Made by a program: the position numbers and the translations under genes
The notes under the pieces: generated by a model
Seen by the model: the letters and a program-made list of their open reading frames with translations, nothing else
What the model was told of the DNA's origin: nothing
Database searches by the model: none
Virus record (IMG/VR): IMGVR_UViG_3300030107_000709
Coordinates: 2,947 to 63,082 of that record
From: a virus
Length of the DNA: 60,136 nt
Reading direction: 5' to 3' (one strand)
Shown here: positions 1 to 60,136 of the stretch, piece after piece
Position numbering within the stretch: position 1 is the first letter of the stretch
Layout of the letters: each line of letters opens with the position of its first letter

Positions 1-154
1 AATCTTCTAATGCTCATTATGCAGCTTTACAATCACCTCCACATTCTTCTTATAGTGGTAATTTAACAATAACATTACCAACAAGTTCTGCTACACTTGT
101 AGGAACATCTACTACTGATACATTAACTAATAAAACTTTTGGAGATAAGGTAGA
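1..154. repeat. Terminal direct repeat, left copy
   Basis: Identical to 59983-60136 except at positions 2 (A versus G) and 99 (G versus A). The fibre reading frame continues through the join without a stop, so this looks like the overlap of a circular or circularly permuted genome rather than two separate genes. The two differences suggest population variation or an imperfect assembly join. Confidence 0.9.
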
Positions 155-2093
155 GTTTGATAATGATGTATGTATAAGTGGAGATGCACATATTGGAGGA
201 GCTACTCATTTAGCAAGTACGTTAACAGTAGCTGGTAATACTACATTAACAGGTACATTAGGTGTAGGAGGTAATGCTACATTTGCAGAAAAAGTTTGTG
301 CATCTGCATTCTATGGTGATGGTACAAATATTACAGGTATACCTATTACAGGTAATATATCAGTTTCAAATGCACAAGTAGGTGGTACATTAAAAGTATC
401 TTCTACTGCTACTATAGAAGGTGAAACACATTTAAAAGATAAATTAAGTGTAGGAGGTGCAACACATCTTGCTTCAACATTAACTGTAGCAGGAAATACT
501 ACATTAACAGGAACTCTTGGAGTAGGTGGTGCAGTTAATCTTGCAAGTACATTAACAGTTACAAGTAATGTATCTATAGGTGGTACATCTAATATAACTG
601 GTAAAGCAGAGTTTGAAAATGATGTATCTGTATCAGGTAATACTGCTATAGGTGGCACACTTGATGTAGGAGGTAATGTATCATTAGGTGGTAATGTTAC
701 AATTAAAGGAGATGTACATGTAAGTTCTAAAGTATGTGCTTCAGCTTTTTTTGGAGATGGTTCTAATTTAAGTAATGTAACTGCAGTTATTACAGGTGAT
801 ATATCTGTTAATAATGTAACTATTGGTGGAACTTTACATGTAGGAGGTATTACTACAGTAGTAGGTTATACTCATTTTAAAGATGATGTTTCAGTATCTG
901 GTAATGTTCATATAGGAGGTACTACTACAATAACAGGAGCTGTATCTTTAGGTAATAATTTAGATGTAGCAGGTAATGTATCTGTTTCAGGAGATATGAA
1001 TATTAGTGGTCATACTACTATAGCAGGAGCAGTACAACTTGGTTCTACATTAAGTGTTACAGGTTATTCACATTTTAAAGATGATGTGTCTGTAAGTGGT
1101 AATGCTATTATAGGTGGCACAGTAAGTGTTGGTGGTGGTATAATTGATTTAAAAAATACAGGTTCACAATCAGAACTTAGAATGTATTGTGAATCAAGTA
1201 ATGCACATTATGCTGCATTAAAAGCACCTGCACATGCAGATTTTTCTGGTAATATAGATTTAGTAATGCCTGCATCTGCAGATACATTAGCAGGATTAGC
1301 AGCAACACAAACATTTACAAATAAAACATTTGGTGATAAAGTAGAATTTGATAATGATGTATGTGTATCTGGTAATGCAGTAATTGTAGGAAATGTTTCA
1401 ATCGGAGGTACATCTAATATTACAGGTAATGCAGAGTTTGAAGGAAATGTCTCTGTTAGTGGTGATTTAAATATAGGTGGACATGCTACTATAGCAGGTG
1501 CAGTTCAATTAGGTTCTACATTAAGTGTTGCAGGAGAAACTCATTTACAAGATGCAGTAAGTTTAGCAAGTACACTTGTTGTTGGTGGTAAAGCAGAGTT
1601 TGATGGTGATGTATGTATATCAGGTAATTCACAGTTAGTAGGTACATTAAAAGTAACAGGAGCTACAACTATAACAGGTAACTCTGGTTTCTTAGGTACA
1701 GTAAGAGTATCAGGTAATACTTCATTAGAAGGACAATTACAATTAACAAAAAGTGCAGCAGCAGTTGTATGTGCAACAGCTATTAATGGTGTAGCTTCAG
1801 TATCATTAAATTTTGGTAATGCACAAAACTTTAGTACAACAGTTACAGCAGCACATACACTAGCTAAACCTATAGGATGTCGAACAGGACAAACAGGTAG
1901 TATATTTATGGTTCAAAGTGGAGGAAGTGGTACAATGGCATATAATGCAGATTTTAAATTTATAGGTGGTACAGACCCAACCTTATCAACAGATAATGGT
2001 GCAGTAGATAGATTAGATTATATTGTAGTATCAGCATCTAGTGATGGAGTTGGAGGAGATATACAAATGGTAATTTCACAGGCATACGCATAA
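1..2093 (+). CDS. Repetitive tail fibre, C-terminal part (continues from 59553)
   Basis: The frame is open from position 3 to the TAA at 2093. The first in-frame ATG is only at 996, so this is the continuation of the gene starting at 59553; joined, it encodes about 840 residues. Most of the chain is short glycine-rich repeats of the type V-S-G-N-a-x-I-G-G-T, expected to form a beta-helical shaft. Two GDG(T/S)N(I/L) loop motifs introduced by VCASA occur near 297-345 and 732-780. A larger module (KNTGSQS..YCESSNAHYAAL..TNKTFGDKVEFDNDV) is present at the left edge and again at 1140-1370. The last 95 or so residues form a globular domain shared with the protein at 5387. Role by inference: a trimeric receptor-binding fibre. 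It overlaps the next gene by one base. Confidence 0.85.
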   Translation, partial: SSNAHYAALQSPPHSSYSGNLTITLPTSSATLVGTSTTDTLTNKTFGDKVEFDNDVCISGDAHIGGATHLASTLTVAGNTTLTGTLGVGGNATFAEKVCASAFYGDGTNITGIPITGNISVSNAQVGGTLKVSSTATIEGETHLKDKLSVGGATHLASTLTVAGNTTLTGTLGVGGAVNLASTLTVTSNVSIGGTSNITGKAEFENDVSVSGNTAIGGTLDVGGNVSLGGNVTIKGDVHVSSKVCASAFFGDGSNLSNVTAVITGDISVNNVTIGGTLHVGGITTVVGYTHFKDDVSVSGNVHIGGTTTITGAVSLGNNLDVAGNVSVSGDMNISGHTTIAGAVQLGSTLSVTGYSHFKDDVSVSGNAIIGGTVSVGGGIIDLKNTGSQSELRMYCESSNAHYAALKAPAHADFSGNIDLVMPASADTLAGLAATQTFTNKTFGDKVEFDNDVCVSGNAVIVGNVSIGGTSNITGNAEFEGNVSVSGDLNIGGHATIAGAVQLGSTLSVAGETHLQDAVSLASTLVVGGKAEFDGDVCISGNSQLVGTLKVTGATTITGNSGFLGTVRVSGNTSLEGQLQLTKSAAAVVCATAINGVASVSLNFGNAQNFSTTVTAAHTLAKPIGCRTGQTGSIFMVQSGGSGTMAYNADFKFIGGTDPTLSTDNGAVDRLDYIVVSASSDGVGGDIQMVISQAYA

Positions 2094-2905
2094 TGGGAGT
2101 CTTTCAAAATAATTTATTAGCAGGAGCTGCAGCAGCAGCAAGTGCAGGTGGTGGAGGATTTTATTCACATCAGATAGAACAGAGCTGTAGATTTGACAGA
2201 GGAAGTAGTTCAGTAATAAAGCGTACTAATGGTGCACCATCTAATCAAAAAAAATGGACATTAAGTTTTTGGTTAAAATTTACAGAAGCTAATAATACAA
2301 CTGGTAGTCAATGTCAAATGGTAGTATCAGGCACTGGTGGTAGTGCATATTTTTTTACAACTTTTCGTAATAATGAGTTTAAAAGAGAATTATCAGGTAC
2401 TGGTTATTTAACTAGTTCTGCTTTATTTAGAGACCCTGCTGCATGGAATCATTTTATTTATAGAGTAGATACTACGCAATCAACAGAATCAGATAGAGAA
2501 AGACTATATTTAAATGGAAATATAGTAGCTTGGGGTACTACACAAGGTCCTAACTATATTAGTCAAGATGCTGATTATGGATATGTAACACAAAATAGTG
2601 TTGATATTGCATTTGGTGGTATATCAGGAGTAGGGCATGGCACAGTAGGAACTTCTCATTATCTAGCAGAATTTATATTAACAGATGGACAATCATATGC
2701 ACCTACACAATTTGGTGAAACTAAAAATGGTGTGTGGATTCCAAAAGACCCAAGTGGTACAACCTTTGGTAATAATGGTTTTCATCTTAAATTTGAAAAT
2801 GCAAGTGATTTAGGTAATGATTCGAGTTCGAACAACAATGATTTTACAGCAGCAGGACTTGATGCAGACCATCAAGTTCTTGATAGTCCAACATTTGGGA
2901 GTTAA
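2093..2905 (+). CDS. LamG/ConA-like tail protein (270 aa)
   Basis: The ATG overlaps the fibre stop codon (TAATG). The middle of the protein (W-T-L-S-F-W-L-K-F, then W-N-H-F-I-Y-R-V-D and L-Y-L-N-G) is a laminin-G/concanavalin-like jelly roll, a fold used for glycan binding. It ends in SSSNNNDF..DHQVLDSPTFGS. In related phage proteins that I recall, this segment reads directly into a SPRY-like domain; here a stop intervenes and the SPRY part is the next gene. Probably a virion receptor-binding component beside the fibre. Confidence 0.65.
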   Translation: MGVFQNNLLAGAAAAASAGGGGFYSHQIEQSCRFDRGSSSVIKRTNGAPSNQKKWTLSFWLKFTEANNTTGSQCQMVVSGTGGSAYFFTTFRNNEFKRELSGTGYLTSSALFRDPAAWNHFIYRVDTTQSTESDRERLYLNGNIVAWGTTQGPNYISQDADYGYVTQNSVDIAFGGISGVGHGTVGTSHYLAEFILTDGQSYAPTQFGETKNGVWIPKDPSGTTFGNNGFHLKFENASDLGNDSSSNNNDFTAAGLDADHQVLDSPTFGS

Positions 2906-2907
2906 TT

Positions 2908-4638
2908 ATGGCGAGTAGTGGAAATTTTTGCACAATGAATCAAGTAGATACTGGTGTATATCAAACTATAACAGAAGGTAATTTAATAGTAGGTGGCACA
3001 GGTTCTTCTACAGCAGATCAAGCTAAAAGAGGAGCAACTTTTTATGTAAATAGTGGTAAATGGTATTGGGAAGTAAGACAAACAGTAGGAGGTTCTTCTT
3101 ATGGAGAAGTAGGAATATCAGTAGGAAGTGCAGGAACAGGAACTCCTTCAGCTAATTCAGGTTTTTCTGATGGTCTTATGTATCAATCTATAGCAGGTAC
3201 ATTAGCAGCAACTGCAGCAGGATACGTAGGATTAGGTACAGTAACCACTACATCAACTGGTGTAAGTGCTATTTCAAGTAATCAAGTTATTAATATAGCT
3301 TTAGATATGGATAATAGAAAATTATGGTTTGGTTTAGATGGAACATATTTTAATTCTGGAGACCCTGCAAATGGAACTAATCCACAATTTAGTTGGACTA
3401 CAGATACATTTGTAACACCTACTTCAAAAAATTATGCAGCAAATAGACCTTCTCATTATAACTTTGGACAGGATTCTACATTTGGTGGAAATGAAACAGC
3501 AGGAGGTAATGCAGATGGTAATAGTCATGGAGATTTTCATAGTAGTGTTCCCACAGGGTTCTTGTCATTATGTTCTTCAAACCTTTCAATTAGTGATGAC
3601 ATAGACCCTGCACAAACTGATGATGATTATGCAGGTGGTAAACAATTTGCTCCAATTCTATATACTGGTAATGGTAGTAATAATCATGCAATAAGTGGAT
3701 TAGGTTTTCAGCCTGACATGGTGTGGATTCAACGAAGAAGTGGTGGAACTTCTTATGGTAATGGAATACTTGATTCTAATAGAGGAGCAGGTTTAGGATT
3801 ATATCCTGATAGAACTGATGCTGATACAACTTTTACAAGTGATTTTGATTCTTTTGATAGTGATGGATTTACATTAGATGCAGGTTCATCTATGAATATA
3901 AATAATAGTGGTTCACCTTTTGTAGCCCATTGTTGGAGAGCAAATGGAGGAACGACAGCTACAAACAGTGAAGGTAATCATGATTGCACTTTACAAGCAA
4001 ATGCAAAAGCAGGATTTAGTATAATGACTTTAGCTAATTATACAAGTGCTAGTGGAGTAACTATAGGACATGGACTTGATACAGCACCTTCTTTTTATAT
4101 ACATAAATCTCGTTCATCAACTGGTAACTGGCATGTCTATCATTCTGGTATAGGTGCAACAAAAGCATTGCTATTAAATAGCACTAATTCAGAAGCAACA
4201 GCAATAGGATATTGGGCAAATACAGAACCAACTGCTGATGTATTAAGTTTAGGAAATACATTTGCAGGAACAAGTGATGGAATAGTATATGCGTGGGCAG
4301 AAGTAGAAGGTTATAGTAAATTTGGAACTTATGTTGGTTCAGGTAATGCTAATGGACCATTTATTTATACAGGATTTAAACCTGCTATGTATTTTGTAAA
4401 AAATGCAACAGCAGCTAATGGATGGTTTGTTTTTGATAAATTAAGAGATGGGTTTAATGACCAAAATGATACTTTATCTTGGCAAGATTCTTCAGTAGAA
4501 GATAATACTTACAAAGCTGATATATTATCAAATGGTTTTAAAGTTAGAGATAGTAATAATGCAACTAATCAATCAGGTCAAACTTTTATATATGGTGCTT
4601 GGGCAGATGTGCCATTTAAATATAATAATACTTTTTAG
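2908..4638 (+). CDS. SPRY-like tail protein (576 aa)
   Basis: The ATG starts two bases after the previous stop, in a different frame and with only a weak ribosome site. The first 200 or so residues look like a SPRY/ConA-type domain: SGKWYWEV, a VGISVG strand and ALDMDNRKLWFGLDG. The rest contains two beta-rich repeats introduced by (Y/I)TGNG..NHAISGLGFQPDMVWI and YVGSGNANGPFIYTGFKPAMYFVK, so the C-terminal part may be an internal duplication. The N-terminal GNFCTMNQVD appears to continue the C-terminus of the preceding LamG protein. Likely a receptor-binding virion protein. Confidence 0.6.
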   Translation: MASSGNFCTMNQVDTGVYQTITEGNLIVGGTGSSTADQAKRGATFYVNSGKWYWEVRQTVGGSSYGEVGISVGSAGTGTPSANSGFSDGLMYQSIAGTLAATAAGYVGLGTVTTTSTGVSAISSNQVINIALDMDNRKLWFGLDGTYFNSGDPANGTNPQFSWTTDTFVTPTSKNYAANRPSHYNFGQDSTFGGNETAGGNADGNSHGDFHSSVPTGFLSLCSSNLSISDDIDPAQTDDDYAGGKQFAPILYTGNGSNNHAISGLGFQPDMVWIQRRSGGTSYGNGILDSNRGAGLGLYPDRTDADTTFTSDFDSFDSDGFTLDAGSSMNINNSGSPFVAHCWRANGGTTATNSEGNHDCTLQANAKAGFSIMTLANYTSASGVTIGHGLDTAPSFYIHKSRSSTGNWHVYHSGIGATKALLLNSTNSEATAIGYWANTEPTADVLSLGNTFAGTSDGIVYAWAEVEGYSKFGTYVGSGNANGPFIYTGFKPAMYFVKNATAANGWFVFDKLRDGFNDQNDTLSWQDSSVEDNTYKADILSNGFKVRDSNNATNQSGQTFIYGAWADVPFKYNNTF

Positions 4639-4651
4639 GAGGTGAAATAAT

Positions 4652-5305
4652 ATGTGGGCTTATATAAAGGATAATAAAATAGAACAAATCTATCAAAGAC
4701 CAAAATCTTTGATGCTAGGTGAAGTTCGTTATCCATCTAATATGTTTACTAAATATACAGATGTTGAGAAAGCTGCTATAGGAATATATCCTGTAGAAAA
4801 TAGTGGCACAAAAGGAGATGATAGATTTGAATATACTTCAGGTCCTACATATACTTGGAGTGCTTCTGATAAAAAAGTAACAACATCTTATACAATAACA
4901 GCAAAGTCTTTAGTAGATGTAGAATCTAAAGATGATGATGGTAATAATATATTAGATGAAAAAGGAAATAAAATTTATATTTATGGTTTAAAAACTGTAG
5001 CTAAAAATTTAGCTAAACAACAAGCTAATAATTATATATCTAGATTTAACTGGTTAGTAGAACGATTAGCTTATGATAGTAGTAAAACTATACCAAGTGC
5101 TGTTACAACATATGTAGCAGCTATTAGAACTGATTGTGCTGAAATAGAAACAGCTATAGATAATGCTAGTGATATGGCAGCTTTTAAAGCATTACATCAA
5201 GATACTTATAATTATGATAGTAATAAAAATATTGTATCAGTAAAAGAAGTAGCAAGAATTAATAGATGGAGTGATGATTATGATGTTCAACAGTATGTTA
5301 GATAG
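4652..5305 (+). CDS. Tail-fibre-associated protein (217 aa)
   Basis: A strong AGGAGG precedes the ATG. The N-terminus (MWAYIKDNKIEQIYQRPKSL) resembles short phage tail/assembly proteins placed beside fibre genes. The centre is hydrophilic and the C-terminal half is helical (LAKQQANNYISRFNWLVERLAYD). No enzymatic motif is visible. Position between receptor-binding genes suggests a fibre-attachment or fibre-assembly role; this is inference. Confidence 0.5.
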   Translation: MWAYIKDNKIEQIYQRPKSLMLGEVRYPSNMFTKYTDVEKAAIGIYPVENSGTKGDDRFEYTSGPTYTWSASDKKVTTSYTITAKSLVDVESKDDDGNNILDEKGNKIYIYGLKTVAKNLAKQQANNYISRFNWLVERLAYDSSKTIPSAVTTYVAAIRTDCAEIETAIDNASDMAAFKALHQDTYNYDSNKNIVSVKEVARINRWSDDYDVQQYVR

Positions 5306-5372
5306 AATTAAGAAGTTTTATAAAAAATTTAAAAAAAGATTATTTGGTAAACTTTGCCAATGTAATGATTAA
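5280..5372 (+). CDS. Small basic peptide (30 aa)
   Basis: A short frame overlaps the end of the 217-aa gene and encodes MMFNSMLDRIKKFYKKFKK.. ending CQCND. GGAG at 5268-5271 lies eight bases before the ATG at 5280, which decides the start; ATGs at 5274, 5283 and 5295 are alternatives. It is amphipathic and basic with a C-terminal Cys pair. Function unknown; similar Lys-rich C-terminal-Cys peptides occur in other marine phage tail regions. Confidence 0.45.
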   Translation: MMFNSMLDRIKKFYKKFKKRLFGKLCQCND

Positions 5373-5386
5373 TAGGAGAATAAAAT

Positions 5387-6307
5387 ATGACATCAACATA
5401 TACAAGTAGTTTACGACTAACAAAACAGGGTGATGGAGATAATCCTAACTCATGGGGTGTTGTATTAAATGATGGTGTTATTAGTTTAGTAGATGATGCT
5501 ATTGCAGGTTATACAACAGTTTCAATAGGAGCAGGAGCTACTGTAACATTATCAGCAGTAGATGGTGGTGGAGATACACCAAGATCTGCTTTTTTAGAAG
5601 TAGCAGGTTCTGTAGGTGGAGCACAAACAACAATATCTTTATTAATACCTGCACAGTCTAAAAGTTATGTAATTAATAATAAAGTATCTGCTAATACTAC
5701 AGCAAGTGATGTAGTTAAAATTAAAACTGCTAGTGGTACAGGATATACAATTCCTTTTGGTTCTATAGGATTAGTTATCTGTGATGGTACAAGTGTATTT
5801 GCAACTAATGCAAAAGGACAAGGATTTGGTACAGCAGCTTCTGCAGATGTAGGAACAGGAACAACAAATGTACCTGATGTATCTATAGCTGATTTACGTT
5901 ATCCTAGAGTATCTGTAACAGCTGCAGCTACTCTACGTGGTGATTTAAATATAGAAGCAGGTTCTTTAAAAGTAGGAACATCTGCTAGAGCCTATAATCC
6001 AATAACAACATTAACAGATGCTGCAAGTATAGCAGTAAACTTTGCATTAGGTAATAACTTCTTAGTTACAATAGGTGGTAATAGAACATTAGCAGCACCA
6101 ACAAATGCAGTAGCAGGACAGACAGGACAGATATATGTAATACAAGATGGTACAGGTTCAAGAACATTATCTTATAATAGTGTTTATCAATTTGTATCTG
6201 GAGCAGCTCCTACGTTAAGTACAGGTGCAAGTGATGTAGATATTTTAGTATATAGTACAAGAAGTGCTACAACTATAGATGCAGCTTTATTAAAAAACTT
6301 TGATTAG
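5387..6307 (+). CDS. Second tail fibre/tail protein (306 aa)
   Basis: Preceded by AGGAGAATAAAAT. The N-terminus (TSSLRLTKQGDGDNPNSWGVVLNDGVISLVDDAIAG) is typical of short phage tail proteins. The C-terminal 95 or so residues (VNFALGNNFLVTIGGNRTLAAP..GQTGQIYVIQDGTG..LSYNSVYQFVSGAAPTLST..VDILVYS) are clearly homologous to the end of the repetitive fibre at 1-2093. Sharing one tip domain implies either a common attachment or trimerisation module, or two alternative receptor-binding proteins. Confidence 0.65.
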   Translation: MTSTYTSSLRLTKQGDGDNPNSWGVVLNDGVISLVDDAIAGYTTVSIGAGATVTLSAVDGGGDTPRSAFLEVAGSVGGAQTTISLLIPAQSKSYVINNKVSANTTASDVVKIKTASGTGYTIPFGSIGLVICDGTSVFATNAKGQGFGTAASADVGTGTTNVPDVSIADLRYPRVSVTAAATLRGDLNIEAGSLKVGTSARAYNPITTLTDAASIAVNFALGNNFLVTIGGNRTLAAPTNAVAGQTGQIYVIQDGTGSRTLSYNSVYQFVSGAAPTLSTGASDVDILVYSTRSATTIDAALLKNFD

Positions 6308-6314
6308 GAAATAA

Positions 6315-8177
6315 ATGTCTCAAGCTAGACTAGTAAAAATGAATTTAAAAGCTGGTGTTGAAAGAGAATCAACACAGTATGCAGAAACTGGTGCATGGTA
6401 TGATGTAGATAAAGTACGTTTTAGAGCAGGTAAACCAGAAAATATAGGTGGATATGAAACAAGAGTATCTAGTACATTTGATGGTGCAGGTAGAGAATTA
6501 ATTACATGGTCAGATAATAGAAGATTAAAACGTGCAGCTTTTGGTACATCTAAAAAATTATATGAACATGATGGAGATAGAATTGTAGATATTACACCAG
6601 TATCTGCAAGTACAACTTTAACTAACTGTTTTTCTGTAGCATTAAGTGCAAACACAGTTACAGTATCTGCAGCTAGTCATGGTAGAAGTACAGGAGATTT
6701 TATTTTCTTTACAAGTTCTACTACGATTGGTGGTAATATATTATTAGGAACAACAACGTATGCTGTTAGTGTTATTAATTCTAATACTTTTGCTATTGAC
6801 GTAGCTACAACTGCAAGTGCAGCTCAATCATCTAGTGGTGGTGGAACTATACATTATTTATTAGCAACTGGTACAGATAATGCTGTAGCAGGTTTAGGAT
6901 ATGGTGCAGGAGTATTTAATGCAGGTGTATGTGCAGCAGGAGGTAGAGGATGGAATCAACCAACATCTACAGGGTCTAGTGACTTTATAAGTGAAATAAC
7001 ACAATGGAGTTTAGATAACTGGGGTGAAGATGTTGTAGCAAATAGAAAAGGTGGATGTATTTATTATTTTGATACAAATGCTTCTGTTGTACCTCTTAGA
7101 GCAGTTAAAGTATCTGGTGCAACTAATTCAACACCAACAACTGTAAACTCTATTATTGTTTCACCTAATGATAGACATTTAATATGTTTAGGTGGTAATC
7201 AATTTGGAACTACTGCATCACCTACAGGAACATTTGATCCAATGACTGTACGTTGGTCAGATCAAGAAGATTATACAAACTGGGTTCCTTCTAAAGATTC
7301 TACATCAGGTGAAGTTATATTAACAGATGGTACACAAGTAGTAGGTGGTGTACGAAGTAGAAATGCTATAAGTATATGGACTGATAATTCTTTTTGGCAA
7401 ATGACTTTTGTAGGTCCTCCTTTTACTTTTAAGTTTTCTCAGTTAGGAACCAACTGTGGTTTAATTGCACAACATGCAGCAGTTGATTATGATGGTCGAG
7501 CAGTATGGATGGGATATGATAATTTTTATACATTTGATGGTCAAGTTAAAAGTTTAAATTGTACAGTTAGAAGATTTATATTTAATAGATTAAATATTGC
7601 ACAAAAAGATAAAATATTTTGTGGTATTAATTCAGAGTTTAAAGAAGTAATTTGGTTATATCCATCTACTAATTCTACAGAATGTGATAGTTATGTTATC
7701 TGGTCTCCTGATGAAAACTATTGGACATATGGTTCAACTATTTTTACAACCTTTGCAGATAAAGCTATATTTGGAAATACAATAACAACAGGAACAAAAG
7801 GTACTGCTAATAACTTATATAATAATGAGCCTGATGGAATGTATACAGAAGATGGAGAACCACAATCTTCATTTATAGAATCAGCAGATTTTGATATAGA
7901 CCCAGGTAATGATATAATGTTTGTAAGTAGAGTAATTCCTGATTTTGATATTAATGATGGTGCATTAACATTTTCTATTAAAACAAAAGATTTTCCTGAA
8001 AGTAATAATGAAAGAGAAAAACCTGCTCCTCCACATTCAGTAACTAACTCTACAACTAAAATAGATATGAGAGCTAGGGGTAGACAAGGTAGAATAAGAG
8101 TATCTTGTAATGCAGCAGGAACAAGATGGAGATGGGGATCTATACGTTTAGCAATGCAACCTGATGGTCAAAGATAA
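6315..8177 (+). CDS. P22 gp10-like tail/head-completion protein (620 aa)
   Basis: The N-terminal pattern (LKAGVERESTQYAETGAWYDVDKVRFRAGKPENIGGY) and the later RWSDQEDYTNWVPS.., W-x-M-G-x-D-x-F-Y and YVIWSPDENYWTYG blocks match a beta-propeller-like family widespread in marine podoviruses and related to phage stabilisation protein gp10 of P22. Such proteins plug or extend the portal channel. Its stop overlaps the next ATG by one base. The family relationship is from memory; a structure comparison would settle it. Confidence 0.6.
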   Translation: MSQARLVKMNLKAGVERESTQYAETGAWYDVDKVRFRAGKPENIGGYETRVSSTFDGAGRELITWSDNRRLKRAAFGTSKKLYEHDGDRIVDITPVSASTTLTNCFSVALSANTVTVSAASHGRSTGDFIFFTSSTTIGGNILLGTTTYAVSVINSNTFAIDVATTASAAQSSSGGGTIHYLLATGTDNAVAGLGYGAGVFNAGVCAAGGRGWNQPTSTGSSDFISEITQWSLDNWGEDVVANRKGGCIYYFDTNASVVPLRAVKVSGATNSTPTTVNSIIVSPNDRHLICLGGNQFGTTASPTGTFDPMTVRWSDQEDYTNWVPSKDSTSGEVILTDGTQVVGGVRSRNAISIWTDNSFWQMTFVGPPFTFKFSQLGTNCGLIAQHAAVDYDGRAVWMGYDNFYTFDGQVKSLNCTVRRFIFNRLNIAQKDKIFCGINSEFKEVIWLYPSTNSTECDSYVIWSPDENYWTYGSTIFTTFADKAIFGNTITTGTKGTANNLYNNEPDGMYTEDGEPQSSFIESADFDIDPGNDIMFVSRVIPDFDINDGALTFSIKTKDFPESNNEREKPAPPHSVTNSTTKIDMRARGRQGRIRVSCNAAGTRWRWGSIRLAMQPDGQR

Positions 8178-8455
8178 TGGCTAGGTATCCAGAGTTACCA
8201 AAGTTTATACAATCAGAAGCAGATGCAAAAGAACTTTATAATTTTATACAACAATGGGGAGCTGCTTTAATAAATGAATTAGATACAAGAGATATAGAAA
8301 ATAATGCAACACCTTCTACTAATATATATGCAGTAGCAACAGTAGGAACAATAACAAGACCAAGAAAAGGAGATATAGCTTATTCAGTATCTACAGGTAA
8401 ATTTAAAGGATATGTTAGCTTAGGAGCTGAAACATCTTGGCAGAATTTAAACTAA
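8177..8455 (+). CDS. Small structural protein (92 aa)
   Basis: Overlaps the previous stop (AATGG) and is followed by an overlapping start. The N-terminal half is helical (FIQSEADAKELYNFIQQWGAALINELDTRDIE) and the C-terminal half beta-rich with RPRKGDIAYSVSTGKFKGYVSL, a pattern seen in small tail-tip or fibre-attachment proteins of podoviruses. No precise function can be given. Confidence 0.5.
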   Translation: MARYPELPKFIQSEADAKELYNFIQQWGAALINELDTRDIENNATPSTNIYAVATVGTITRPRKGDIAYSVSTGKFKGYVSLGAETSWQNLN

Positions 8456-8682
8456 TGAAAGATAAATATACACAACAAGACTATTTTAATATTTTAAATA
8501 ATCCAGCAAGTACTTATTTTGGTCTTGCTAATAGAGGAATGGTAATGCATCCTTTAACTAGATTAGATAATCTAAATAATGCTATGAAGAATTTTCCTAA
8601 ACAAAATACTTTTGTAGCAAATAATACATTACCACAATCTAACCCATATTCACCACAACAAGTATTAAGGAAAAGGAAATGA
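8455..8682 (+). CDS. Hypothetical protein (75 aa)
   Basis: I choose the ATG at 8455, which overlaps the previous stop as TAATG, over an in-frame TTG at 8437. The product (MKDKYTQQDYFNILNNPAST..) is Asn- and Pro-rich with a basic end (QQVLRKRK) and no recognisable domain. It is translationally coupled to both neighbours, so it is probably part of the tail/internal protein module. Confidence 0.45.
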   Translation: MKDKYTQQDYFNILNNPASTYFGLANRGMVMHPLTRLDNLNNAMKNFPKQNTFVANNTLPQSNPYSPQQVLRKRK

Positions 8683-10193
8683 TGCAAACTAATAAAATTC
8701 AAATCATGGATGATATGATGCGTAACTTACAAAGAGGAGATGGTATATCTAATCTACGAGCTTTACAACAAATGAAACAAATGAAACAACCTCAACAAAT
8801 GAAGTATATGTCTAAGGGAGGTTTTCCTGATTTAAGTGGTGATGGACAGGTAACACAAAAAGATATTCTTATGGGTAGAGGAGTTATAGAAAAAAAATAT
8901 GGTGGTCTTGCAGGGCTTCCTAAAATAAAAGCATTTGGTGGATTTAATCCTTTTAAAGCTGTTGCAAAAGGTGTAAAAAATGTAGGTAAAGGTGTAGCTA
9001 GTGGTGTAAGAGACGTTGGTAAAGGTATTAGTGGAGCTTTAGGTGGAGATAGTGGTAACTTACTTAAAAACCTTGCAATACAATTAGCATTAACTTATGC
9101 TATGGGTCCTGGTGGTTTTAATTTTCAAATGCAAAATATGACTCCAATGCAAAAATTTGGTTTAAGATTTGGTAAAGGTTATCTTGGTTCTGCTTTAGCT
9201 GGAGGTGTTCCAGGTGTTACAAAAAATTTATTAGATCCTAGTAAACTTACATCAGGAGCTGTTACAGCTAGTTTAGGAGCTTTAGGTGATCAGTTTGGAG
9301 CTCCTGCTACATCAATAGAAGGAGAAGATTTAATACCTGTAGAGGGATCAGGAAATTATACTTATGCACCTTCAGGAGATGCTTTAGCACAAGATGCTGC
9401 ACAAAAAGGTTTTCTTGAAAGGGGTAAAGATGCTATAATGAATTTTGCAGATAAAGATGTTCCTGGAATAGGTACAACAGCAGCAGGTGAATCAGCTTTA
9501 ACATATGGAGATGTAGCAGCATCAGGAGCATCAGCTGTAGCAGAAACAGAAAAACAAAAACAATTTGATATAGCTGAAAAAGCAGAGCAAGATGCACAAG
9601 GAGCTGCTCAAGCTTTAAAAGATAAAATGGAAGGAGAGCAAAGAAGTGCTGCAGAATTTGCTAGACTTGCTGTAGAAGATCCTGTATTATATCAATATGT
9701 ATATAAATATAAAGATAATCCACAGGCTGTAGCAGATATTGTAAATCAAATGGCAGCTGGATCTCCTAATATACAGTCAGCTCAAATGTTTGAACCTGCT
9801 ACGTATACAACAGAATCAGGTAGACTTCCTGGTGCAAATGCTGCATATGGTGGTGGTATCTCAACTATTATAAATAATGCAGTAGGACAAAATCAACAAT
9901 TTGCTAGTGGTATGGTTCCTAATACTACAGATCCTAGATCAGATGGTATGAGTGATAGTGAAACAATGATTATTACAGATGAAAAAGGAGAAGAACCAAA
10001 AGGTATTATGAAAATAAGTGAAGAAGAATATGTTATTTCTGCACCTGATATGGCTATATTAGGTAATGGTTCTGCTAGAGCAGGAGCAAAAAAGTTAGAT
10101 AGTTTTAGAAAAGGATTACGTAAAATGGCTTATGGAACATCTACACATCAACCAAGAATAGATAGTAATAAAGCATTAGAATCATTAATATAA
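8679..10193 (+). CDS. Virion protein with single EF-hand/dockerin-like loop (504 aa)
   Basis: The N-terminus is Met/Gln-rich, then KYMSKGGFPDLSGDGQVTQKD (residues about 43-62) contains one Ca-binding loop with acidic or polar ligands at D51, S53, D55 and D62, like half of a dockerin. Then come Gly/Lys-rich repeats (KGVKNVGKGVASGVRDVGKG), a small-residue-rich segment and an Ala/Glu-rich helix. The EF-hand-then-GRGV layout recurs in marine phage structural proteins that I recall. It sits directly upstream of two very large probable ejection proteins, so an internal virion role is inferred. Confidence 0.55.
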   Translation: MMQTNKIQIMDDMMRNLQRGDGISNLRALQQMKQMKQPQQMKYMSKGGFPDLSGDGQVTQKDILMGRGVIEKKYGGLAGLPKIKAFGGFNPFKAVAKGVKNVGKGVASGVRDVGKGISGALGGDSGNLLKNLAIQLALTYAMGPGGFNFQMQNMTPMQKFGLRFGKGYLGSALAGGVPGVTKNLLDPSKLTSGAVTASLGALGDQFGAPATSIEGEDLIPVEGSGNYTYAPSGDALAQDAAQKGFLERGKDAIMNFADKDVPGIGTTAAGESALTYGDVAASGASAVAETEKQKQFDIAEKAEQDAQGAAQALKDKMEGEQRSAAEFARLAVEDPVLYQYVYKYKDNPQAVADIVNQMAAGSPNIQSAQMFEPATYTTESGRLPGANAAYGGGISTIINNAVGQNQQFASGMVPNTTDPRSDGMSDSETMIITDEKGEEPKGIMKISEEEYVISAPDMAILGNGSARAGAKKLDSFRKGLRKMAYGTSTHQPRIDSNKALESLI

Positions 10194-10209
10194 AGAATAA
10201 GGAGTAAGA

Positions 10210-13071
10210 ATGGTATCAATATTTCAACCAAGGTTTCCAACACAACCTTCACCTGCAGGAGCTACAGTTGCTACAACTCAGTTTCCTACAGAGTTAGCTC
10301 CTTTTATAAAAGACATTTTAGAAAAAGCTAAAGCACAACAAGTAGGAGCAGCATATCAACCATATACAGGACCACAGCTTGCACAGTTTACAGATGCAGA
10401 AAAAGCAGCTATGGATGCTATGCGACAACAAACTACAGGTCTTGCAGGCACAGATGTAGCACAAGCTACTCCATATTTTACAGGTGCTAAGACTGCAACA
10501 GAAGGATTAGGTCAACAGTTTACAGGAGATGTGGCTCAACAGTTTATGAATCCATATCAACAAGCTGTTGTAGATCAAGCTAAAAGAAAAGCTATAGAAG
10601 ATTATGAACAAGTTACAGCTCCTAAAATTACTGCTCAAGCTATAGCACAACAACCTTTTGGTGGTTCTAGACAAGCTATTGCAGAAGGAATGGCTAGAGA
10701 AGGTTTAGCAGATAGACTTAGTGAAATGCAAGAAAGAGGTTTAGCATCAGCATATGCTTCAGGACAAAAAGCATTTGAACAACAAAAAGCTAGAGAGTTA
10801 CAACAAGCTCAACAGTTAGCACAGTTAGGACAAACTGTACCACAACAAGCATTAAGAGATTTAGCTGTGCAACAACAGTTAGGAGCAGAAGAAAGACAAC
10901 AAGAACAATTAGCATTAGATTTATCTAAAGGACAATTTATGGAAGAAAGAGAATTTCCAACTAGAGCATTACAAGAATACTCTGCTATAGTTAGAGGTTT
11001 TCCATTTCAACCATCTACTTATCAAACATCAACACAGTATCAACCTACACCTTCAATAGCTAATCAGTTATTACAATTAGGTGGAGTTGGTATGGGTGCA
11101 TATACACAGTTTACTGGTAAACCTATGGCTAATCTTTTTGGTATGGGTGGAGCAGCTAAAGGTGGTGGTATTGCAGATGTTATATCTAATCAAATGGGTA
11201 AAAATATGCAAATGCGTTCATTAGGTGATTTTACAGAAGCAGCAAGTGAATTAGAATTACAAAAAAAAGCTCAACAAAGAGAATTAGAAGAATTAGCAAG
11301 AAAAGATTTACAAATACAAGCAGAAGCAGTTGCATTAGATGACCCTGAAGAACCTTTAGAATTTTTAGTAAGTCCAGATGATGAAGAATTTGTTCCTGGG
11401 TTTATGGGATATAATGTAAGAGAAATATCTATGGATGCTGATAGATTAAATGATGCTCAGTTTGAAGAAAAGTATGGTGAAACTAAAACTTTTATGATTG
11501 GTAATATAAATGAACTAGGTTCAGGAAGAGCATTACAACGTATTGATGAAAAAAGATTAGGAGGACTTCCTACTATTTATAATGCAGAAGCTGAGAATGA
11601 ACAAAATCAAGAAATAACAGATTTAAAAAATACAACAATTGGAGGAGACGCTTATACAATAGATACAACAGGCTTAAAAAATAAAATAACTACAGAAGCT
11701 GTGGCTCCTTCAGAAATTGATTTAGAAGGAGAATATAAAGATTTATTTCAAACAATGACTGGAAATCAAAATTTTTTAAATCGTAACCTAAAAGAATCTG
11801 TACCTGAAGCTGCAAAAATTTTAAAGTATGTTGAAGATTTAAAAGAGCCTGAAGACTATGCAGCATATAAAGCAGTTATGGATGACGAGAGTACAGTAGG
11901 AAAAGCCTTTCAACAAAAACAAGAGAAGCTACAAGAAGTATTAGATCCTACTTCAGAATTTAATATTGAAAGAGATAAAACTAGATTAGCTCAAAGAGCT
12001 ACAGCAGAAGGTAGAGGTATGGTAGAAGCAGCTTTAGCTATGGACCCTAGTCAATCTTTTGTACAAAATTTTAGTACACTATTAGGAGGTACTGCAACTG
12101 GATATGGAGCTGCAAGAGATGCATTTGATAGCTATGTTGAACAAGATATGAATGAACAAATACAAGCTAATCAAGGTATTGTAGACTTACAATCAGATAG
12201 AATAAAATTACAAAATGAAACTAAAGATAGAATTCTTGCAGAACAAAGTAATGTATTACAAGCTAAATTAGCTACATTAGGTAAACTTATTGAAAATAAA
12301 AATATTGATTCTGGAATGATAGGTAATTTACTTGGTTTACAAGCAGAGATAAAATTAAAATTACTTGAAAGACAACAACAAGATAAAACAACAGCATTAA
12401 GTGCAGAAGAGTTAAATTTAAAAAGAACAGAAATTTTAAATAACATAGAAAATGCTAAGTTTTTAGCTAAGCAAGAAGCTTGGAAAAATATGATAACACA
12501 TAAATATAATATAGCTGATTTAGTAAATAAACAAGATGAAATTGCTGCTATAGTTCAAAAAGCAGAGATAGAAGCAGGAATAGATAGAAATAATCTTGAT
12601 ACAGAATTTAAAAATACACTAGCTTCATTAGATAGAGCTTTTCAGGTAAGTACAGATGCAGATGGTCAGTTAACTTTTGGAAAGATGAATAATCCTAGAG
12701 ATTCTATGGTTTACATGTTAGCTCAAAGTGATATAATGAGAAGAATATCTTGGAATAAAGCTAATAACAGACCTGCTTATGAGGGTATAGGAGAATTAAC
12801 TTCAGATTATATGGGAACTAAAGAACATGGAATAGTTCCTGGAGCTTTTAAATATTTAGATGAAAATATATTAGCATCAGATGTTGGTAAAAACATAAGA
12901 GATGATTGGAGTAGTTATAATGGAACTATGAGAAATTGGATTACTACTTTACAACAAGATCCAGATAAATATAAGTTAAGTCAAATTGTAAAAGGAAATA
13001 CTCCAGAAGATAAAGATGAAAATTTTAAGAAATTTATGGATGCTATAGCAAATAATACTATAATACTATAA
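10210..13071 (+). CDS. Large internal virion/ejection protein (953 aa)
   Basis: AAGGAGTAAG precedes the ATG. The N-terminal 280 residues are Gln/Ala-rich and helical (FLNPYQQ-type motif FMNPYQQAVVDQAKRKAIEDYEQ, then QPFGGSRQAIAEGMAREG), a signature of internal core or ejected proteins in marine podoviruses. The C-terminal half is long helix and coiled coil (about 600-800). No signal peptide or catalytic motif is visible. With the 504- and 2018-residue neighbours it likely forms the inner core injected with the DNA, analogous in position to T7 gp14-gp16. Confidence 0.6.
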   Translation: MVSIFQPRFPTQPSPAGATVATTQFPTELAPFIKDILEKAKAQQVGAAYQPYTGPQLAQFTDAEKAAMDAMRQQTTGLAGTDVAQATPYFTGAKTATEGLGQQFTGDVAQQFMNPYQQAVVDQAKRKAIEDYEQVTAPKITAQAIAQQPFGGSRQAIAEGMAREGLADRLSEMQERGLASAYASGQKAFEQQKARELQQAQQLAQLGQTVPQQALRDLAVQQQLGAEERQQEQLALDLSKGQFMEEREFPTRALQEYSAIVRGFPFQPSTYQTSTQYQPTPSIANQLLQLGGVGMGAYTQFTGKPMANLFGMGGAAKGGGIADVISNQMGKNMQMRSLGDFTEAASELELQKKAQQRELEELARKDLQIQAEAVALDDPEEPLEFLVSPDDEEFVPGFMGYNVREISMDADRLNDAQFEEKYGETKTFMIGNINELGSGRALQRIDEKRLGGLPTIYNAEAENEQNQEITDLKNTTIGGDAYTIDTTGLKNKITTEAVAPSEIDLEGEYKDLFQTMTGNQNFLNRNLKESVPEAAKILKYVEDLKEPEDYAAYKAVMDDESTVGKAFQQKQEKLQEVLDPTSEFNIERDKTRLAQRATAEGRGMVEAALAMDPSQSFVQNFSTLLGGTATGYGAARDAFDSYVEQDMNEQIQANQGIVDLQSDRIKLQNETKDRILAEQSNVLQAKLATLGKLIENKNIDSGMIGNLLGLQAEIKLKLLERQQQDKTTALSAEELNLKRTEILNNIENAKFLAKQEAWKNMITHKYNIADLVNKQDEIAAIVQKAEIEAGIDRNNLDTEFKNTLASLDRAFQVSTDADGQLTFGKMNNPRDSMVYMLAQSDIMRRISWNKANNRPAYEGIGELTSDYMGTKEHGIVPGAFKYLDENILASDVGKNIRDDWSSYNGTMRNWITTLQQDPDKYKLSQIVKGNTPEDKDENFKKFMDAIANNTIIL

Positions 13072-13075
13072 TATT

Positions 13076-16000
13076 ATGACAGATAATAATAATAATATTT
13101 TAAATAGACAAACTATTGAAGACGATTATAATCTTTTATTTAAAAGAATGGATGCAGATTATTTAATTCCTGATGAAAAAGAAAAAGAAGAAATTAAAAA
13201 AGATCCGTTTAAACTAAATATACAAGGAGATTATCAAAAACTTTTTGATCGTATGAATTTAGATAAATCTACTGTATCTACAGAAGATGTTACTACTACA
13301 CCTATACCTAATACAACTACTACACCTATACCTGATACAACTACTACATCTATTATACAAAAACCTCCTCCAAGAGTTCTTCCTGATGCTATAAAAAACT
13401 TTGATATAGATTCTTATGACTGGGATGTTACTGTACAAGAAAAAGAACCAGAAGAAGATAGAACTCAAACAGAAGAGGATATGAGAAAGGATAAGAAGTG
13501 GATAAAAAATATTCGTACAATTTATAACTTTCAAAATCCTGATAATCCTTGGAGTGAAAAAGATGGAACAGATAGAGACTTAGCTACTTGGGGTTTAAAT
13601 AGAATGAGTAGATTAGGACATAACTTTACTAATATAGGAATGACTGCTGCTACAATAAAAAATATGCCTGAAGATGTACAAAGAGCATGGATACAATCTA
13701 TATCACAGTATGAACCTTCTGCTTGGTCTTGGCGTGGATTTTTTAAAGGTCTTGGTTGGTCAATAGCAGATGTACCTACTGCTTTATCTTTTGGAACATT
13801 TGCATTAGCTAAAGTTTTAGGAGGTAGAGCTGCAAGTGTATTAACAAAACTTAGTTTTAGAGAAACTTTAAAAAAAGAATTAGCAAAAAAAATAGCTGCT
13901 AAAAAAGGTAAAAAAGCTTTAACAACAACTGAAGTAAAAGAAGCACAAAAAATTGCAAGAAAAATAACTAGACCTTATCAGTATGGAGCAAGTGGATTAA
14001 GTGCTGGTGCATATGGTGGTATTTTTGATATGATGTATCAAAATTTTAAAGAAGATGTATCTAAAGATTTACCTGAAGAAGAACAATATAAGTATAATAA
14101 TATAAGTACTTTAATAAATACTGGATTAGCAACAAGTATAGGATTAGCTATTCCTTTTGCAGGAAGAAGTATAGGTAGCAAACTTTTTGATGATAAAGCT
14201 GCACAAAGAATTGTAGATGAAGAAGAATATATAATAGATACTCTTAGAGAGATAGGAAAAGGAGAAGAAACATCTTCTAAAAATACTGATTTTATAAGTA
14301 ATCTAACTAGAGATGATATTAAAGAATTATCTTCTAATCAAGTACTACCTGAAAGAAATAAAAAAGGAGAGATGATAAAAGGTGAAGATAAACCACATAA
14401 ATTATTTGAACAAGTATTAGAAAAACAATTTAAAACTGGAAAAAATGCAGGTAAATATAAAGGTAAAGATATTAAAGCTTTATCTTGGGGTCCTGGACAA
14501 CACATTGAAAAAACTATTAAAACAGATAGAGGTAATATAATAGATGATGGAGGAAAAGCTTTAGGTAAAGATGGTAAACCTACAACAAATAAAGATAAAC
14601 AAGTTCAAATACCTTATAATGATGTACCTGAAAGAAAGCAAGTTCAAAAAAGTATAGATAAAGTTTTTAATCAACAAACTGATCCCCCTAAGAAAAAATT
14701 TATACAAGGAGAAAAAGTTAATCTTCCTAATAAAAAAGAAGGAATAGTTGTTGAAGTAGATAATAAAACAAAATTAACTAAAGTAGAAGATATGGATGGC
14801 AATACATATAATGTAGAGACTGGTAAATTATTAGACTTAAATCAACCAGTTAAAGAACAATTAACACTTGGTTTTGATACTATTAAGCCTTCTTATAAGT
14901 TATATGATTTAGAAGAGGTTAGAGAAAATGCTCCTGAAGGTACATTTGTAGATGAATCTTATTTAGGAAAAGGAGATCATGATGCTATATTAGCTGCTAA
15001 TTGGTTAGGTCAATTACCTGATACAAAAGCTAAAGGAGAAATAGAAAGAATTGCAGATACTTTAAATAATGAAGGTAGCCTTGTAATTAATACTGGTAAT
15101 AAAAAATCTGTTTTAATGAGAGATAAAAGTGAATTTGTAACAGAACTACCTAAAGAATTACGTGATGGAAAAACAAGAGATGTTAAAGGTAAAACAGGTA
15201 GATTTACAGAAAAAGCTAAAGTACATACTAAAGATGGAGTTGATGGTTTTCTTATTGAAAAATATAAAACCTTAGGTATTTCTGATGAAGCTCTTGAAAA
15301 AACATTAAAGACTAATTTTAAAAATGTTATTAAAGATGGAAATATTTTTGTTGCTAAAAATAAAAGAAAAAAAGCATTAAACGAATCTAATCCAGCAAAT
15401 ATAAAAAAGAATGTAAAAACAAAAAATAAACCTATAGCTGTTATACCTAAAGATAAAAGACAAATTAGTTGGTTTGATGAATGGTTTAGTCAATCTGCAG
15501 GATTACCTGCTGAAATTCATGCATCTCGTATAGCTAAAAATGCTATAGGAGAAATAGTAAAAAGATCTGTAGCTAGAAAAGTAAATCTATTTAATAGACA
15601 AAAAGAAAAAATAAAAACAATAAATAACAAAAGTTATAAGGAAATGACAGATCAAGAGAAAGAATATTTAGGTTTATTAGCTGATATGATTTTACGAGGA
15701 GGAGGATATAAATTACAAAATCGAGAAGGAAGATTTAATTTATTACAAAAGTATGATGCCTTTAGAATTCAACCTGAACTAGAAACTCACTTTAAAGGAA
15801 TTGATCCTTTTGGTAAGTTGCCTGATGGTTTTATTAAAAATTTAGTAAATATGAGGGATGATATAACTAAAGCTCAAGAGAAAGCTATGAGTGTAGGACT
15901 TATTGAAAAAGGTTCTGATTTACATGTAGCATTTGAAAGAAGCATGGGAACTTTTTCAGATGATTTTGATTTACATTTAAATAGACAATATAGAATAATA

Positions 16001-19000
16001 GATGAACCAGAAAACTGGGCAAAAACTATTGTAGAAAAATTTCCTGAACGTATAGAAAAAGCAAAAATATTTTTTAAAAATGAAATACAATCTGAAAATA
16101 TGTTAACTACAGTTACTCCTGATAATAAAGAAGTAGGCTTTGCTCCTGCATTAATTGTAAGAGAAATTAATGATTTAATAAATTTACGTTTAACTAAAGG
16201 ATACAAAAATGCAGAAAATGGTAAACCTGATCGTAGAATTGGATCTGAAGAAAAAGCTTTAAGATTAGAAAACCGATTAAGAAATGAAAGATTTGGAGGT
16301 TTAGCAGTAACAACACAAATGCCTGTAGATAAATTAAAAATATTAAAAGAAGAATTTTTAGATGATGAAGCAGGAAAATTAGTAAATAGATTTTTAAGAA
16401 AATATACAGATGAAGAAGTATCTGTGCTTAAAGATTTTGGATTTAATCCTAAAGCATTTGATGTAACTGATATAATGTTTTTAAATTTAGATCATTTAAA
16501 ACCAGGAAAAAAAGGAGATAAAATGATATTACCTCCTGATTCTGATACAGGTGCTAGATCTATTTTTTTTAGAAGAAAAAAGATACCTGAAGAAATTAGA
16601 AGTTTAATGGGAGAATATAAAGACCCTGCTTATAATTATGTAAATACATTACTTAAATTAAGACAAAGTATTGAGACATATAAATTTGAAGACCTTGTAG
16701 CTAGAATGGCAACACCTAAAGATAAAGGTGGAATGGGAGTATTACCTAATGCAGTAATTCCTAAAAGACTTATTGGAGGACAACTAGAAGAAGCTAGTCC
16801 AGGATTTAAAAGTTTATCTGAAGCAACAGCTTTACCTAAATATACTCCAGGAATTAGACTTCCTTATAAACCTGATGGAAAAGAAATATATGTTCCTGAT
16901 GTAGTATTTACAGCTATTAAAGATGGTAATCATCATATGAGAGAATATGTTAATCCAGCTATTAAAGGATTAATTATAGCACAAGCTTATAGTAGAATGG
17001 CAGTAACTGCATTAAGACCAGCAGGTTATCCTAGAAACTATTTAGGAGCTATGATTAAATCTATTTCTTCTGGTAATGTTAGTATTGGTGCAGCAAAAGA
17101 AGCTCATAAACTTTTTTCAGCTATTGGTAATTTTGATAATATAGATATGAATAACTTTATTATTCGTCAACAATATTTAGGATTATTAGGACAAAGCACT
17201 AGAGCTGCAGATTTAAGAGCACAGTTTAAAGATGCAGGAGTAGAACCTATTGATTATTTTAGTATAAATAATTTTACAGAAAACTTACCTAAAGGTAAAG
17301 ATACAGCTTGGCTAAGAACAAAACAAGGTGAGCAATGGATAATGGATAGGTATCAATTAATGGATGATGTATGGAGAACCTATAATTTTATTGCAGAAAG
17401 AAAAAGATATAAACCTATTGTTGAAGAAGATTTTAGAACAGGTAATATTGATGGATTACTTGGTTCTAGAAAATTAACAGTTAATGATTTTAATAATGAT
17501 GAAGTAGCTAAATATACTACTAAAAATTTTCCAGGAAAAAAAGTAGGTGATTTAGTTCCTAATGAACCTGAAATAGTTACATTTAGTAATGGATATAAAG
17601 TAGGACTAGCAGCAGATACACTAGGAGATGGTGGTAAAACTATAGAAATATCTAACTTAGATACTTTAGCTGGTAAAAAAGTAAGAGCACATATGGATAA
17701 CTATGCTGAATTATCTAAAGGAATTAAATGGGCAAGAGGACTGCCAATAGCAGACTTTCTAGGATATAAAGCAGAACAAGTACGTACAACAAAAGACATA
17801 TTTAAAACTGCTATTCAAGATATAAAAAGAGGTATTAAGTTACAATCTGATAGTAAAGGTGAATATGGAGGTATGCTTTATATAGCAGGATTAAAAAGAC
17901 TAGGTGCTATTATGGCAGGATTAACTCTTGGTCCATCTTTAGCAGGAACAATGGGATATGTATTCTTACAAAAAAATAAAGAAAATTTTAATCCTGATAT
18001 TATTAGATTAAGTAATGGTGAAAAAATTAAAAACTTTTATTCTAATGCAGAAGGCAGAAATATAGTAGAGGGACCTGAATATGCTTTAGGAACTAATCGT
18101 GTTGCTATTGGTCCTCCAGATAAAGATGGAACATATCCTGTTCTTGACTATGATAGATTAAATCCTTGGGGTCCAATTACAACTAGTATTAGTGCTATAT
18201 TAAATGAATTTTATTTAGATGATGAAACTTTAATGAATAAAATAGATAATGTTGGAGCTGTAGCATTAAAAAAAATATATGAAGAATTGGGACCAACTAT
18301 GGTAGCTAAAGCAGCTTTTAATGCTTTAAATGGTCAAGATGAATTTGGTAAACCAGTAGCAAATCCTAATGATCCTGATTATATAAAAGCTAAAGAAGCT
18401 TTATTATCTGCAGCTAATGTTTTTCTACCAGGATTTATAAGAGATCCTGTAAAAGTATATAAAGCTTTTAAAGAATCACAAGGTAAAGAATCTTTAACTC
18501 CATTTGGAGGATTTAAAAATAATCCTATTATGGCAACTTTAAATGCTTTTGGTTTTGCAGGAACATATAATGAACCTAAAAATTCTTTAAGATTTAAAAT
18601 ACAACCAGAGATTAAAGAGATTAAAAGTGCAAGTCAAAGATATTTAAGTGAGTTAGGTAAATATACTAGATTAGAACCAGATACTATTCTTGAACAATAT
18701 GAAAAAGCATTACAACAAGATATGAATGCTAAGAATAGTTTAATATTAAAGTTTATGGCAGCAAATGCAACAGGTTTAACTAAAAAACAAATACAAGAAA
18801 GTATTACTAAAGGTGAAGAACAACCTTCATTAATGGATAAAAATTTAAAACATATACTAAGTAAACAAGGGTATCCTATAAGTTATCAAGTACCTAAATC
18901 TTTAAATTATCAAAATAAAGGTATTATGACAAAGTTAAGAGTTATAGCTAAACAACAACAACCGACTGTAAATTATAAACAATCACAAATTAATCAAGAT

Positions 19001-19132
19001 TATGAGTATATTAAAAGTCAAATGAAATTAATACATGATAAATATAATAATAATAAAAATTATTATGAATACTATAAGAATGCTGTACCAGCAGATGATA
19101 ATAGTTTTGACTGGGATTTAAGATTATTTTAA
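13076..19132 (+). CDS. Giant internal virion/ejection protein (2018 aa)
   Basis: The largest gene of the window, four bases after the previous stop. It is mostly charged and helical. Features seen: a Thr/Pro linker near residues 73-100; Gly/Ala-rich hydrophobic stretches near 230-260 and 340-370 (SLGLAIPFAGRS-like); a long Lys/Glu-rich middle; and a hydrophobic segment near 1600-1630 (GAIMAGLTLGPSLAGTMGYVFL). I found no convincing lytic transglycosylase, protease or polymerase motif. Size and position match the giant ejection proteins of N4-, T7- and HMO-2011-like phages. Function is by context only. Confidence 0.6.
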   Translation: MTDNNNNILNRQTIEDDYNLLFKRMDADYLIPDEKEKEEIKKDPFKLNIQGDYQKLFDRMNLDKSTVSTEDVTTTPIPNTTTTPIPDTTTTSIIQKPPPRVLPDAIKNFDIDSYDWDVTVQEKEPEEDRTQTEEDMRKDKKWIKNIRTIYNFQNPDNPWSEKDGTDRDLATWGLNRMSRLGHNFTNIGMTAATIKNMPEDVQRAWIQSISQYEPSAWSWRGFFKGLGWSIADVPTALSFGTFALAKVLGGRAASVLTKLSFRETLKKELAKKIAAKKGKKALTTTEVKEAQKIARKITRPYQYGASGLSAGAYGGIFDMMYQNFKEDVSKDLPEEEQYKYNNISTLINTGLATSIGLAIPFAGRSIGSKLFDDKAAQRIVDEEEYIIDTLREIGKGEETSSKNTDFISNLTRDDIKELSSNQVLPERNKKGEMIKGEDKPHKLFEQVLEKQFKTGKNAGKYKGKDIKALSWGPGQHIEKTIKTDRGNIIDDGGKALGKDGKPTTNKDKQVQIPYNDVPERKQVQKSIDKVFNQQTDPPKKKFIQGEKVNLPNKKEGIVVEVDNKTKLTKVEDMDGNTYNVETGKLLDLNQPVKEQLTLGFDTIKPSYKLYDLEEVRENAPEGTFVDESYLGKGDHDAILAANWLGQLPDTKAKGEIERIADTLNNEGSLVINTGNKKSVLMRDKSEFVTELPKELRDGKTRDVKGKTGRFTEKAKVHTKDGVDGFLIEKYKTLGISDEALEKTLKTNFKNVIKDGNIFVAKNKRKKALNESNPANIKKNVKTKNKPIAVIPKDKRQISWFDEWFSQSAGLPAEIHASRIAKNAIGEIVKRSVARKVNLFNRQKEKIKTINNKSYKEMTDQEKEYLGLLADMILRGGGYKLQNREGRFNLLQKYDAFRIQPELETHFKGIDPFGKLPDGFIKNLVNMRDDITKAQEKAMSVGLIEKGSDLHVAFERSMGTFSDDFDLHLNRQYRIIDEPENWAKTIVEKFPERIEKAKIFFKNEIQSENMLTTVTPDNKEVGFAPALIVREINDLINLRLTKGYKNAENGKPDRRIGSEEKALRLENRLRNERFGGLAVTTQMPVDKLKILKEEFLDDEAGKLVNRFLRKYTDEEVSVLKDFGFNPKAFDVTDIMFLNLDHLKPGKKGDKMILPPDSDTGARSIFFRRKKIPEEIRSLMGEYKDPAYNYVNTLLKLRQSIETYKFEDLVARMATPKDKGGMGVLPNAVIPKRLIGGQLEEASPGFKSLSEATALPKYTPGIRLPYKPDGKEIYVPDVVFTAIKDGNHHMREYVNPAIKGLIIAQAYSRMAVTALRPAGYPRNYLGAMIKSISSGNVSIGAAKEAHKLFSAIGNFDNIDMNNFIIRQQYLGLLGQSTRAADLRAQFKDAGVEPIDYFSINNFTENLPKGKDTAWLRTKQGEQWIMDRYQLMDDVWRTYNFIAERKRYKPIVEEDFRTGNIDGLLGSRKLTVNDFNNDEVAKYTTKNFPGKKVGDLVPNEPEIVTFSNGYKVGLAADTLGDGGKTIEISNLDTLAGKKVRAHMDNYAELSKGIKWARGLPIADFLGYKAEQVRTTKDIFKTAIQDIKRGIKLQSDSKGEYGGMLYIAGLKRLGAIMAGLTLGPSLAGTMGYVFLQKNKENFNPDIIRLSNGEKIKNFYSNAEGRNIVEGPEYALGTNRVAIGPPDKDGTYPVLDYDRLNPWGPITTSISAILNEFYLDDETLMNKIDNVGAVALKKIYEELGPTMVAKAAFNALNGQDEFGKPVANPNDPDYIKAKEALLSAANVFLPGFIRDPVKVYKAFKESQGKESLTPFGGFKNNPIMATLNAFGFAGTYNEPKNSLRFKIQPEIKEIKSASQRYLSELGKYTRLEPDTILEQYEKALQQDMNAKNSLILKFMAANATGLTKKQIQESITKGEEQPSLMDKNLKHILSKQGYPISYQVPKSLNYQNKGIMTKLRVIAKQQQPTVNYKQSQINQDYEYIKSQMKLIHDKYNNNKNYYEYYKNAVPADDNSFDWDLRLF
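13291..13350 (+). repeat. Thr/Pro tandem repeat inside the 2018-aa gene
   Basis: About two and a half copies of a 27-base unit encode TTTTPIPN/D. It forms a flexible, uncharged linker between the acidic N-terminal 70 residues and the rest of the giant protein, and is a likely site of copy-number variation. Confidence 0.7.
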
Positions 19133-19147
19133 ACTAAAGGAGTAATA

Positions 19148-19396
19148 ATGGCAGATATGACAATGATATGGAACGCAATACTAACTATGGCAATAGGTGG
19201 ATTTATGTGGTGGATACGTTCTACTTCTGCTGCTATTAGTAAAGTTAAAGAAGAAGCTGCTACATCAAGAGAAAAATTCGCACTTACTTATGCTACTAAA
19301 GAAGATGTTAAAGATGATATGACACAGCTTATGCAACGCTTTGATAGACTTGAAAGTAAAATAGATGATATGATAAGGAGACAAGCTAATGGGTAA
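19148..19396 (+). CDS. Membrane-anchored coiled-coil protein, possible lysis accessory (82 aa)
   Basis: AAGGAG precedes the ATG by six bases. One N-terminal membrane segment (MIWNAILTMAIGGFMWWI) is followed by an amphipathic coiled coil (ATKEDVKDDMTQLMQRFDRLESKIDDMIRRQ). This topology fits small holin-like or membrane-tether proteins. It lies upstream of the endolysin in the same direction. The recognisable holin is elsewhere, at 22157-22564 on the other strand, so the role here is uncertain. Confidence 0.5.
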   Translation: MADMTMIWNAILTMAIGGFMWWIRSTSAAISKVKEEAATSREKFALTYATKEDVKDDMTQLMQRFDRLESKIDDMIRRQANG

Positions 19397-20510
19397 ACAA
19401 AGAAAAATACCAAAAATTGCTAAACGATTTAAAAAAATTTTAAAAGGTAAAGAAAGAGGTAAAGGTGAAGGACTTACTAAAACTGTAGGACTTACTAAAG
19501 GACAAGGACTGGCTTCTTTACCACCAGGATTAACTCTTGAATCAATAGTTAAGAAAATACCAAAAGGTAAAAAACTTAAAAAAACAATTTTTAAAAAAGC
19601 ACAGAAAGGAACCAAGGAGAGTGACATGAAAAAGAAAAAATATATAGGTATAGGTGGCTATCATAACCAAAGATCAAACAATAATAATAATAAAACAGAC
19701 GCTAAGTCTGTACAAAAAAATGCAGTAGAAAAACAGAAAGAACCAAGAACAATAAAACAAGCTAAAGATGCAGGCAAAGATTACTTTATAAATAAAGCTG
19801 GAAAAAGACTTGCTGCTGTAACTAAAGAAGAATTAGAAGCTTCAGGTATGAGTCTTCGAGATTATTTAAATGAACAGAAAGGTCTTACTAGAAGAGATGG
19901 TAAAAAAGTTACCAAAACTACTAAGAAAGATGATAAACTTAAAAAAGGTACTACTGATATATTTAAAGTTAAAAAAGGAGAAAGTACCACGAGAGCAGCA
20001 GATGCTAAAACAAAAAGAGAAACAGCTCAAAAGAAATTAGGTAGAGGATTTACTTTAAAAGGTAAACCTACTACTGATATATTTAAAATTAAAAAAGGAG
20101 AGAGCACTACAAGAGCAGCAGATGCTAAAAAGAAACAAGAAGCAGCTCAAAAGAAATTAGGTAGAGGTTTAACAATGCCAGGTAAAGCTGAACCTAAAAA
20201 GTTAACAGCAAAAGAAAGAAAAAATCAACAGCTAGCTAAACTATCATTTAGATCAGCACAAGCTATGAAAGAAGGACCTGGTAGAGATAAAGCTATGGAA
20301 AGAGCTAGAAAAATTCAACAAAGAAATTTACCTAAAAAAACTACTAAAAATTATCCAGCAGAAAATCTTGTTAAAAAAGGTAGAATAATATTTGGTACAG
20401 ATAAAAAAGAAAATAGACTAGCTAATAAAATGAATAGAGGTGGCTTTATTAAAACAGGTGATGGTGATAAGTTTGTAAAAAAAGCTTATGGTGGTAGAGT
20501 TGGATCATAA
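19389..20510 (+). CDS. Lys-rich protein with 40-residue tandem repeat (373 aa)
   Basis: Overlaps the end of the preceding gene by eight bases. The product is extremely basic (Lys/Arg/Thr), apparently largely disordered, with two nearly identical 40-residue repeats (TTDIFKVKKGESTTRAADAK..) and a C-terminus MNRGGFIKTGDGDKFVKKAYGGRVGS. The GG-then-Lys ending resembles other basic proteins in this genome. A DNA-binding virion or core protein is plausible but not shown. No catalytic motif. Confidence 0.5.
   Translation: MGKQRKIPKIAKRFKKILKGKERGKGEGLTKTVGLTKGQGLASLPPGLTLESIVKKIPKGKKLKKTIFKKAQKGTKESDMKKKKYIGIGGYHNQRSNNNNNKTDAKSVQKNAVEKQKEPRTIKQAKDAGKDYFINKAGKRLAAVTKEELEASGMSLRDYLNEQKGLTRRDGKKVTKTTKKDDKLKKGTTDIFKVKKGESTTRAADAKTKRETAQKKLGRGFTLKGKPTTDIFKIKKGESTTRAADAKKKQEAAQKKLGRGLTMPGKAEPKKLTAKERKNQQLAKLSFRSAQAMKEGPGRDKAMERARKIQQRNLPKKTTKNYPAENLVKKGRIIFGTDKKENRLANKMNRGGFIKTGDGDKFVKKAYGGRVGS
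19950..20189 (+). repeat. Two 120-bp tandem repeats
   Basis: Units 19950-20069 and 20070-20189 encode two 40-residue copies that differ at a few positions only (KVKK/KIKK, TKRET/KKQEA, RGFTLKGKP/RGLTMPGKA). A recent in-frame duplication within the Lys-rich gene. Confidence 0.85.
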
Positions 20511-20895
20511 AAGATGGAAATACTTTTCTGAAGATGAACTAAGATGTAAAGGTACTGGTGAAATTAAAATGATAGAAGAGTTTATGGATAAACTTATTCT
20601 TTTAAGAGAAACTATTAAAGAACCTTTAGTTATTAGTTCTGGTTATAGAACACCTGAATATAATGAAAGAATAGGTGGATCTAAAAACTCAGCTCATATA
20701 CTTGGAAAAGCTGTAGATGTCGTATGTTCTGGTAAAAAAGCATTTACTGTAGTTAAACTAGCTACTGTTTTAGGTTTTACAGGTATTGGTATACAACAAC
20801 GTGGAGAGCATAGTAAAAGGTTTATACATTTAGATGATGTAGAACCTAACAAATATGAAGGAATACCTAGACCTTGGATATGGTCTTACAAATAA
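20488..20895 (+). CDS. Peptidase M15 endolysin (about 135 aa)
   Basis: A D-Ala-D-Ala/L-Ala-D-Glu carboxypeptidase-type endolysin (Peptidase_M15_3-like). The zinc and catalytic residues are visible: SSGYRTPEYNERIGGSKNSAHILGKAVDV gives the H-x6-D pair, and RFIHLDD gives the second His. It would cleave host peptidoglycan at lysis. It lacks a signal peptide, so it needs a holin. The start is uncertain: ATG 20488 has no clear ribosome site, and TTG 20500 follows a purine-rich GGTGGTAGAG. It overlaps the Lys-rich gene by 23 bases. Confidence 0.85.
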   Translation: MVVELDHKRWKYFSEDELRCKGTGEIKMIEEFMDKLILLRETIKEPLVISSGYRTPEYNERIGGSKNSAHILGKAVDVVCSGKKAFTVVKLATVLGFTGIGIQQRGEHSKRFIHLDDVEPNKYEGIPRPWIWSYK

Positions 20896-20905
20896 AGGAT
20901 AATAA

Positions 20906-21355
20906 ATGGACCCCATTACTGCTTTTGGTGTGGCTACAACTGCATTCAATGCTATTAAAAAAGGATTTCAGGTAGGTCGTGATGTAGAAAGTATGTCTAA
21001 AGATTTAGGCAGATGGATGGGTGCTATACAAGATGTTAAAGATGGACATAGTAAGAAAAAGAATAGAGTATTTGGTTCTGTAGAAGAAGAAGCTTTAGAA
21101 ACTTTTGCTATAAAAAAGAAAGCTATAGCAATGGAAAATGATTTACGTAACTTTGTTAATTTATCTTATGGTCCTAATGCTTGGAATGAAGTTATAAGAA
21201 TACAAGCAGATATACGAAAACAAAAAAAAGAAGCAATAGAAGAAGCTAAAAGAAAACAAGCAAAGATGATGGAAAATATTATTCTTGGAGTTCTTCTTCT
21301 ATTTTTTCTTGGTGCTGTTGGGTTTGTTCTATATCTAATTCTGGCTGTTCGATAA
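20906..21355 (+). CDS. C-terminally membrane-anchored protein, possible spanin-like (149 aa)
   Basis: The N-terminus MDPITAFGVATTAFNAIKKGFQVGRDVESMSKDLGRWMGAI is a conserved marine-phage pattern that I recall from unannotated proteins. Then comes a long charged helix (RKQKKEAIEEAKRKQAKMMEN) and one terminal membrane span (IILGVLLLFFLGAVGFVLYLILAV). Placed directly after the endolysin, it could act in envelope disruption, but this is inference. Its last 77 bases overlap the terminase small subunit gene on the other strand, antisense. Confidence 0.55.
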   Translation: MDPITAFGVATTAFNAIKKGFQVGRDVESMSKDLGRWMGAIQDVKDGHSKKKNRVFGSVEEEALETFAIKKKAIAMENDLRNFVNLSYGPNAWNEVIRIQADIRKQKKEAIEEAKRKQAKMMENIILGVLLLFFLGAVGFVLYLILAVR

Positions 21356-21758
21356 ACCCACATTTAACTCCTACTTTTTCCCAAAGGTTTTTTCCTAATA
21401 TTCTATGACAATTAGTAATTTGTTCTTCTAATTCTTCAGGATTAAGACTTATTTCATTATCTGATTTATTTCCTCTTACTCTAGATAATAATTCTAATGC
21501 TTTAATAGCACTATTTGTATGTCCATTATTTTTAGCAAAAGTATATTGTTGTTCTAGCTCAGATACTACATCTACATTTGTAGTTAATTCTTTTTCTAAG
21601 TCTTCAATTCTTTCTTTAATCTCTTCGTTTTGTAATAAGCGATACCCTTGATTGTACGCAGATTCTTTAGCATATCCTGCAGCTCTTGCAGCTTCAGTCG
21701 CATTTCTATGTAAGATGTAAGACTGTGCAAACTTTTCTTGTTTTTCATTTAGGCTCAT
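21279..21758 (-). CDS. terS: Terminase small subunit (159 aa)
   Basis: A Terminase_2-like protein: LNEKQEKFAQSYILHRNATEAARAAGYAKESAYNQGYRLLQNEEIKERIEDL is the typical N-terminal helix-turn-helix that recognises the packaging site. A central coiled coil and an acidic Gln/Glu tail follow. It is the last gene of the leftward arm and is on the opposite strand from the large subunit, about 22 kb away; most phages keep the two together. The C-terminal tail overlaps the rightward gene ending at 21355. Confidence 0.8.
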   Translation of the reverse strand: MSLNEKQEKFAQSYILHRNATEAARAAGYAKESAYNQGYRLLQNEEIKERIEDLEKELTTNVDVVSELEQQYTFAKNNGHTNSAIKALELLSRVRGNKSDNEISLNPEELEEQITNCHRILGKNLWEKVGVKCGFIEQPELDIEQTQQHQEKIEEELQE

Positions 21759-21954
21759 TTTTTTCCTTATTCCATTCTTTATAACCTTCTATCCATTCTT
21801 CTTTTTTTTCTTTTTCTTTTGGATAATATGCTAAATAAAAGGAGCCACAGTTAGGACAACTAAAATTAGTTTCCATTTGATAATCCTCTGTATCTTCTCC
21901 ACAGTCATGATCTCCTCCCCATATTAATTCTGTATCACAGTGCCAGCATCTCAT
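21745..21954 (-). CDS. Small zinc-ribbon protein (69 aa)
   Basis: Two CxxC pairs (MRCWHCDTE and FSCPNCGSFYLAYY) predict a zinc ribbon, followed by a Lys/Glu/Trp-rich tail (KEEWIEGYKEWNKEK). It overlaps terS by 14 bases and abuts the next gene upstream. Possibly a nucleic-acid-binding cofactor of terS; no specific function known. Confidence 0.6.
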   Translation of the reverse strand: MRCWHCDTELIWGGDHDCGEDTEDYQMETNFSCPNCGSFYLAYYPKEKEKKEEWIEGYKEWNKEKNEPK

Positions 21955-22160
21955 TAAAATATTCTTAAATTAGGATTATTTAAATCAACATTTACAGGTC
22001 TACATATAGCAGTATATCTTCTACCTGTAACAGGTTCAGGAGGTTGTCCCATAATTCTACTAGCAAAATATTTACATCTATTAATATCATAAAATAATAT
22101 TCTTTCTTTTTCTGGTACATCTCCTAGATAAACCATTAATAAAAATGCTATAGTTTTCAT
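21954..22160 (-). CDS. Small protein with hydrophobic N-terminus (68 aa)
   Basis: MKTIAFLLMVYLGDVPE could be a short signal peptide or anchor. The rest holds two cysteines (NRCKYFAS, AICRPVNVD), consistent with an exported, disulphide-bonded protein. It lies between the holin and the zinc-ribbon gene with base-level overlaps, so an envelope or lysis accessory role is possible. Confidence 0.5.
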   Translation of the reverse strand: MKTIAFLLMVYLGDVPEKERILFYDINRCKYFASRIMGQPPEPVTGRRYTAICRPVNVDLNNPNLRIF

Positions 22161-22564
22161 TTTAAATTATCCCTTGCTACATTTTTTGACTTCTCAAAGG
22201 ATCTCATGGCTCCGAGTCCTAGAAGCGACATAACTAATGTAATAAGCCCTTCAACTTCAAGCTGAGGAGGTACTACATCAGGCATCCATATACCTGTAGC
22301 CCAAGTTATAATTGGACCTACAAAGAACTGCCATAGTAATCCAAGACAACAGACCCACATTATTGCTGGGCGTGCTCCAGAAACAAATAAACTAGGATGT
22401 TTAGCTTGTTCTTTATTTACTTCTATTTGTCCTTTAGCTAGTTCTTGAGCATGCTTCTCTGCCATAGTAGATAAGTCATGAGCTAATTGCATCTGCTTAT
22501 CTTTATCTTTTATAAATTTACCCAGCAGTTTTGTTGCTGGTCCTATCAGTGCTGTTATTGCCAT
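22157..22564 (-). CDS. Holin, GTA_holin_3TM-like (135 aa)
   Basis: Start set at MAITALIG: upstream in-frame residues translate a ribosome site (GGAGAATCAG). A helical N-terminal region is followed by HPSLFVSGARPAIMWVCCLGLLWQFFVGPIITWA and a second hydrophobic stretch (LEVEGLITLVMSLLGLGAMRSFEK), the hallmark of the three-transmembrane holin family first described in gene transfer agents. It would permeabilise the inner membrane for the endolysin. It is in the opposite arm from the endolysin and overlaps the methyltransferase gene by 47 bases. Confidence 0.75.
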   Translation of the reverse strand: MAITALIGPATKLLGKFIKDKDKQMQLAHDLSTMAEKHAQELAKGQIEVNKEQAKHPSLFVSGARPAIMWVCCLGLLWQFFVGPIITWATGIWMPDVVPPQLEVEGLITLVMSLLGLGAMRSFEKSKNVARDNLK

Positions 22565-23183
22565 CTGATTCTCCTTTCCTTTTAAAACATAAACTAAGAC
22601 TATCTTCTTTAGTATCAAGTTTTAAATAAGTTTTAATAGATGTATCTGTACTCCATATAGGACCTATCTTTTCAATCCACCACTTTTCATTAAATACAGA
22701 TACGTGTACATTTCGACCTTTAAATTTTCCTTCTTGAAAATGTTTTATTGCAGGTTGACAAGATATATTTAAATAAACAGCTTTAGTTGCATAGTTAAAT
22801 ATTTTTTTAAGAACCCATTCTAAATCTTGTTCTGGTATATGTTCTAATACATCTGTGCATATTACCATATCATATTTACCTGTAGGTATTTTACTATATT
22901 CTTCATATCCAGGATCATATAAACTATAAGAATTTAATTCCCATAAATCTTGTATTGGTTTTACTAATTTTAATTCTTTATATCTTTTATTATTATAAGG
23001 TAAAGCTTTTCCACAACCATAATCTAGTAAAGTTTTACAATTATTTTTTATAATTGCTTTGTGTATATAAGGTATACATGGTAATAAACTATGACCTTGA
23101 AATTTACCTTCTCCTTTATGTAAAACTTTATAAGATTCTACTAAATCTTTATATTCTTGTGATGGATTTTCTTTGTTTATCAT
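22518..23183 (-). CDS. SAM-dependent methyltransferase (221 aa)
   Basis: Class I Rossmann methyltransferase: TLLDYGCGKALPY (motif I, residues about 52-64) and KYDMVICTDVLEHIPEQDLEWVL (post-II acidic and motif IV region). The fold matches small-molecule or glycan methyltransferases rather than DNA methylases: no DPPY/NPPY motif is seen. It overlaps the GT/DUF115 fusion gene by four bases, so it is probably part of the same glycan-modifying pathway. Confidence 0.75.
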   Translation of the reverse strand: MINKENPSQEYKDLVESYKVLHKGEGKFQGHSLLPCIPYIHKAIIKNNCKTLLDYGCGKALPYNNKRYKELKLVKPIQDLWELNSYSLYDPGYEEYSKIPTGKYDMVICTDVLEHIPEQDLEWVLKKIFNYATKAVYLNISCQPAIKHFQEGKFKGRNVHVSVFNEKWWIEKIGPIWSTDTSIKTYLKLDTKEDSLSLCFKRKGESDGNNSTDRTSNKTAG

Positions 23184-25504
23184 TTAAAATCTTTCTCAAA
23201 AATAAGTTTATGTTTATTTTTTTCTACAGATAACTCCCATAATGCTGCTATTAATGTATCTTTACCATGATATTTTAATTTCATTTCCATTAATTCTTCA
23301 TTAAATATTTTTTCACAGTCTTGAGCCATAGCTAATAGTTCTCCTGTAGTCCAAAAGTTTTTTTCTTTAACTCCTACTTGAAAATATTTAGGTCTTGGTT
23401 TTTCATCTTCAGCACCTGTAGTTTCTTTCTTTTGTTCTTCTGTAGGTTCTTCCATACTAGAATCATAACCAAATAAATCAAAGTATCTAAAGCCCATAGT
23501 ATGCATAATACCTAAAGCTCTCATAGCTGCACATGTACCACCAGTAATTAGTGTAGCACCTGGAGGTATTCCTAGTTCTTGTTTTAGTTGTACAGTATTA
23601 TTTTGTATAGGTTTTTTTCTATCATCATCATCTCTTAATGATTCTGTAAAAGCATGCCATCCATAGATGTTAGCATTATTAGCTATTAAATGTTCTGTAA
23701 CAGAAGGATCAGTCATAGATGCAACAAAAAATTTAGTGCTTGGGTCTATAGTTTTAAATAAATCTTTACGTACTACACCATGTGTGCTAGTACCTGTAAT
23801 AGGTCTAGGATCTAATACTATACAAGCCCAAGGTTTAATACCATGTTCTAATAACTTAGGATAAGAATGTTTAACTGCTATTACTTTACTATTAGGATTA
23901 TTTTTTATACAAGCATGTACTTCAGAAAAATCTGTATATGGACCACCAGATACTACTATAGCATTACCTTTATGAAAAAGGTATTTTTTTAACCATTTAT
24001 CTTTTGGTATTAATTTAAGATTAGCTTTTATATTATTACGTATATAATCTTTTGGTACACAATCTCTTGGATTAATTACAATAGGAACATTAAGTAATTG
24101 TTTAGGTGGACTAGGAACTTTATTATCTTTACGTATTAGTGCTAAATGTGTGTGTCCTCCTCCTCTAACTGTATCACCTGATGCTAATACATTTTTTAAT
24201 TTTTTATCTAGTTTATCTACTACTTTATTTATACCTTTAAATTTATCTTGTACATCATTACCATCTTTATCTTTAGTAAAGTAATGATCCATTACAATAA
24301 CAGGTATATGTTTTAAAGAATTATAATCACTTTGTGCAGTAGGTATACTATTACCTCCTCCTATTAGTGCAAAATTTATATCAGGTAAAAATTCAAATAA
24401 ATTCTTTTGTTTTAAAGTTCCTCTTGAATTACCTTTAGTAAGAACAAATGTAAAAGTTTTATTTTCTTTTGACATCTTTTCTTTAAATTCTTGTAGCCTT
24501 ATATTAACAGCTTCTAAAGTATTATGTGCTTTAACATTAAACTCTTCTAAATCTGTATCTACAGTAGCATCTTCAAATAAATCATAACCATAATATGCAA
24601 TAGTATCTGTATGTTTAAAAGCAGATAATGCCATTTCTATAGCACGACCACCATTCCAAGTTCCTATTTCTAATATTGTTGTAGGTTTATAATACTCTAT
24701 TATTTCTCTTAATTGATTATATCTATTAGGCATAATATCTGGAGTAACTGTTGTATTAGATAATTTAAATAATCTATTACCTTTATTATCTCTTAATGGT
24801 AACATAGCAGGATTTAGATTACCTTCAAAATGTAATATATTTTTCGTAATAGTATCTATAGATGTTACTTTTAATCCATGTCTTTCATATAATTTTACTA
24901 GTCTATCTAAAACAAAAGCATCATGCCACTCTCTATATTGAATAGCTTCACCTGATACATAAGTATCTTTTAAATCATTAAGTAAATCTTTAACTGGTTG
25001 ATGATTTAAATTAAAAGCAGTAAAACAAGTATTAATAATTTTTGTACCACTCTCTAAAGTTTTAATTCCAGCATGCACTATATCAACTTTTTCAGGTAAT
25101 AATTTTAATAAATCTTCTTTACTAAATCTTTTATTAACATAAGAATCTGCATCAATCCATATCAACCATCCATCATTTTTTTCTGCACAGTCTGTTATAG
25201 AAAATACTTTAGGACCCCATTTTAAAATATCTAATAAAGCAGTATAAGGAATTTGTCCTCCCTCTGTACCATTATGATTTTCATTTTGTTTTAAAAAATT
25301 ATTGTATTCTTTTATATCTTCTATTTTAGAATATGTAAAGTTATTATCTTTTATAATACCATATTTTTCAATAGGTAAGTCATGATAATAACAGTTTACT
25401 TTAATACTTGGCTCTATAAATTCTCTAATTGAATTAATGAAATGATGCCCAATAGAATTATAAATTGTTTCATTAAAAGATGTTACTATATTTATATTAG
25501 TCAT
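23180..25504 (-). CDS. Three-domain glycosyltransferase-methyltransferase-DUF115 protein (774 aa)
   Basis: Start chosen at MTNINIV (ribosome site GGTAGG), not the ATG 12 bases upstream. Residues 1-230: nucleotide-sugar-type glycosyltransferase with WLIWIDADSYV (DxD near 118-120). Residues about 258-460: class I methyltransferase/Methyltransf_24-like core (TTILEIGTWNGGRAIEMAL, then YYGYDLFEDA). Residues about 505-700: a DUF115/MptE-like Rossmann domain (NAIVVSGGPYTDF..VIAVKHSYPKLLEHGIKPWACIVLDPR). DUF115 occurs in glycan and flagellin-glycosylation (Maf-like) proteins. It likely builds or modifies a surface or virion glycan together with the neighbouring GT and methyltransferase. Confidence 0.7.
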   Translation of the reverse strand: MTNINIVTSFNETIYNSIGHHFINSIREFIEPSIKVNCYYHDLPIEKYGIIKDNNFTYSKIEDIKEYNNFLKQNENHNGTEGGQIPYTALLDILKWGPKVFSITDCAEKNDGWLIWIDADSYVNKRFSKEDLLKLLPEKVDIVHAGIKTLESGTKIINTCFTAFNLNHQPVKDLLNDLKDTYVSGEAIQYREWHDAFVLDRLVKLYERHGLKVTSIDTITKNILHFEGNLNPAMLPLRDNKGNRLFKLSNTTVTPDIMPNRYNQLREIIEYYKPTTILEIGTWNGGRAIEMALSAFKHTDTIAYYGYDLFEDATVDTDLEEFNVKAHNTLEAVNIRLQEFKEKMSKENKTFTFVLTKGNSRGTLKQKNLFEFLPDINFALIGGGNSIPTAQSDYNSLKHIPVIVMDHYFTKDKDGNDVQDKFKGINKVVDKLDKKLKNVLASGDTVRGGGHTHLALIRKDNKVPSPPKQLLNVPIVINPRDCVPKDYIRNNIKANLKLIPKDKWLKKYLFHKGNAIVVSGGPYTDFSEVHACIKNNPNSKVIAVKHSYPKLLEHGIKPWACIVLDPRPITGTSTHGVVRKDLFKTIDPSTKFFVASMTDPSVTEHLIANNANIYGWHAFTESLRDDDDRKKPIQNNTVQLKQELGIPPGATLITGGTCAAMRALGIMHTMGFRYFDLFGYDSSMEEPTEEQKKETTGAEDEKPRPKYFQVGVKEKNFWTTGELLAMAQDCEKIFNEELMEMKLKYHGKDTLIAALWELSVEKNKHKLIFEKDFK

Positions 25505-25715
25505 TGTACCTACCATAATGTTTTGTTAAAACAGTTAATGCTTCTTCAGCTGCAGCCATCTCATCTATTAATTTAATTGAATCATCTACTATTTGTGGGT
25601 GATCTCCAATAGCAACTGACCTACGAAATGCTAAATCTAATTGAAATTTAGCTTTACTATGTTTAGCTTCATAATGTCTTTGTAAAGCGTCATATAAACT
25701 TTTACTTAAACTCAT
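25497..25715 (-). CDS. Small helical protein (72 aa)
   Basis: Encodes an all-helical, Ala/Lys-rich protein (LYDALQRHYEAKHSKAKFQLDLAFRRSVAIGDHPQIVDDSIKLIDEMAAAEEAL). It overlaps both neighbours by a few bases, so it is translated as part of the glycan cluster. Similar short helical proteins sit beside phage sugar-modification genes, but no function is known to me. Confidence 0.5.
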   Translation of the reverse strand: MSLSKSLYDALQRHYEAKHSKAKFQLDLAFRRSVAIGDHPQIVDDSIKLIDEMAAAEEALTVLTKHYGRYND

Positions 25716-26500
25716 ATCATATAATCCTTATTTATATTTAATATACCTTGCATCTGTAACCATTGAGCATCATTACTCCATTCAACAGCATACTTATTAT
25801 CTTTATCTCTTGTAGAACCCCAGTCTTTAAACCAAGGACCACCTGTTGTAAAGTGTACATTCTTTGCATCTATATCTGTAGACGAATGATTATCTAACCA
25901 GTTCCATTCTTCTGGTATTGTACCTATATCTGCTTCTTTATCTGGTAACCATTTAAATGTATGTAACCATCTACCTGATTTAGTATTTACTTCTTGAGGT
26001 GTAAGTTTTTCATTTACATCATGCCCACAATTAAACATAATTAAACTAGACCAATTCTTTCTAGGATAAACATGTTGTTCTTTACCATCCATTTTCTTTT
26101 TATTTGTAGGTTCATATTTATGTTTAACTACATGTATAGGATAATAATTATCTCTACACATTTCAAATAATTCAGATATATCTGCTCTTACATACATATC
26201 ACAATCCATATATAAAGCTAAACCCTCATACATATTTAATGCAGGTATTAAGAACCTACTAAAACTAAACTGTGTAGAAAAAGGTTTACCATCTATTTCA
26301 TCATAGTCTTGTCCACTAATACTATTATGTTTTCTAGTATATATACCTATCTTTGTAAGTATATCTCTTCTTAAAGGTATAACTCTAACAGGTTTAGTAG
26401 ATATTCTTTCTAATGAAAATTTTAATACTTCATAAGCAGTATGTTCTTTAGGGTCATACCCTATGTAAACTGTGTTTACCATTTGTTTTTTTAATAACAT
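25712..26500 (-). CDS. Glycosyltransferase, GT8-like (262 aa)
   Basis: GGAGG lies five bases before the ATG at 26500. VNTVYIGYDPKEHTAYEVLKFSLER at the N-terminus and ALYMDCDMYVRADISELFEM (DCD, a DxD metal/nucleotide-sugar motif) are typical of GT-A-fold family 8-like transferases; a later NVHFTTGGPWFKDW fits the family's GGP/W region. Likely transfers a hexose to a glycan. The hsp20 terminator ends directly in front of its ribosome site, so transcription probably depends on read-through. Confidence 0.75.
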   Translation of the reverse strand: MLLKKQMVNTVYIGYDPKEHTAYEVLKFSLERISTKPVRVIPLRRDILTKIGIYTRKHNSISGQDYDEIDGKPFSTQFSFSRFLIPALNMYEGLALYMDCDMYVRADISELFEMCRDNYYPIHVVKHKYEPTNKKKMDGKEQHVYPRKNWSSLIMFNCGHDVNEKLTPQEVNTKSGRWLHTFKWLPDKEADIGTIPEEWNWLDNHSSTDIDAKNVHFTTGGPWFKDWGSTRDKDNKYAVEWSNDAQWLQMQGILNINKDYMI

Positions 26501-26509
26501 TATACCTCC

Positions 26510-26540
26510 AAAAAAAAGAGGGAGTATATTTCAACTCCCT
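26510..26540 (-). terminator. Intrinsic terminator after hsp20
   Basis: Leftward RNA: a perfect 7-bp stem AGGGAGT/ACTCCCT (26534-26540 with 26519-26525), an 8-base loop, then C and eight U (26510-26517). The next three bases begin the GGAGG of the glycosyltransferase, so terminator and ribosome site are fused. Confidence 0.9.
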
Positions 26541-26544
26541 ATAA

Positions 26545-26952
26545 TTATTTAATCTTAAGCTGTTTAGGTTTTTGTTCTTCAGGTATAATTTGTTTAATTA
26601 GTATCTGTAAAATACCATCATTGAATGTAACGTCTTCAACGTGTAACGTATCTGCTAAAACAAACTTCCTTTCAAAAGACCTTGATGCAATACCTTTATG
26701 CATATATTCTATATCTACATTTTTATTATTCGATCCAGATATAGTTAAAGTTTTTTCTTTTACTTCAACATTAAGATTATCTTTTGTAAATCCTGCTAAT
26801 GCAAAATTTAAAATATATTGATCATCTTTTCCTTTTATTAAATCGTAAGGTGGATAACCTATATCTTTATTCTCTAATGTTGTTGCAAAGTTAAACAAGT
26901 TATCAAAACCAATAACCTGTTTAGTAAAACTATCTAAATTAAAATCTACCAT
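26545..26952 (-). CDS. hsp20: Small heat-shock protein Hsp20/IbpA-like (135 aa)
   Basis: An alpha-crystallin-domain chaperone: YPPYDLIKGKDDQYILNFALAGFTKDNLNVEVKEKTLTISG.., GIASRSFERKFVLADTLHVEDVTFNDGILQILI. The RSFERKFxLAD and NGIL-type edge-strand motifs are diagnostic. It binds unfolding proteins in the cytoplasm. Hsp20 genes are also common in marine cyanophages. Here the gene has its own near-consensus promoter and its own terminator. AAAAGGAG precedes the ATG. Confidence 0.9.
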   Translation of the reverse strand: MVDFNLDSFTKQVIGFDNLFNFATTLENKDIGYPPYDLIKGKDDQYILNFALAGFTKDNLNVEVKEKTLTISGSNNKNVDIEYMHKGIASRSFERKFVLADTLHVEDVTFNDGILQILIKQIIPEEQKPKQLKIK

Positions 26953-27011
26953 ATTGTACTCCTTTTATAAGCAAGTTAATAAACGGAACCTAAAAGCGTT
27001 CCTTAAACAAT

Positions 27012-27040
27012 ATTATAATTTATTTTTAGAATAAAGTCAA
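27012..27040 (-). promoter_or_regulatory. Near-consensus sigma70 promoter for hsp20
   Basis: On the minus strand TTGACT (27040-27035), a 17-base spacer and TATAAT (27017-27012). It lies between the RNR stop and hsp20 and gives a leader of about 50 bases. It is the best match to the host consensus in the window. Confidence 0.85.
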
Positions 27041-27048
27041 CAATTATT

Positions 27049-28971
27049 TTATACATCTACTAACTCACATGCACCTGCAGTACAAGCTAACTGTTGAGTT
27101 CCTTTTGTATTATCTTCTGACTCATATTCTTTTAGTTTATTCCAATCAATATCCTTTGGCATTTTAGATTGTAAATCATTATATTGCATTTCATCTATAT
27201 CTTGATAAGGTGCTTGCTGATATGTATGATCTGAAAAAGGTAAGAATGATATACCAGATAGTGTATCAAAGTTATTCCAACACCAGTTACCTACATTAAT
27301 CCATTCATGTTCTTTAACAGATATAGTTACTGATGGTTTATGTTCACACCAATGTTGTGCATAACACTTCCATATTTCTAACTGTTCAATAGCAGTCATA
27401 GTATATCTAAAGATAGCACTAGAATCTGTTTTCATAGGAAAAGAAAATACAGAGTTATTAGGTTGCATCACATCATCTTCACAAGGTATGCCTTGATCTG
27501 CCATAAACTGTGTTAATGGGTCTTTCTTATCTCCTCTTACTGTTCTAATGTAATAAGGATTATGTCTAGCATGAATACCACTAGCACTGTCAACTAATTG
27601 ACTAACTGTACCTGAAGGTTTAACACATGTAATAGCTGTTGATTGTGGTATACCTAACTTCTTTGCCCACTCTTCATTAGTTATCACAGCTTTATGTCGC
27701 ATTTTACCTAGCACATCTGGTAATTGAGTTCTCATTCTAGATAATAAACTATTATCCATAATACCTGTAAGAGATACACCAAGTAATCTTTCTTCTTCTG
27801 TATTAGTTTGCCATCTTTTACGTAGATAACCAAAGTCTGTAAGTGTAGCTTGTATTGTTCCTAATATAGTAGCAACTTCTATTTTATTATGTAATGTTTC
27901 TTCTGTATCTGTAGGTCTTACAACTACTTCTGTAAGATTACAAAATTGATTAGGTCTTAATATAATTTCACTACAAGGATTAGTACCAAAATCCCATTCA
28001 CTATTACGTCTACCATTTTCTTTAGCTTTTGCTTGAGCAGATTGTCTATTAAAGATACCACGTTCACCAGATTTACTTTCATATAATGATAACCATTCTT
28101 TCATAAAGATACCTGCATCTGGTTTTTCTGTATATGCTACAGAGTTATTAGCTAATGCTCTTTCTGGATTAGTTTCCCACCATGCACCAGACTTTGCTGC
28201 TCTTAATCTTTGGTCTGATAAATTAGATAAAGATATAAGAGCTGATCTACGCACACCACCTACAACTACTACTTCTCCTGTCTTACATACTATATCATGT
28301 GCTTCCATAGCATTTAGTTTTCTACCTTTAGCATTTTTAAATTTTTCAATAGTAAAATCAAATAGATTAACTAAAGGTTGAGGACCACTAGCTCTACCAC
28401 CAAATGTTTTTAATCTTTCACCAGCAGGTCTTACTTTAGTTACATTTATTTTAGGTATTCTATTTGTATATAAGTAAGATACTAAATCTTTAAATGCTCT
28501 TGCCCATCCTTCTTTAGAATCAGCTACAGATATAACATCTTCTGTTTTTTCAAACTCTTTATCTGGTATTGTAGGCAGCTTATCTATGTACTGTCTTTCA
28601 ACAGAAAAACCTACACCTGTACCATTCATAAGTATATATAATACTTCATCAAAAGCTTTAGGACTATCAATAGGTATATAAGAACAATTATATCCTGCTA
28701 CATTTTCTCTTTCTAGTGCAGCACCTGCTGTCATTAAAGCTCTCATAGAAGGCATAACATTTAATCCTATAATATTATCTTCTATTTTTCTCCATATTTC
28801 ATCTTCTATTTTTACACTTAAGTTTTTATCTAAATGTATTTGAAAAAAATTAGTTAATCTTGTAACTGTTTCTATCCATGTTTCTCTTCTACCTTCATCA
28901 GGTAGCCAACGTGCATATCTAGATGCATGTATAAATGTTTGATATTCTGTAGGTAAATAATTATTCCCCAT
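27049..28971 (-). CDS. nrdJ: Class II (B12-dependent) ribonucleotide reductase (640 aa)
   Basis: A monomeric adenosylcobalamin-dependent ribonucleotide reductase of the Lactobacillus leichmannii type; it makes deoxynucleotides for phage replication without oxygen or an R2 subunit. Visible residues: C96 in GYNCSYIPIDS; NPCSEIILRPNQFCNL with thiyl C333, E335 and partner C344 (same 11-residue spacing as the family); and the re-reducing C-terminal pair C630/C635 in ACTAGACE. It is about 100 residues shorter than the 739-aa bacterial enzyme. GGAGG lies six bases before the start. Needs host cobalamin. Confidence 0.93.
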   Translation of the reverse strand: MGNNYLPTEYQTFIHASRYARWLPDEGRRETWIETVTRLTNFFQIHLDKNLSVKIEDEIWRKIEDNIIGLNVMPSMRALMTAGAALERENVAGYNCSYIPIDSPKAFDEVLYILMNGTGVGFSVERQYIDKLPTIPDKEFEKTEDVISVADSKEGWARAFKDLVSYLYTNRIPKINVTKVRPAGERLKTFGGRASGPQPLVNLFDFTIEKFKNAKGRKLNAMEAHDIVCKTGEVVVVGGVRRSALISLSNLSDQRLRAAKSGAWWETNPERALANNSVAYTEKPDAGIFMKEWLSLYESKSGERGIFNRQSAQAKAKENGRRNSEWDFGTNPCSEIILRPNQFCNLTEVVVRPTDTEETLHNKIEVATILGTIQATLTDFGYLRKRWQTNTEEERLLGVSLTGIMDNSLLSRMRTQLPDVLGKMRHKAVITNEEWAKKLGIPQSTAITCVKPSGTVSQLVDSASGIHARHNPYYIRTVRGDKKDPLTQFMADQGIPCEDDVMQPNNSVFSFPMKTDSSAIFRYTMTAIEQLEIWKCYAQHWCEHKPSVTISVKEHEWINVGNWCWNNFDTLSGISFLPFSDHTYQQAPYQDIDEMQYNDLQSKMPKDIDWNKLKEYESEDNTKGTQQLACTAGACELVDV

Positions 28972-29245
28972 ATTCTACCTCCAATATCATTTCTAAATAG
29001 TGTATTGCTTTATGTATATCTTTAGCTCCATCACCTTTTCTTCTATGTCTAGTAATATATTTTAAAGCATTACCTTCACAGAAAGTCAAGTTGTTCTCCA
29101 TGATATAATCAATAGGCTGTATTTTACAATCTTTATAATGCTGACCACCTACTTGTTTATTACGAGCAGCTAATTTTTTTATATCAGTCTTTTGAAATCC
29201 ATTACTTTTAACTGTTTCTTTAATAGCTTCATCCATCTTTCCCAT
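28961..29245 (-). CDS. DUF3310 phage protein (94 aa)
   Basis: Contains the DUF3310 signature NKQVGGQHYKDCKIQPIDYIMENNLTFCEGNALKYITRHRRKGDGAKDIHKAIHYLEMIL. The same domain is part of T7 gp1.7 (nucleotide kinase) and is widespread in phage nucleotide-metabolism operons. Here it overlaps the start of the ribonucleotide reductase gene, in keeping with such a role. Confidence 0.85.
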   Translation of the reverse strand: MGKMDEAIKETVKSNGFQKTDIKKLAARNKQVGGQHYKDCKIQPIDYIMENNLTFCEGNALKYITRHRRKGDGAKDIHKAIHYLEMILEVEYGE

Positions 29246-29254
29246 TTTAATCTC

Positions 29255-29374
29255 CTATAATTTACTAATAAAATAGGCTACTAATGTAATTAGTAACCCA
29301 ATACTAACTCCTAATATAAAAATAAATATTAAAGTTTCTTGATAGTTCATGTAGTTTATCATATCTAAAATCAT
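29255..29374 (-). CDS. Tiny membrane protein (39 aa)
   Basis: An open frame fills the gap between two genes and encodes MILDMINYMNYQETLIFIFILGVSIGLLITLVAYFISKL, a single membrane span. The ribosome site is weak. Small single-span proteins of this kind are common in early phage operons; function unknown. Confidence 0.4.
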   Translation of the reverse strand: MILDMINYMNYQETLIFIFILGVSIGLLITLVAYFISKL

Positions 29375-29378
29375 ATGT

Positions 29379-29717
29379 CTATCTATTTAATATTTTATTA
29401 ATTCTTTTTCTTACATATTTAATCTTCTTATACTTAATAACTTTATAAGCAAAAGAACGTACATAACTTGGTTCTAATCCTGCATTTTCACATACTGTTT
29501 CAAAATTAGTACAACATACTCCTATTGTAGCAAAGAACCATGCTTTAGCTTGATCTCTAGCTATAATACTTGTTTCAGATTCTTGCTTATCTCTTGGTTT
29601 TGTTGCATCTAATAAAGCTTGTAGTATTACTGCAAGAAATAATAATTTTTCTGGAGCAGAATTACTCTCTGATTTCTGCAAGTATTCTGTAAAAATTATA
29701 TTGTTTTTTTCTGTCAT
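29379..29717 (-). CDS. Conserved phage protein, possible HTH (112 aa)
   Basis: Shows the pattern A-x-x-W-F-F..C..F-E-x-V-C-E-x-A-G-L-x-P-S-Y-V-R-x-F-A-x-x-V-I, shared by many small phage and prophage proteins of unknown function that I recall. The AGLEPSYVR segment resembles a helix-turn-helix recognition region, and the C-terminus is very basic (KKIKYVRKRINKILNR). DNA binding is inferred. It overlaps the endonuclease I gene by 56 bases. Confidence 0.55.
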   Translation of the reverse strand: MTEKNNIIFTEYLQKSESNSAPEKLLFLAVILQALLDATKPRDKQESETSIIARDQAKAWFFATIGVCCTNFETVCENAGLEPSYVRSFAYKVIKYKKIKYVRKRINKILNR

Positions 29718-30075
29718 TAATCCATTCTTCTGGTATACCTTCTCTTAAAGAACTATACTTAAATTTATATTTATCACACCAAGAACCATTAGTCATCTTA
29801 CCACCTTTATATAACTTAGCTTTTGGATTATCAAATATAAATCTTATATCTAATTCAGGTTTTTGTTTTCTTATAAATAAATGTTTCTTTCTATCTTCTA
29901 ATTTAAATCTACCTTTTACTTCTAATATAATACCATTATCTAATAAAATAAAATCAGGAGTATAATATTTAATTTCTTTCCATTCATATTCTATTTTACT
30001 TTTTTCATAACTATGTTTTATATTTTTTTCTTTTAATAGATTATATATTTTTTCTTCAGATTTACTACGAAACAC
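29662..30075 (-). CDS. T7 endonuclease I-like Holliday-junction resolvase (137 aa)
   Basis: Closely follows T7 gp3: YYTPDFILLDNGIILEVKGRFKLEDRKKHLFIRKQKPELDIRFIFDNPKAKLYKGGK and WCDKYKFKY..PEEWI. Catalytic residues visible: D41, E52, K54 and an N-terminal Glu at 7/8. It resolves branched DNA before packaging and degrades host DNA. It overlaps the RecB-like nuclease gene by 11 bases within a T7-like replication operon. Confidence 0.92.
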   Translation of the reverse strand: MFRSKSEEKIYNLLKEKNIKHSYEKSKIEYEWKEIKYYTPDFILLDNGIILEVKGRFKLEDRKKHLFIRKQKPELDIRFIFDNPKAKLYKGGKMTNGSWCDKYKFKYSSLREGIPEEWINDRKKQYNFYRILAEIRE

Positions 30076-30928
30076 TTATTTCTTCCACATCAGGTAACCT
30101 TTTAACTTCCGTAAGAAACCTAATACCTTTTGCATACTTGAAAGCTCTGAGTCCTTTTCCTTGGTTTGAATCGGACCAACATACCACTTTATGGTTGCAA
30201 TATACACACCCAATAGGTAGCTTAAAGTTGCCACTTTGCCCATCAGGAATATCTTCATAGCATTTAGGTGGTGCGTTATCTTTTTGTAAAACTTTTTTAA
30301 GGTGTTTAATCCTGTCTTCTGCATTTATCATCTCCATATCATGTAATTTTAATAGAGCTAGATTACCATTTTGTTTATCAATAGCAAAGAAAGCAGCTTC
30401 TTTATCGCCATTAGCTTCTGCATAAGCTGATATTTGAGCTATATATCCAAATGGATCATCTTCTGTTAGTGTACCATAAGCAAACTTTTTAAAAGAAGTA
30501 GCTGATGCACTCTTAACATCAACTAAAACTCCATCTATTCTGCAGTCTTGATGACCAGTAATATTATCTACAGTAACTTCTTTTTGTTCTTCAGATACAG
30601 AATGTCCAGCAAGTTTAGCAAATGCTAGTAATAAAGATTCAAGTATATGTCCATATAAAAACTTTATTCTAGTGGGTGCACTAAACTGTTTTTCTTTATC
30701 TTTACTTTTAGAGTCATACCATAATTGTCTATCTGGTTTTCCTATAGCAGATAATCTTAAATTATTTTTACCTATTGGTTCGTTGTATAAATATTTATAA
30801 ACATGCTCTTGTACTTGACGACCTAATTCTTCTGTAATCTTCTTGGCTTCTTTCTTAGAGACACGAGACTTATTAGATAAATCAAATAAGTTATAAATAT
30901 CTGCAACTAATGTATTAATATCTTTCAT
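30065..30928 (-). CDS. RecB/Cas4-like PD-(D/E)XK exonuclease (287 aa)
   Basis: Start at MKDINTL (30928); upstream in-frame codons translate a terminator. Motifs: FLYGHILE (H94, E97), GHQDCRIDGVLVDVKSAS (D132, D137, K139) and YIAQISAYA (Q165), the RecB-nuclease order. CVYCNHKVVC (C241, C244, C250) is the C-x2-C-x5-C of Cas4/AddB iron-sulphur nucleases, but the expected first Cys (GKPCR-like) is Asp66 in GKPDRQLWY. Probable 5'-3' exonuclease in recombination or host-DNA breakdown, replacing T7 gp6. There is no ribosome site: an intrinsic terminator ends three bases upstream. Confidence 0.8.
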   Translation of the reverse strand: MKDINTLVADIYNLFDLSNKSRVSKKEAKKITEELGRQVQEHVYKYLYNEPIGKNNLRLSAIGKPDRQLWYDSKSKDKEKQFSAPTRIKFLYGHILESLLLAFAKLAGHSVSEEQKEVTVDNITGHQDCRIDGVLVDVKSASATSFKKFAYGTLTEDDPFGYIAQISAYAEANGDKEAAFFAIDKQNGNLALLKLHDMEMINAEDRIKHLKKVLQKDNAPPKCYEDIPDGQSGNFKLPIGCVYCNHKVVCWSDSNQGKGLRAFKYAKGIRFLTEVKRLPDVEEISVS

Positions 30929-30930
30929 AA

Positions 30931-30971
30931 ATAAAAAAAAGGGAGCAGTAAAATGAACAAAAACTACTCCC
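30931..30971 (-). terminator. Intrinsic terminator between SSB and exonuclease
   Basis: Leftward RNA: stem GGGAGTAGT/ACTGCUCCC (30963-30971 with 30941-30949, nine pairs with one G-U), a 13-base loop, then U8 (30933-30940). It directly precedes the exonuclease start and should limit downstream expression relative to SSB. Confidence 0.88.
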
Positions 30972-30991
30972 AATTCTTCTCAAGATTACGA

Positions 30992-31468
30992 TTATGAGAA
31001 AGCTTCTACAGAACTTTTTTCTTCTGCACTATACCCATTAGGAACTACATCAAAAGGATCATCTCCTTCTTCTGCATTTTTATAAGGTACAAGATTAGCT
31101 ACTTGTACAGACTTTAAATCTGCAGATGTACCTTTTCTTCCTTTAAATTCCCAATCATAAGTAGTATAAAGAACATTAACATTAGAGCCATTACCAATTA
31201 ATGTACTTGGCATAACTCTTTTTTGAGCATCTACAAGCTCTGGAGCTCTATTCATTTGCCCATCTTTTCTTCTTACTTTTCTTTTAATAGTTACAAAATC
31301 TCCTCTATCATCTCCTTTATTTTTAAGAGTAAGACCTTCAGCTTTTAATTGTTCTATAGATTTTTTATCTAAATTACCTACATCTATAGTCCATACTCCA
31401 TCTGCATCAAATGTTTTATTTGGAACTGTTACACTTGCCCAATAAGCTTTACCACTAATTACTGCCAT
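30992..31468 (-). CDS. T7 gp2.5-like single-stranded DNA-binding protein (158 aa)
   Basis: Recognised by KAYWASVTVPNKTFDADGVWTIDVGNLDKKSIEQLKAEG, then GNGSNVNVLYTTYDWEFKGRKGTSADLKSVQVANLVPY, an OB-fold family found beside T7-like polymerases, and by the acidic C-terminal region (EEGDDPFDV..). It coats ssDNA and recruits polymerase and primase-helicase. It has its own promoter upstream and a terminator downstream, which fits the need for high copy number. Confidence 0.8.
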   Translation of the reverse strand: MAVISGKAYWASVTVPNKTFDADGVWTIDVGNLDKKSIEQLKAEGLTLKNKGDDRGDFVTIKRKVRRKDGQMNRAPELVDAQKRVMPSTLIGNGSNVNVLYTTYDWEFKGRKGTSADLKSVQVANLVPYKNAEEGDDPFDVVPNGYSAEEKSSVEAFS

Positions 31469-31523
31469 ATTTTACTTTCCTTTCACTGAAATAATATACT
31501 TTGTATATTGTTATTAAAATTAA

Positions 31524-31552
31524 ATTATTACATATTTTTTTGTATTAGTCAA
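31524..31552 (-). promoter_or_regulatory. Sigma70-like promoter for SSB
   Basis: Minus strand TTGACT (31552-31547), a 17-base spacer and AATAAT (31529-31524), in the 125-base gap between polymerase and SSB. It predicts a leader of about 50 bases. Confidence 0.7.
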
Positions 31553-31580
31553 CACATATTTTAATAATTCATAAAAAAAA

Positions 31581-31595
31581 TTAAGAAAAAAAATT
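31581..31595 (-). promoter_or_regulatory. T8-C-TT intergenic box (after polymerase)
   Basis: Directly after the polymerase stop codon the leftward strand reads AATTTTTTTTCTTAA, then another T8 and ATGAATTATTA. One of six such boxes; no hairpin precedes this one. Confidence 0.5.
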
Positions 31596-33231
31596 AATGT
31601 GTTTCTGCCCATGTAAGTCCTTGTTTCCATTCACTATCTAACTGACATTTTATATTTAATTCTTTTTGAGTTCGTGTCATTGCTTCTTTAGTTATTTGTC
31701 CAAATCTAGAAACATCTGTAGACTTAACTTCAAATTGATATTCGTCATGTATAGAAGCTACAAGCTTTGCATCTATACCTGAATCTCTTATCATACTTAT
31801 CATACTGATTAGCCATTGTTTACATACTATAGCACCAGCACCTTGTAGTAATGTATTTAAAGCACTATGAGGACTACGTACTTGAAATACTCTACCATCT
31901 AATCCTTTAATATATCCTCGTTCTCCAGCTTCTTGTACTTTATTACGTAAGCTTTTAAGAGCTGGCATATTAGTTAGGAATCTATTAACTAGAATTTGTC
32001 CTTGTTTAGCATTACCACCTACTACTTTACCTATCTTAGCTGGACCTGCACCATAAAGAAAAGCATATATAAATGTTTTTGCTTGATCTCTATCAGTTAT
32101 TCCTGCCATTTTCATATTAGCAGTATGTATATCTCCATTTAATAACTCATTAGTAAAATTAGAATCATTCATATAATGTGCTAAACATCTTAGCTCAAGT
32201 CCACTAGCATCTGTGCCAACTAATGTATAGTTTGATGGATCTGATACAGTCCAACACTCTCTACATTCTTTGCCATAAGGAGAATAAATTGCAGGAACTT
32301 GAGCTAAATTAGGAGAATTATGAGCCATACGACCTGTAATGGTTTTGAGTGTCATTACTCTACCATGTACTTTCCCATCATCTTGGCATGACTCAATCCA
32401 AGATTTAATTTGGGAAACTCTTTTTTGTAATAGTAAATATCTAGAAAACATTTTAGCTTCTGGCATATCAATATTACGTAATACTTCTTCATTAACTATT
32501 ACATTACCTTTATCTGTTTTAAGATTAGGTTTCCATCCTTTTTCTATTAGTCGTTCTGCTATTTGTTTTCTACTACCAATATTAAAAGGTATATATTTTA
32601 CTTTAGTTTTTAGTTGAACTTCTGTAGGAGGAAATGTATCTTCTGCTTTTCTAGAAAGCGTATCAGCTTCATCTTCTAATGTAGCCATAAGCTTAGTAGC
32701 TTTAGGAAGATCCAAAGCAAAACCATTTTCTTCTTGTTCATCTATAATAATTCTTACTGCTTTTTCTAAATCAATAGATCTTGTAGAAAATTTTTCTTTC
32801 TCTTTATCTAAATGATTCATAACTTTATGTGTTATATTAACATCTTGTTTACAATACTCTAACATCTCTGGTGTATAAGTATTAAAAGAATCTATATCTC
32901 CTTTAGGAAACTTAAACTTATCTCCCCAACCTTTAAGACCATGACCAGTTTCTCTAATAGGATTAAATAACTGTGACTCTAATAATGTATCTCTTACTTG
33001 ACTAGGTTTAATAGACGAACCAGTAAATTTATTTAAGATAGGAGCATCAAAAGATAAACCATTATGCATAATAAATGTATCTATATTCTTACTCCATTCT
33101 TTAAACTGTTTAGTATCTTCTTGTACCCATTCTTTTATCGTATTAGTTTTAGGACATTTAGCTACTATACAATGTATCTCTGTAGTTTCATTTTTAAAAC
33201 CATTTGTTTCTATGTCAACTATCGCTGCCAT
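31594..33231 (-). CDS. Family A DNA polymerase, T7-like (545 aa)
   Basis: Start at MAAIVDIETNG; the 14 codons upstream translate the ribosome site (GAGGAGAATAAAG). N-terminal 3'-5' exonuclease: IVDIETNG, IMHNGLSFDAPIL and YCKQDVNITHKV. Polymerase: motif A GTDASGLELRCLAHYM, motif B RDQAKTFIYAFLYGAG and motif C VASIHDEYQFEV. Motif A and B are nearly identical to T7. It is about 160 residues shorter than T7 gp5: the thumb/thioredoxin-binding region is reduced, so a different processivity mechanism is likely. There is no DnaJ-like insertion of the kind reported for HMO-2011. Confidence 0.95.
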   Translation of the reverse strand: MAAIVDIETNGFKNETTEIHCIVAKCPKTNTIKEWVQEDTKQFKEWSKNIDTFIMHNGLSFDAPILNKFTGSSIKPSQVRDTLLESQLFNPIRETGHGLKGWGDKFKFPKGDIDSFNTYTPEMLEYCKQDVNITHKVMNHLDKEKEKFSTRSIDLEKAVRIIIDEQEENGFALDLPKATKLMATLEDEADTLSRKAEDTFPPTEVQLKTKVKYIPFNIGSRKQIAERLIEKGWKPNLKTDKGNVIVNEEVLRNIDMPEAKMFSRYLLLQKRVSQIKSWIESCQDDGKVHGRVMTLKTITGRMAHNSPNLAQVPAIYSPYGKECRECWTVSDPSNYTLVGTDASGLELRCLAHYMNDSNFTNELLNGDIHTANMKMAGITDRDQAKTFIYAFLYGAGPAKIGKVVGGNAKQGQILVNRFLTNMPALKSLRNKVQEAGERGYIKGLDGRVFQVRSPHSALNTLLQGAGAIVCKQWLISMISMIRDSGIDAKLVASIHDEYQFEVKSTDVSRFGQITKEAMTRTQKELNIKCQLDSEWKQGLTWAETH

Positions 33232-33364
33232 CTTTATTCTCCTCTTTACATTTTTTACACATTGTTCCTTCACTATAGTCTGCTACTTGTTTACCTTTAG
33301 TATCTTGTAGATATTCATCTCCACATGCAATACAAGTCCAACCATTTGGTAAATCATATTTCAT
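33215..33364 (-). CDS. Small zinc-ribbon protein (49 aa)
   Basis: Encodes KYDLPNGWTCIACGDEYLQ..GTMCKKCKEEN, two CxxC pairs. The second of two ATGs (33364) has GGAG at seven-base spacing. Overlaps the polymerase start by 17 bases, so polymerase translation is probably coupled to it. Nucleic-acid binding is likely; specific role unknown. Confidence 0.6.
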   Translation of the reverse strand: MKYDLPNGWTCIACGDEYLQDTKGKQVADYSEGTMCKKCKEENKDGSDS

Positions 33365-33533
33365 TTTCATTCTCCTCTAATATACTTGAAACATAAAACT
33401 CTTCATCTACATATGTAAAACTATCTGGTTTTTCATATCTTTCTGCTCTTTGTTGTGCTGTTTTTTCATCTTTAGCTTCTATTTCTTTTCTAAAGTAATG
33501 AATCTTTTTAGCATACAAAGTAAATCTAGGCAT
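33354..33533 (-). CDS. Small protein (59 aa)
   Basis: MPRFTLYAKKIHYFRKEIEAKDEKTAQQRAERYEKPDSFTYVDEEFYVSSILEENENEI, with AAAGGAG before the start. It resembles the small beta-alpha proteins of this island that carry a K/I-rich strand followed by an EA-DE-A helix and an acidic end, such as the one at 33526. Function unknown. Confidence 0.5.
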   Translation of the reverse strand: MPRFTLYAKKIHYFRKEIEAKDEKTAQQRAERYEKPDSFTYVDEEFYVSSILEENENEI

Positions 33534-33834
33534 TAGTTTCTCCTTTATCTTTTACTTTAAGTATTTTTATTAATCTTTCTTTTTCATTTAATTCATCTTC
33601 TATTGATGCAGTAGTAGTATGTAATGTATAATCCCAATGACTATCATCTCCATAAATTGTTTCTTCATATCTTACTTCTACTTCATCTTCTTCATTTATT
33701 CCACCTGGAACTTCTTCTGTACTACAAGCTAAATTTCTTAATTTTTCTTCATCTAATTTTTTATTAGCTCTAACAGTATAAACTCTTGTATCTGTTGTTG
33801 TTTCTTCTATTGTCCATTCATATTTGTATTTCAT
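33526..33834 (-). CDS. Small acidic protein (102 aa)
   Basis: Start at MKYKYEWTIEE; the preceding RRIK is a translated AGGAGAATAAAA ribosome site. The product (..TRVYTVRANKKLDEEKLRNLACSTEEVPGGINEEDEVEVRYEETIYGDDSHWDYTLHTTT..) is similar in layout to the 84-residue protein at 37574 (MKYEYEIIKTKKIVDRYMITSTDKLSIDEIEEYVQEE..), suggesting paralogues. Function unknown. Confidence 0.5.
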   Translation of the reverse strand: MKYKYEWTIEETTTDTRVYTVRANKKLDEEKLRNLACSTEEVPGGINEEDEVEVRYEETIYGDDSHWDYTLHTTTASIEDELNEKERLIKILKVKDKGETNA

Positions 33835-34066
33835 TTTTATTCTCCTTATTTTCTGTAGCTCCACACCAGCTACATTCTTCTTCTTTACCTATAAACATTT
33901 CCATCTTTTCTACTGGGCATAGATGATACCACATCCAATGCCCATCATGTTTAGTTAGTTTACCTTCTTCATTACTTTTAAATAAATTCTTTTGTGCTTT
34001 CACTATCATTCTCTTTTGTTTAAATGTTAATTTTCTTGGTTCATAAACTATTTTATTTTTTTTCAT
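33818..34066 (-). CDS. Small Cys-containing basic protein (82 aa)
   Basis: Begins right at the stop of the primase-helicase. Contains HLCPVEKMEMFIGKEEECSWCGATENK, a possible C..CxxC zinc site, and a basic helix (KLTFKQKRMIVKAQKNLFKSN). Translationally coupled to its neighbours. Possibly nucleic-acid binding; unknown. Confidence 0.5.
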   Translation of the reverse strand: MKKNKIVYEPRKLTFKQKRMIVKAQKNLFKSNEEGKLTKHDGHWMWYHLCPVEKMEMFIGKEEECSWCGATENKENKNEIQI

Positions 34067-35703
34067 TATACAGTAAAATCATTAACACTGTCAAGTGTAT
34101 TATCTTTTATTTCTGATAATCTACCTGTAGTTTTGTTATATAATAGACTACCAGCTGGTCCTGTATCACCTGTATATCTATTCTTAAGTATACGTAAGTT
34201 AGTAGTGTTAGCAACTAAAGAATCATGTGATTGTTGATTACGTTCTAATGCAATCACGCAGTCACTAAGATGTGCAATAGATGCTGAACCACGAAGATGT
34301 GATAGTGTAACTTCTTTACCATTTTCATGACCTATATCTCCAGTTGGTCTTCTTAAATGAGATACAAGTAATAAACCAATACCAGTTTGTTCTACTAAAC
34401 TTCTTAACTTAGTCATAAGCATATCAATAGAACGTCTTTCGTCATCACTAGCTTGACCACTTACTAGTATAGATAAATGATCTAGTATAATCCATTTACA
34501 GTCTAAAGCCTTAGCCATATACTGTACACGATTTAGTATCTCATCATTCTGTAGTGAACCAAAATGATCAAAGGCATAGAACCTACCAGTACCAATAGTT
34601 TTTTCTTGCCACTGTAGTAATTGTTCTTTAGGATATTGATCACGTATTTCTTTGATATATAATCTAGCATCAGCTTCAACAGACATAATATTAAATGCAG
34701 TCTTCTTAATATTTTCTTCTAGTGCTAGTACACCAATGTTTGTATTAGTAGTACGTAAGATATGGTGCATTAGTTCTCTAGTAACAGATGATTTACCCAT
34801 ACCAGTACCAGCAGTAAAGGTAATTAGTTCACCAGAACGCATACCATAAGTCTTTTCATTAAGAGCTTCCCAAGGATACAAACAAGTATCACATTCTTTT
34901 TCATGATACAAAGCTTCTTGTAATGATTTTAAGTTTACGATACCTGCTGGTGTATAGACATCTGCTTCCCACCATTCACTCATAAACTTTTGTCGCTGAC
35001 CTTTCATTAGATACTCATTAGCATCTTTAAGTTCCATACGCATTATCTTACATTTGTTAGGCTCAAATAACTGAGCAACTTTCGCAGCAGCAGCTTTACC
35101 ATGTTCGTCATTATCAAAACATAAAATAATATTATCAAACTTATTTAGGTATTCGTAAGATGCTTTACAGTCACGTACTGCACCAGCTGCACCAGTCTTA
35201 AGAGAAACAACAGACCATTTAGATCCCATCATTTCATAAGCAGACATAGCATCTATCTCACCTTCTGTAATAGTTATGTATTTACCTTTGGCAGCGAATA
35301 AGTTTTGACCAAAGAGAACAGCATTAGATAATGCACCTTCAGACCAGAACTGTTTATCTTTTGTAGTTCTAACTTTAGATGCTACATGAGAGCTATTAGC
35401 ATCATAGTATTTGTAAATATGTTGTATTATTTCTCCTTCTGTATTACGTTTTACTTCTACATTAAACTTACTAGCAGTAGTATTACTAATTCTTCTATCA
35501 TCTAATCCTCCTTTTTCTCCTTTTGTAAAGCTAGTTTGTACGACACCTTGTATAGGTGCTGGCTTTGTAATATCCATTTCATTCCTTTCTGGTGGTGTAT
35601 AATGTTGACAAGAAAAGCAGTACCAGTGACCATCTTCATACAATGTATTAGCATCACTAGAACCACAGTTCGGACAACTAGATTGTTTAATTACTTTTGA
35701 CAT
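34066..35703 (-). CDS. Primase-helicase, T7 gp4-like (545 aa)
   Basis: N-terminal zinc ribbon (SCPNCGSSDANTLYEDGHWYCFSC), TOPRIM primase core (ITITEGEIDAMSAYEM, ILCFDNDEHGKAAA) and a RecA-like hexameric helicase: Walker A AGTGMGKSS, Walker B WIILDHLSIL, then LLLVSHLRR and LRGSASIAHLSDCVIALER. The C-terminus is acidic and ends in DFTV, as in T7 gp4, where the tail contacts polymerase. Provides primers and unwinding at the fork, working with polymerase and SSB encoded downstream. Confidence 0.94.
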   Translation of the reverse strand: MSKVIKQSSCPNCGSSDANTLYEDGHWYCFSCQHYTPPERNEMDITKPAPIQGVVQTSFTKGEKGGLDDRRISNTTASKFNVEVKRNTEGEIIQHIYKYYDANSSHVASKVRTTKDKQFWSEGALSNAVLFGQNLFAAKGKYITITEGEIDAMSAYEMMGSKWSVVSLKTGAAGAVRDCKASYEYLNKFDNIILCFDNDEHGKAAAAKVAQLFEPNKCKIMRMELKDANEYLMKGQRQKFMSEWWEADVYTPAGIVNLKSLQEALYHEKECDTCLYPWEALNEKTYGMRSGELITFTAGTGMGKSSVTRELMHHILRTTNTNIGVLALEENIKKTAFNIMSVEADARLYIKEIRDQYPKEQLLQWQEKTIGTGRFYAFDHFGSLQNDEILNRVQYMAKALDCKWIILDHLSILVSGQASDDERRSIDMLMTKLRSLVEQTGIGLLLVSHLRRPTGDIGHENGKEVTLSHLRGSASIAHLSDCVIALERNQQSHDSLVANTTNLRILKNRYTGDTGPAGSLLYNKTTGRLSEIKDNTLDSVNDFTV

Positions 35704-35711
35704 ATTAGTTC

Positions 35712-35900
35712 CTAATCTAAATTATTTAAAGCCTGTTTATATAAATTATTAGCAAAATCTTTTTTATCTTGTACTATATCTTTCATCTCCTTCTTTGCTA
35801 ACTTTCTTGATTCTTGTTTAGTAAAACCTTCTTCTTGATATTCTTTAACAAGACCCCAATATATTTTATCACTTTCTTTATCCCATAATTGTTTAGGCAT
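35712..35900 (-). CDS. Small charged helical protein (62 aa)
   Basis: MPKQLWDKESDKIYWGLVKEYQEEGFTKQESRKLAKKEMKDIVQDKKDFANNLYKQALNNLD. Predicted all helix. Lies directly upstream of the primase-helicase and overlaps the gene before it by eight bases. Function unknown. Confidence 0.5.
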   Translation of the reverse strand: MPKQLWDKESDKIYWGLVKEYQEEGFTKQESRKLAKKEMKDIVQDKKDFANNLYKQALNNLD

Positions 35901-36123
35901 TGCTCCATACTCCTACAGTTATTGGTTGTATTAAACCTTTTGCTAAATCTTTTCCTTTAGATGTATAAGTATATTTAAAGTACATACCTTTCATATGTTT
36001 TTTACTATTTAAATCTACATATACTACAGTATCTTTACGTTTATCTTCTTCTATAACTTTCATTTTACATCCAAGCATAGTCCATAGTCCTTGATGTAAT
36101 TTTATATGTTCTTTAGTTGTCAT
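35893..36123 (-). CDS. Small beta-rich protein (76 aa)
   Basis: Start at MTTKEHIKLHQG (the RRIK before it is translated ribosome site). It contains a helix, then KVIEEDKRKDTVVYVDLNSKKHMKGMYFKYTYTSKGKDLAKGLIQPITVGVWS, reminiscent of a small DNA/RNA-binding beta barrel. Function unknown; co-transcribed with primase-helicase. Confidence 0.5.
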   Translation of the reverse strand: MTTKEHIKLHQGLWTMLGCKMKVIEEDKRKDTVVYVDLNSKKHMKGMYFKYTYTSKGKDLAKGLIQPITVGVWSNA

Positions 36124-36322
36124 TTTTATTCTCCTTAATATGTGACGCATCAGGATTCTCTACCCATCCTGTATCAGTAGTAATAGATTTAGATGGATAA
36201 ACTTTGCGTCTTAGTTTATGAACTTCTTCTGTTAAGTCTTTAATTTTTACATAAGCATTACGTAATTGTTCTTGTAAATCTCTAACATTTTTACGTAGTA
36301 GCTCTTCTATTTTTTCATTCAT
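36113..36322 (-). CDS. Small coiled-coil protein (69 aa)
   Basis: MNEKIEELLRKNVRDLQEQLRNAYVKIKDLTEEVHKLRRKVYPSKSITTDTGWVENPD..: residues 1-40 form a heptad coiled coil, followed by a flexible polar tail. Probably oligomeric. Overlaps both neighbours. Function unknown. Confidence 0.5.
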   Translation of the reverse strand: MNEKIEELLRKNVRDLQEQLRNAYVKIKDLTEEVHKLRRKVYPSKSITTDTGWVENPDASHIKENKNDN

Positions 36323-36513
36323 TGCATCCTCATTATAGTTACTTGACTGTTATAATAATCAAACTCCATTGGTGCTATTTTATTTATAAATTCTTTAGCA
36401 TGTTCTTTAGATTTAAATTTCATAACATTATTATCTTCTTCTACTAAAAAATCAGGCATAGTATTTTCACATGAAGTATGTGCTATAACAAAAACATTAT
36501 TATTTATATTCAT
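36319..36513 (-). CDS. Small protein, first gene after a promoter (64 aa)
   Basis: Start at MNINNNVFVIAHTSCENTMP, since the upstream MEVN translates GGAGGTTAAT. Contains DNNVMKFKSKEHAKEFINKIAP, a strand-helix pattern. It is the first gene behind the promoter at 36536-36564 and heads the primase-helicase-polymerase operon. Function unknown. Confidence 0.5.
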   Translation of the reverse strand: MNINNNVFVIAHTSCENTMPDFLVEEDNNVMKFKSKEHAKEFINKIAPMEFDYYNSQVTIMRMQ

Positions 36514-36535
36514 ATTAACCTCCATAAAACGATTC

Positions 36536-36564
36536 ATTATAGCACATTATAAACTTCATTGCAA
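36536..36564 (-). promoter_or_regulatory. Sigma70-like promoter for the replication operon
   Basis: Minus strand TTGCAA (36564-36559), a 17-base spacer and a perfect TATAAT (36541-36536). It sits in the only gap between the GIY-YIG gene and the operon leading to primase-helicase and polymerase. Confidence 0.75.
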
Positions 36565-36569
36565 TAAAG

Positions 36570-37085
36570 TTATGCTCTACCTCCAGTATAAGTAATGTTC
36601 TTATCTGAAGAAGCTTTAAATACAATACCTTTAGATAATTGATGTCTTTTTAAAGATGGTGCTACTAAAGATTGATTGTAAGTATGTACTCTTTGTATAC
36701 CTGCAACTACTTTCTTTACAACATATCTAAATGTATCAGCAACTTTATAGATACTACCATCTAATTTAATCCACTCTCTATACTGATCATTATCTTTTAG
36801 ATGAGAACGAAAAGTCTTAATAACTTTTCTTTCTAAACCAAAGACATCACCAGATAAATCCATAGATTCAATAAGTTCACAACCATTAGCAACATATGTA
36901 CCAAAGTCTTTGTAAACTCTTCTTATTGGATCATTAGAAACACCCATCTTATACCAGTTATCATCTATTCTTTTAGCAATATAAATAGATTTATTATGTT
37001 GTCTTAGAGATGGTTTAACTTTATAATCTCTAACACTAATAATTCTTGGTGTTTGTAATTTAGCTTTTAATCTTGTAATGTTCAT
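36570..37085 (-). CDS. GIY-YIG/T5orf172-like nuclease-fold protein (171 aa)
   Basis: Residues 33-60 (KSIYIAKRIDDNWYKMGVSNDPIRRVYKD) follow the GIY-(x10)-YIG and Arg pattern of T5orf172-type domains, with a later Glu in VFGLERKVIKTFRSH (E85) at the place of the metal-binding residue. The C-terminal 60 residues are basic. It may be a small endonuclease acting on host or branched DNA. The first Gly of GIY is Ser here, which leaves activity uncertain. Confidence 0.55.
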   Translation of the reverse strand: MNITRLKAKLQTPRIISVRDYKVKPSLRQHNKSIYIAKRIDDNWYKMGVSNDPIRRVYKDFGTYVANGCELIESMDLSGDVFGLERKVIKTFRSHLKDNDQYREWIKLDGSIYKVADTFRYVVKKVVAGIQRVHTYNQSLVAPSLKRHQLSKGIVFKASSDKNITYTGGRA

Positions 37086-37132
37086 TTTATTCTCCTTGTT
37101 ATATTATTAATAAAAATTACATAAAAAAAAAT

Positions 37133-37152
37133 TAAAGAAAAAAAAAAATTAA
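37133..37152 (-). promoter_or_regulatory. T-tract intergenic box (before GIY-YIG gene)
   Basis: After the 37153 stop codon the leftward strand carries T11-C-TTTAA followed by a second T9 and ATGTAATTTTTATTAATAATATAAC. Same layout as the other T8-C-TT boxes. Confidence 0.45.
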
Positions 37153-37308
37153 TTATGTAACTTCCATATAAATATATAACATTAAGCTTATCAGTAATAT
37201 GATTGGAAATATATGATTTAACCATAAGTTTGTAGGCTTTGACGCACTAGTATCAAAATACTTACCAGTACGTTTAGCTCTACGTAATCTCTCTTCGTCT
37301 TTGTTCAT
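37153..37308 (-). CDS. Small tail-anchored membrane protein (51 aa)
   Basis: Start at MNKDEERLRR; the preceding KERRRR translates AAAGGAGAAGAAGA. The basic N-terminus is followed by a C-terminal span (LWLNHIFPIILLISLMLYIYMEV). Predicted to be an inner-membrane protein with its charged part in the cytoplasm. Function unknown. Confidence 0.5.
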   Translation of the reverse strand: MNKDEERLRRAKRTGKYFDTSASKPTNLWLNHIFPIILLISLMLYIYMEVT

Positions 37309-37561
37309 TCTTCTTCTCCTTTCTTTCTGTATAAGGTATGTCAGGTATAACAATTACTTCTGAATCTGTTTCTATCCACACTTTAGCACCACAAGATAAA
37401 GGTTTATCAGGACTATAGATAACTTTACTAGGTCCTAGTATGTCAACCTGATGTCCATAGTTATTACTCTTATAAGTCTTAACAGTAATTACTGGATCTC
37501 TTTTATTATTCTTATGATTAGATTTAATAACATGTTGATTAATATGTATTATTTTTTTCAT
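37280..37561 (-). CDS. Small basic protein (93 aa)
   Basis: MKKIIHINQHVIKSNHKNNKRDPVITVKTYKSNNYGHQVDILGPSKVIYSPDKPLSCGAKVWIETDSEVIVI..: a His/Asn/Lys-rich start, then a beta-rich barrel-like core. Overlaps the membrane-protein gene by 29 bases. Function unknown. Confidence 0.5.
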   Translation of the reverse strand: MKKIIHINQHVIKSNHKNNKRDPVITVKTYKSNNYGHQVDILGPSKVIYSPDKPLSCGAKVWIETDSEVIVIPDIPYTERKEKKNEQRRREIT

Positions 37562-37573
37562 TGTAGTTCCTTT

Positions 37574-37828
37574 CTATTTAGTTACATATTCTATATCTTC
37601 ATGTCCTGCAACTACATCAATATGTTCTTCAGATAGTATATCATCTTGTCCTATGTATGTAGTTTCAGTAGTCATATGATCTAATGTAAACTTATTAGAC
37701 TGTCCTACAATTAAACATTCTTCTTGTACATATTCTTCTATCTCATCAATAGATAACTTATCAGTAGAAGTTATCATATATCTATCTACTATCTTTTTTG
37801 TTTTTATTATTTCATATTCATATTTCAT
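37574..37828 (-). CDS. Small acidic protein, paralogue of 33526 gene (84 aa)
   Basis: Start at MKYEYEIIKTKKIV; the RKIK before it is a translated ribosome site. Resembles the protein at 33526-33834: MKY(K/E)YE, an x-D-R-Y/V strand, D-K-L-(x)-E helix, then T-T-x-T-Y-I-G-D-D. Two copies in the same island suggest duplication. Function unknown. Confidence 0.5.
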   Translation of the reverse strand: MKYEYEIIKTKKIVDRYMITSTDKLSIDEIEEYVQEECLIVGQSNKFTLDHMTTETTYIGQDDILSEEHIDVVAGHEDIEYVTK

Positions 37829-38024
37829 TTTTATTTTCCTCATTAATTATTTTTTGTATTTGTTTTTTTTGTTCTGCAATTTCTAGTTTTTGTTTTTCTA
37901 TTTGTTCTTTTTGTTTTTTTACTTTGATAAGAATAACTTCTAAATCATCAGTAGTCATTATAACCTTTGCAGGTTTAGAACTATTCTTTTTTTTATAATC
38001 TTCAAAGTTAATTACATCATTCAT
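37818..38024 (-). CDS. Small coiled-coil protein (68 aa)
   Basis: MNDVINFEDYKKKNSSKPAKVIMTTDDLEVILIKVKKQKEQIEKQKLEIAEQKKQIQKIINEENKNEI. The C-terminal 40 residues form a Lys/Gln/Glu coiled coil. The N-terminal VINFEDYKK is a pattern of small phage proteins. Function unknown. Confidence 0.5.
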   Translation of the reverse strand: MNDVINFEDYKKKNSSKPAKVIMTTDDLEVILIKVKKQKEQIEKQKLEIAEQKKQIQKIINEENKNEI

Positions 38025-38164
38025 TTTTTATTCTCCGTATTAGTATTACGTATTAGTACATACTCAACTTTATTAATCTTTAACAAATCAAAAAGACGAA
38101 ATAGTACATCTCTTTTTCTAGGTTTAGTTTTAAAGTTAAGCGTAATAATAACTTGCCATTTCAT
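38021..38164 (-). CDS. Small basic protein (47 aa)
   Basis: MKWQVIITLNFKTKPRKRDVLFRLFDLLKINKVEYVLIRNTNTENKK. Strand-helix-strand layout, AAGGA before the start, four-base overlaps with both neighbours. Function unknown. Confidence 0.45.
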   Translation of the reverse strand: MKWQVIITLNFKTKPRKRDVLFRLFDLLKINKVEYVLIRNTNTENKK

Positions 38165-38361
38165 TTTTGTAGTTCCTTTAAAAGTTTTTTACCTTGTTTA
38201 GCTAAACGTAATAGTTCTTCCGTATCAGTATCTCGCATTAATACATTGTATTCTGGATGATCCATAGTTTTTAAAATACTAATCATCTCTTCCATAATAT
38301 TTACTAAAGCTAATACTCTTCGTTGTTTAATGTTTAGCGTAGCAGTAAGTTTATTTTTCAT
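38161..38361 (-). CDS. Small helical protein (66 aa)
   Basis: MKNKLTATLNIKQRRVLALVNIMEEMISILKTMDHPEYNVLMRDTDTEELLRLAKQGKKLLKELQK. Predicted helical with charged ends. In the overlapping small-gene chain; function unknown. Confidence 0.5.
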   Translation of the reverse strand: MKNKLTATLNIKQRRVLALVNIMEEMISILKTMDHPEYNVLMRDTDTEELLRLAKQGKKLLKELQK

Positions 38362-38677
38362 TCTTATTATCTCCTATATCTGATAAAGCACCTGCATCAA
38401 ATTCAAAAGTAGGTTCTTCTATCCATGCATCTCCTTTAACTAAAACACCTGGTCCATTACCTTCCCAGTCTCTTTGTACATATACTTCCATCACCTCATC
38501 ACTATCTGGATGTTCTAATGTAAGTACAGGATATTTTTCAGAACCTATTCCTGGTGTATTTTCTACTTTTAGTTCTGCTTTTCTTATCTTCCAACCTTCA
38601 AAATGTTTATAATACTTTTCTTCAGTTAGATCTGCTTTACTTTTAGTTTTAATATCTATTATGTTATCGTCAGTCAT
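38351..38677 (-). CDS. Acidic small protein (108 aa)
   Basis: Starts MTDDNIIDIKTKSKADLTEEKYYKHFEGWKIRKAELKVENTPGIG.. and ends in an acidic tail. The start NIIDIKTK resembles small phage proteins that begin NVINF/NIIDI, such as the one at 37818. Overlaps the next gene by 11 bases. Function unknown. Confidence 0.5.
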   Translation of the reverse strand: MTDDNIIDIKTKSKADLTEEKYYKHFEGWKIRKAELKVENTPGIGSEKYPVLTLEHPDSDEVMEVYVQRDWEGNGPGVLVKGDAWIEEPTFEFDAGALSDIGDNKNEK

Positions 38678-38689
38678 TGTAGTTCCTTT

Positions 38690-38917
38690 CTATTTAATTA
38701 CATATTCTGTTTGTGATATAGACTCCCATGTTTCACAGTCATCTCTTTGTTTCATGTGTTCTATTTGAATCTTTTCCCATCTTTTATTATCAACTGTATG
38801 TCCATATATTTTATATATAGCTAAAAAGTTTTTATCATCAATAGGTATTTCAATATTATCTACATCACCTCTATTTTCAAACTTGCTAGTGCAAGGTATT
38901 AAGTTAATCTTTGCCAT
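38690..38917 (-). CDS. Small protein downstream of the structured region (75 aa)
   Basis: MAKINLIPCTSKFENRGDVDNIEIPIDDKNFLAIYKIYGHTVDNKRWEKIQIEHMKQRDDCETWESISQTEYVIK, with AGGAGGATAAC before the ATG. It is the first gene after the hairpin-rich block 38941-39240, so that block could be its leader. Function unknown. Confidence 0.5.
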   Translation of the reverse strand: MAKINLIPCTSKFENRGDVDNIEIPIDDKNFLAIYKIYGHTVDNKRWEKIQIEHMKQRDDCETWESISQTEYVIK

Positions 38918-38929
38918 GTTATCCTCCTG

Positions 38930-39255
38930 TTAAGTTAATAAGTGTGGCTAGGAATCTGGTCTGCATATTGTTCGTTCCTAATTAAGTGTACTAAACTAGT
39001 ATTACCTTTACACACCACGTTTATACAAGTGCTATGGTACTAGGAATTTTGTGCACGCCATAGCATCATGTATATTTTATGATGGCTTTGTTTATACCCA
39101 GATCAAAGGGACAGGAATCAATTTAAGCAGTTTCCTGTACATGTTTCATTCGTGCTAGTAGCTTTCCCTAGTATCGGTTCTTTATATTGTTCTAGGTCTA
39201 TCTATTACTCACTACCTAGCTCTGCTGCACCATCATTCGTATTAGTAATTATATA
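38930..39255 (-). ncRNA. Candidate structured non-coding RNA or long leader
   Basis: No gene is found here on either strand. Bases 38941-39240 hold 115 G+C of 300 (38%), more than the coding DNA around it. Perfect stems: 39192-39197/39214-39219 (6 bp), 39111-39117/39132-39138 (7 bp), 39064-39069/39079-39084 (6 bp), 39030-39037/39058-39065 (8 bp), 38989-38993/38997-39001 (5 bp), 38949-38954/38975-38980 (6 bp). The third and fourth share two bases. The motif CTAGGAAT occurs at 38948 and 39040. Leftward, the block follows a terminator and a TATAAT (39253-39248) and ends at the ribosome site of the 38917 gene. No tRNA, hammerhead or known riboswitch was recognised. Confidence 0.4.
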
Positions 39256-39280
39256 ATAAATATATAAAAAAATCTATAAG

Positions 39281-39320
39281 AAAAAAAATAAAGTGCAGAG
39301 CTATTTCTAACTCTACACTT
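39281..39320 (-). terminator. Intrinsic terminator after DUF932 gene
   Basis: Leftward RNA: AAGTGTAGAG/CTCTGCACTT (39311-39320 with 39291-39300; ten pairs, one G-U), a 10-base loop, A, then U8 and C-UU. The strongest terminator in the window; it closes the promoter-distal end of the DUF932 operon. Confidence 0.92.
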
Positions 39321-39333
39321 TTATTGGGAGGAC

Positions 39334-40284
39334 TTATGCTGCATTAGCAAAGTCTATTGCTTTGCTTAATGCTTCCTGTTTGGCAACGCTAGCTGTGCCA
39401 TACCAAGAACTTTGTATGCGTGCTGCATTATCTTTACCAAACTTATGATCATATGCATAAGTTACAGTATTAAATGCATCCCACCATGTTCCTTTTGCTA
39501 GTTCAGATCCTGGTGTACCATCATTGTACAATCTCATAACCTGTGCTGCTCTCCTACTTCTAACATAATTCTTTTCTTTTTGATAGTCAGTCATAGGAAA
39601 TAAACTTTTTAGATACTCATCTACTGATTCATGTTTAGCTGTAGTTTGTGCAAGATATTTAGCTTTATCTCCATAGACTGCCATTGCATCTCTAGATAAT
39701 CCCAATGCATCTTTAACTGCATGTGCATCAAAAGGTTTAGTATGATCTACACTAAAGCTATGATAATTGTTGCCACCAAGAGCCAGCTGTAAAGTATTAT
39801 TACAAACCACCCTGATCGGTGTAAACCTAACATTAACAGAATGCCCAAACTGATGGGGATTAGTAAATAGTAAATAACCTTCGACAATATCATTTTGTAG
39901 CACCTCAAATGTTTCGTTAATTTTAGCAAGAACCCACACTAACTTGCCATCCTTTAACGAACCAGCTGTATGCATTTCCATATTACCTTCTTCTACCCAG
40001 TCATAGAAGAAATCAAAAGCAGCCTGATTCTGTACAGGATGCCATGTACTACTTACTACATCTAGTTGTTTGTTATCTTCTTCTCTTATTAGTAACATCT
40101 TATCTTCTACTAATACGCCTTTGTTTTCATTAGGCATAAAGTACATTGGTTGCTTTTTGACAGACCAGTTTAGTTGAGCTGCTTCCATCATTTCGTATGC
40201 ACTCATATCATTAGATACAGGTACACCTAACCCATGCCAGGGTAGTTCCCCAGCATAAGCCATAGTTTCTACTTGGTGTGACAT
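39334..40284 (-). CDS. DUF932/TIGR03299-like phage protein (316 aa)
   Basis: MSHQVETMAYAGELPWHGLGVPVSNDMSAYEMMEAAQLNW.. and the later FTNPHQFGHSVNVRFTPIRVVCNNTLQLAL are the signature of the DUF932 phage/plasmid family. Members are common in phages and plasmids; biochemical function is not established. The gene is visibly GC-richer than its small neighbours, with codons such as GCC/CTG, which may mark separate acquisition. GGAGGAC precedes the ATG and a strong terminator follows. Confidence 0.85.
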   Translation of the reverse strand: MSHQVETMAYAGELPWHGLGVPVSNDMSAYEMMEAAQLNWSVKKQPMYFMPNENKGVLVEDKMLLIREEDNKQLDVVSSTWHPVQNQAAFDFFYDWVEEGNMEMHTAGSLKDGKLVWVLAKINETFEVLQNDIVEGYLLFTNPHQFGHSVNVRFTPIRVVCNNTLQLALGGNNYHSFSVDHTKPFDAHAVKDALGLSRDAMAVYGDKAKYLAQTTAKHESVDEYLKSLFPMTDYQKEKNYVRSRRAAQVMRLYNDGTPGSELAKGTWWDAFNTVTYAYDHKFGKDNAARIQSSWYGTASVAKQEALSKAIDFANAA

Positions 40285-40295
40285 AATGTCCTCCT

Positions 40296-40511
40296 TTATT
40301 TTAGTTTATTAAAAGCTGCAACAGATGTATCTATAGTATGTTGCAACAACTCTTTATCAAACTGTCGTATCATATTGTTTATTTCTTTAATAGGTACGCT
40401 AGTCCAATGCCTGCCAAGCATGTTTGATAGTTCTACTCTATCATTATATGTACATGCTTGGGTTATTTCGTCATGACTTTTCCAGTCATACTTACCTTCC
40501 CAGTGCATCAA
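40296..40511 (-). CDS. Small protein (71 aa)
   Basis: M(M)HWEGKYDWKSHDEITQACTYNDRVELSNMLGRHWTSVPIKEINNMIRQFDKELLQHTIDTSVAAFNKLK; helical, Trp/His-rich start. Overlaps the coiled-coil gene upstream by 20 bases and precedes the DUF932 gene. Function unknown. Confidence 0.5.
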   Translation of the reverse strand: MMHWEGKYDWKSHDEITQACTYNDRVELSNMLGRHWTSVPIKEINNMIRQFDKELLQHTIDTSVAAFNKLK

Positions 40512-40701
40512 TTTTCTCCTTTACTTCATTAAGTTCACTAAATACATAACTAATTCTACTGTCTAGACTATTAAGTTTACTGTCTAACTCATTGATTTTA
40601 GTATCTAATTCTTCTATTGTTTGATGTTGTTTGTTTAAAGTATCTCGTAGTATTTCCATGTTGTGTACTAGATTCTCTAACGCTTTTTCTAAAGTCTGCA
40701 T
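40492..40701 (-). CDS. Coiled-coil protein (69 aa)
   Basis: MQTLEKALENLVHNMEILRDTLNKQHQTIEELDTKINELDSKLNSLDSRISYVFSELNEVKEKIDALGR, almost entirely heptad coiled coil. Its first 104 bases lie within the 3' part of the zinc-ribbon gene 40598-40804 in another frame. Confidence 0.55.
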   Translation of the reverse strand: MQTLEKALENLVHNMEILRDTLNKQHQTIEELDTKINELDSKLNSLDSRISYVFSELNEVKEKIDALGR

Positions 40702-40804
40702 AAGTTACCTCATATTTTTTAGTTAAACATCTACCACACCAGACAACGCCAAAATCTATAACGTCACCTGGTGCACCACATTTATGACAACTAGCTCTAG
40801 CCAC
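40598..40804 (-). CDS. Zinc-ribbon protein with GTG start (68 aa)
   Basis: Start codon GTG at 40804. ASCHKCGAPGDVIDFGVVWCGRCLTKKYE gives two CxxC pairs of a zinc ribbon in the first 30 residues. The Ser/Thr/Arg-rich remainder overlaps the coiled-coil gene by 104 bases, so either the tail is unselected or both frames are coding. Confidence 0.5.
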   Translation of the reverse strand: MARASCHKCGAPGDVIDFGVVWCGRCLTKKYEVTYADFRKSVRESSTQHGNTTRYFKQTTSNNRRIRY

Positions 40805-40970
40805 ATTTAACTCTATTCAATGCTAGTTCTAAACTACTAGGTCTAACATATTCTTTATAGACTATATGTTTCTCTAGTATCTCAATAGCCCAAGACCATT
40901 CTACATTTTCTTGTCTATCTTTAACTATTTCTTTTAGTTTGTCTCCAGTTATATCCATTAATCCACACAT
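40797..40970 (-). CDS. Small protein (57 aa)
   Basis: MCGLMDITGDKLKEIVKDRQENVEWSWAIEILEKHIVYKEYVRPSSLELALNRVKCG, with AAGGAGGATAAA before the ATG. Helical, terminal cysteines. Part of the overlapping chain. Function unknown. Confidence 0.5.
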   Translation of the reverse strand: MCGLMDITGDKLKEIVKDRQENVEWSWAIEILEKHIVYKEYVRPSSLELALNRVKCG

Positions 40971-41071
40971 TTTATCCTCCTTAAATTATTAATGAATGCA
41001 GGGTATTCTTCGTACATATCTTCATTATAAATCTCCTGCCATATTTTTATTATTTCTTCAAGTGTATACAT
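40958..41071 (-). CDS. Very small protein (37 aa)
   Basis: MYTLEEIIKIWQEIYNEDMYEEYPAFINNLRRIKCVD, preceded by AAGGAGAATAAT. Its C-terminal codons LRRIKC are the ribosome site of the next gene read in frame. Helical and acidic. Function unknown. Confidence 0.45.
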   Translation of the reverse strand: MYTLEEIIKIWQEIYNEDMYEEYPAFINNLRRIKCVD

Positions 41072-41081
41072 ATTATTCTCC

Positions 41082-41426
41082 TTAATACCAGCAACTATAT
41101 ATTACTTGTTTACCATCTTCAATAGCTTGTAATGCTTCTTTACAAAATTTAATATCAGCTTCTTGAGATTCTTTAGCTGCATCATTTTGAAACTGATGTC
41201 CATAAAAGAAACCACCTTTAGATTTTGGTAGTGTATTTGTTTTAACACATTTCAATAATTTTTCTAGTATCTCTTTAGTAAGTACAAGATCTTTACAATT
41301 AAACTCTTCATTGTTACCTTGTTCTTGATACCAAACATTCTCCATAAACTCCTGTAATTTAGAATGTTTTCTCCAGTAGAACTCTTTAGTATTTTCTCTT
41401 ATGTATGCATATTGGTCTAATCCCAT
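41082..41426 (-). CDS. Conserved phage protein (114 aa)
   Basis: The pattern MGLDQYAYIRE..FYWRKHSKLQEFMENVW..FNCKDLVLTKEILEKL..TLPKSKGGFFYG..AIEDGKQVIYSCWY matches a family found in many phages and sometimes mislabelled as a kinase. Its activity is unknown to me. The Cys/Trp-rich end (YSCWY) is characteristic. Confidence 0.6.
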   Translation of the reverse strand: MGLDQYAYIRENTKEFYWRKHSKLQEFMENVWYQEQGNNEEFNCKDLVLTKEILEKLLKCVKTNTLPKSKGGFFYGHQFQNDAAKESQEADIKFCKEALQAIEDGKQVIYSCWY

Positions 41427-41427
41427 G

Positions 41428-41664
41428 TTATCCTCCTATGTAGGGTGGTTGATAATCTGACCATATTTCATGCCAAGCTTCAGCTGCTGCTTCTTCAAAG
41501 TCTGTCATAGAAATATGTTCAGGTCTAGCAATGCTACCATCTTTTTCTGCAGCATTAAATTTTCCCCAGAATTCTTGTATACATTCTGATTCTTTCATCA
41601 TGTCTGTACAATCATCCCAGAACTTATCTTCTTCTTCCATCATCTGCTGTTTAACTTTACCCAT
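41428..41664 (-). CDS. Small acidic protein (78 aa)
   Basis: MGKVKQQMMEEEDKFWDDCTDMMKESECIQEFWGKFNAAEKDGSIARPEHISMTDFEEAAAEAWHEIWSDYQPPYIGG; strongly acidic and Trp-rich, the profile of small phage inhibitors or DNA mimics, though nothing proves that. The 26-bp repeat 41679-41704 lies just upstream. Confidence 0.5.
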   Translation of the reverse strand: MGKVKQQMMEEEDKFWDDCTDMMKESECIQEFWGKFNAAEKDGSIARPEHISMTDFEEAAAEAWHEIWSDYQPPYIGG

Positions 41665-41678
41665 AGTATCCTCCTAAT

Positions 41679-41704
41679 CTCGTAATAGTTATGTTGCTCG
41701 GTCC
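41679..41704 (-). repeat. 26-bp intergenic repeat, copy A
   Basis: Shares CGTAATAGTTAT-x-TTGCTCGGTC with copies at 42974 and 43007. On the leftward strand it begins GGACCGAG and ends ACTATTACGAG, followed by AGGAGGATACT and the start of the 41664 gene. Possible promoter or operator. Confidence 0.7.
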
Positions 41705-41985
41705 TAATGTACTGTATCATCAGGTTGTTTAACTTCTTTATATTCTTCCCACTCTTCACCACATTTAAAACTATGTGGATGTGAAGTAGCATACCACATC
41801 CATAGTAGTTCTCTTATTTCTTTTTCAGTCTTACCTTTGAATAGTGTATCTTTAAGTATACCAAATGCTAATGACAACAATGGTCCAGTATATGCTATTA
41901 ATGTTAGTCTTGATTTAGCAGCTACATTTAGTATTTTCTGTTCTTCTTTCTGTAAGTTTTCTATAAGTTTCTCTTTGTCTATCAT
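41704..41985 (-). CDS. Small protein (93 aa)
   Basis: MIDKEKLIENLQKEEQKILNVAAKSRLTLIAYTGPLLSLAFGILKDTLFKGKTEKEIRELLWMWYATSHPHSFKCGEEWEEYKEVKQPDDTVH. A hydrophobic stretch (LTLIAYTGPLLSLAFGILK) may be a membrane helix or a buried core helix. Its stop abuts repeat copy A. Function unknown. Confidence 0.5.
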   Translation of the reverse strand: MIDKEKLIENLQKEEQKILNVAAKSRLTLIAYTGPLLSLAFGILKDTLFKGKTEKEIRELLWMWYATSHPHSFKCGEEWEEYKEVKQPDDTVH

Positions 41986-42164
41986 GTTATCCTCTCAATC
42001 TTTACTCTTACACCTGGACCATACCAGTTGTTTCTTTGCTTTAATAAAGTTCTTTTAGATAGTGCCTGCTCTAAAGTATAGACACCATCTAGTTCTAAAG
42101 TCTGTCCTATATCAGGATGCAGGTCTTCATAGATTAGTTTAAACATCATTTCTTCTTTCTTCAT
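41982..42164 (-). CDS. Small protein (60 aa)
   Basis: The ATG at 42164 lies five bases after GGAGG; the in-frame GTG at 42170 is too close to it. MKKEEMMFKLIYEDLHPDIGQTLELDGVYTLEQALSKRTLLKQRNNWYGPGVRVKIERIT has a strand-helix-strand layout. Function unknown. Confidence 0.5.
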   Translation of the reverse strand: MKKEEMMFKLIYEDLHPDIGQTLELDGVYTLEQALSKRTLLKQRNNWYGPGVRVKIERIT

Positions 42165-42438
42165 ATTCACCTCCTTGAATAGCTATCTTGTTTAATATAA
42201 TTGCTAACTGTTTATAGTTAATGTAATTACCTATTACATCTATATGATCGCCAGATACTATAGCAATCTCAACAGTTCCTTGTTTAGCTTCACCATGTAC
42301 ACCATGTTTTCGTTGTGTACTATCACCTTGTACAATAGATATAACTTTATCATTAGGCAAAGTTAATCGTATTTGATTATGTCTTTCACCTGCAGGTAAA
42401 GTAGTTTCTTGATGTATAAAATCATTTGCTTTAGTCAT
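42139..42438 (-). CDS. Small beta-rich protein (99 aa)
   Basis: Start at MTKANDFIHQ; the MEVL before it translates the GGAGG ribosome site. ..QIRLTLPNDKVISIVQGDSTQRKHGVHGEAKQGTVEIAIVSGDHIDVIGNYINYKQLAIILNKIA..: a beta-rich core plus a C-terminal helix. Function unknown. Confidence 0.5.
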   Translation of the reverse strand: MTKANDFIHQETTLPAGERHNQIRLTLPNDKVISIVQGDSTQRKHGVHGEAKQGTVEIAIVSGDHIDVIGNYINYKQLAIILNKIAIQGGEYEERRNDV

Positions 42439-42462
42439 AAGTACCTCCAATACTTATTTGGG

Positions 42463-42514
42463 TGAGAGAGACTTCGCTGGTTACTGTATGGAAGTTTTTG
42501 CCAGAACTCTCTCA
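42463..42514 (-). other. Long-stem hairpin between small genes
   Basis: TGAGAGAG (42463-42470) is perfectly complementary to CTCTCTCA (42507-42514), with a second inner stem CTGG/CCAG (42477-42480/42501-42504) and an alternative ACTTC/GAAGT pair. No U-tract follows on either strand, so it is not an ordinary terminator; mRNA processing or stabilisation is possible. Confidence 0.55.
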
Positions 42515-42520
42515 TGTTAA

Positions 42521-42688
42521 TTAAAATGCATAATTCTGAATGCAACATTGGCATCTTTCTTTGCTTTCATGTATGTATAAAGGCAATATCCTTTTATAGT
42601 ATCTTGAAGGTAAAATGCTGCTCCAGTTTTGTTCTGCTCTTTTAAAATGATTCTTTTCTTTCCATGTATGATGAATTTTTTTCTTCAT
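42521..42688 (-). CDS. Small basic Cys-containing protein (55 aa)
   Basis: MKKKIHHTWKEKNHFKRAEQNWSSILPSRYYKRILPLYIHESKERCQCCIQNYAF, with a strong AGGAGG seven bases before the ATG. The basic N-terminus and CQCC motif could bind nucleic acid or metal. Function unknown. Confidence 0.5.
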   Translation of the reverse strand: MKKKIHHTWKEKNHFKRAEQNWSSILPSRYYKRILPLYIHESKERCQCCIQNYAF

Positions 42689-42737
42689 AAGTTCCTCCTA
42701 TACTAATGTTATTATAATAAATTCATAAAATAAAATA

Positions 42738-42752
42738 AAGAAAAAAAATTAA
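42738..42752 (-). promoter_or_regulatory. T8-C-TT intergenic box (42.7 kb)
   Basis: Immediately after the 42749 stop codon the leftward strand reads T8-C-TTTA, then ATGAATTTATTATAATAAC: the same order as the box at 31581, with a perfect TATAAT 20-odd bases downstream. Confidence 0.5.
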
Positions 42753-43000
42753 TAGAGTGTTATCTTGCAGAATATATATGTGCATAACATACAGAATGCT
42801 ATAAACAATACAAACAGTCCAGCACCTAACAGCATAGATGTTACTTGGTCTTCCCAGAATACTTTGGTTCTAAAATCAAGTCGGTCCTGCTGGGCTCTGT
42901 ATAATATTCTTTCTCGTTTTCTTTCGTATCTGCGTTGTCTTTCTAAATCTTTAAGATATTGTTTCATAATTACCTCGTAATAGTTATATTGCTCGGTCAA
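42749..43000 (-). CDS. Small membrane protein (83 aa)
   Basis: A basic N-terminal helix (YLKDLERQRRYERKRERILYRAQQDRLDFRTK) is followed by a membrane span (SMLLGAGLFVLFIAFCMLCTYIFCKI). Copies B and C of the 26-bp repeat lie directly upstream. Possible early membrane-acting protein; function unknown. Confidence 0.5.
   Translation of the reverse strand: MTEQYNYYEVIMKQYLKDLERQRRYERKRERILYRAQQDRLDFRTKVFWEDQVTSMLLGAGLFVLFIAFCMLCTYIFCKITLY
42974..42998 (-). repeat. 26-bp intergenic repeat, copy B
   Basis: Differs from copy A at one internal base and the last base. It overlaps the first codons' upstream region of the 43000 gene, placing it at the leader. A TTGACC overlaps its upstream edge on the leftward strand. 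Confidence 0.7.
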
Positions 43001-43006
43001 GCGAAA

Positions 43007-43033
43007 TCACGTAATAGTAACTCAACTCGGTCC
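43007..43033 (-). repeat. 26-bp intergenic repeat, copy C
   Basis: More diverged in its centre (AACTCAA instead of TATRTTG), but both ends, CGTAATAGT and CTCGGTCC, are conserved. It is tandem to copy B with a 33-base period. Confidence 0.65.
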
Positions 43034-43056
43034 GAAATTGGATAAATTTTTTTTAG

Positions 43057-43094
43057 CTGAAGCCTAGCTAAAGGGAGGAATAGCTAGACTTCAG
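43057..43094 (-). other. 14-bp hairpin with anti-SD-like loop
   Basis: 43057-43070 pairs with 43081-43094 (14 bp; one G-U in either RNA). The leftward RNA displays the loop UUCCUCCCUU, containing the CCUCC of the 16S rRNA 3' end; the rightward RNA displays AAGGGAGGAA. In leftward RNA it follows the 43107 gene by 12 bases and is followed by A8, not U8, so it is not a canonical terminator. Confidence 0.75.
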
Positions 43095-43106
43095 ATGGTT
43101 AGCAAT

Positions 43107-43511
43107 CTAGAAGGCTGAATCGTCTAGAGGTTTAGATTGCTTAACTTCAGGAGCTTTAGGAGATGGTTGAACTGCTGAAGGTTTAGGTTTAGGTTTAAAG
43201 ACGCTAGATGGAACCATGCTCATTGATGTGATTTCGCCTTTAGCGTCTTTGTTAATCCAAATCCTAACTCTAACAGGTTTAATGTCAGGGTCTTTAGCGA
43301 CTCTATCATAACCTTCAGAGTTTTTATATTTATGTAAAGTGTCATCACTCTTAATATAAGGATGATTATAGATGCCTTCCCAATAGCCACCTTCAGCTAA
43401 TCCGAAGTAAGTTCTAGCACCATATTCATCTTCAATGGTTAACACTTTGTCTTTTTCTGCTTTAAGTGCAAGTAGTTCTTGCATTTCTTCTTTAGATATA
43501 TTTTCAGTCAT
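43107..43511 (-). CDS. Protein with SSB-like acidic C-terminal tip (134 aa)
   Basis: Start at MTENISKEEMQ (translated ribosome site KGND upstream). A compact core (VLTIEDEYGARTYFGLAEGGYWEGIYNHPYIKSDDTLHKY..PVRVRIWINKDAKGEITSMSMVPS) is followed by a Lys/Pro linker and the end SKPLDDSAF. A Pro-rich linker with an acidic, Phe-terminated tip is how bacterial SSBs recruit partners. It may bind ssDNA or mimic the SSB tail. Composition is more GC-rich than its neighbours. Confidence 0.5.
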   Translation of the reverse strand: MTENISKEEMQELLALKAEKDKVLTIEDEYGARTYFGLAEGGYWEGIYNHPYIKSDDTLHKYKNSEGYDRVAKDPDIKPVRVRIWINKDAKGEITSMSMVPSSVFKPKPKPSAVQPSPKAPEVKQSKPLDDSAF

Positions 43512-43560
43512 ATCGTTTCCTTTCAGGTTATAGGTTAATAAATATATCATTAATAATATA

Positions 43561-43575
43561 AAAGAAAAAAAATAA
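43561..43575 (-). promoter_or_regulatory. T8-C-TT intergenic box (43.57 kb)
   Basis: After the 43576 stop codon the leftward strand carries T8-C-TTTTATATTATTAATGATATATTTATTAACCTATAAC, then the ribosome site of the 43511 gene. One of the six similar boxes of the leftward arm. Confidence 0.45.
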
Positions 43576-43746
43576 TTATGATAAGCTATTTATAAATTCT
43601 TCTAAAACTTTACCAGCTAGAGGATTATCTTTAGTTTTGTTTACCAATAGTTGTAAAGCATCTAATAATATTTTAACTTCATCTTTACTAAACTTTCCTA
43701 AATGTAGAAAGTCATCAAGAATATCTTTACTAGATTTTGTAAGCAT
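43576..43746 (-). CDS. Small helical protein, first gene of leftward arm (56 aa)
   Basis: MLTKSSKDILDDFLHLGKFSKDEVKILLDALQLLVNKTKDNPLAGKVLEEFINSLS, with AAGGAG six bases before the ATG. All-helical. As the gene nearest the divergent region it should be among the first expressed; function unknown. Confidence 0.55.
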   Translation of the reverse strand: MLTKSSKDILDDFLHLGKFSKDEVKILLDALQLLVNKTKDNPLAGKVLEEFINSLS

Positions 43747-43784
43747 AATTAACTCCTTTATAATTTATATTAATAACACTAATA

Positions 43785-43814
43785 ATAATAAAGAAAAAAA
43801 ATAGAACCTGACAA
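43785..43814 (-). promoter_or_regulatory. Candidate promoter for the leftward arm
   Basis: Minus strand TTGTCA (43814-43809), an 18-base spacer containing T8-C-TT, and TATTAT (43790-43785). About 40 bases before the first leftward gene. Moderate match. Confidence 0.45.
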
Positions 43815-43982
43815 AGGTATCATTTTAGAGGAATAGTGTGAATGACATAGCCTATCTCACCATGCGTACCCTAAAAACTATAGTTGTAATAGTATATATA
43901 TATACCCCACCCTGACATATTCATCATAATAACTAGGGTCTAATTTTTTAGTGGGGAGTTACATATAGTATATATAATATAT

Positions 43983-44002
43983 ATAAGTTAACCTTAACTT
44001 AT
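43983..44002. promoter_or_regulatory. Inverted repeat in the divergent region
   Basis: ATAAGTTAA-CC-TTAACTTAT, nine perfectly paired bases around a CC centre. Its placement between divergent promoters suits an operator or origin-binding site. No repressor gene was recognised. Confidence 0.55.
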
Positions 44003-44097
44003 CTTAGATATATCCTTATTTTCTTTATTATTATTGTCATATTCTTATATATTATATATATATTATATATACACTGATGGTTTCTTCCAGAAAGTCC

Positions 44098-44126
44098 TTG
44101 CGAAAAAGAAAAAGATGAGGTATAAT
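44098..44126 (+). promoter_or_regulatory. Sigma70-like promoter for the terminase/structural arm
   Basis: TTGCGA, a 17-base spacer and a perfect TATAAT, with AAGGAG at 44134-44139 and ATG at 44146. The predicted leader is very short (about 13 bases). Confidence 0.75.
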
Positions 44127-44145
44127 AAGTGTCAAGGAGTCCTTT

Positions 44146-45699
44146 ATGCAGCAAGATATTCATGATGATATAAATAATCAAAGCCTATTCAACTCTATTG
44201 CACTGAAAACTCATTTGATGAAGAAAATAGATGAAGAGAGCCAAGATGATTTCTTAACTTTTGTACGCTTAATGGCTCCAAAATTAATATCTGATTGGAA
44301 AATGGGTAAACATATTGAGGTTATCTCTGAAAAACTTACTCAATTAGAGAATGGAGAGATAAAACGTCTCATGGTTTTTCTTCCACCACGTTCTTCCAAG
44401 TCAGTTATCTGCTCAAAACTGTTTCCTGCATGGTATATTGGTAATAATCCTGAGCATGAAATTCTAACTGTGTCGCATAGTGACCAATTATCTAGTGATT
44501 TTGGTAGATCCGTAAGAGATTTAGTCAATACAGAAGAATATTCTAAAATTTTTGGGGGAGTTACGCTGCGTTCAGACGTAAGAGCTGCAGGTAAATGGAA
44601 AACTACGCAGGGAGGAACGTATTATGCAGCAGGTGTGAGGTCTCAGATAGCAGGTCGTGGTGCACATATAGCAATTCTTGATGATGTGATGTCGGAAGAG
44701 GACTCATTTTCAGAAGCAGGTAGGAAATATGTAAAGGAATGGTACCCAGCTGGACTACGAACACGTATTATGCCCAATGGAAGTATATTAATTATCAATA
44801 CAAGGTATCATTTTGATGATTTATGTGGGTGGTTGCTAAAACAACAGGAAGATGTTTCTGATTATGGGGTTATTCCTTGGGAAGTTATTAAAATACCAGC
44901 ATGGGTAGACGAAGCTTCTTCTAAATTACTAGATTTACCTGTTGGTTCTTCTTATTTTCCAGAATGGAAACCAGATAAGGTACTACAAATAGATGAACAG
45001 GAAATAAAAGCTTCCAATGGTAGTAGATACTGGGAATCTTTGTATATGCAAAACCCAGCACCAGAAGAAGGTGGACTTATAAAGAAGAATTGGATACAAT
45101 GGTGGGAATATGAAGAACCTCCTACCTGTGATTTTATAATTCAAACATATGATACTGCATTTTCTACAGCTTCACATGCAGACTTTAGTGTAATACAAAC
45201 GTGGGGAATCTTTTGCATGTATGACCAAGACGAATATGGAGACGAGGGTTATCCTTCTAATTTAATTCTATTAGGAAATATAAAAGGTAGGTTTGAATAT
45301 CCTCTACTTAGAAAGATGGCACAAGATTTATACCAACAGCATAGACCAGATGTTTGTATCGTAGAGAAAAAAGCAAGTGGTCAATCATTAATACAGGATA
45401 TGCGAAGAGCTGGACTACCTGTACAGGAATACATACCAGATAAAGATAAGGTAGCTAGAGTATATGCTGCATCACCTATGATGGAAGCAGGAAGAGTATG
45501 GATTCCTAAAAATAAAAGATGGTCTGATGATCTTCTTACAGAATTATTACAGTTTCCACATGGTGCTCATGATGACCAAGTGGATGCATTAACTATGGCA
45601 ATACATTTTATGAAAGAGTCTTGGCATTTAACACATCCAGATGATCCAGACTTTGAAGATGCTCCAAGAAAAAAAAGAGTTGCGTACTGGAGAATTTAA
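44146..45699 (+). CDS. terL: Terminase large subunit (517 aa)
   Basis: Packaging motor ATPase-nuclease. ATPase: MVFLPPRSSKSVICSKLFPAW (Walker A variant) and HIAILDDVMSEED (Walker B plus catalytic Glu); coupling motif INTRYHFDDL. Nuclease: QTYDTAFSTASHADFSV, CIVEKKASG and GAHDDQVDALTMAIHF, the three acidic positions of the RNase H-like fold. First gene of the rightward arm, with its own promoter; the small subunit is at 21.3-21.8 kb on the other strand. Confidence 0.95.
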   Translation: MQQDIHDDINNQSLFNSIALKTHLMKKIDEESQDDFLTFVRLMAPKLISDWKMGKHIEVISEKLTQLENGEIKRLMVFLPPRSSKSVICSKLFPAWYIGNNPEHEILTVSHSDQLSSDFGRSVRDLVNTEEYSKIFGGVTLRSDVRAAGKWKTTQGGTYYAAGVRSQIAGRGAHIAILDDVMSEEDSFSEAGRKYVKEWYPAGLRTRIMPNGSILIINTRYHFDDLCGWLLKQQEDVSDYGVIPWEVIKIPAWVDEASSKLLDLPVGSSYFPEWKPDKVLQIDEQEIKASNGSRYWESLYMQNPAPEEGGLIKKNWIQWWEYEEPPTCDFIIQTYDTAFSTASHADFSVIQTWGIFCMYDQDEYGDEGYPSNLILLGNIKGRFEYPLLRKMAQDLYQQHRPDVCIVEKKASGQSLIQDMRRAGLPVQEYIPDKDKVARVYAASPMMEAGRVWIPKNKRWSDDLLTELLQFPHGAHDDQVDALTMAIHFMKESWHLTHPDDPDFEDAPRKKRVAYWRI

Positions 45700-45726
45700 G
45701 TTTATAATATGTGAATAGGAGTAACT

Positions 45727-48204
45727 ATGGCAACTGAACGAAATCCCTTTGAACAAATACAACAAGAAATTAATAATGTAATACAACTTCCTGAAAAGCA
45801 ACAGGAAGGAGAACCATCTTTTGAATTAGAACCTGATGGAGGTATTACTGTTGATTTTGCTTCTGAAGAACAGACTGTGGAAATGGGAGCATCTACAGAA
45901 GTTGGTGAATGGTATGGAAACCTTGCAGAAAAATTAGATGACGAAACTCTACAAGAAATAGGAAACAATGTATATGATTCTTATATTGCAGATAAAGATT
46001 CTAGAGCTGAATGGGAATCTATGTTTGAAAGAGGATTTGATTTATTAGGATTAAAGATACAAGATACAACAGAACCATTTGAAGGTGCATGTACAGCAGT
46101 TCATCCTCTCCTTATAGAATCTGCTGTTAAGTTTCAATCAAAAGCATCACAAGAATTATTTCCATCTAAAGGTCCAGTTAAAGCACAGATACTAGGGAAG
46201 GTAACTCCTGAAAAAGAATTACAAGCAAATAGAGTTCAAGAGTTTATGAACTATCAGGTTACACAACAGATGCCTGAATACTTTGACGAGTTTGAAAGAA
46301 TGCTTTTTCATTTACCTTTATTAGGTTCAGCATTTAAAAAAGTATATTATGACGAAACATTAAAACGCCCTGTATCAGAATTTGTTCCTATAGACCAGTT
46401 TTATGTTTCTTACTACGCCAGTAATTTAAGAAAAGCAGAAAGATACACACATGTAATTTATCGTAATCCTTACGACTTATCTAAAGAAATACGTAATGAA
46501 GTATATTTAGATTTAGATTTACCAGAACCAATGAATCCAATGCAAACACCTTTAGCAGAAAAGATGGATACTATTCTTGGTTTATCTCCTAGTTCTGATT
46601 TAGATCCTCAATATGTTTTATTAGAACAACATTGTTATTTAGATATAAAAGATTCAGAAACTGAAGATGGAGAATCCTGTCCATACATTGTAACTATAGA
46701 AGAACAATCAAAAAAAGTTTTAAGTATTAGAAGAAACTATAAATCAAATGACCAAACCAAAACAAAGAATATACATTTTGTTCATTATAGATTTGTTCCA
46801 GGATTTGGTTTTTATGGTTTAGGTCTAATGCATTTCTTAGGAAATATAACAATGACTGCAACAGCAGCTATGAGAAGTTTAGTAGATGCAGGACAGTTTG
46901 CGAACTTACCAGGTGGTTTCAAGGCAAAAGGAGTTCGTATGGTTGGTGACAATGAGCCTATTGCACCTGGTGAGTTTAAAGAAATAGAAGCATTAGGTAC
47001 AGACTTAAATAAAGCAATCGTACCTTTACCTTATAAAGAACCTTCTAATACACTATATCAAATGTTAGGATTTATGACTGCAGCAGGACAAAAATTTGCT
47101 GACAGTACAGAACAGGTAATATCAGATGGTTCTAATTATGGACCAGTAGGAACTACAATGGCATTACTTGAAGCATCAAGTAAATTTTTTAGTGCGATAC
47201 ATAAACGATTACATAAATCACAACAAGATGAATTTAAAATTTTAGCACAAATAGATTATGATTATCTACCAGCAGAATATCCTTATGATGTTCCTATGGC
47301 AGAAAGAAATATTTTTAAACAAGACTTTGATGGTAAAGTAGATGTTGTTCCTGTAAGTGATCCTAATATTCCTAGTAATGCACATAGATTGATGTTATCA
47401 CAAATGGTATTACAAATGGCACAGCAATCACCACCAGGAATGTTTAACTTAGAAGCATTAAATAGAACAATATTAAATGCAGCTAATATTCCTAATGTAG
47501 ATGAAATACTACCACCTAAAATACAACCTAAAGAATTAGATCCTGTATCAGATATTATGGCAGCATCTAAGGGAATGCCTATTGCAGCATTTCCAGGACA
47601 GGATCATGATTCACACATACAAGTTAAGATGGCATATTTAAATGATCCAGAGAATGGAGCTAATCCTGTTATGGCAAAACTACAACCTATCTTAGCTGCT
47701 AATATACAAGAACATTCTGTAATGAAATATCAAGAACAGATTAATGGTATGACACAACAAAAGTTACAGCAAAATGTTTCACCACAAGATGCACAGAATC
47801 CTGCAGTAGTACAAGGTGCTATGGCAGAAGCTGCTAAAGAAGTTGCTAATGCAAATGCAGCTATGGGTATAGCAAAATCTCCAGAGCAACAAATGGTAGC
47901 ACTAGAAGAACAGAAAGTAAAACTAGAACAACAAAAACTACAAATGAAAGCTATGCAAGATAATGCAAAAGCAATACTAGATGCACAAAAACTTGAAATG
48001 GAACAAAGTGAAATATTATTAAAAGTAGCTGATCAACAACAAACAAAACAATTTAAAGAACAAAAAGCACAAGCAGATAGATTAAGTAAACAACAAATGA
48101 AAGCATTAGAAGCTTTAGTTAATATGTCTTTAGAAGATAATAAAATTGAAAGTAAAGAAAAAATGAAAGCTGCTGATGTATTATCTAAAATGAGTCAAGA
48201 ATAA
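45727..48204 (+). CDS. Portal protein (825 aa)
   Basis: Follows terL by 27 bases. Typical large portal of podovirus/marine phage type: WESMFERGFDLLGLKIQ..PFEGACTAVHPLLIESAVKFQSKASQELFPSKGPVKAQILG, the FVHYRFVPGFGFYGLGLMHFLGNITMTATAAMRSLVDAGQFANLPGGFK stem and wing region, and DSTEQVISDGSNYGPVGTTMALLE. The last 120 or so residues are a Gln/Lys-rich coiled coil, probably the barrel inside the capsid. Forms the dodecameric vertex through which DNA enters. Confidence 0.88.
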   Translation: MATERNPFEQIQQEINNVIQLPEKQQEGEPSFELEPDGGITVDFASEEQTVEMGASTEVGEWYGNLAEKLDDETLQEIGNNVYDSYIADKDSRAEWESMFERGFDLLGLKIQDTTEPFEGACTAVHPLLIESAVKFQSKASQELFPSKGPVKAQILGKVTPEKELQANRVQEFMNYQVTQQMPEYFDEFERMLFHLPLLGSAFKKVYYDETLKRPVSEFVPIDQFYVSYYASNLRKAERYTHVIYRNPYDLSKEIRNEVYLDLDLPEPMNPMQTPLAEKMDTILGLSPSSDLDPQYVLLEQHCYLDIKDSETEDGESCPYIVTIEEQSKKVLSIRRNYKSNDQTKTKNIHFVHYRFVPGFGFYGLGLMHFLGNITMTATAAMRSLVDAGQFANLPGGFKAKGVRMVGDNEPIAPGEFKEIEALGTDLNKAIVPLPYKEPSNTLYQMLGFMTAAGQKFADSTEQVISDGSNYGPVGTTMALLEASSKFFSAIHKRLHKSQQDEFKILAQIDYDYLPAEYPYDVPMAERNIFKQDFDGKVDVVPVSDPNIPSNAHRLMLSQMVLQMAQQSPPGMFNLEALNRTILNAANIPNVDEILPPKIQPKELDPVSDIMAASKGMPIAAFPGQDHDSHIQVKMAYLNDPENGANPVMAKLQPILAANIQEHSVMKYQEQINGMTQQKLQQNVSPQDAQNPAVVQGAMAEAAKEVANANAAMGIAKSPEQQMVALEEQKVKLEQQKLQMKAMQDNAKAILDAQKLEMEQSEILLKVADQQQTKQFKEQKAQADRLSKQQMKALEALVNMSLEDNKIESKEKMKAADVLSKMSQE

Positions 48205-48207
48205 TAT

Positions 48208-48396
48208 ATGCCTTTTGATGAAATTATTAAAGCATATGCTGATGAAATTCAAAATTTAAAAAATGTTCTCGGTGATGGCAATCCTGAATCATATGATCAA
48301 TATCGTCAAATTGTAGGAACAATTCAAGGTATTGAGTGGTCTCGCCATAAATTAATTGATATTGTAAAAAAATTAAATCAAGAAGAAGAGGAGTAA
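48208..48396 (+). CDS. Small helical protein (62 aa)
   Basis: MPFDEIIKAYADEIQNLKNVLGDGNPESYDQYRQIVGTIQGIEWSRHKLIDIVKKLNQEEEE. Short all-helical protein of a kind often found between portal and scaffold in marine podoviruses. Its role in assembly is unknown. Confidence 0.6.
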   Translation: MPFDEIIKAYADEIQNLKNVLGDGNPESYDQYRQIVGTIQGIEWSRHKLIDIVKKLNQEEEE

Positions 48397-48398
48397 AT

Positions 48399-48824
48399 AT
48401 GCAAACTGTACCTATGGGTCGTTCCATAAAAAATGATATGTGGATTACACAAGAAGAAGTTCCTAATCCAGATGTCTTACCAGAGCTTCCAGGTTATCAT
48501 GTACTTGTAAGACCTGTTAGCATTAAAGCAGAAACTAAAGGTGGTATTTTATTACCAGATTCTACAAGAGAAGATATGGCTTATCTTACAACAGTAGGTC
48601 AAGTAGTTGTAATGGGAGACTTAGCTTATCAAGATAAAGAAAAGTTTCCTAATGGACCTTGGTGTAATCTAGATGATTATGTTTGTTATGGTAAACATGC
48701 AGGTCAAAAGATTAAATATAAAGGTATACGATATGTATTATTGTATGATGACCAAGTTATGATGAGGGTAGAAAGTCCTAAAACTTTAGATCCTACTTAT
48801 AATTTATCTACAAATGTAGCATAA
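48399..48824 (+). CDS. groES: GroES-like co-chaperonin (141 aa)
   Basis: Core LPELPGYHVLVRPVSIKAETKGGILLPDSTREDMAYLTTVGQVVVMGDLAYQ..WCNLDDYVCYGKHAGQKIKYKGIRYVLLYDDQVMMRVE is a Cpn10 fold; the mobile-loop region is KAETKGGILLPDS. It probably caps host GroEL to fold the capsid protein, like T4 gp31 or RB49 CocO. Encoded among portal, scaffold and capsid genes, which fits that role. It has extra N- and C-terminal extensions. Confidence 0.9.
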   Translation: MQTVPMGRSIKNDMWITQEEVPNPDVLPELPGYHVLVRPVSIKAETKGGILLPDSTREDMAYLTTVGQVVVMGDLAYQDKEKFPNGPWCNLDDYVCYGKHAGQKIKYKGIRYVLLYDDQVMMRVESPKTLDPTYNLSTNVA

Positions 48825-48829
48825 ATTAT

Positions 48830-48858
48830 TTGTTTAGCAAAAATTTTTAATGTATAAT
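48830..48858 (+). promoter_or_regulatory. Sigma70-like promoter before scaffold/capsid genes
   Basis: TTGTTT, a 17-base spacer and a perfect TATAAT in the 80-base gap before the scaffold gene. The leader contains short stems (AAACG/CGTTT and GTTT/AAAC) before the ribosome site GGAGG. Confidence 0.6.
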
Positions 48859-48904
48859 ATAAAGTAAACGTAAATCGTTTGTCTCGTAAACAACGGAGGT
48901 AGTA

Positions 48905-49852
48905 ATGACAAAAGAAGAAAATTGGGAGAAAGTAGAAGCTCCTGCAAAAGAAGAAGAAAAAATAGAAATAGAAGTAGAGGAAACAGATGATGCAGCACCA
49001 TCTTCTGTAGAACCAAAAACAGAAGCTAAAAAAGAAGAGCCACCAGAGTTAGAAGGTATAGAAACTAAAGGTGCTCAAAAAAGAATTAGACAATTAATTA
49101 AACAGAGAAAAGATAAAGAAGATCAAATATCTCAACTAATGCAAAAGAATGAAGAGCTTCAAGGTTTAGTTAAGAAAAGAGAAACTGAATTTTCTACTGT
49201 AAGTAAAAAGAATTTAGAAGTAACAGAAAAACAATTAACAGATAAAATGAATATGGCTCGTGTAGCATATAAAAATGCATATGAAGCTGGAGATCAAGAT
49301 AAGCTTTTACAAGCACAAGAAATGTTAAATGAAGCTCAGGTTGATTTAAAAAGTGTAAATGTTACTAAAGAAAAGTTTAAACAGGCACCACAACAACCTG
49401 TTCAACAACAACAATATCAACAACCTGTTGCTCAACAAGCACCAGATCCAAGAGCTCAAGAATGGGCACAACAAAATACTTGGTTTGGAAAAGATAATGT
49501 AATGACTGCAGCAGCATTAGCTATAGATGCAGAATTAAAGCAAGAGGGATATTCAACTGATGATATAGAGTTTTATCAAGAAGTTGACAAAAGAATTCGA
49601 GAGTCATTTCCTACTAAATTTCAAGAAGGAAATAATCAAGATGTTCGCCAGCAGGATACGTCAAGACCTGCTCAGGTGGTAGCAGGAGCTTCACGTTCTA
49701 CTCCTAATCCACGTAAAGTTAAATTATCAAAGAATGATGTTAATTTAGCTAATAAATGGAATATACCACTTGAACAGTACGCCCAAGAAAAGATGAAGGC
49801 AACTAAATCTGAAGGGGAATACACAACTATAAACACTAGACGTGGAGGTTAA
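48905..49852 (+). CDS. Scaffolding protein (315 aa)
   Basis: An acidic, low-complexity N-terminus (KVEAPAKEEEKIEIEVEETDD), a central coiled coil (KRIRQLIKQRKDKEDQISQLMQKNEELQGLVKKRETEF), a Gln/Pro linker (QQPVQQQQYQQPVAQQAPDPR) and a basic C-terminus that would dock on the capsid protein. Composition and position between portal and capsid genes are typical of phage scaffolds. Confidence 0.82.
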   Translation: MTKEENWEKVEAPAKEEEKIEIEVEETDDAAPSSVEPKTEAKKEEPPELEGIETKGAQKRIRQLIKQRKDKEDQISQLMQKNEELQGLVKKRETEFSTVSKKNLEVTEKQLTDKMNMARVAYKNAYEAGDQDKLLQAQEMLNEAQVDLKSVNVTKEKFKQAPQQPVQQQQYQQPVAQQAPDPRAQEWAQQNTWFGKDNVMTAAALAIDAELKQEGYSTDDIEFYQEVDKRIRESFPTKFQEGNNQDVRQQDTSRPAQVVAGASRSTPNPRKVKLSKNDVNLANKWNIPLEQYAQEKMKATKSEGEYTTINTRRGG

Positions 49853-49853
49853 T

Positions 49854-50345
49854 ATGACACGAGTAAATACACGTAGTTCTAATTTAAGAGAAAATACTAC
49901 TAAACAAGAAACTGAATATACTTTTGAAGAACCAAACTTATTGAAAATACCAGAAGCAGTACAAGATCGTTTCGCTAACGAAGGTATGTCATTAGGATGG
50001 TTACGAATTACCTTAAAAGGACAAGATGATGTAAGTCACATAGGTAGAAAGATAGCAGAAGGATGGCAGTTTGTTGAGAAGGAGGAAGTACCTGAAATGG
50101 AACAAACATCTGTCGTGAGAGATGAAGGTAGATACGCTGGAGCAATCTGTCGTGGGGATGTTGCGTTAGGTAAAATACCTACTGGTCGTATCAAAGCAAA
50201 AGAGAAATACTATGAGGATAAAACAAATTCATTAATGAGAGCAGTCGATAGCCAGTTAATGAAAGGAAATAATTCTCGTATGCCTATTTCAAATACAAGT
50301 AGATCTGAAACAATAAGAGGAAGAACACCTAAGTTTCAAAGTTAG
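49854..50345 (+). CDS. Conserved head-module protein (163 aa)
   Basis: Start at MTRVNTRSS; MEVN before it is a translated GGAGGTTAAT. Core: LLKIPEAVQDRFANEGMSLGWLRITLKGQDDVSHIGRKIAEGWQFVEKEEVPEM and YAGAICRGDVALGKIPTGRIKAKEKYYEDKTNSLMRAVDSQLMKGNN. Similar proteins lie between scaffold and capsid genes of marine podoviruses that I recall; no function assigned. Probably a capsid-assembly accessory. Confidence 0.6.
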   Translation: MTRVNTRSSNLRENTTKQETEYTFEEPNLLKIPEAVQDRFANEGMSLGWLRITLKGQDDVSHIGRKIAEGWQFVEKEEVPEMEQTSVVRDEGRYAGAICRGDVALGKIPTGRIKAKEKYYEDKTNSLMRAVDSQLMKGNNSRMPISNTSRSETIRGRTPKFQS

Positions 50346-50379
50346 TCCTCTTTAATTTTTAATTTAGAAAGGAAACAAC

Positions 50380-51018
50380 ATGGCAGTAAATAGTGCCCCT
50401 CGTGGGTTAATTATGGCAAAAAAAGTTGGATCTGGAACTAATTCTACTGGTATTAATACTATTGACTGTCCTGACTATACAGTCGGTTCAGCTTTGTTAC
50501 CAAGCAATTTATTTACTGGTGATCCTATAAGGATTGATGTAGGAGGAACTGTAGTACCTGTTTCTGTTACAGCAAATAAGAAAATCCATGGTGTATTCCA
50601 AGGCATTAGTTATAAAACTGCTGATGGTGAGCAAAAGTTTAGTAGATATTATACTGGTGGAACTTCATCTACAGATATTAAAGTATTAATAGCTGATGAT
50701 CCAAATCAAACTTTTTTCGTTCAAGCAGATGCAAAAGTCACAGCTACAGCAGATTCAGCAGCTGGTTATAATGCAGCTAATGCAGGTATGACAGCTGGTT
50801 CTGGTGGTTCAACAAAAACTGGAAATAGTAGTTATCAATTAGATAATACTAAAATAACTCTTGCACAAGAACAGTTAAGACTTATTAGAAGAGCTCCTTG
50901 GGATTTAGTAGCTCAAGGTTCCGTATCTGCAGGAGTAACTGATGCATATCCTTGGTATGAAGTACGTATCAATATGCATTATGATAATTTTATAACAACA
51001 ACCATTTCAGTATCATAG
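50380..51018 (+). CDS. Probable capsid decoration protein (212 aa)
   Basis: GAAAGGAAACAAC before the ATG. Beta-rich, Gly/Thr/Ser-rich sequence (GDPIRIDVGGTVVPVSVTANKKIHGVFQGISYKTADGEQKFSRYYTGG..) directly upstream of the major capsid gene, the usual place for a head decoration protein. No catalytic motif. Confidence 0.65.
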   Translation: MAVNSAPRGLIMAKKVGSGTNSTGINTIDCPDYTVGSALLPSNLFTGDPIRIDVGGTVVPVSVTANKKIHGVFQGISYKTADGEQKFSRYYTGGTSSTDIKVLIADDPNQTFFVQADAKVTATADSAAGYNAANAGMTAGSGGSTKTGNSSYQLDNTKITLAQEQLRLIRRAPWDLVAQGSVSAGVTDAYPWYEVRINMHYDNFITTTISVS

Positions 51019-51033
51019 AAAGGAGAATAGAAT

Positions 51034-51981
51034 ATGGCTATAAATAGAGCAAGTATTGCTAAAGAACTCCTTCCAGGATTGAATTCAATTTTTGGTACGG
51101 AGTATGGTGAGGTAAATGACGAACATACACCTCTTTATGAAATAGAAAATTCAGATAGAGCTTTTGAAGAAGAAGTTTTATTTACTGGATTTGGCACTGC
51201 ACCTGTTAAAGGTGAAGGTGCTGCTGTAACTTTTGATGACGCACAAGAGAGTTATGTAGCTCGTTACGATAACGAAACAGTTGCATTAGCTTTTGCTGTG
51301 ACTGAAGAAGCTATGGAAGATAACTTATATGATACTTTTGCAAAGTTAAGAGCAAAAGGATTAGCTAGAGCTATGGCAAATACAAAGCAGGTAAAAGCTG
51401 CTGCAATATTTAACAATGGCTTTAGTACTACAGCTTCCAATTTAATTGGAGATGGTGCAGCATTTTTTAGTAATAGTCATCCAACAGTTCAAGATGGAAA
51501 CCAAGATAACCTGTTAACAGCAGCTGCATTATCTGAAGCTGCTATCGAGACTGCTGTGATTGATATACAAAAAATGAAAGATGATAGAGGAATTTTAATT
51601 GGTGCACAAGTTGCTTCATTACATATTCCTGTTGACTTATCTTTTACAGCAACTCAAATCTTACAAAGTGAGTATTCAACAACTATTGGTGTGAATCCAA
51701 CAACTGCTGGTAATGGTGCAACTAATGTTAATGACATTAATGCTATTAGAAGCATGGGAGTTATACCTGGTGGTTCTTTTGTAAACAGAAGATTCACAAG
51801 TACAACTGCTTACTTTTTTAGAACTGATGTTCCTAATGGTGCAAAGATGTTTAATAGAACACCTTTACAAACCAAGATGGAACCAGATTTTGACACTGGT
51901 AACTTAAGATTTAAAGCTCGAGAAAGATATTCTTTTGGAGTATCTGACTGGAGAAGTTACTTCGGAAACGCAGGTGCTTAA
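51034..51981 (+). CDS. Major capsid protein (315 aa)
   Basis: HK97-fold capsid protein of the Mu gpT-like/marine podovirus type: AINRASIAKELLPGLNSIFGTEYGEVNDEHTPLYEIENSDRAFEEEVLFTGFGTAPVKGEGAAV (N-arm and E-loop region), AFFSNSHPT, and KARERYSFGVSDWRSYFGNAGA at the end. AAAGGAG precedes the ATG. Very likely the most abundant virion protein. A GC-rich hairpin follows its stop. Confidence 0.9.
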   Translation: MAINRASIAKELLPGLNSIFGTEYGEVNDEHTPLYEIENSDRAFEEEVLFTGFGTAPVKGEGAAVTFDDAQESYVARYDNETVALAFAVTEEAMEDNLYDTFAKLRAKGLARAMANTKQVKAAAIFNNGFSTTASNLIGDGAAFFSNSHPTVQDGNQDNLLTAAALSEAAIETAVIDIQKMKDDRGILIGAQVASLHIPVDLSFTATQILQSEYSTTIGVNPTTAGNGATNVNDINAIRSMGVIPGGSFVNRRFTSTTAYFFRTDVPNGAKMFNRTPLQTKMEPDFDTGNLRFKARERYSFGVSDWRSYFGNAGA

Positions 51982-51993
51982 TCTATAAACTTT

Positions 51994-52017
51994 AGGGAGG
52001 GTCTTATGGCTCTCCCT
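51994..52017 (+). promoter_or_regulatory. Hairpin after the capsid gene covering a ribosome site
   Basis: AGGGAG (51994-51999) pairs with CTCCCT (52012-52017). The stem contains GGGAGG and the loop the ATG at 52006, so this start would be blocked when folded. There is no U-tract, so it is not a canonical terminator. Confidence 0.65.
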
Positions 52018-52035
52018 AACACTAAGGAGATAAGA

Positions 52036-52206
52036 ATGGAAGCTCAAGGAATAACAGCCAGAACAGTATCTGGTCTATTAAAATATCCTAAAAAAGATAC
52101 AAGTGCAAAACCTACAGGACAGGGTTTTGGTAAAGCAAGAAAAGGTCCTGCTGTACAAGGCAAGCAAGAACCTGTAGTTAAGGAGTCAAGTAATAATGGC
52201 AAATAA
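52036..52206 (+). CDS. Small basic protein (56 aa)
   Basis: I choose ATG 52036 because AAGGAG lies six bases upstream and is unobstructed; an in-frame ATG at 52006 lies in the loop of the preceding hairpin and would add ten residues. MEAQGITARTVSGLLKYPKKDTSAKPTGQGFGKARKGPAVQGKQEPVVKE.. is basic and flexible. Overlaps the next gene by 11 bases. Probably a minor head protein; unknown. Confidence 0.5.
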   Translation: MEAQGITARTVSGLLKYPKKDTSAKPTGQGFGKARKGPAVQGKQEPVVKESSNNGK

Positions 52207-52477
52207 TATTACATCAAAGTTTTTTACTGGAGCAACAAATGGAGTTATTGTAACTACAACAGATGTTACTAGAGTTGTAGCAATACATGCAACAGCAGTA
52301 ACAGCAACAGGTACTTTTGCATTAAAAGATGCTACAGGAGGAGATAGAATAAAATTTTCAGTTCCTGCAAGTAGTATGGCAGATATTTATATAGGTGATC
52401 AAGGAGTAAAATTTAATGCATCTATAAGTGTATCTATGCCTTCTGATGGTAGTTCATGCACTTTATTTGTAGGATAA
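52196..52477 (+). CDS. Small beta-rich structural protein (93 aa)
   Basis: MANNITSKFFTGATNGVIVTTTDVTRVVAIHATAVTATGTFALKDATGGDRIKFSVPASSMADIYIGDQGVKFNASISVSMPSDGSSCTLFVG: an all-beta, Thr/Ser/Val-rich domain like small head or tail decoration proteins. Encoded right after the capsid gene; surface attachment is inferred. Confidence 0.6.
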   Translation: MANNITSKFFTGATNGVIVTTTDVTRVVAIHATAVTATGTFALKDATGGDRIKFSVPASSMADIYIGDQGVKFNASISVSMPSDGSSCTLFVG

Positions 52478-52481
52478 TATA

Positions 52482-53162
52482 GTGCCTAATTATGCTTTCT
52501 TAAAGACTGATATAATAAATACAAGTGAGAATGATTCTTCAGAGTTTGAGGAACACATTCCTTACTTTATTGAAAAAGCTGAAATACGTTTAACAAAAGA
52601 TTTAGATGATGTAGGGCTAACTGAGTTTAGCTCTTTTTCTTTTACAGCATCTAATCCTGTTGTTAGTTTACCAGCTGATACTAGAATAGTGCAAAGTGTA
52701 AATTATAAAACAAGTGTTTCATCTAATATAACAACTCTTCTACAAAGACCTTATGAGTATGCTATAGATTACTTTCCTCATGCAAGTACATCTACAGGTA
52801 CTCCTAGATATTACGCAAGAAAAAATCAAACATCTTTATATATAGTACCTACTCCTGCATCTACATTATCAGGAGAAATATCTTATGTGCGTAGACCAAT
52901 AGGTTTAGCCAGTGCTACAGGTACAAGTGTAACTACATCTAATTATTTTAGTGAGTATTGTTATGATGCATTATTTTATGCATGTATGTTAGAAGCAAAT
53001 AGATTTATGAAAAATCCTAATGGTATGCAAATGTATCAAGGTGACTATGTAAATGCAGTAGAAGGATTACGTAATCAAGCAAGAAGGTCAAGACAGGATA
53101 ATATGGAGACTGCACATAATCCAAGTGGTGGTCCTAATGTTTTAGTGAAAGGGAGTAATTAA
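52482..53162 (+). CDS. Head-to-tail adaptor-like protein (226 aa)
   Basis: Start codon GTG. NYAFLKTDIINTSENDSSEFEEHIPYFIEKAEIRLTKDLDDVGLTEFSSFSF.. plus PRYYARKNQTSLYIVPTPASTLSGEISYVRRPIG fit the adaptor family described for phages such as SU10, which joins the portal to the tail. It is the same length as, and similar in architecture to, the gp4-like protein at 58595, suggesting old paralogy. Confidence 0.65.
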   Translation: MPNYAFLKTDIINTSENDSSEFEEHIPYFIEKAEIRLTKDLDDVGLTEFSSFSFTASNPVVSLPADTRIVQSVNYKTSVSSNITTLLQRPYEYAIDYFPHASTSTGTPRYYARKNQTSLYIVPTPASTLSGEISYVRRPIGLASATGTSVTTSNYFSEYCYDALFYACMLEANRFMKNPNGMQMYQGDYVNAVEGLRNQARRSRQDNMETAHNPSGGPNVLVKGSN

Positions 53163-53164
53163 TT

Positions 53165-53413
53165 ATGCCTAAATGGAAAAAACCTAAAGTAAAAGAAATA
53201 ACAGATGAAGTTGATATTAGCGATTTATTTTTTGAAACTTATGATGGAAATATAATACCTTTTGATGAAATGTATGAAGATGATGCAAAAAATTTTGATG
53301 ATATGTATGCTACAGGTGGTATAGTAAAAACTAAAAAGAAAAAGAAAAAAAAGAAAATGAAAAAACCTAGAGGAGTAGGAGTAGCACTTAGAGGTTTTGG
53401 AAAGTGTACATAA
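53165..53413 (+). CDS. Small protein with GG-Lys-rich RGxGxAxRGxG tail (82 aa)
   Basis: An acidic N-terminal half (DEVDISDLFFETYDGNIIPFDEMYEDDAKNFDDMYA) is followed by TGGIVKTKKKKKKKKMKKPRGVGVALRGFGKCT. The basic half closely matches the C-terminus of the 1022-residue protein two genes downstream. The charge-split design suggests one end bound to DNA or capsid. Function unknown. Confidence 0.6.
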   Translation: MPKWKKPKVKEITDEVDISDLFFETYDGNIIPFDEMYEDDAKNFDDMYATGGIVKTKKKKKKKKMKKPRGVGVALRGFGKCT

Positions 53414-53508
53414 TGCCAATTAGTAGAGTTAATATTAAAATGCAATTAACTGATAAGTTAAAAAATAAAAAAGTTAAAAAAAAGAAAAAGAAGAAAGGTA
53501 AAAAATAA
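53413..53508 (+). CDS. Tiny Lys-rich protein (31 aa)
   Basis: MPISRVNIKMQLTDKLKNKKVKKKKKKKGKK. Its ATG overlaps the previous stop (TAATG) and its stop overlaps the next ATG in the same way, arguing for translational coupling of all three. An almost pure polycation in its second half; DNA neutralisation is possible. Confidence 0.5.
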   Translation: MPISRVNIKMQLTDKLKNKKVKKKKKKKGKK

Positions 53509-56500
53509 TGCCAGTCATTAATACAAGAGCATTACATAGAATGATACTTAAAGCAGGTAAACCTGTTTGGGATGCTTTTGATGACTTTAGAAAAGACTCT
53601 AGGAATTATGAGCCTTCAAGTATTAGACCAGAAGAACAGTCTATAAGAAAAGGTACATCTGGTGATCCTGCTTTATTTAAAGATATAACAAAAACTCCTG
53701 TTAGAAAAATTATATCTGGAGGACAAACAGGTGTAGATGAAGGTGGTTTAGCTGCAGGAGAAAAATTAGGATTACAAGTAGGAGGTACAGCTCCTAAAGG
53801 ATATAGAAGAAACAATATAGAAAATGCTGTATTTAGTGATGATAAATTAAAAACAATATTAAAAGAAAGTGATTCTTCTAATTATAATGTACGAACAAAA
53901 CAAAATGTTTTAGATGCTGATGCTACTGTTATCTTTGGTAATACTGAAAGTGCAGGAACAAAAAATACAATAAAATTTTTAAAACAAGCAAAGAAAAAAT
54001 ATATTATAAATCCAACAGAACCAGAACTAACAAGATTTTTAAATACAAATAAAGTTCAAACATTAAATGTTGCTGGTAATAGAGGAACAAAAGAAGGAAT
54101 GAAAGTTGCTAGAGATGCTCAAGAAACTTTGATTGGTGCTATTGGTACAAAAAAAGTACCAGAAGAAAGTAAGTTTTATGAAGTTCCAATAGCTAAAGAA
54201 TTTTCTGAAATAGGTAAAGCAGGTGTAGCACAAAGAAAATATGCAAAAGATGAAATAAGACCTTCTGATTATGTAGATCCAGATAGTGCAGGAGCTTCTA
54301 TAAGTTTACTTCAAAGAAGAAGTGATGAACTAGGAGATCTTGGAGATCAGTTAATAGGAGATGTAGGTATAAAAGGTAAGTATGTAGGAGACCTTTCTAA
54401 ACTAGGTGCTTTAGGTAAAGAAGATGGAAAATTTAAAAAAAGAACTAGAGGAATATTTCAACCTGTAGGAGGAGAAGATTATAACTTACAAGCTTTTAAT
54501 AATTTTGTATATCAAAAATTAATGAAAGCTACAAAGCAAGCTAATGCAAATGCTAAAAAACTACAACGAAAAGGAGTTTTTAGTAAAGATACAACAGAAA
54601 GTATTTTAAAGAATAATAAAAAATTAATAAATTTTTTTAAACCATTTGCAGATAGAAAGAAAACAGAAAGACATGAAATTTATGGTTTACAGGATAAATC
54701 AAAAAATGATCCTACAAACTGGAATGAAACTGTAGGGGCTAGTAATATTATGCCTAGAATGCAGTTAAGTCAATATTTTTTATCTAAAGATTTTGATGAT
54801 ATATTAAAAGGAAAAACAAAATTTCAAGATGACTTGTTTCAATTTTATGATGTAGATCCTGGTAGTTCATTAGGTCCTAAAAAGAAACTAACAGAGTTTG
54901 AACAATATCAAAACTTAATAGATGAACAAAGAGGTATACAAAGAGCAGATAAAACAAAACAAGTACAAGAAAGTAAAAGAGCTTTAGAAAATGTATTAGG
55001 TTCTTTATTAAATATTTCTAAAATGGAAGAAAGAAAAAAATATAAAAAGTTTCCTGTACCTCAAATAACTAAAGAAGGTAAACCTAGAGGAGTTAAACTA
55101 GAAGATATAGCTGTAGGAAAATATAGACAAATTTTTAAAGATCCTCAAACAGCTGAAACAATGAAATCTTTAAAACAACAAATCATGAAGAATCAAGAAA
55201 CAACTCCAACAAAACAAAATTATTTAGATTTAGTTGTACAAAAACTAGCTATGCTTGAAGGTAAAAAAAGAACAGATGACGAAACAGCAAAACTCTATAC
55301 AATGTTACAAGAAAAGCTAGATCCTGTAGGAAGAACAAGAGAAGGTTATCCTAGAACAGAACAAGAGTTAATGTATGCACCACCTATAAGAGAAAAGAAA
55401 ACAGGTAAAGTTAAAACACCAGGAAGATTATATAGAGAAAGAACACCAGATGTATTAAAAGAAATGCAAGAAGATCCTACAGGGAAACAATTAAAAGATG
55501 ATTTAATTTTAGATCCAGACTTTTTAGTTGATGATGCAAATGAACTTGCTGAACAGTCTTTTAAAAAAGAAATGTTTGATGAATCTCCAGAAACAGCTAC
55601 AGCATTATTTTCAGATACACCTGGAGGTGTTCAAGAATTTAAACCTGATGTAGAAGTTGGAAAATTATTACAACTTATTAATACTCCTCAATTATTTAAT
55701 CGTTTATCTGCTAAAGAACAAAAAGAACTTTTAAGTATTAAAGCTGTATATGATGATGCTATGGAAGTTGCTAGACAAAGACAAGAAAAAACACCTAAAG
55801 GAATCTCAGAAGATGCTCTTGAAAAAGAACGTAAACAATTTGCATCACAATATGTTGCAAGTTATTTAATGCCAGAAGCACCAACAGGTTATAAAAAACC
55901 TGAAGAAGTTTTTGAACAAACTCAAGCATTACGAAGAGCTATTGAAAAAGAAACAGATCCTATAGTAAAAGAAAGATTAATACAAGAATTACAAGCTTCA
56001 CAGATTGTTCCAACAGAATCTTTTGGTAGACCTCCTGCACAACAACCTTATATACCAGGATTTGAACCTGTAGGTACAGGTGAAAGAGGACAGCCTACTG
56101 CATCTTTTACATTAGGAAATGTACCAGCACTTGAAGATTTAAGAGTATTTTATGGAAGACCTGCTGCTAAAGATTTAACACCAGAACAAAATCAAAAACT
56201 TATTGAAAGAATAGTTAAATCATATGAAGAAAAAGCAGAAGGACCTAAAAAGAAAGAAACAAAAAAAGAAGCTACAGAAAGAAAAAAGAAAGCAAAAGAA
56301 AGATATAAATTTTTAGAAAAAAAATATAAAGAACAATATGAAAAAGTATTAAAAAATAGAAGTCCTGAAAATATAGATGCATTATTTAAAATAGAAAAAG
56401 AAATGCAAGAGCTTATGGCTGAACAATATAATACAGGTGGATTAGTTAAAGTAAAAAAGAAAAAAAAGTTTATACCTAAAATATTAAAAAATAAAATTAT

Positions 56501-56576
56501 AAAGAAAAAAAATACACAAAGACCATTAGGTGTAGGAGCAGCACTTAGAGGATATGGAGCAGTAAATCATGGCTAA
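53508..56576 (+). CDS. Virion-module protein with SLOG/YpsA-like domain (1022 aa)
   Basis: Residues 66-210 form a SLOG-type Rossmann domain of the putative molybdenum carrier/cpYpsA family: KIISGGQTGVDEGGLAAGEKLGLQVGGTAPKGYR, NVRTKQNVLDADATVIF.., GTKNTIKFL.., TLNVAGNRGTKEGMKVARDAQETL. The GGQTGVD loop and the LNVAGNR strand are intact. The remaining 800 residues are charged, helical and unrecognised, ending NTGGLVKVKKKKKFIPK.. and RPLGVGAALRGYGAVNHG. SLOG domains bind nucleotides or their derivatives. Embedded in a structural operon, the protein may be packaged and injected; that is inference. Confidence 0.7.
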   Translation: MPVINTRALHRMILKAGKPVWDAFDDFRKDSRNYEPSSIRPEEQSIRKGTSGDPALFKDITKTPVRKIISGGQTGVDEGGLAAGEKLGLQVGGTAPKGYRRNNIENAVFSDDKLKTILKESDSSNYNVRTKQNVLDADATVIFGNTESAGTKNTIKFLKQAKKKYIINPTEPELTRFLNTNKVQTLNVAGNRGTKEGMKVARDAQETLIGAIGTKKVPEESKFYEVPIAKEFSEIGKAGVAQRKYAKDEIRPSDYVDPDSAGASISLLQRRSDELGDLGDQLIGDVGIKGKYVGDLSKLGALGKEDGKFKKRTRGIFQPVGGEDYNLQAFNNFVYQKLMKATKQANANAKKLQRKGVFSKDTTESILKNNKKLINFFKPFADRKKTERHEIYGLQDKSKNDPTNWNETVGASNIMPRMQLSQYFLSKDFDDILKGKTKFQDDLFQFYDVDPGSSLGPKKKLTEFEQYQNLIDEQRGIQRADKTKQVQESKRALENVLGSLLNISKMEERKKYKKFPVPQITKEGKPRGVKLEDIAVGKYRQIFKDPQTAETMKSLKQQIMKNQETTPTKQNYLDLVVQKLAMLEGKKRTDDETAKLYTMLQEKLDPVGRTREGYPRTEQELMYAPPIREKKTGKVKTPGRLYRERTPDVLKEMQEDPTGKQLKDDLILDPDFLVDDANELAEQSFKKEMFDESPETATALFSDTPGGVQEFKPDVEVGKLLQLINTPQLFNRLSAKEQKELLSIKAVYDDAMEVARQRQEKTPKGISEDALEKERKQFASQYVASYLMPEAPTGYKKPEEVFEQTQALRRAIEKETDPIVKERLIQELQASQIVPTESFGRPPAQQPYIPGFEPVGTGERGQPTASFTLGNVPALEDLRVFYGRPAAKDLTPEQNQKLIERIVKSYEEKAEGPKKKETKKEATERKKKAKERYKFLEKKYKEQYEKVLKNRSPENIDALFKIEKEMQELMAEQYNTGGLVKVKKKKKFIPKILKNKIIKKKNTQRPLGVGAALRGYGAVNHG

Positions 56577-56865
56577 AAGAAAAATAAAAGGAAAAGGAAT
56601 GAAAGGCATGACTATTGGTGGTGGTCATAAACGCCCTACTAAAAGTGGTGCAGGTCTTACTAAAGCAGGAGTAGCTAAATATAGAAGACAAAATCCTGGT
56701 AGTAAATTAAAAACAGCAGTAACTGAAAAAAAACCAACAGGTAAAAGAGCTTCAAGAAGAAAGAGTTATTGTGCTAGAAGTGCAGGACAAATGAAAAAGT
56801 TTCCTAAAGCAGCAAAGAACCCCAACTCAAGATTACGACAAGCGAGAAGGAGATGGAGGTGTTAG
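56569..56865 (+). CDS. Small Arg/Lys-rich conserved phage protein (98 aa)
   Basis: MAKRKIKGKGMKGMTIGGGHKRPTKSGAGLTKAGVAKYRRQNPGSKLKTAVTEKKPTGKRASRRKSYCARSAGQMKKFPKAAKNPNSRLRQARRRWRC. The GAGLTxxGVxKYRRxNPGSKLKTAVT..RRKSxCARSxGQM..RLRxARRRWxC pattern recurs in many marine phages (an unnamed domain family). Very basic with two conserved Cys; probably DNA-binding within the virion. It overlaps the end of the 1022-residue gene by eight bases. Confidence 0.7.
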   Translation: MAKRKIKGKGMKGMTIGGGHKRPTKSGAGLTKAGVAKYRRQNPGSKLKTAVTEKKPTGKRASRRKSYCARSAGQMKKFPKAAKNPNSRLRQARRRWRC

Positions 56866-57543
56866 TTGTCATATTTAATAAGCAATATTCCACATTTCAA
56901 ATGTTGGGTAAGAAAAGAGTTTACGCATAACCATATAAAATATCATGGTGAACATTTACATGGTTTAGCGATTGCAGTTAATACAATACCAGACAGATGT
57001 CTAAGTTTTCAAGTTGTATTTACTGGCATACAAGAAGAAGAGAATACAGTAGGTGGTGCAATGTGGGCACGTCTTCCAATCACAAGTTTGATTGCAGATG
57101 AAGTTTTAGAAAAAATGCCAGAAAGAATGGATACTCATTTAGCACAACCTTGGGATTGTTCTTCTAGAGGTCACTCAGTAATAGTGATGGATAGAATAAG
57201 TTCTAGTCCTTGGCATTGTAAAATAGGTGGAGAGTTTTATAAAGGTAGATATATGTTTACAGTTGATTATACAGATAGTTATATAAGTGATGACCCTGCA
57301 CAACATAAGCAAAGTCATGTACTACAATTAACAGATGCTGGTAAGTGGACTGGTAATATTGTAGCACTACCTAATAATAGAGTTAGAGTAACTAATCCTG
57401 CATTATGGATAGCTGGTAAAGGTGCACCAGATTTTGCACCAAGTCAATACATACATTCTGCAGAAATACATGATAGTTATACAGATCCAAATGTAACATT
57501 TAATAATCTTTATAAGGAGAAAACTAATGATGAAAAAAGCTAA
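56866..57543 (+). CDS. Conserved marine-phage structural-module protein, TTG start (225 aa)
   Basis: The start is TTG, chosen because GGAGATGGAGG lies just upstream and directly abuts the previous stop. Sequence blocks FKCWVRKEFTHNH..HGLAIAVNTIPDRCLSFQVVFTG..GGAMWARLPITSL..THLAQPWDCSSRGHSVIVMDR..DPAQHKQSHVLQLTDAGKWTGNIVALPNNRVRVTNPALW are highly conserved among marine podoviruses that I recall, without known function. Beta-rich; several His, Cys and Asp could form a metal site. Confidence 0.65.
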   Translation: MSYLISNIPHFKCWVRKEFTHNHIKYHGEHLHGLAIAVNTIPDRCLSFQVVFTGIQEEENTVGGAMWARLPITSLIADEVLEKMPERMDTHLAQPWDCSSRGHSVIVMDRISSSPWHCKIGGEFYKGRYMFTVDYTDSYISDDPAQHKQSHVLQLTDAGKWTGNIVALPNNRVRVTNPALWIAGKGAPDFAPSQYIHSAEIHDSYTDPNVTFNNLYKEKTNDEKS

Positions 57544-57679
57544 GTATATGGCTAAAGGTACAAAGTATATGGCTAAAGGAACTAAATATATGTCTAAAGG
57601 TAGTAGCGTTCCTGGAAGTCCAGGTATGTTAAAAAGTAAGAAAAAGAAAAAAATAACTAAAAGAAAAAAGAAAAAGTAA
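57527..57679 (+). CDS. Small Lys-rich protein with KYMAKGT repeats (50 aa)
   Basis: AAGGAG precedes ATG 57527. MMKKAKYMAKGTKYMAKGTKYMSKGSSVPGSPGMLKSKKKKKITKRKKKK: three 7-residue repeats (a 21-base tandem repeat at about 57540-57602) and a polylysine end. The KYMSKG motif also occurs in the 504-aa virion protein at 8679. Probable DNA- or capsid-interacting peptide. Confidence 0.5.
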   Translation: MMKKAKYMAKGTKYMAKGTKYMSKGSSVPGSPGMLKSKKKKKITKRKKKK

Positions 57680-58101
57680 TGGGTAAGCTTTGTCCAAAAG
57701 GTAAAGCAGCAGCTAAACGAAAGTTTGATGTTTATCCATCAGCTTATGCTAATATGTATGCATCTGCAGTATGTAGTGGTAAAGTAAAACCTGGTGGTAA
57801 AAAAAAGAAAAAGAAAAAACTTAAAGTTAAAACTGCATCTAAAGGTGGAGGTCTACGTAAATGGGTAGATGAGAAATGGGTAGATATAGGAGCACCTAAA
57901 AAGAAAGGTAAATATCAACCTTGTGGTAGGAAGAATGCTAAAACATCTAAACGTAAATATCCTAAATGTGTGCCTTTAGCAAAAGCTAGAAAAATGACAG
58001 CAGGACAAAAAGTATCTGCAGTGAAAAGAAAAAGATCAAAAGCACAAGGAGTAGGTGGTAAACCTACAAATGTAAAAACATTTAAAAAGAAAAGAGCATG
58101 A
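57679..58101 (+). CDS. Basic Cys-containing conserved phage protein, DUF5872-like (140 aa)
   Basis: MGKLCPKGKAAAKRKFDVYPSAYANMYASAVCSGKVKPGG.. then GGLRKWVDEKWVDIGAPKKKGKYQPCGRKNAKTSKRKYPKCVPLAKARKMTAGQKVSAVKRKR. The LCPKGKAAAKRKFxVYPSAYAN and KWVDIGAPKKxGKYxPCGR..YPKCVP blocks define a family common in marine phages, which I believe is DUF5872. Cysteines could bind zinc. Likely a DNA-associated virion protein. Confidence 0.65.
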   Translation: MGKLCPKGKAAAKRKFDVYPSAYANMYASAVCSGKVKPGGKKKKKKKLKVKTASKGGGLRKWVDEKWVDIGAPKKKGKYQPCGRKNAKTSKRKYPKCVPLAKARKMTAGQKVSAVKRKRSKAQGVGGKPTNVKTFKKKRA

Positions 58102-58220
58102 ACATAACACCTGAATTAATTACTACAGTACATAATATATCTTGGTTTGATGGAATACTTTATATTATACTTGGATTAAGTGTTTACGCAGCATATAGAT
58201 GGATAAAAAAGAAATGGTAA
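58098..58220 (+). CDS. Tiny membrane protein (40 aa)
   Basis: The ATG overlaps the previous stop (ATGA). MNITPELITTVHNISWFDGILYIILGLSVYAAYRWIKKKW has one central membrane span and a basic end. Overlaps the next small gene. Function unknown. Confidence 0.5.
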   Translation: MNITPELITTVHNISWFDGILYIILGLSVYAAYRWIKKKW

Positions 58221-58357
58221 GACAATTAAAAAAGGTAACTAAACAATTAAAAAAAGCTTCTAGACTTCATGCAGGTCAAGCGAAGATAGTTGCAAACTAT
58301 GTAAAAAAGAATGAGAAAAAGAAAAGACCCAAAAATAGGAACAGGAAAAAAACCTAA
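58199..58357 (+). CDS. Small basic protein (52 aa)
   Basis: MDKKEMVRQLKKVTKQLKKASRLHAGQAKIVANYVKKNEKKKRPKNRNRKKT. The LKKASRLHAGQAK pattern is shared with small proteins in T7-like marine phages that I recall. Helical N-terminal half, polybasic tail overlapping the next gene in another frame. Function unknown. Confidence 0.5.
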   Translation: MDKKEMVRQLKKVTKQLKKASRLHAGQAKIVANYVKKNEKKKRPKNRNRKKT

Positions 58358-58595
58358 GGGTTCTGGTCGTAGATTATATACAGACGAGAATCCAAAGGAT
58401 ACAGTAAGTATTAAGTATGCAACTGTAGCAGATGCAAAAAAAACTATAGCTAAAGTTAAAAAAATTAAAAAACCTTATGCTAGAAAAATACAAATACTAA
58501 CTGTATTAGAACAAAGAGCTAAAGTACAAGGTAAAGCAGAACAAGCAAGATTAGCTAAAGCAGCTAAAGCATATTTAAAAAGGACTAAAAAATAA
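58311..58595 (+). CDS. Small basic conserved phage protein (94 aa)
   Basis: MRKRKDPKIGTGKKPKGSGRRLYTDENPKDTVSIKYATVADAKKTIAKVKKIKKPYARKIQILTVLEQRAKVQGKAEQARLAKAAKAYLKRTKK. The GTGKKPKGSGRRLYTDENPKDTVSIKxAT and KPxARKIQILTVxEQRAKVxGK motifs are conserved in many phages without a known function. Stop overlaps the next ATG. Confidence 0.65.
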   Translation: MRKRKDPKIGTGKKPKGSGRRLYTDENPKDTVSIKYATVADAKKTIAKVKKIKKPYARKIQILTVLEQRAKVQGKAEQARLAKAAKAYLKRTKK

Positions 58596-59275
58596 TGGCA
58601 ACATCAGGTACATATAATTTTAATCTTGACATAGACGAAATTATTCAAGAAGCTACAGAAATGATAGGTGGTGAGCAAACATTAGGACATGAACCTAAAT
58701 CTGCTAGACGTTCTATTAATTTAATGTTGAATGATTGGCAAAATCGTGGTATACTATTATGGAGTATCTTTACAACTGCAGTTACTGTAGATACAAGTGT
58801 AACAAGTTATGCATTAGCAGACTCAGTAAATGATGCATTAATAGTTACATATAGAGCTAGTGCAGCTGGTACAGATACACAATTAACAAGAATAACTTTT
58901 GAAGAGTATAATGTTTTACCTGAAAAGTCTCAAACAGGTAGACCAACACAATATGCAGTTAAAAGAGATTTATCTAATCCAACTATATTTTTATATCCTA
59001 TTCCTAATAATAATGTTGGTGTTTTAAATGTTGAAGCTATTAGACAAGTACAAGATGTTAATAAATCTTTTAATCAAAATGCAGATGCTCCTGCTAGATT
59101 TTTACCTTGTCTAACTGCAGGACTAGCTTATTATATGGGATTAAAAAGAGCTGGTGTGCCTGAAACTAAAATAGCTATATTAAAAAGTAATTATGAAGAA
59201 TTATTAGGAAGAGCAATGGAAGAAGACAAAGAAAGAGCAAGTATTTATTTTAAACCTAAATTAAAAAGTGTATAA
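58595..59275 (+). CDS. P22 gp4-like head-completion/adaptor protein (226 aa)
   Basis: FNLDIDEIIQEATEMIGGEQTLGHEPKSARRSINLMLNDWQNRGILLWSIFTT matches the N-terminal helices of P22 gp4-type adaptors; LIVTYRASAAGTDTQLTRITFEEYNVLPEKSQTGRPTQYAVKRDLSNPTIFLYPIP is the conserved central region. Binds below the portal and starts tail assembly. Overlaps both neighbours by one base. Confidence 0.75.
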   Translation: MATSGTYNFNLDIDEIIQEATEMIGGEQTLGHEPKSARRSINLMLNDWQNRGILLWSIFTTAVTVDTSVTSYALADSVNDALIVTYRASAAGTDTQLTRITFEEYNVLPEKSQTGRPTQYAVKRDLSNPTIFLYPIPNNNVGVLNVEAIRQVQDVNKSFNQNADAPARFLPCLTAGLAYYMGLKRAGVPETKIAILKSNYEELLGRAMEEDKERASIYFKPKLKSV

Positions 59276-59556
59276 TGGCAACTGATAGAAGAGCTATAGC
59301 AATGTGTGATTCTTGTGGATTTGTTTATCCTATAAGAGTTATGAAGTTAAGTAGTTATGATACATTAAGATGCCCTCAATGTTTTGATGGTGCTTTTGAT
59401 TTAAAAAATCATCCCCAAAATCAAGCTCCAAGTTTAAGAGAAGATCCTACTATTAGAAACGCTAGAATAGATGATTTAGGTAGAAATGAAACTTGGGAAC
59501 AAACAAATTTTACTTGGGATGATACAACTAAATATAGATGGTGGCAAACAATATGA
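59275..59556 (+). CDS. Zinc-ribbon protein of the tail module (93 aa)
   Basis: MCDSCGFVYPIRVMKLSSYDTLRCPQCFDGAFDLKNHPQN gives two CxxC pairs of a zinc ribbon; the end WEQTNFTWDDTTKYRWWQTI is aromatic. Similar small zinc-ribbon genes lie between adaptor and fibre genes in marine podoviruses that I recall. Its stop overlaps the fibre ATG (ATATGA). Confidence 0.6.
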   Translation: MATDRRAIAMCDSCGFVYPIRVMKLSSYDTLRCPQCFDGAFDLKNHPQNQAPSLREDPTIRNARIDDLGRNETWEQTNFTWDDTTKYRWWQTI

Positions 59557-60136
59557 GTACATTAACAGGAAAATTAGTAGCAAGTAGTTATAAACAACTT
59601 CTTAAAATGGCAGTATCTGCTAATGAAGGAGTTAGTGCAAGCTTAATAAATGTTCAAACAGGTGATGGAGTTAATACTGCATTACAAGTTGCAACAGGAG
59701 CAGTATATGTAGGAGGTACATTTGGAACAGGTAATGATGTATCTATATCAGGTGATATAGCAATAACAGGTAAAGTTTGTGCATCTACTTATTATGGAGA
59801 TGGAACAAACTTAACAGGTGTTACAGCTACAATCGAAGGTAATATATCTGTATCTAATATTGTTGCAGGAGGTACTTTAAATGTAGCAGGAACTGCAACT
59901 ATAACAGGTGCTGTTATGGTATCTGGTGGTTCTATAGATATTAAAAATACAGGTTCACAATCTAATATTAAATTATACTGTGAGTCTTCTAATGCTCATT
60001 ATGCAGCTTTACAATCACCTCCACATTCTTCTTATAGTGGTAATTTAACAATAACATTACCAACAAGTTCTGCTACACTTATAGGAACATCTACTACTGA
60101 TACATTAACTAATAAAACTTTTGGAGATAAGGTAGA
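59553..60136 (+). CDS. Repetitive tail fibre, N-terminal part (continues at window start)
   Basis: N-terminus MSTLTGKLVASSYKQLLKMAVSANEGVSASLINVQTGDGVNTALQVATGAVYVGG is a typical virion-attachment domain of marine phage fibres. Then come VCASTYYGDGTNLTG, hexapeptide-like Gly repeats and the module SIDIKNTGSQSNIKLYCESSNAHYAAL. The frame is open to the last base and joins position 155 of the left end through the 154-bp overlap, giving about 840 residues ending at 2093. Confidence 0.85.
   Translation, partial: MSTLTGKLVASSYKQLLKMAVSANEGVSASLINVQTGDGVNTALQVATGAVYVGGTFGTGNDVSISGDIAITGKVCASTYYGDGTNLTGVTATIEGNISVSNIVAGGTLNVAGTATITGAVMVSGGSIDIKNTGSQSNIKLYCESSNAHYAALQSPPHSSYSGNLTITLPTSSATLIGTSTTDTLTNKTFGDKV
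59983..60136. repeat. Terminal direct repeat, right copy
   Basis: Second copy of bases 1-154, two mismatches (59984 and 60081). See the left copy for interpretation. Confidence 0.9.

What the first reader, a model, noticed from the sequence alone, without database searches (positions are those of the whole stretch)
53508..54140. SLOG/YpsA-like nucleotide-binding domain embedded in a phage morphogenesis gene
Residues 66-210 of a 1022-aa protein carry an intact putative-molybdenum-carrier/cpYpsA-type SLOG domain (GGQTGVD loop, RT.NV.DADATVIF, TLNVAGNR). SLOG domains sense or process nucleotide-derived ligands and appear in bacterial conflict systems. Finding one fused to an 800-residue helical protein between capsid and tail genes suggests a protein delivered with the virion that could bind or degrade a host signalling nucleotide, or modify a cofactor, on entry. 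I know of no described function for this arrangement.
Basis: partly seen in the sequence, partly recalled or inferred. Interest (0 to 1): 0.65.

Follow-up and report, generated by a model that had tools for sequence, protein, structure and literature searches.

The report
SLOG domain in tagged phage cargo

Summary
Residues 68-207 of the 1022-aa ORF 53508-56576 match cpYpsA (PF12694, E 1.6e-23), and the domain folds confidently (pLDDT 94; only close PDB match 3imk). All 12 columns invariant in 46 phage homologues are kept. The idea of a virion-delivered SLOG is supported by indirect evidence. Viral YpsA-like SLOGs as counter-defence, and packaged NAD/ADPr-processing domains, are already published predictions (PMC9503650).

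What is new lies around the domain. (1) The gene occupies a hypervariable slot next to the head genes of HTVC023P-type phages. Slot proteins share a short N-head and a ~50-residue C-terminal tag ending GVGAALRGYG. The tag motif lies 3-9 residues before a stop in 119 of 120 occurrences. (2) SLOG is an exchangeable module: 65% identical copies sit at a different place in otherwise unrelated slot proteins, and most relatives lack it. (3) The slot gene evolves near neutrality (dN/dS about 0.7-1.5) beside constrained head genes (0.02-0.38). (4) Tagged proteins are almost cysteine-free (0.3 per 1000, against 6.1 in other ORFs of the same contigs), as are known large ejected proteins of T7, P22 and N4. 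SLOGs embedded in large ORFs also lack cysteine (0.4 against 13 in standalone SLOGs).

Packaging, ejection and ligand remain untested.

The parts
53508..56576 (+). Slot protein P0001, 1022 aa: N-head, SLOG, long Lys-rich helical/disordered middle, C-terminal tag; 0 cysteines, pI 9.5
53508..53627 (+). N-head (residues 1-40, 'INTRALHRMILKAGKPVWDAFDDF'), similar in slot proteins with otherwise different bodies; helix
53703..54143 (+). cpYpsA-type SLOG domain, residues 66-212
   Evidence: Pfam 68-207 E 1.6e-23; model pLDDT 94; 3imk
54156..56417 (+). Variable middle (residues 217-970); residues 217-625 distantly related (23%) to the SLOG-less slot proteins L013/L288/L310/L347/L005
   Evidence: full-length model low confidence
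56433..56573 (+). C-terminal tag (residues 976-1022): GGLV..KKKKKFIPKILKNK...RPLGVGAALRGYGAV
53165..53413 (+). 82-aa companion that is little more than the same tag (GGIVKTKKKKKKKKMKKPRGVGVALRGFG); precedes the slot gene in several relatives
56569..56865 (+). DUF6321 protein (98 aa, very basic), constant downstream flank of the slot
52482..53162 (+). SU10-type adaptor, constant upstream flank of the slot
51034..51981 (+). Major capsid protein
45727..48204 (+). Portal protein, 43% identical to portals of HTVC027P, 023Pt_psg01 and DSL-LC04
10210..13071 (+). 953-aa canonical DNA-ejection protein (phrog_4287), 0 cysteines: the ordinary ejection role is taken by another gene
13076..19132 (+). 2018-aa protein, 0 cysteines, likely second large ejection protein
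   Evidence: role inferred

Best explanation
The gene is a variable cargo slot of an HTVC023P-type marine phage. Its product is recruited into the head during assembly through the conserved C-terminal tag (perhaps helped by the N-head), leaves the virion with the DNA, and acts in the newly infected cell. In this phage the exchangeable payload includes a cpYpsA-type SLOG domain that binds, and perhaps cleaves, a nucleotide-derived host molecule (an NAD/ADP-ribose-type defence signal is the favourite), protecting the phage in the first minutes. Shown: the domain, its fold and conserved loops; the shared terminal tag; modular exchange of SLOG; fast evolution of the slot; absence of cysteine. Inferred: packaging, ejection, ligand and counter-defence.
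For: SLOG with conserved loops. The tag is a C-terminal module: 119 of 120 pattern matches lie 3-9 residues before a stop, one runs off a contig; it sits on 47 sequence clusters, and 100 of 114 tag contigs carry recognisable homologues of this virion's genes. At the same slot, SLOG-bearing and SLOG-less bodies share both ends. The slot gene has dN/dS 0.68-0.78 across whole genes and up to about 1.5 in parts, against 0.02-0.38 for flanking genes. Tag carriers have 0.32 Cys/1000 and 96% are Cys-free, against 6.07 and 35% for untagged ORFs on the same contigs, with methionine unchanged. T7 gp15 and gp16, P22 gp7, gp20 and gp16, and N4 vRNAP hold 0 Cys in 6874 aa, against 7-12/1000 in other proteins of those phages; Cys absence in N4 vRNAP has been linked to cell entry (PMC2784036). 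SLOGs in ORFs of 800 aa or more have 0.39 Cys/1000 against 13.0 in shorter ORFs. Precedent for one conserved capsid-targeting tag on diverse anti-restriction proteins: T4 internal proteins (PMC3012670). The published prediction for viral SLOGs is PMC9503650.
Against: No virion proteomics of any member was found. Scaffolds and some capsid proteins of T7, P22 and N4 are also Cys-free, so the sign marks virion-internal life, not ejection as such; tagged proteins are also poor in W, H, F and Y. The phylogenetically independent test of embedded versus Cys-free is underpowered (about 2-0 on starred branches). The SLOG ligand is unknown. The SLOG of L357 and L358 has very low dS, so its high identity there reflects recent recombination, not proven purifying selection. 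No second enzymatic domain was found in P0001.
Confidence: 0.5

Rival explanations
1. Virion-internal structural protein: the slot product is a basic, helical core or DNA-condensing head protein held by the tag; the SLOG domain is a folded passenger with no role in the host.
For: pI 9.3-9.7 and 10-14% Lys; largely helix/disorder in the model; Cys-free like scaffolds; SLOG absent in most homologous slots.
Against: The body is not conserved while both ends are, which is odd for a structural part. The SLOG keeps all 12 invariant residues and recurs in a second architecture at a different place. A canonical DNA-ejection protein is present elsewhere.
Confidence: 0.25
2. Not packaged: a late-expressed intracellular host-control or nucleotide-metabolism protein.
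For: Standalone SLOGs are common in phages and lie in non-structural regions, e.g. Maribacter phage Molly.
Against: Standalone SLOGs are Cys-rich whereas this one and other embedded ones are Cys-free; location in the head module; shared tag.
Confidence: 0.12
3. Sensor-gated effector: SLOG senses a nucleotide in the host and switches an activity located in the rest of the protein.
For: SLOG fusions to nucleic-acid-acting domains are proposed as sensor-activated systems in phages (PMC9503650).
Against: No effector domain was recognised in P0001 or in L357; P0001 and L357 share SLOG but not the rest of the body.
Confidence: 0.1
4. Chimeric assembly or chance similarity.
For: SLOG is absent from most close relatives.
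Against: Independent contigs L002, L357 and L358 carry the same fusion type; E 1.6e-23 and confident fold.
Confidence: 0.01

Closest known systems
cpYpsA SLOG family (PF12694; 3imk)
   Same: Sequence, fold, conserved loops
   Different: Here a Cys-free insert in a large tagged phage protein; the family is uncharacterised biochemically as far as I know
Phage T4 internal proteins with capsid-targeting sequence (IPI/IPII/IPIII)
   Same: Very diverse bodies in the head module, one conserved terminal tag, basic; T4 IPI* counters a host restriction enzyme (PMC3012670)
   Different: Tag here is C-terminal, ~50 residues and unrelated in sequence; bodies far larger; no prohead protease recognised among the head-module ORFs scanned; packaging not shown
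P1 DarB capsid targeting
   Same: Large defence-related protein directed to the head by a terminal segment (PMC9024508)
   Different: The segment of DarB that targets is reported as N-terminal; no sequence relation tested
Polyvalent proteins of phages (PMC5512222)
   Same: Large protein encoded among virion genes, proposed to be injected; cpYpsA also occurs in giant phage ORFs with DUF4326 and LPD38
   Different: P0001 has only one recognisable domain
Large ejection proteins T7 gp15/gp16, P22 gp7/gp16/gp20, N4 vRNAP
   Same: Cysteine-free
   Different: No sequence relation; the window has its own ejection-protein candidate elsewhere
Viral YpsA-like SLOGs predicted to act on cADPr-type signals (PMC9503650)
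   Same: Clade and proposed role
   Different: Described there as typically standalone; here embedded and tagged

Membership tests
cpYpsA (PF12694) | Profile score above curated cut-off | tested here: met
   83.5-88.1 bits against 26.2
cpYpsA (PF12694) | Fold of the solved member | tested here: met
   pLDDT 94; 3imk E 3.5e-13, TM 0.78
cpYpsA (PF12694) | Conserved loops (GGQTG, RT..N, NVAGN) | tested here: met
   all 12 invariant columns of 46 homologues kept
cpYpsA (PF12694) | Ligand binding or catalysis | not testable with these tools
   needs biochemistry
T4-type CTS-tagged internal proteins (as a way of working) | One conserved terminal tag on diverse bodies | tested here: met
T4-type CTS-tagged internal proteins (as a family) | N-terminal CTS | tested here: not met
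   the recurrent tag is C-terminal; an N-head is shared only among the large slot proteins
T4-type CTS-tagged internal proteins (as a family) | Cleavage by a prohead protease | tested here: inconclusive
   no protease domain found by Pfam in the head-module ORFs scanned; PHROG matches of the capsid protein include head-protease fusions
T4-type CTS-tagged internal proteins (as a family) | Present in the virion | not testable with these tools
   needs proteomics
Polyvalent proteins | Two or more disparate domains in one chain | tested here: not met
   only cpYpsA found in P0001
Polyvalent proteins | Encoded among virion genes | tested here: met
Ejected virion proteins | Absence of cysteine (correlate, also seen in scaffolds) | tested here: met
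   0 Cys in 1022 aa; controls
Ejected virion proteins | Found in the host after infection | not testable with these tools
   needs experiment

The most novel reading that the evidence does not exclude
HTVC023P-type marine phages have their own C-terminal capsid-targeting tag and a dedicated slot in which payloads (SLOG, LysM and many unknown bodies) are exchanged by recombination. Loss of all cysteines marks the injected versions of host-directed domains, so that cysteine content alone separates ejected from intracellular SLOGs.
Probability: 0.45. Interest if true: 0.8.

Novelty: new variant of a known kind. Interest (0 to 1): 0.6.

Why it matters
HTVC023P-type phages are described as among the most abundant phages in the ocean (PMC9599517), and their host-interaction proteins are almost all unnamed. 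A recognisable C-terminal tag and slot would let one list candidate injected proteins across thousands of genomes, as the T4 CTS did for coliphages, and would offer a delivery tag to engineer. The cysteine rule is a cheap, testable predictor of which phage domains travel in the virion, and it ties an orphan SLOG family to the first minutes of infection.

Tried and rejected
A single-sequence search with the whole protein found only one near-identical contig, so relatives were found by gene order and by the tag. tblastn of the tag against phage isolates gave only chance-level Pseudomonas phage hits or nothing. High SLOG identity between L357 and L358 (93% against 75-80% elsewhere) was first read as purifying selection; dS showed recent recombination instead. 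Sulphur economy as the cause of Cys loss was rejected because methionine is not depleted in tag carriers or in whole giant ORFs. The full-length structure is too poor for a fold search. A standalone SLOG elsewhere in 26 related phage records was not found (positive control). A motif literature search found nothing relevant. No metagenome-collection scan was available.

Full report
The window is part of a 63,082-bp IMG/VR virus record. Its late genes resemble the HTVC023P type of marine podoviruses: the portal is 41-43% identical to portals of Pelagibacter phages HTVC023P and HTVC027P, 023Pt_psg01 and DSL-LC04, with GroES, capsid, SU10-type adaptor and DUF6321 genes in order. The host is not resolved.

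The observation. The 1022-aa ORF 53508-56576 contains a cpYpsA-type SLOG domain at residues 68-207 (Pfam E 1.6e-23; 88 bits). AlphaFold2 with 46 phage homologues folds it at pLDDT 94, and the only strong PDB match is 3imk, the solved member of that family. All 12 columns invariant over 46 homologues are kept. The arginine that often follows GGQTGxD is glutamate here, but that position varies in the family.

The surroundings. In relatives whose flanking genes are 75-99% identical, the gene between the adaptor (often followed by a 77-90-aa tag protein) and DUF6321 differs from phage to phage: 1022 aa with SLOG here, 881-1031 aa without SLOG in L013, L288, L328, L347 and L310, 563-668 aa in L008, L009, L354 and L293, and 824-858 aa with SLOG in L357 and L358. 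All complete members end in a ~50-residue module GG(L/V)..(K)n..(I/F)PKI(I/L).NK...KP.GVG..LRG(Y/F/W)G. Most begin with a related ~30-residue N-head (P0001 against L357: 48% over 27 residues, E 0.003-0.004; P0001 against L013: 38% over 42 residues, E 7e-4).

SLOG is a module of this slot. The nearest SLOG relatives of P0001 in 2.9 million viral contigs are in L357 and L358 (65% identity, starred clade with support 100). There SLOG lies at residues 304-451 instead of 65-212, and apart from the two ends and SLOG the proteins are unrelated to P0001. Their C-terminal halves instead resemble SLOG-less slot proteins. PF12694 was not found in 26 related phage records, with the window record as positive control.

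The tag. A degenerate DNA pattern for GVGAALRGYG gave 116 stretches in viral contigs. In 119 of 120 matches the next stop codon follows 3-9 residues later; the remaining one runs off a contig. 159 distinct carriers fall into 47 clusters after removal of the tag, and 100 of 114 tag contigs hold recognisable homologues of this virion's genes. Some carriers from the same slot have a LysM domain (8 of 81; L311 residues 149-193, L355 residues 191-234), which fits contact with the cell wall. Related C-termini occur in isolate HTVC023P: gp32 ends RGVGAAIRGHKFIGVK and gp51 ends RGGGAAVRGMGFKGVF. I found no description of the motif.

Evolution. In the same genome pairs the slot gene has dN/dS of 0.68-0.78 (parts of L357/L358 0.8-1.6), while portal, GroES, scaffold candidate, capsid, adaptor, DUF6321 and the phrog_3704 gene have 0.02-0.38. 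This is relaxed or diversifying evolution of the payload; positive selection is not demonstrated.

Cysteine. P0001 has none in 1022 residues; 13 slot proteins have one in 9450. Tag carriers have 0.32 per 1000 (96% Cys-free) and untagged ORFs on the same contigs 6.07 (35%); Mann-Whitney p 6e-30, not corrected for kinship. As a control, the large proven ejected proteins T7 gp15 and gp16, P22 gp7, gp20 and gp16, and N4 vRNAP have 0 in 6874 residues, while other proteins of these phages have 7-12 per 1000; scaffolds and some capsid proteins are also free of it. For N4 vRNAP the absence has been suggested to matter for entry (PMC2784036). SLOG domains in ORFs of 800 aa or more have 0.39 per 1000 and those in shorter ORFs 13.0. 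Neighbouring giant ORFs on the same contigs are also depleted, ordinary ORFs are not (10.6). On a SLOG tree the embedded state needs 8 changes (at least 4 on starred branches); 30 of 31 embedded and 6 of 42 other SLOGs are Cys-free, two of these six being cut fragments of larger ORFs. The strictly independent test is too small to be significant. Methionine is not depleted in tag carriers, so sulphur saving does not explain it.

Mechanism proposed. The tag takes the protein into the prohead. It is carried on or among the DNA (basic, helical), leaves with the DNA, and SLOG meets a nucleotide-derived ligand in the new host. Viral YpsA-like SLOGs have been predicted to degrade or sense cADPr-type signals, and Macro, NADAR and Nudix domains encoded among virion genes to be packaged (PMC9503650). 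The T4 internal proteins, diverse defence proteins with one conserved capsid-targeting sequence (PMC3012670), are the best functional precedent. I put about 0.7 on virion-internal, about 0.5 on the whole chain.

Limits. No proteomics, no ligand, no host; most statistics are not kinship-corrected; the full-length fold is unresolved.

Noticed in passing
L087-L162 slot region: Other recurrent C-terminal endings occur on slot proteins of relatives: GGKITYRMTGGQVVDNSYD..GGK...HNRLY and KKGGRLKxKK..KRAALRGxRxELRG. They may be further tags of the same system.
   Followed up: no
window 52006-52206: 66-aa ORF after the capsid gene carries TGQGFGKARKGP, a glycine-basic motif conserved in many relatives (GKPTGQGYGAARKGP) and resembling the tag, but internal.
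   Followed up: no
L359-L411, L433: cpYpsA domains recur inside very large phage ORFs (1.5-4 thousand aa), nearly Cys-free, some with DUF4326, LPD38, GNAT or a second SLOG (YAcAr); adjacent giant ORFs are Cys-free too.
   Followed up: partly
window 56866-57543: Conserved gene after DUF6321 matches phrog_3704 labelled ferredoxin, while the gene at the corresponding place in HTVC023P (gp44) is annotated PurM; the two labels conflict and no Pfam family matches the window protein.
   Followed up: no
window 53165-53413 and 56569-56865: phrog_10346 (525 aa) matches the small tag protein (weakly) with profile positions 380-433 and DUF6321 with 434-525, suggesting the two are fused in other phages.
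   Followed up: no
window 13076-19132: 2018-aa ORF with no family match and no cysteine, next to the 953-aa DNA-ejection protein; probably a second ejection protein.
   Followed up: partly
L357:1834-2277 and L358:984-1427: SLOG of this pair has dS 0.02 while the rest of the gene downstream has 0.22: a recent within-gene recombination.
   Followed up: partly
window 21745-43550 (- strand): Early region has Pfam matches to an MptE-like domain, a B12-type ribonucleotide reductase, DNA polymerase A, primase-helicase, DUF932 and a family 8 glycosyltransferase; further small ORFs of the window (strand not resolved) match endonuclease I and HSP20.
   Followed up: no
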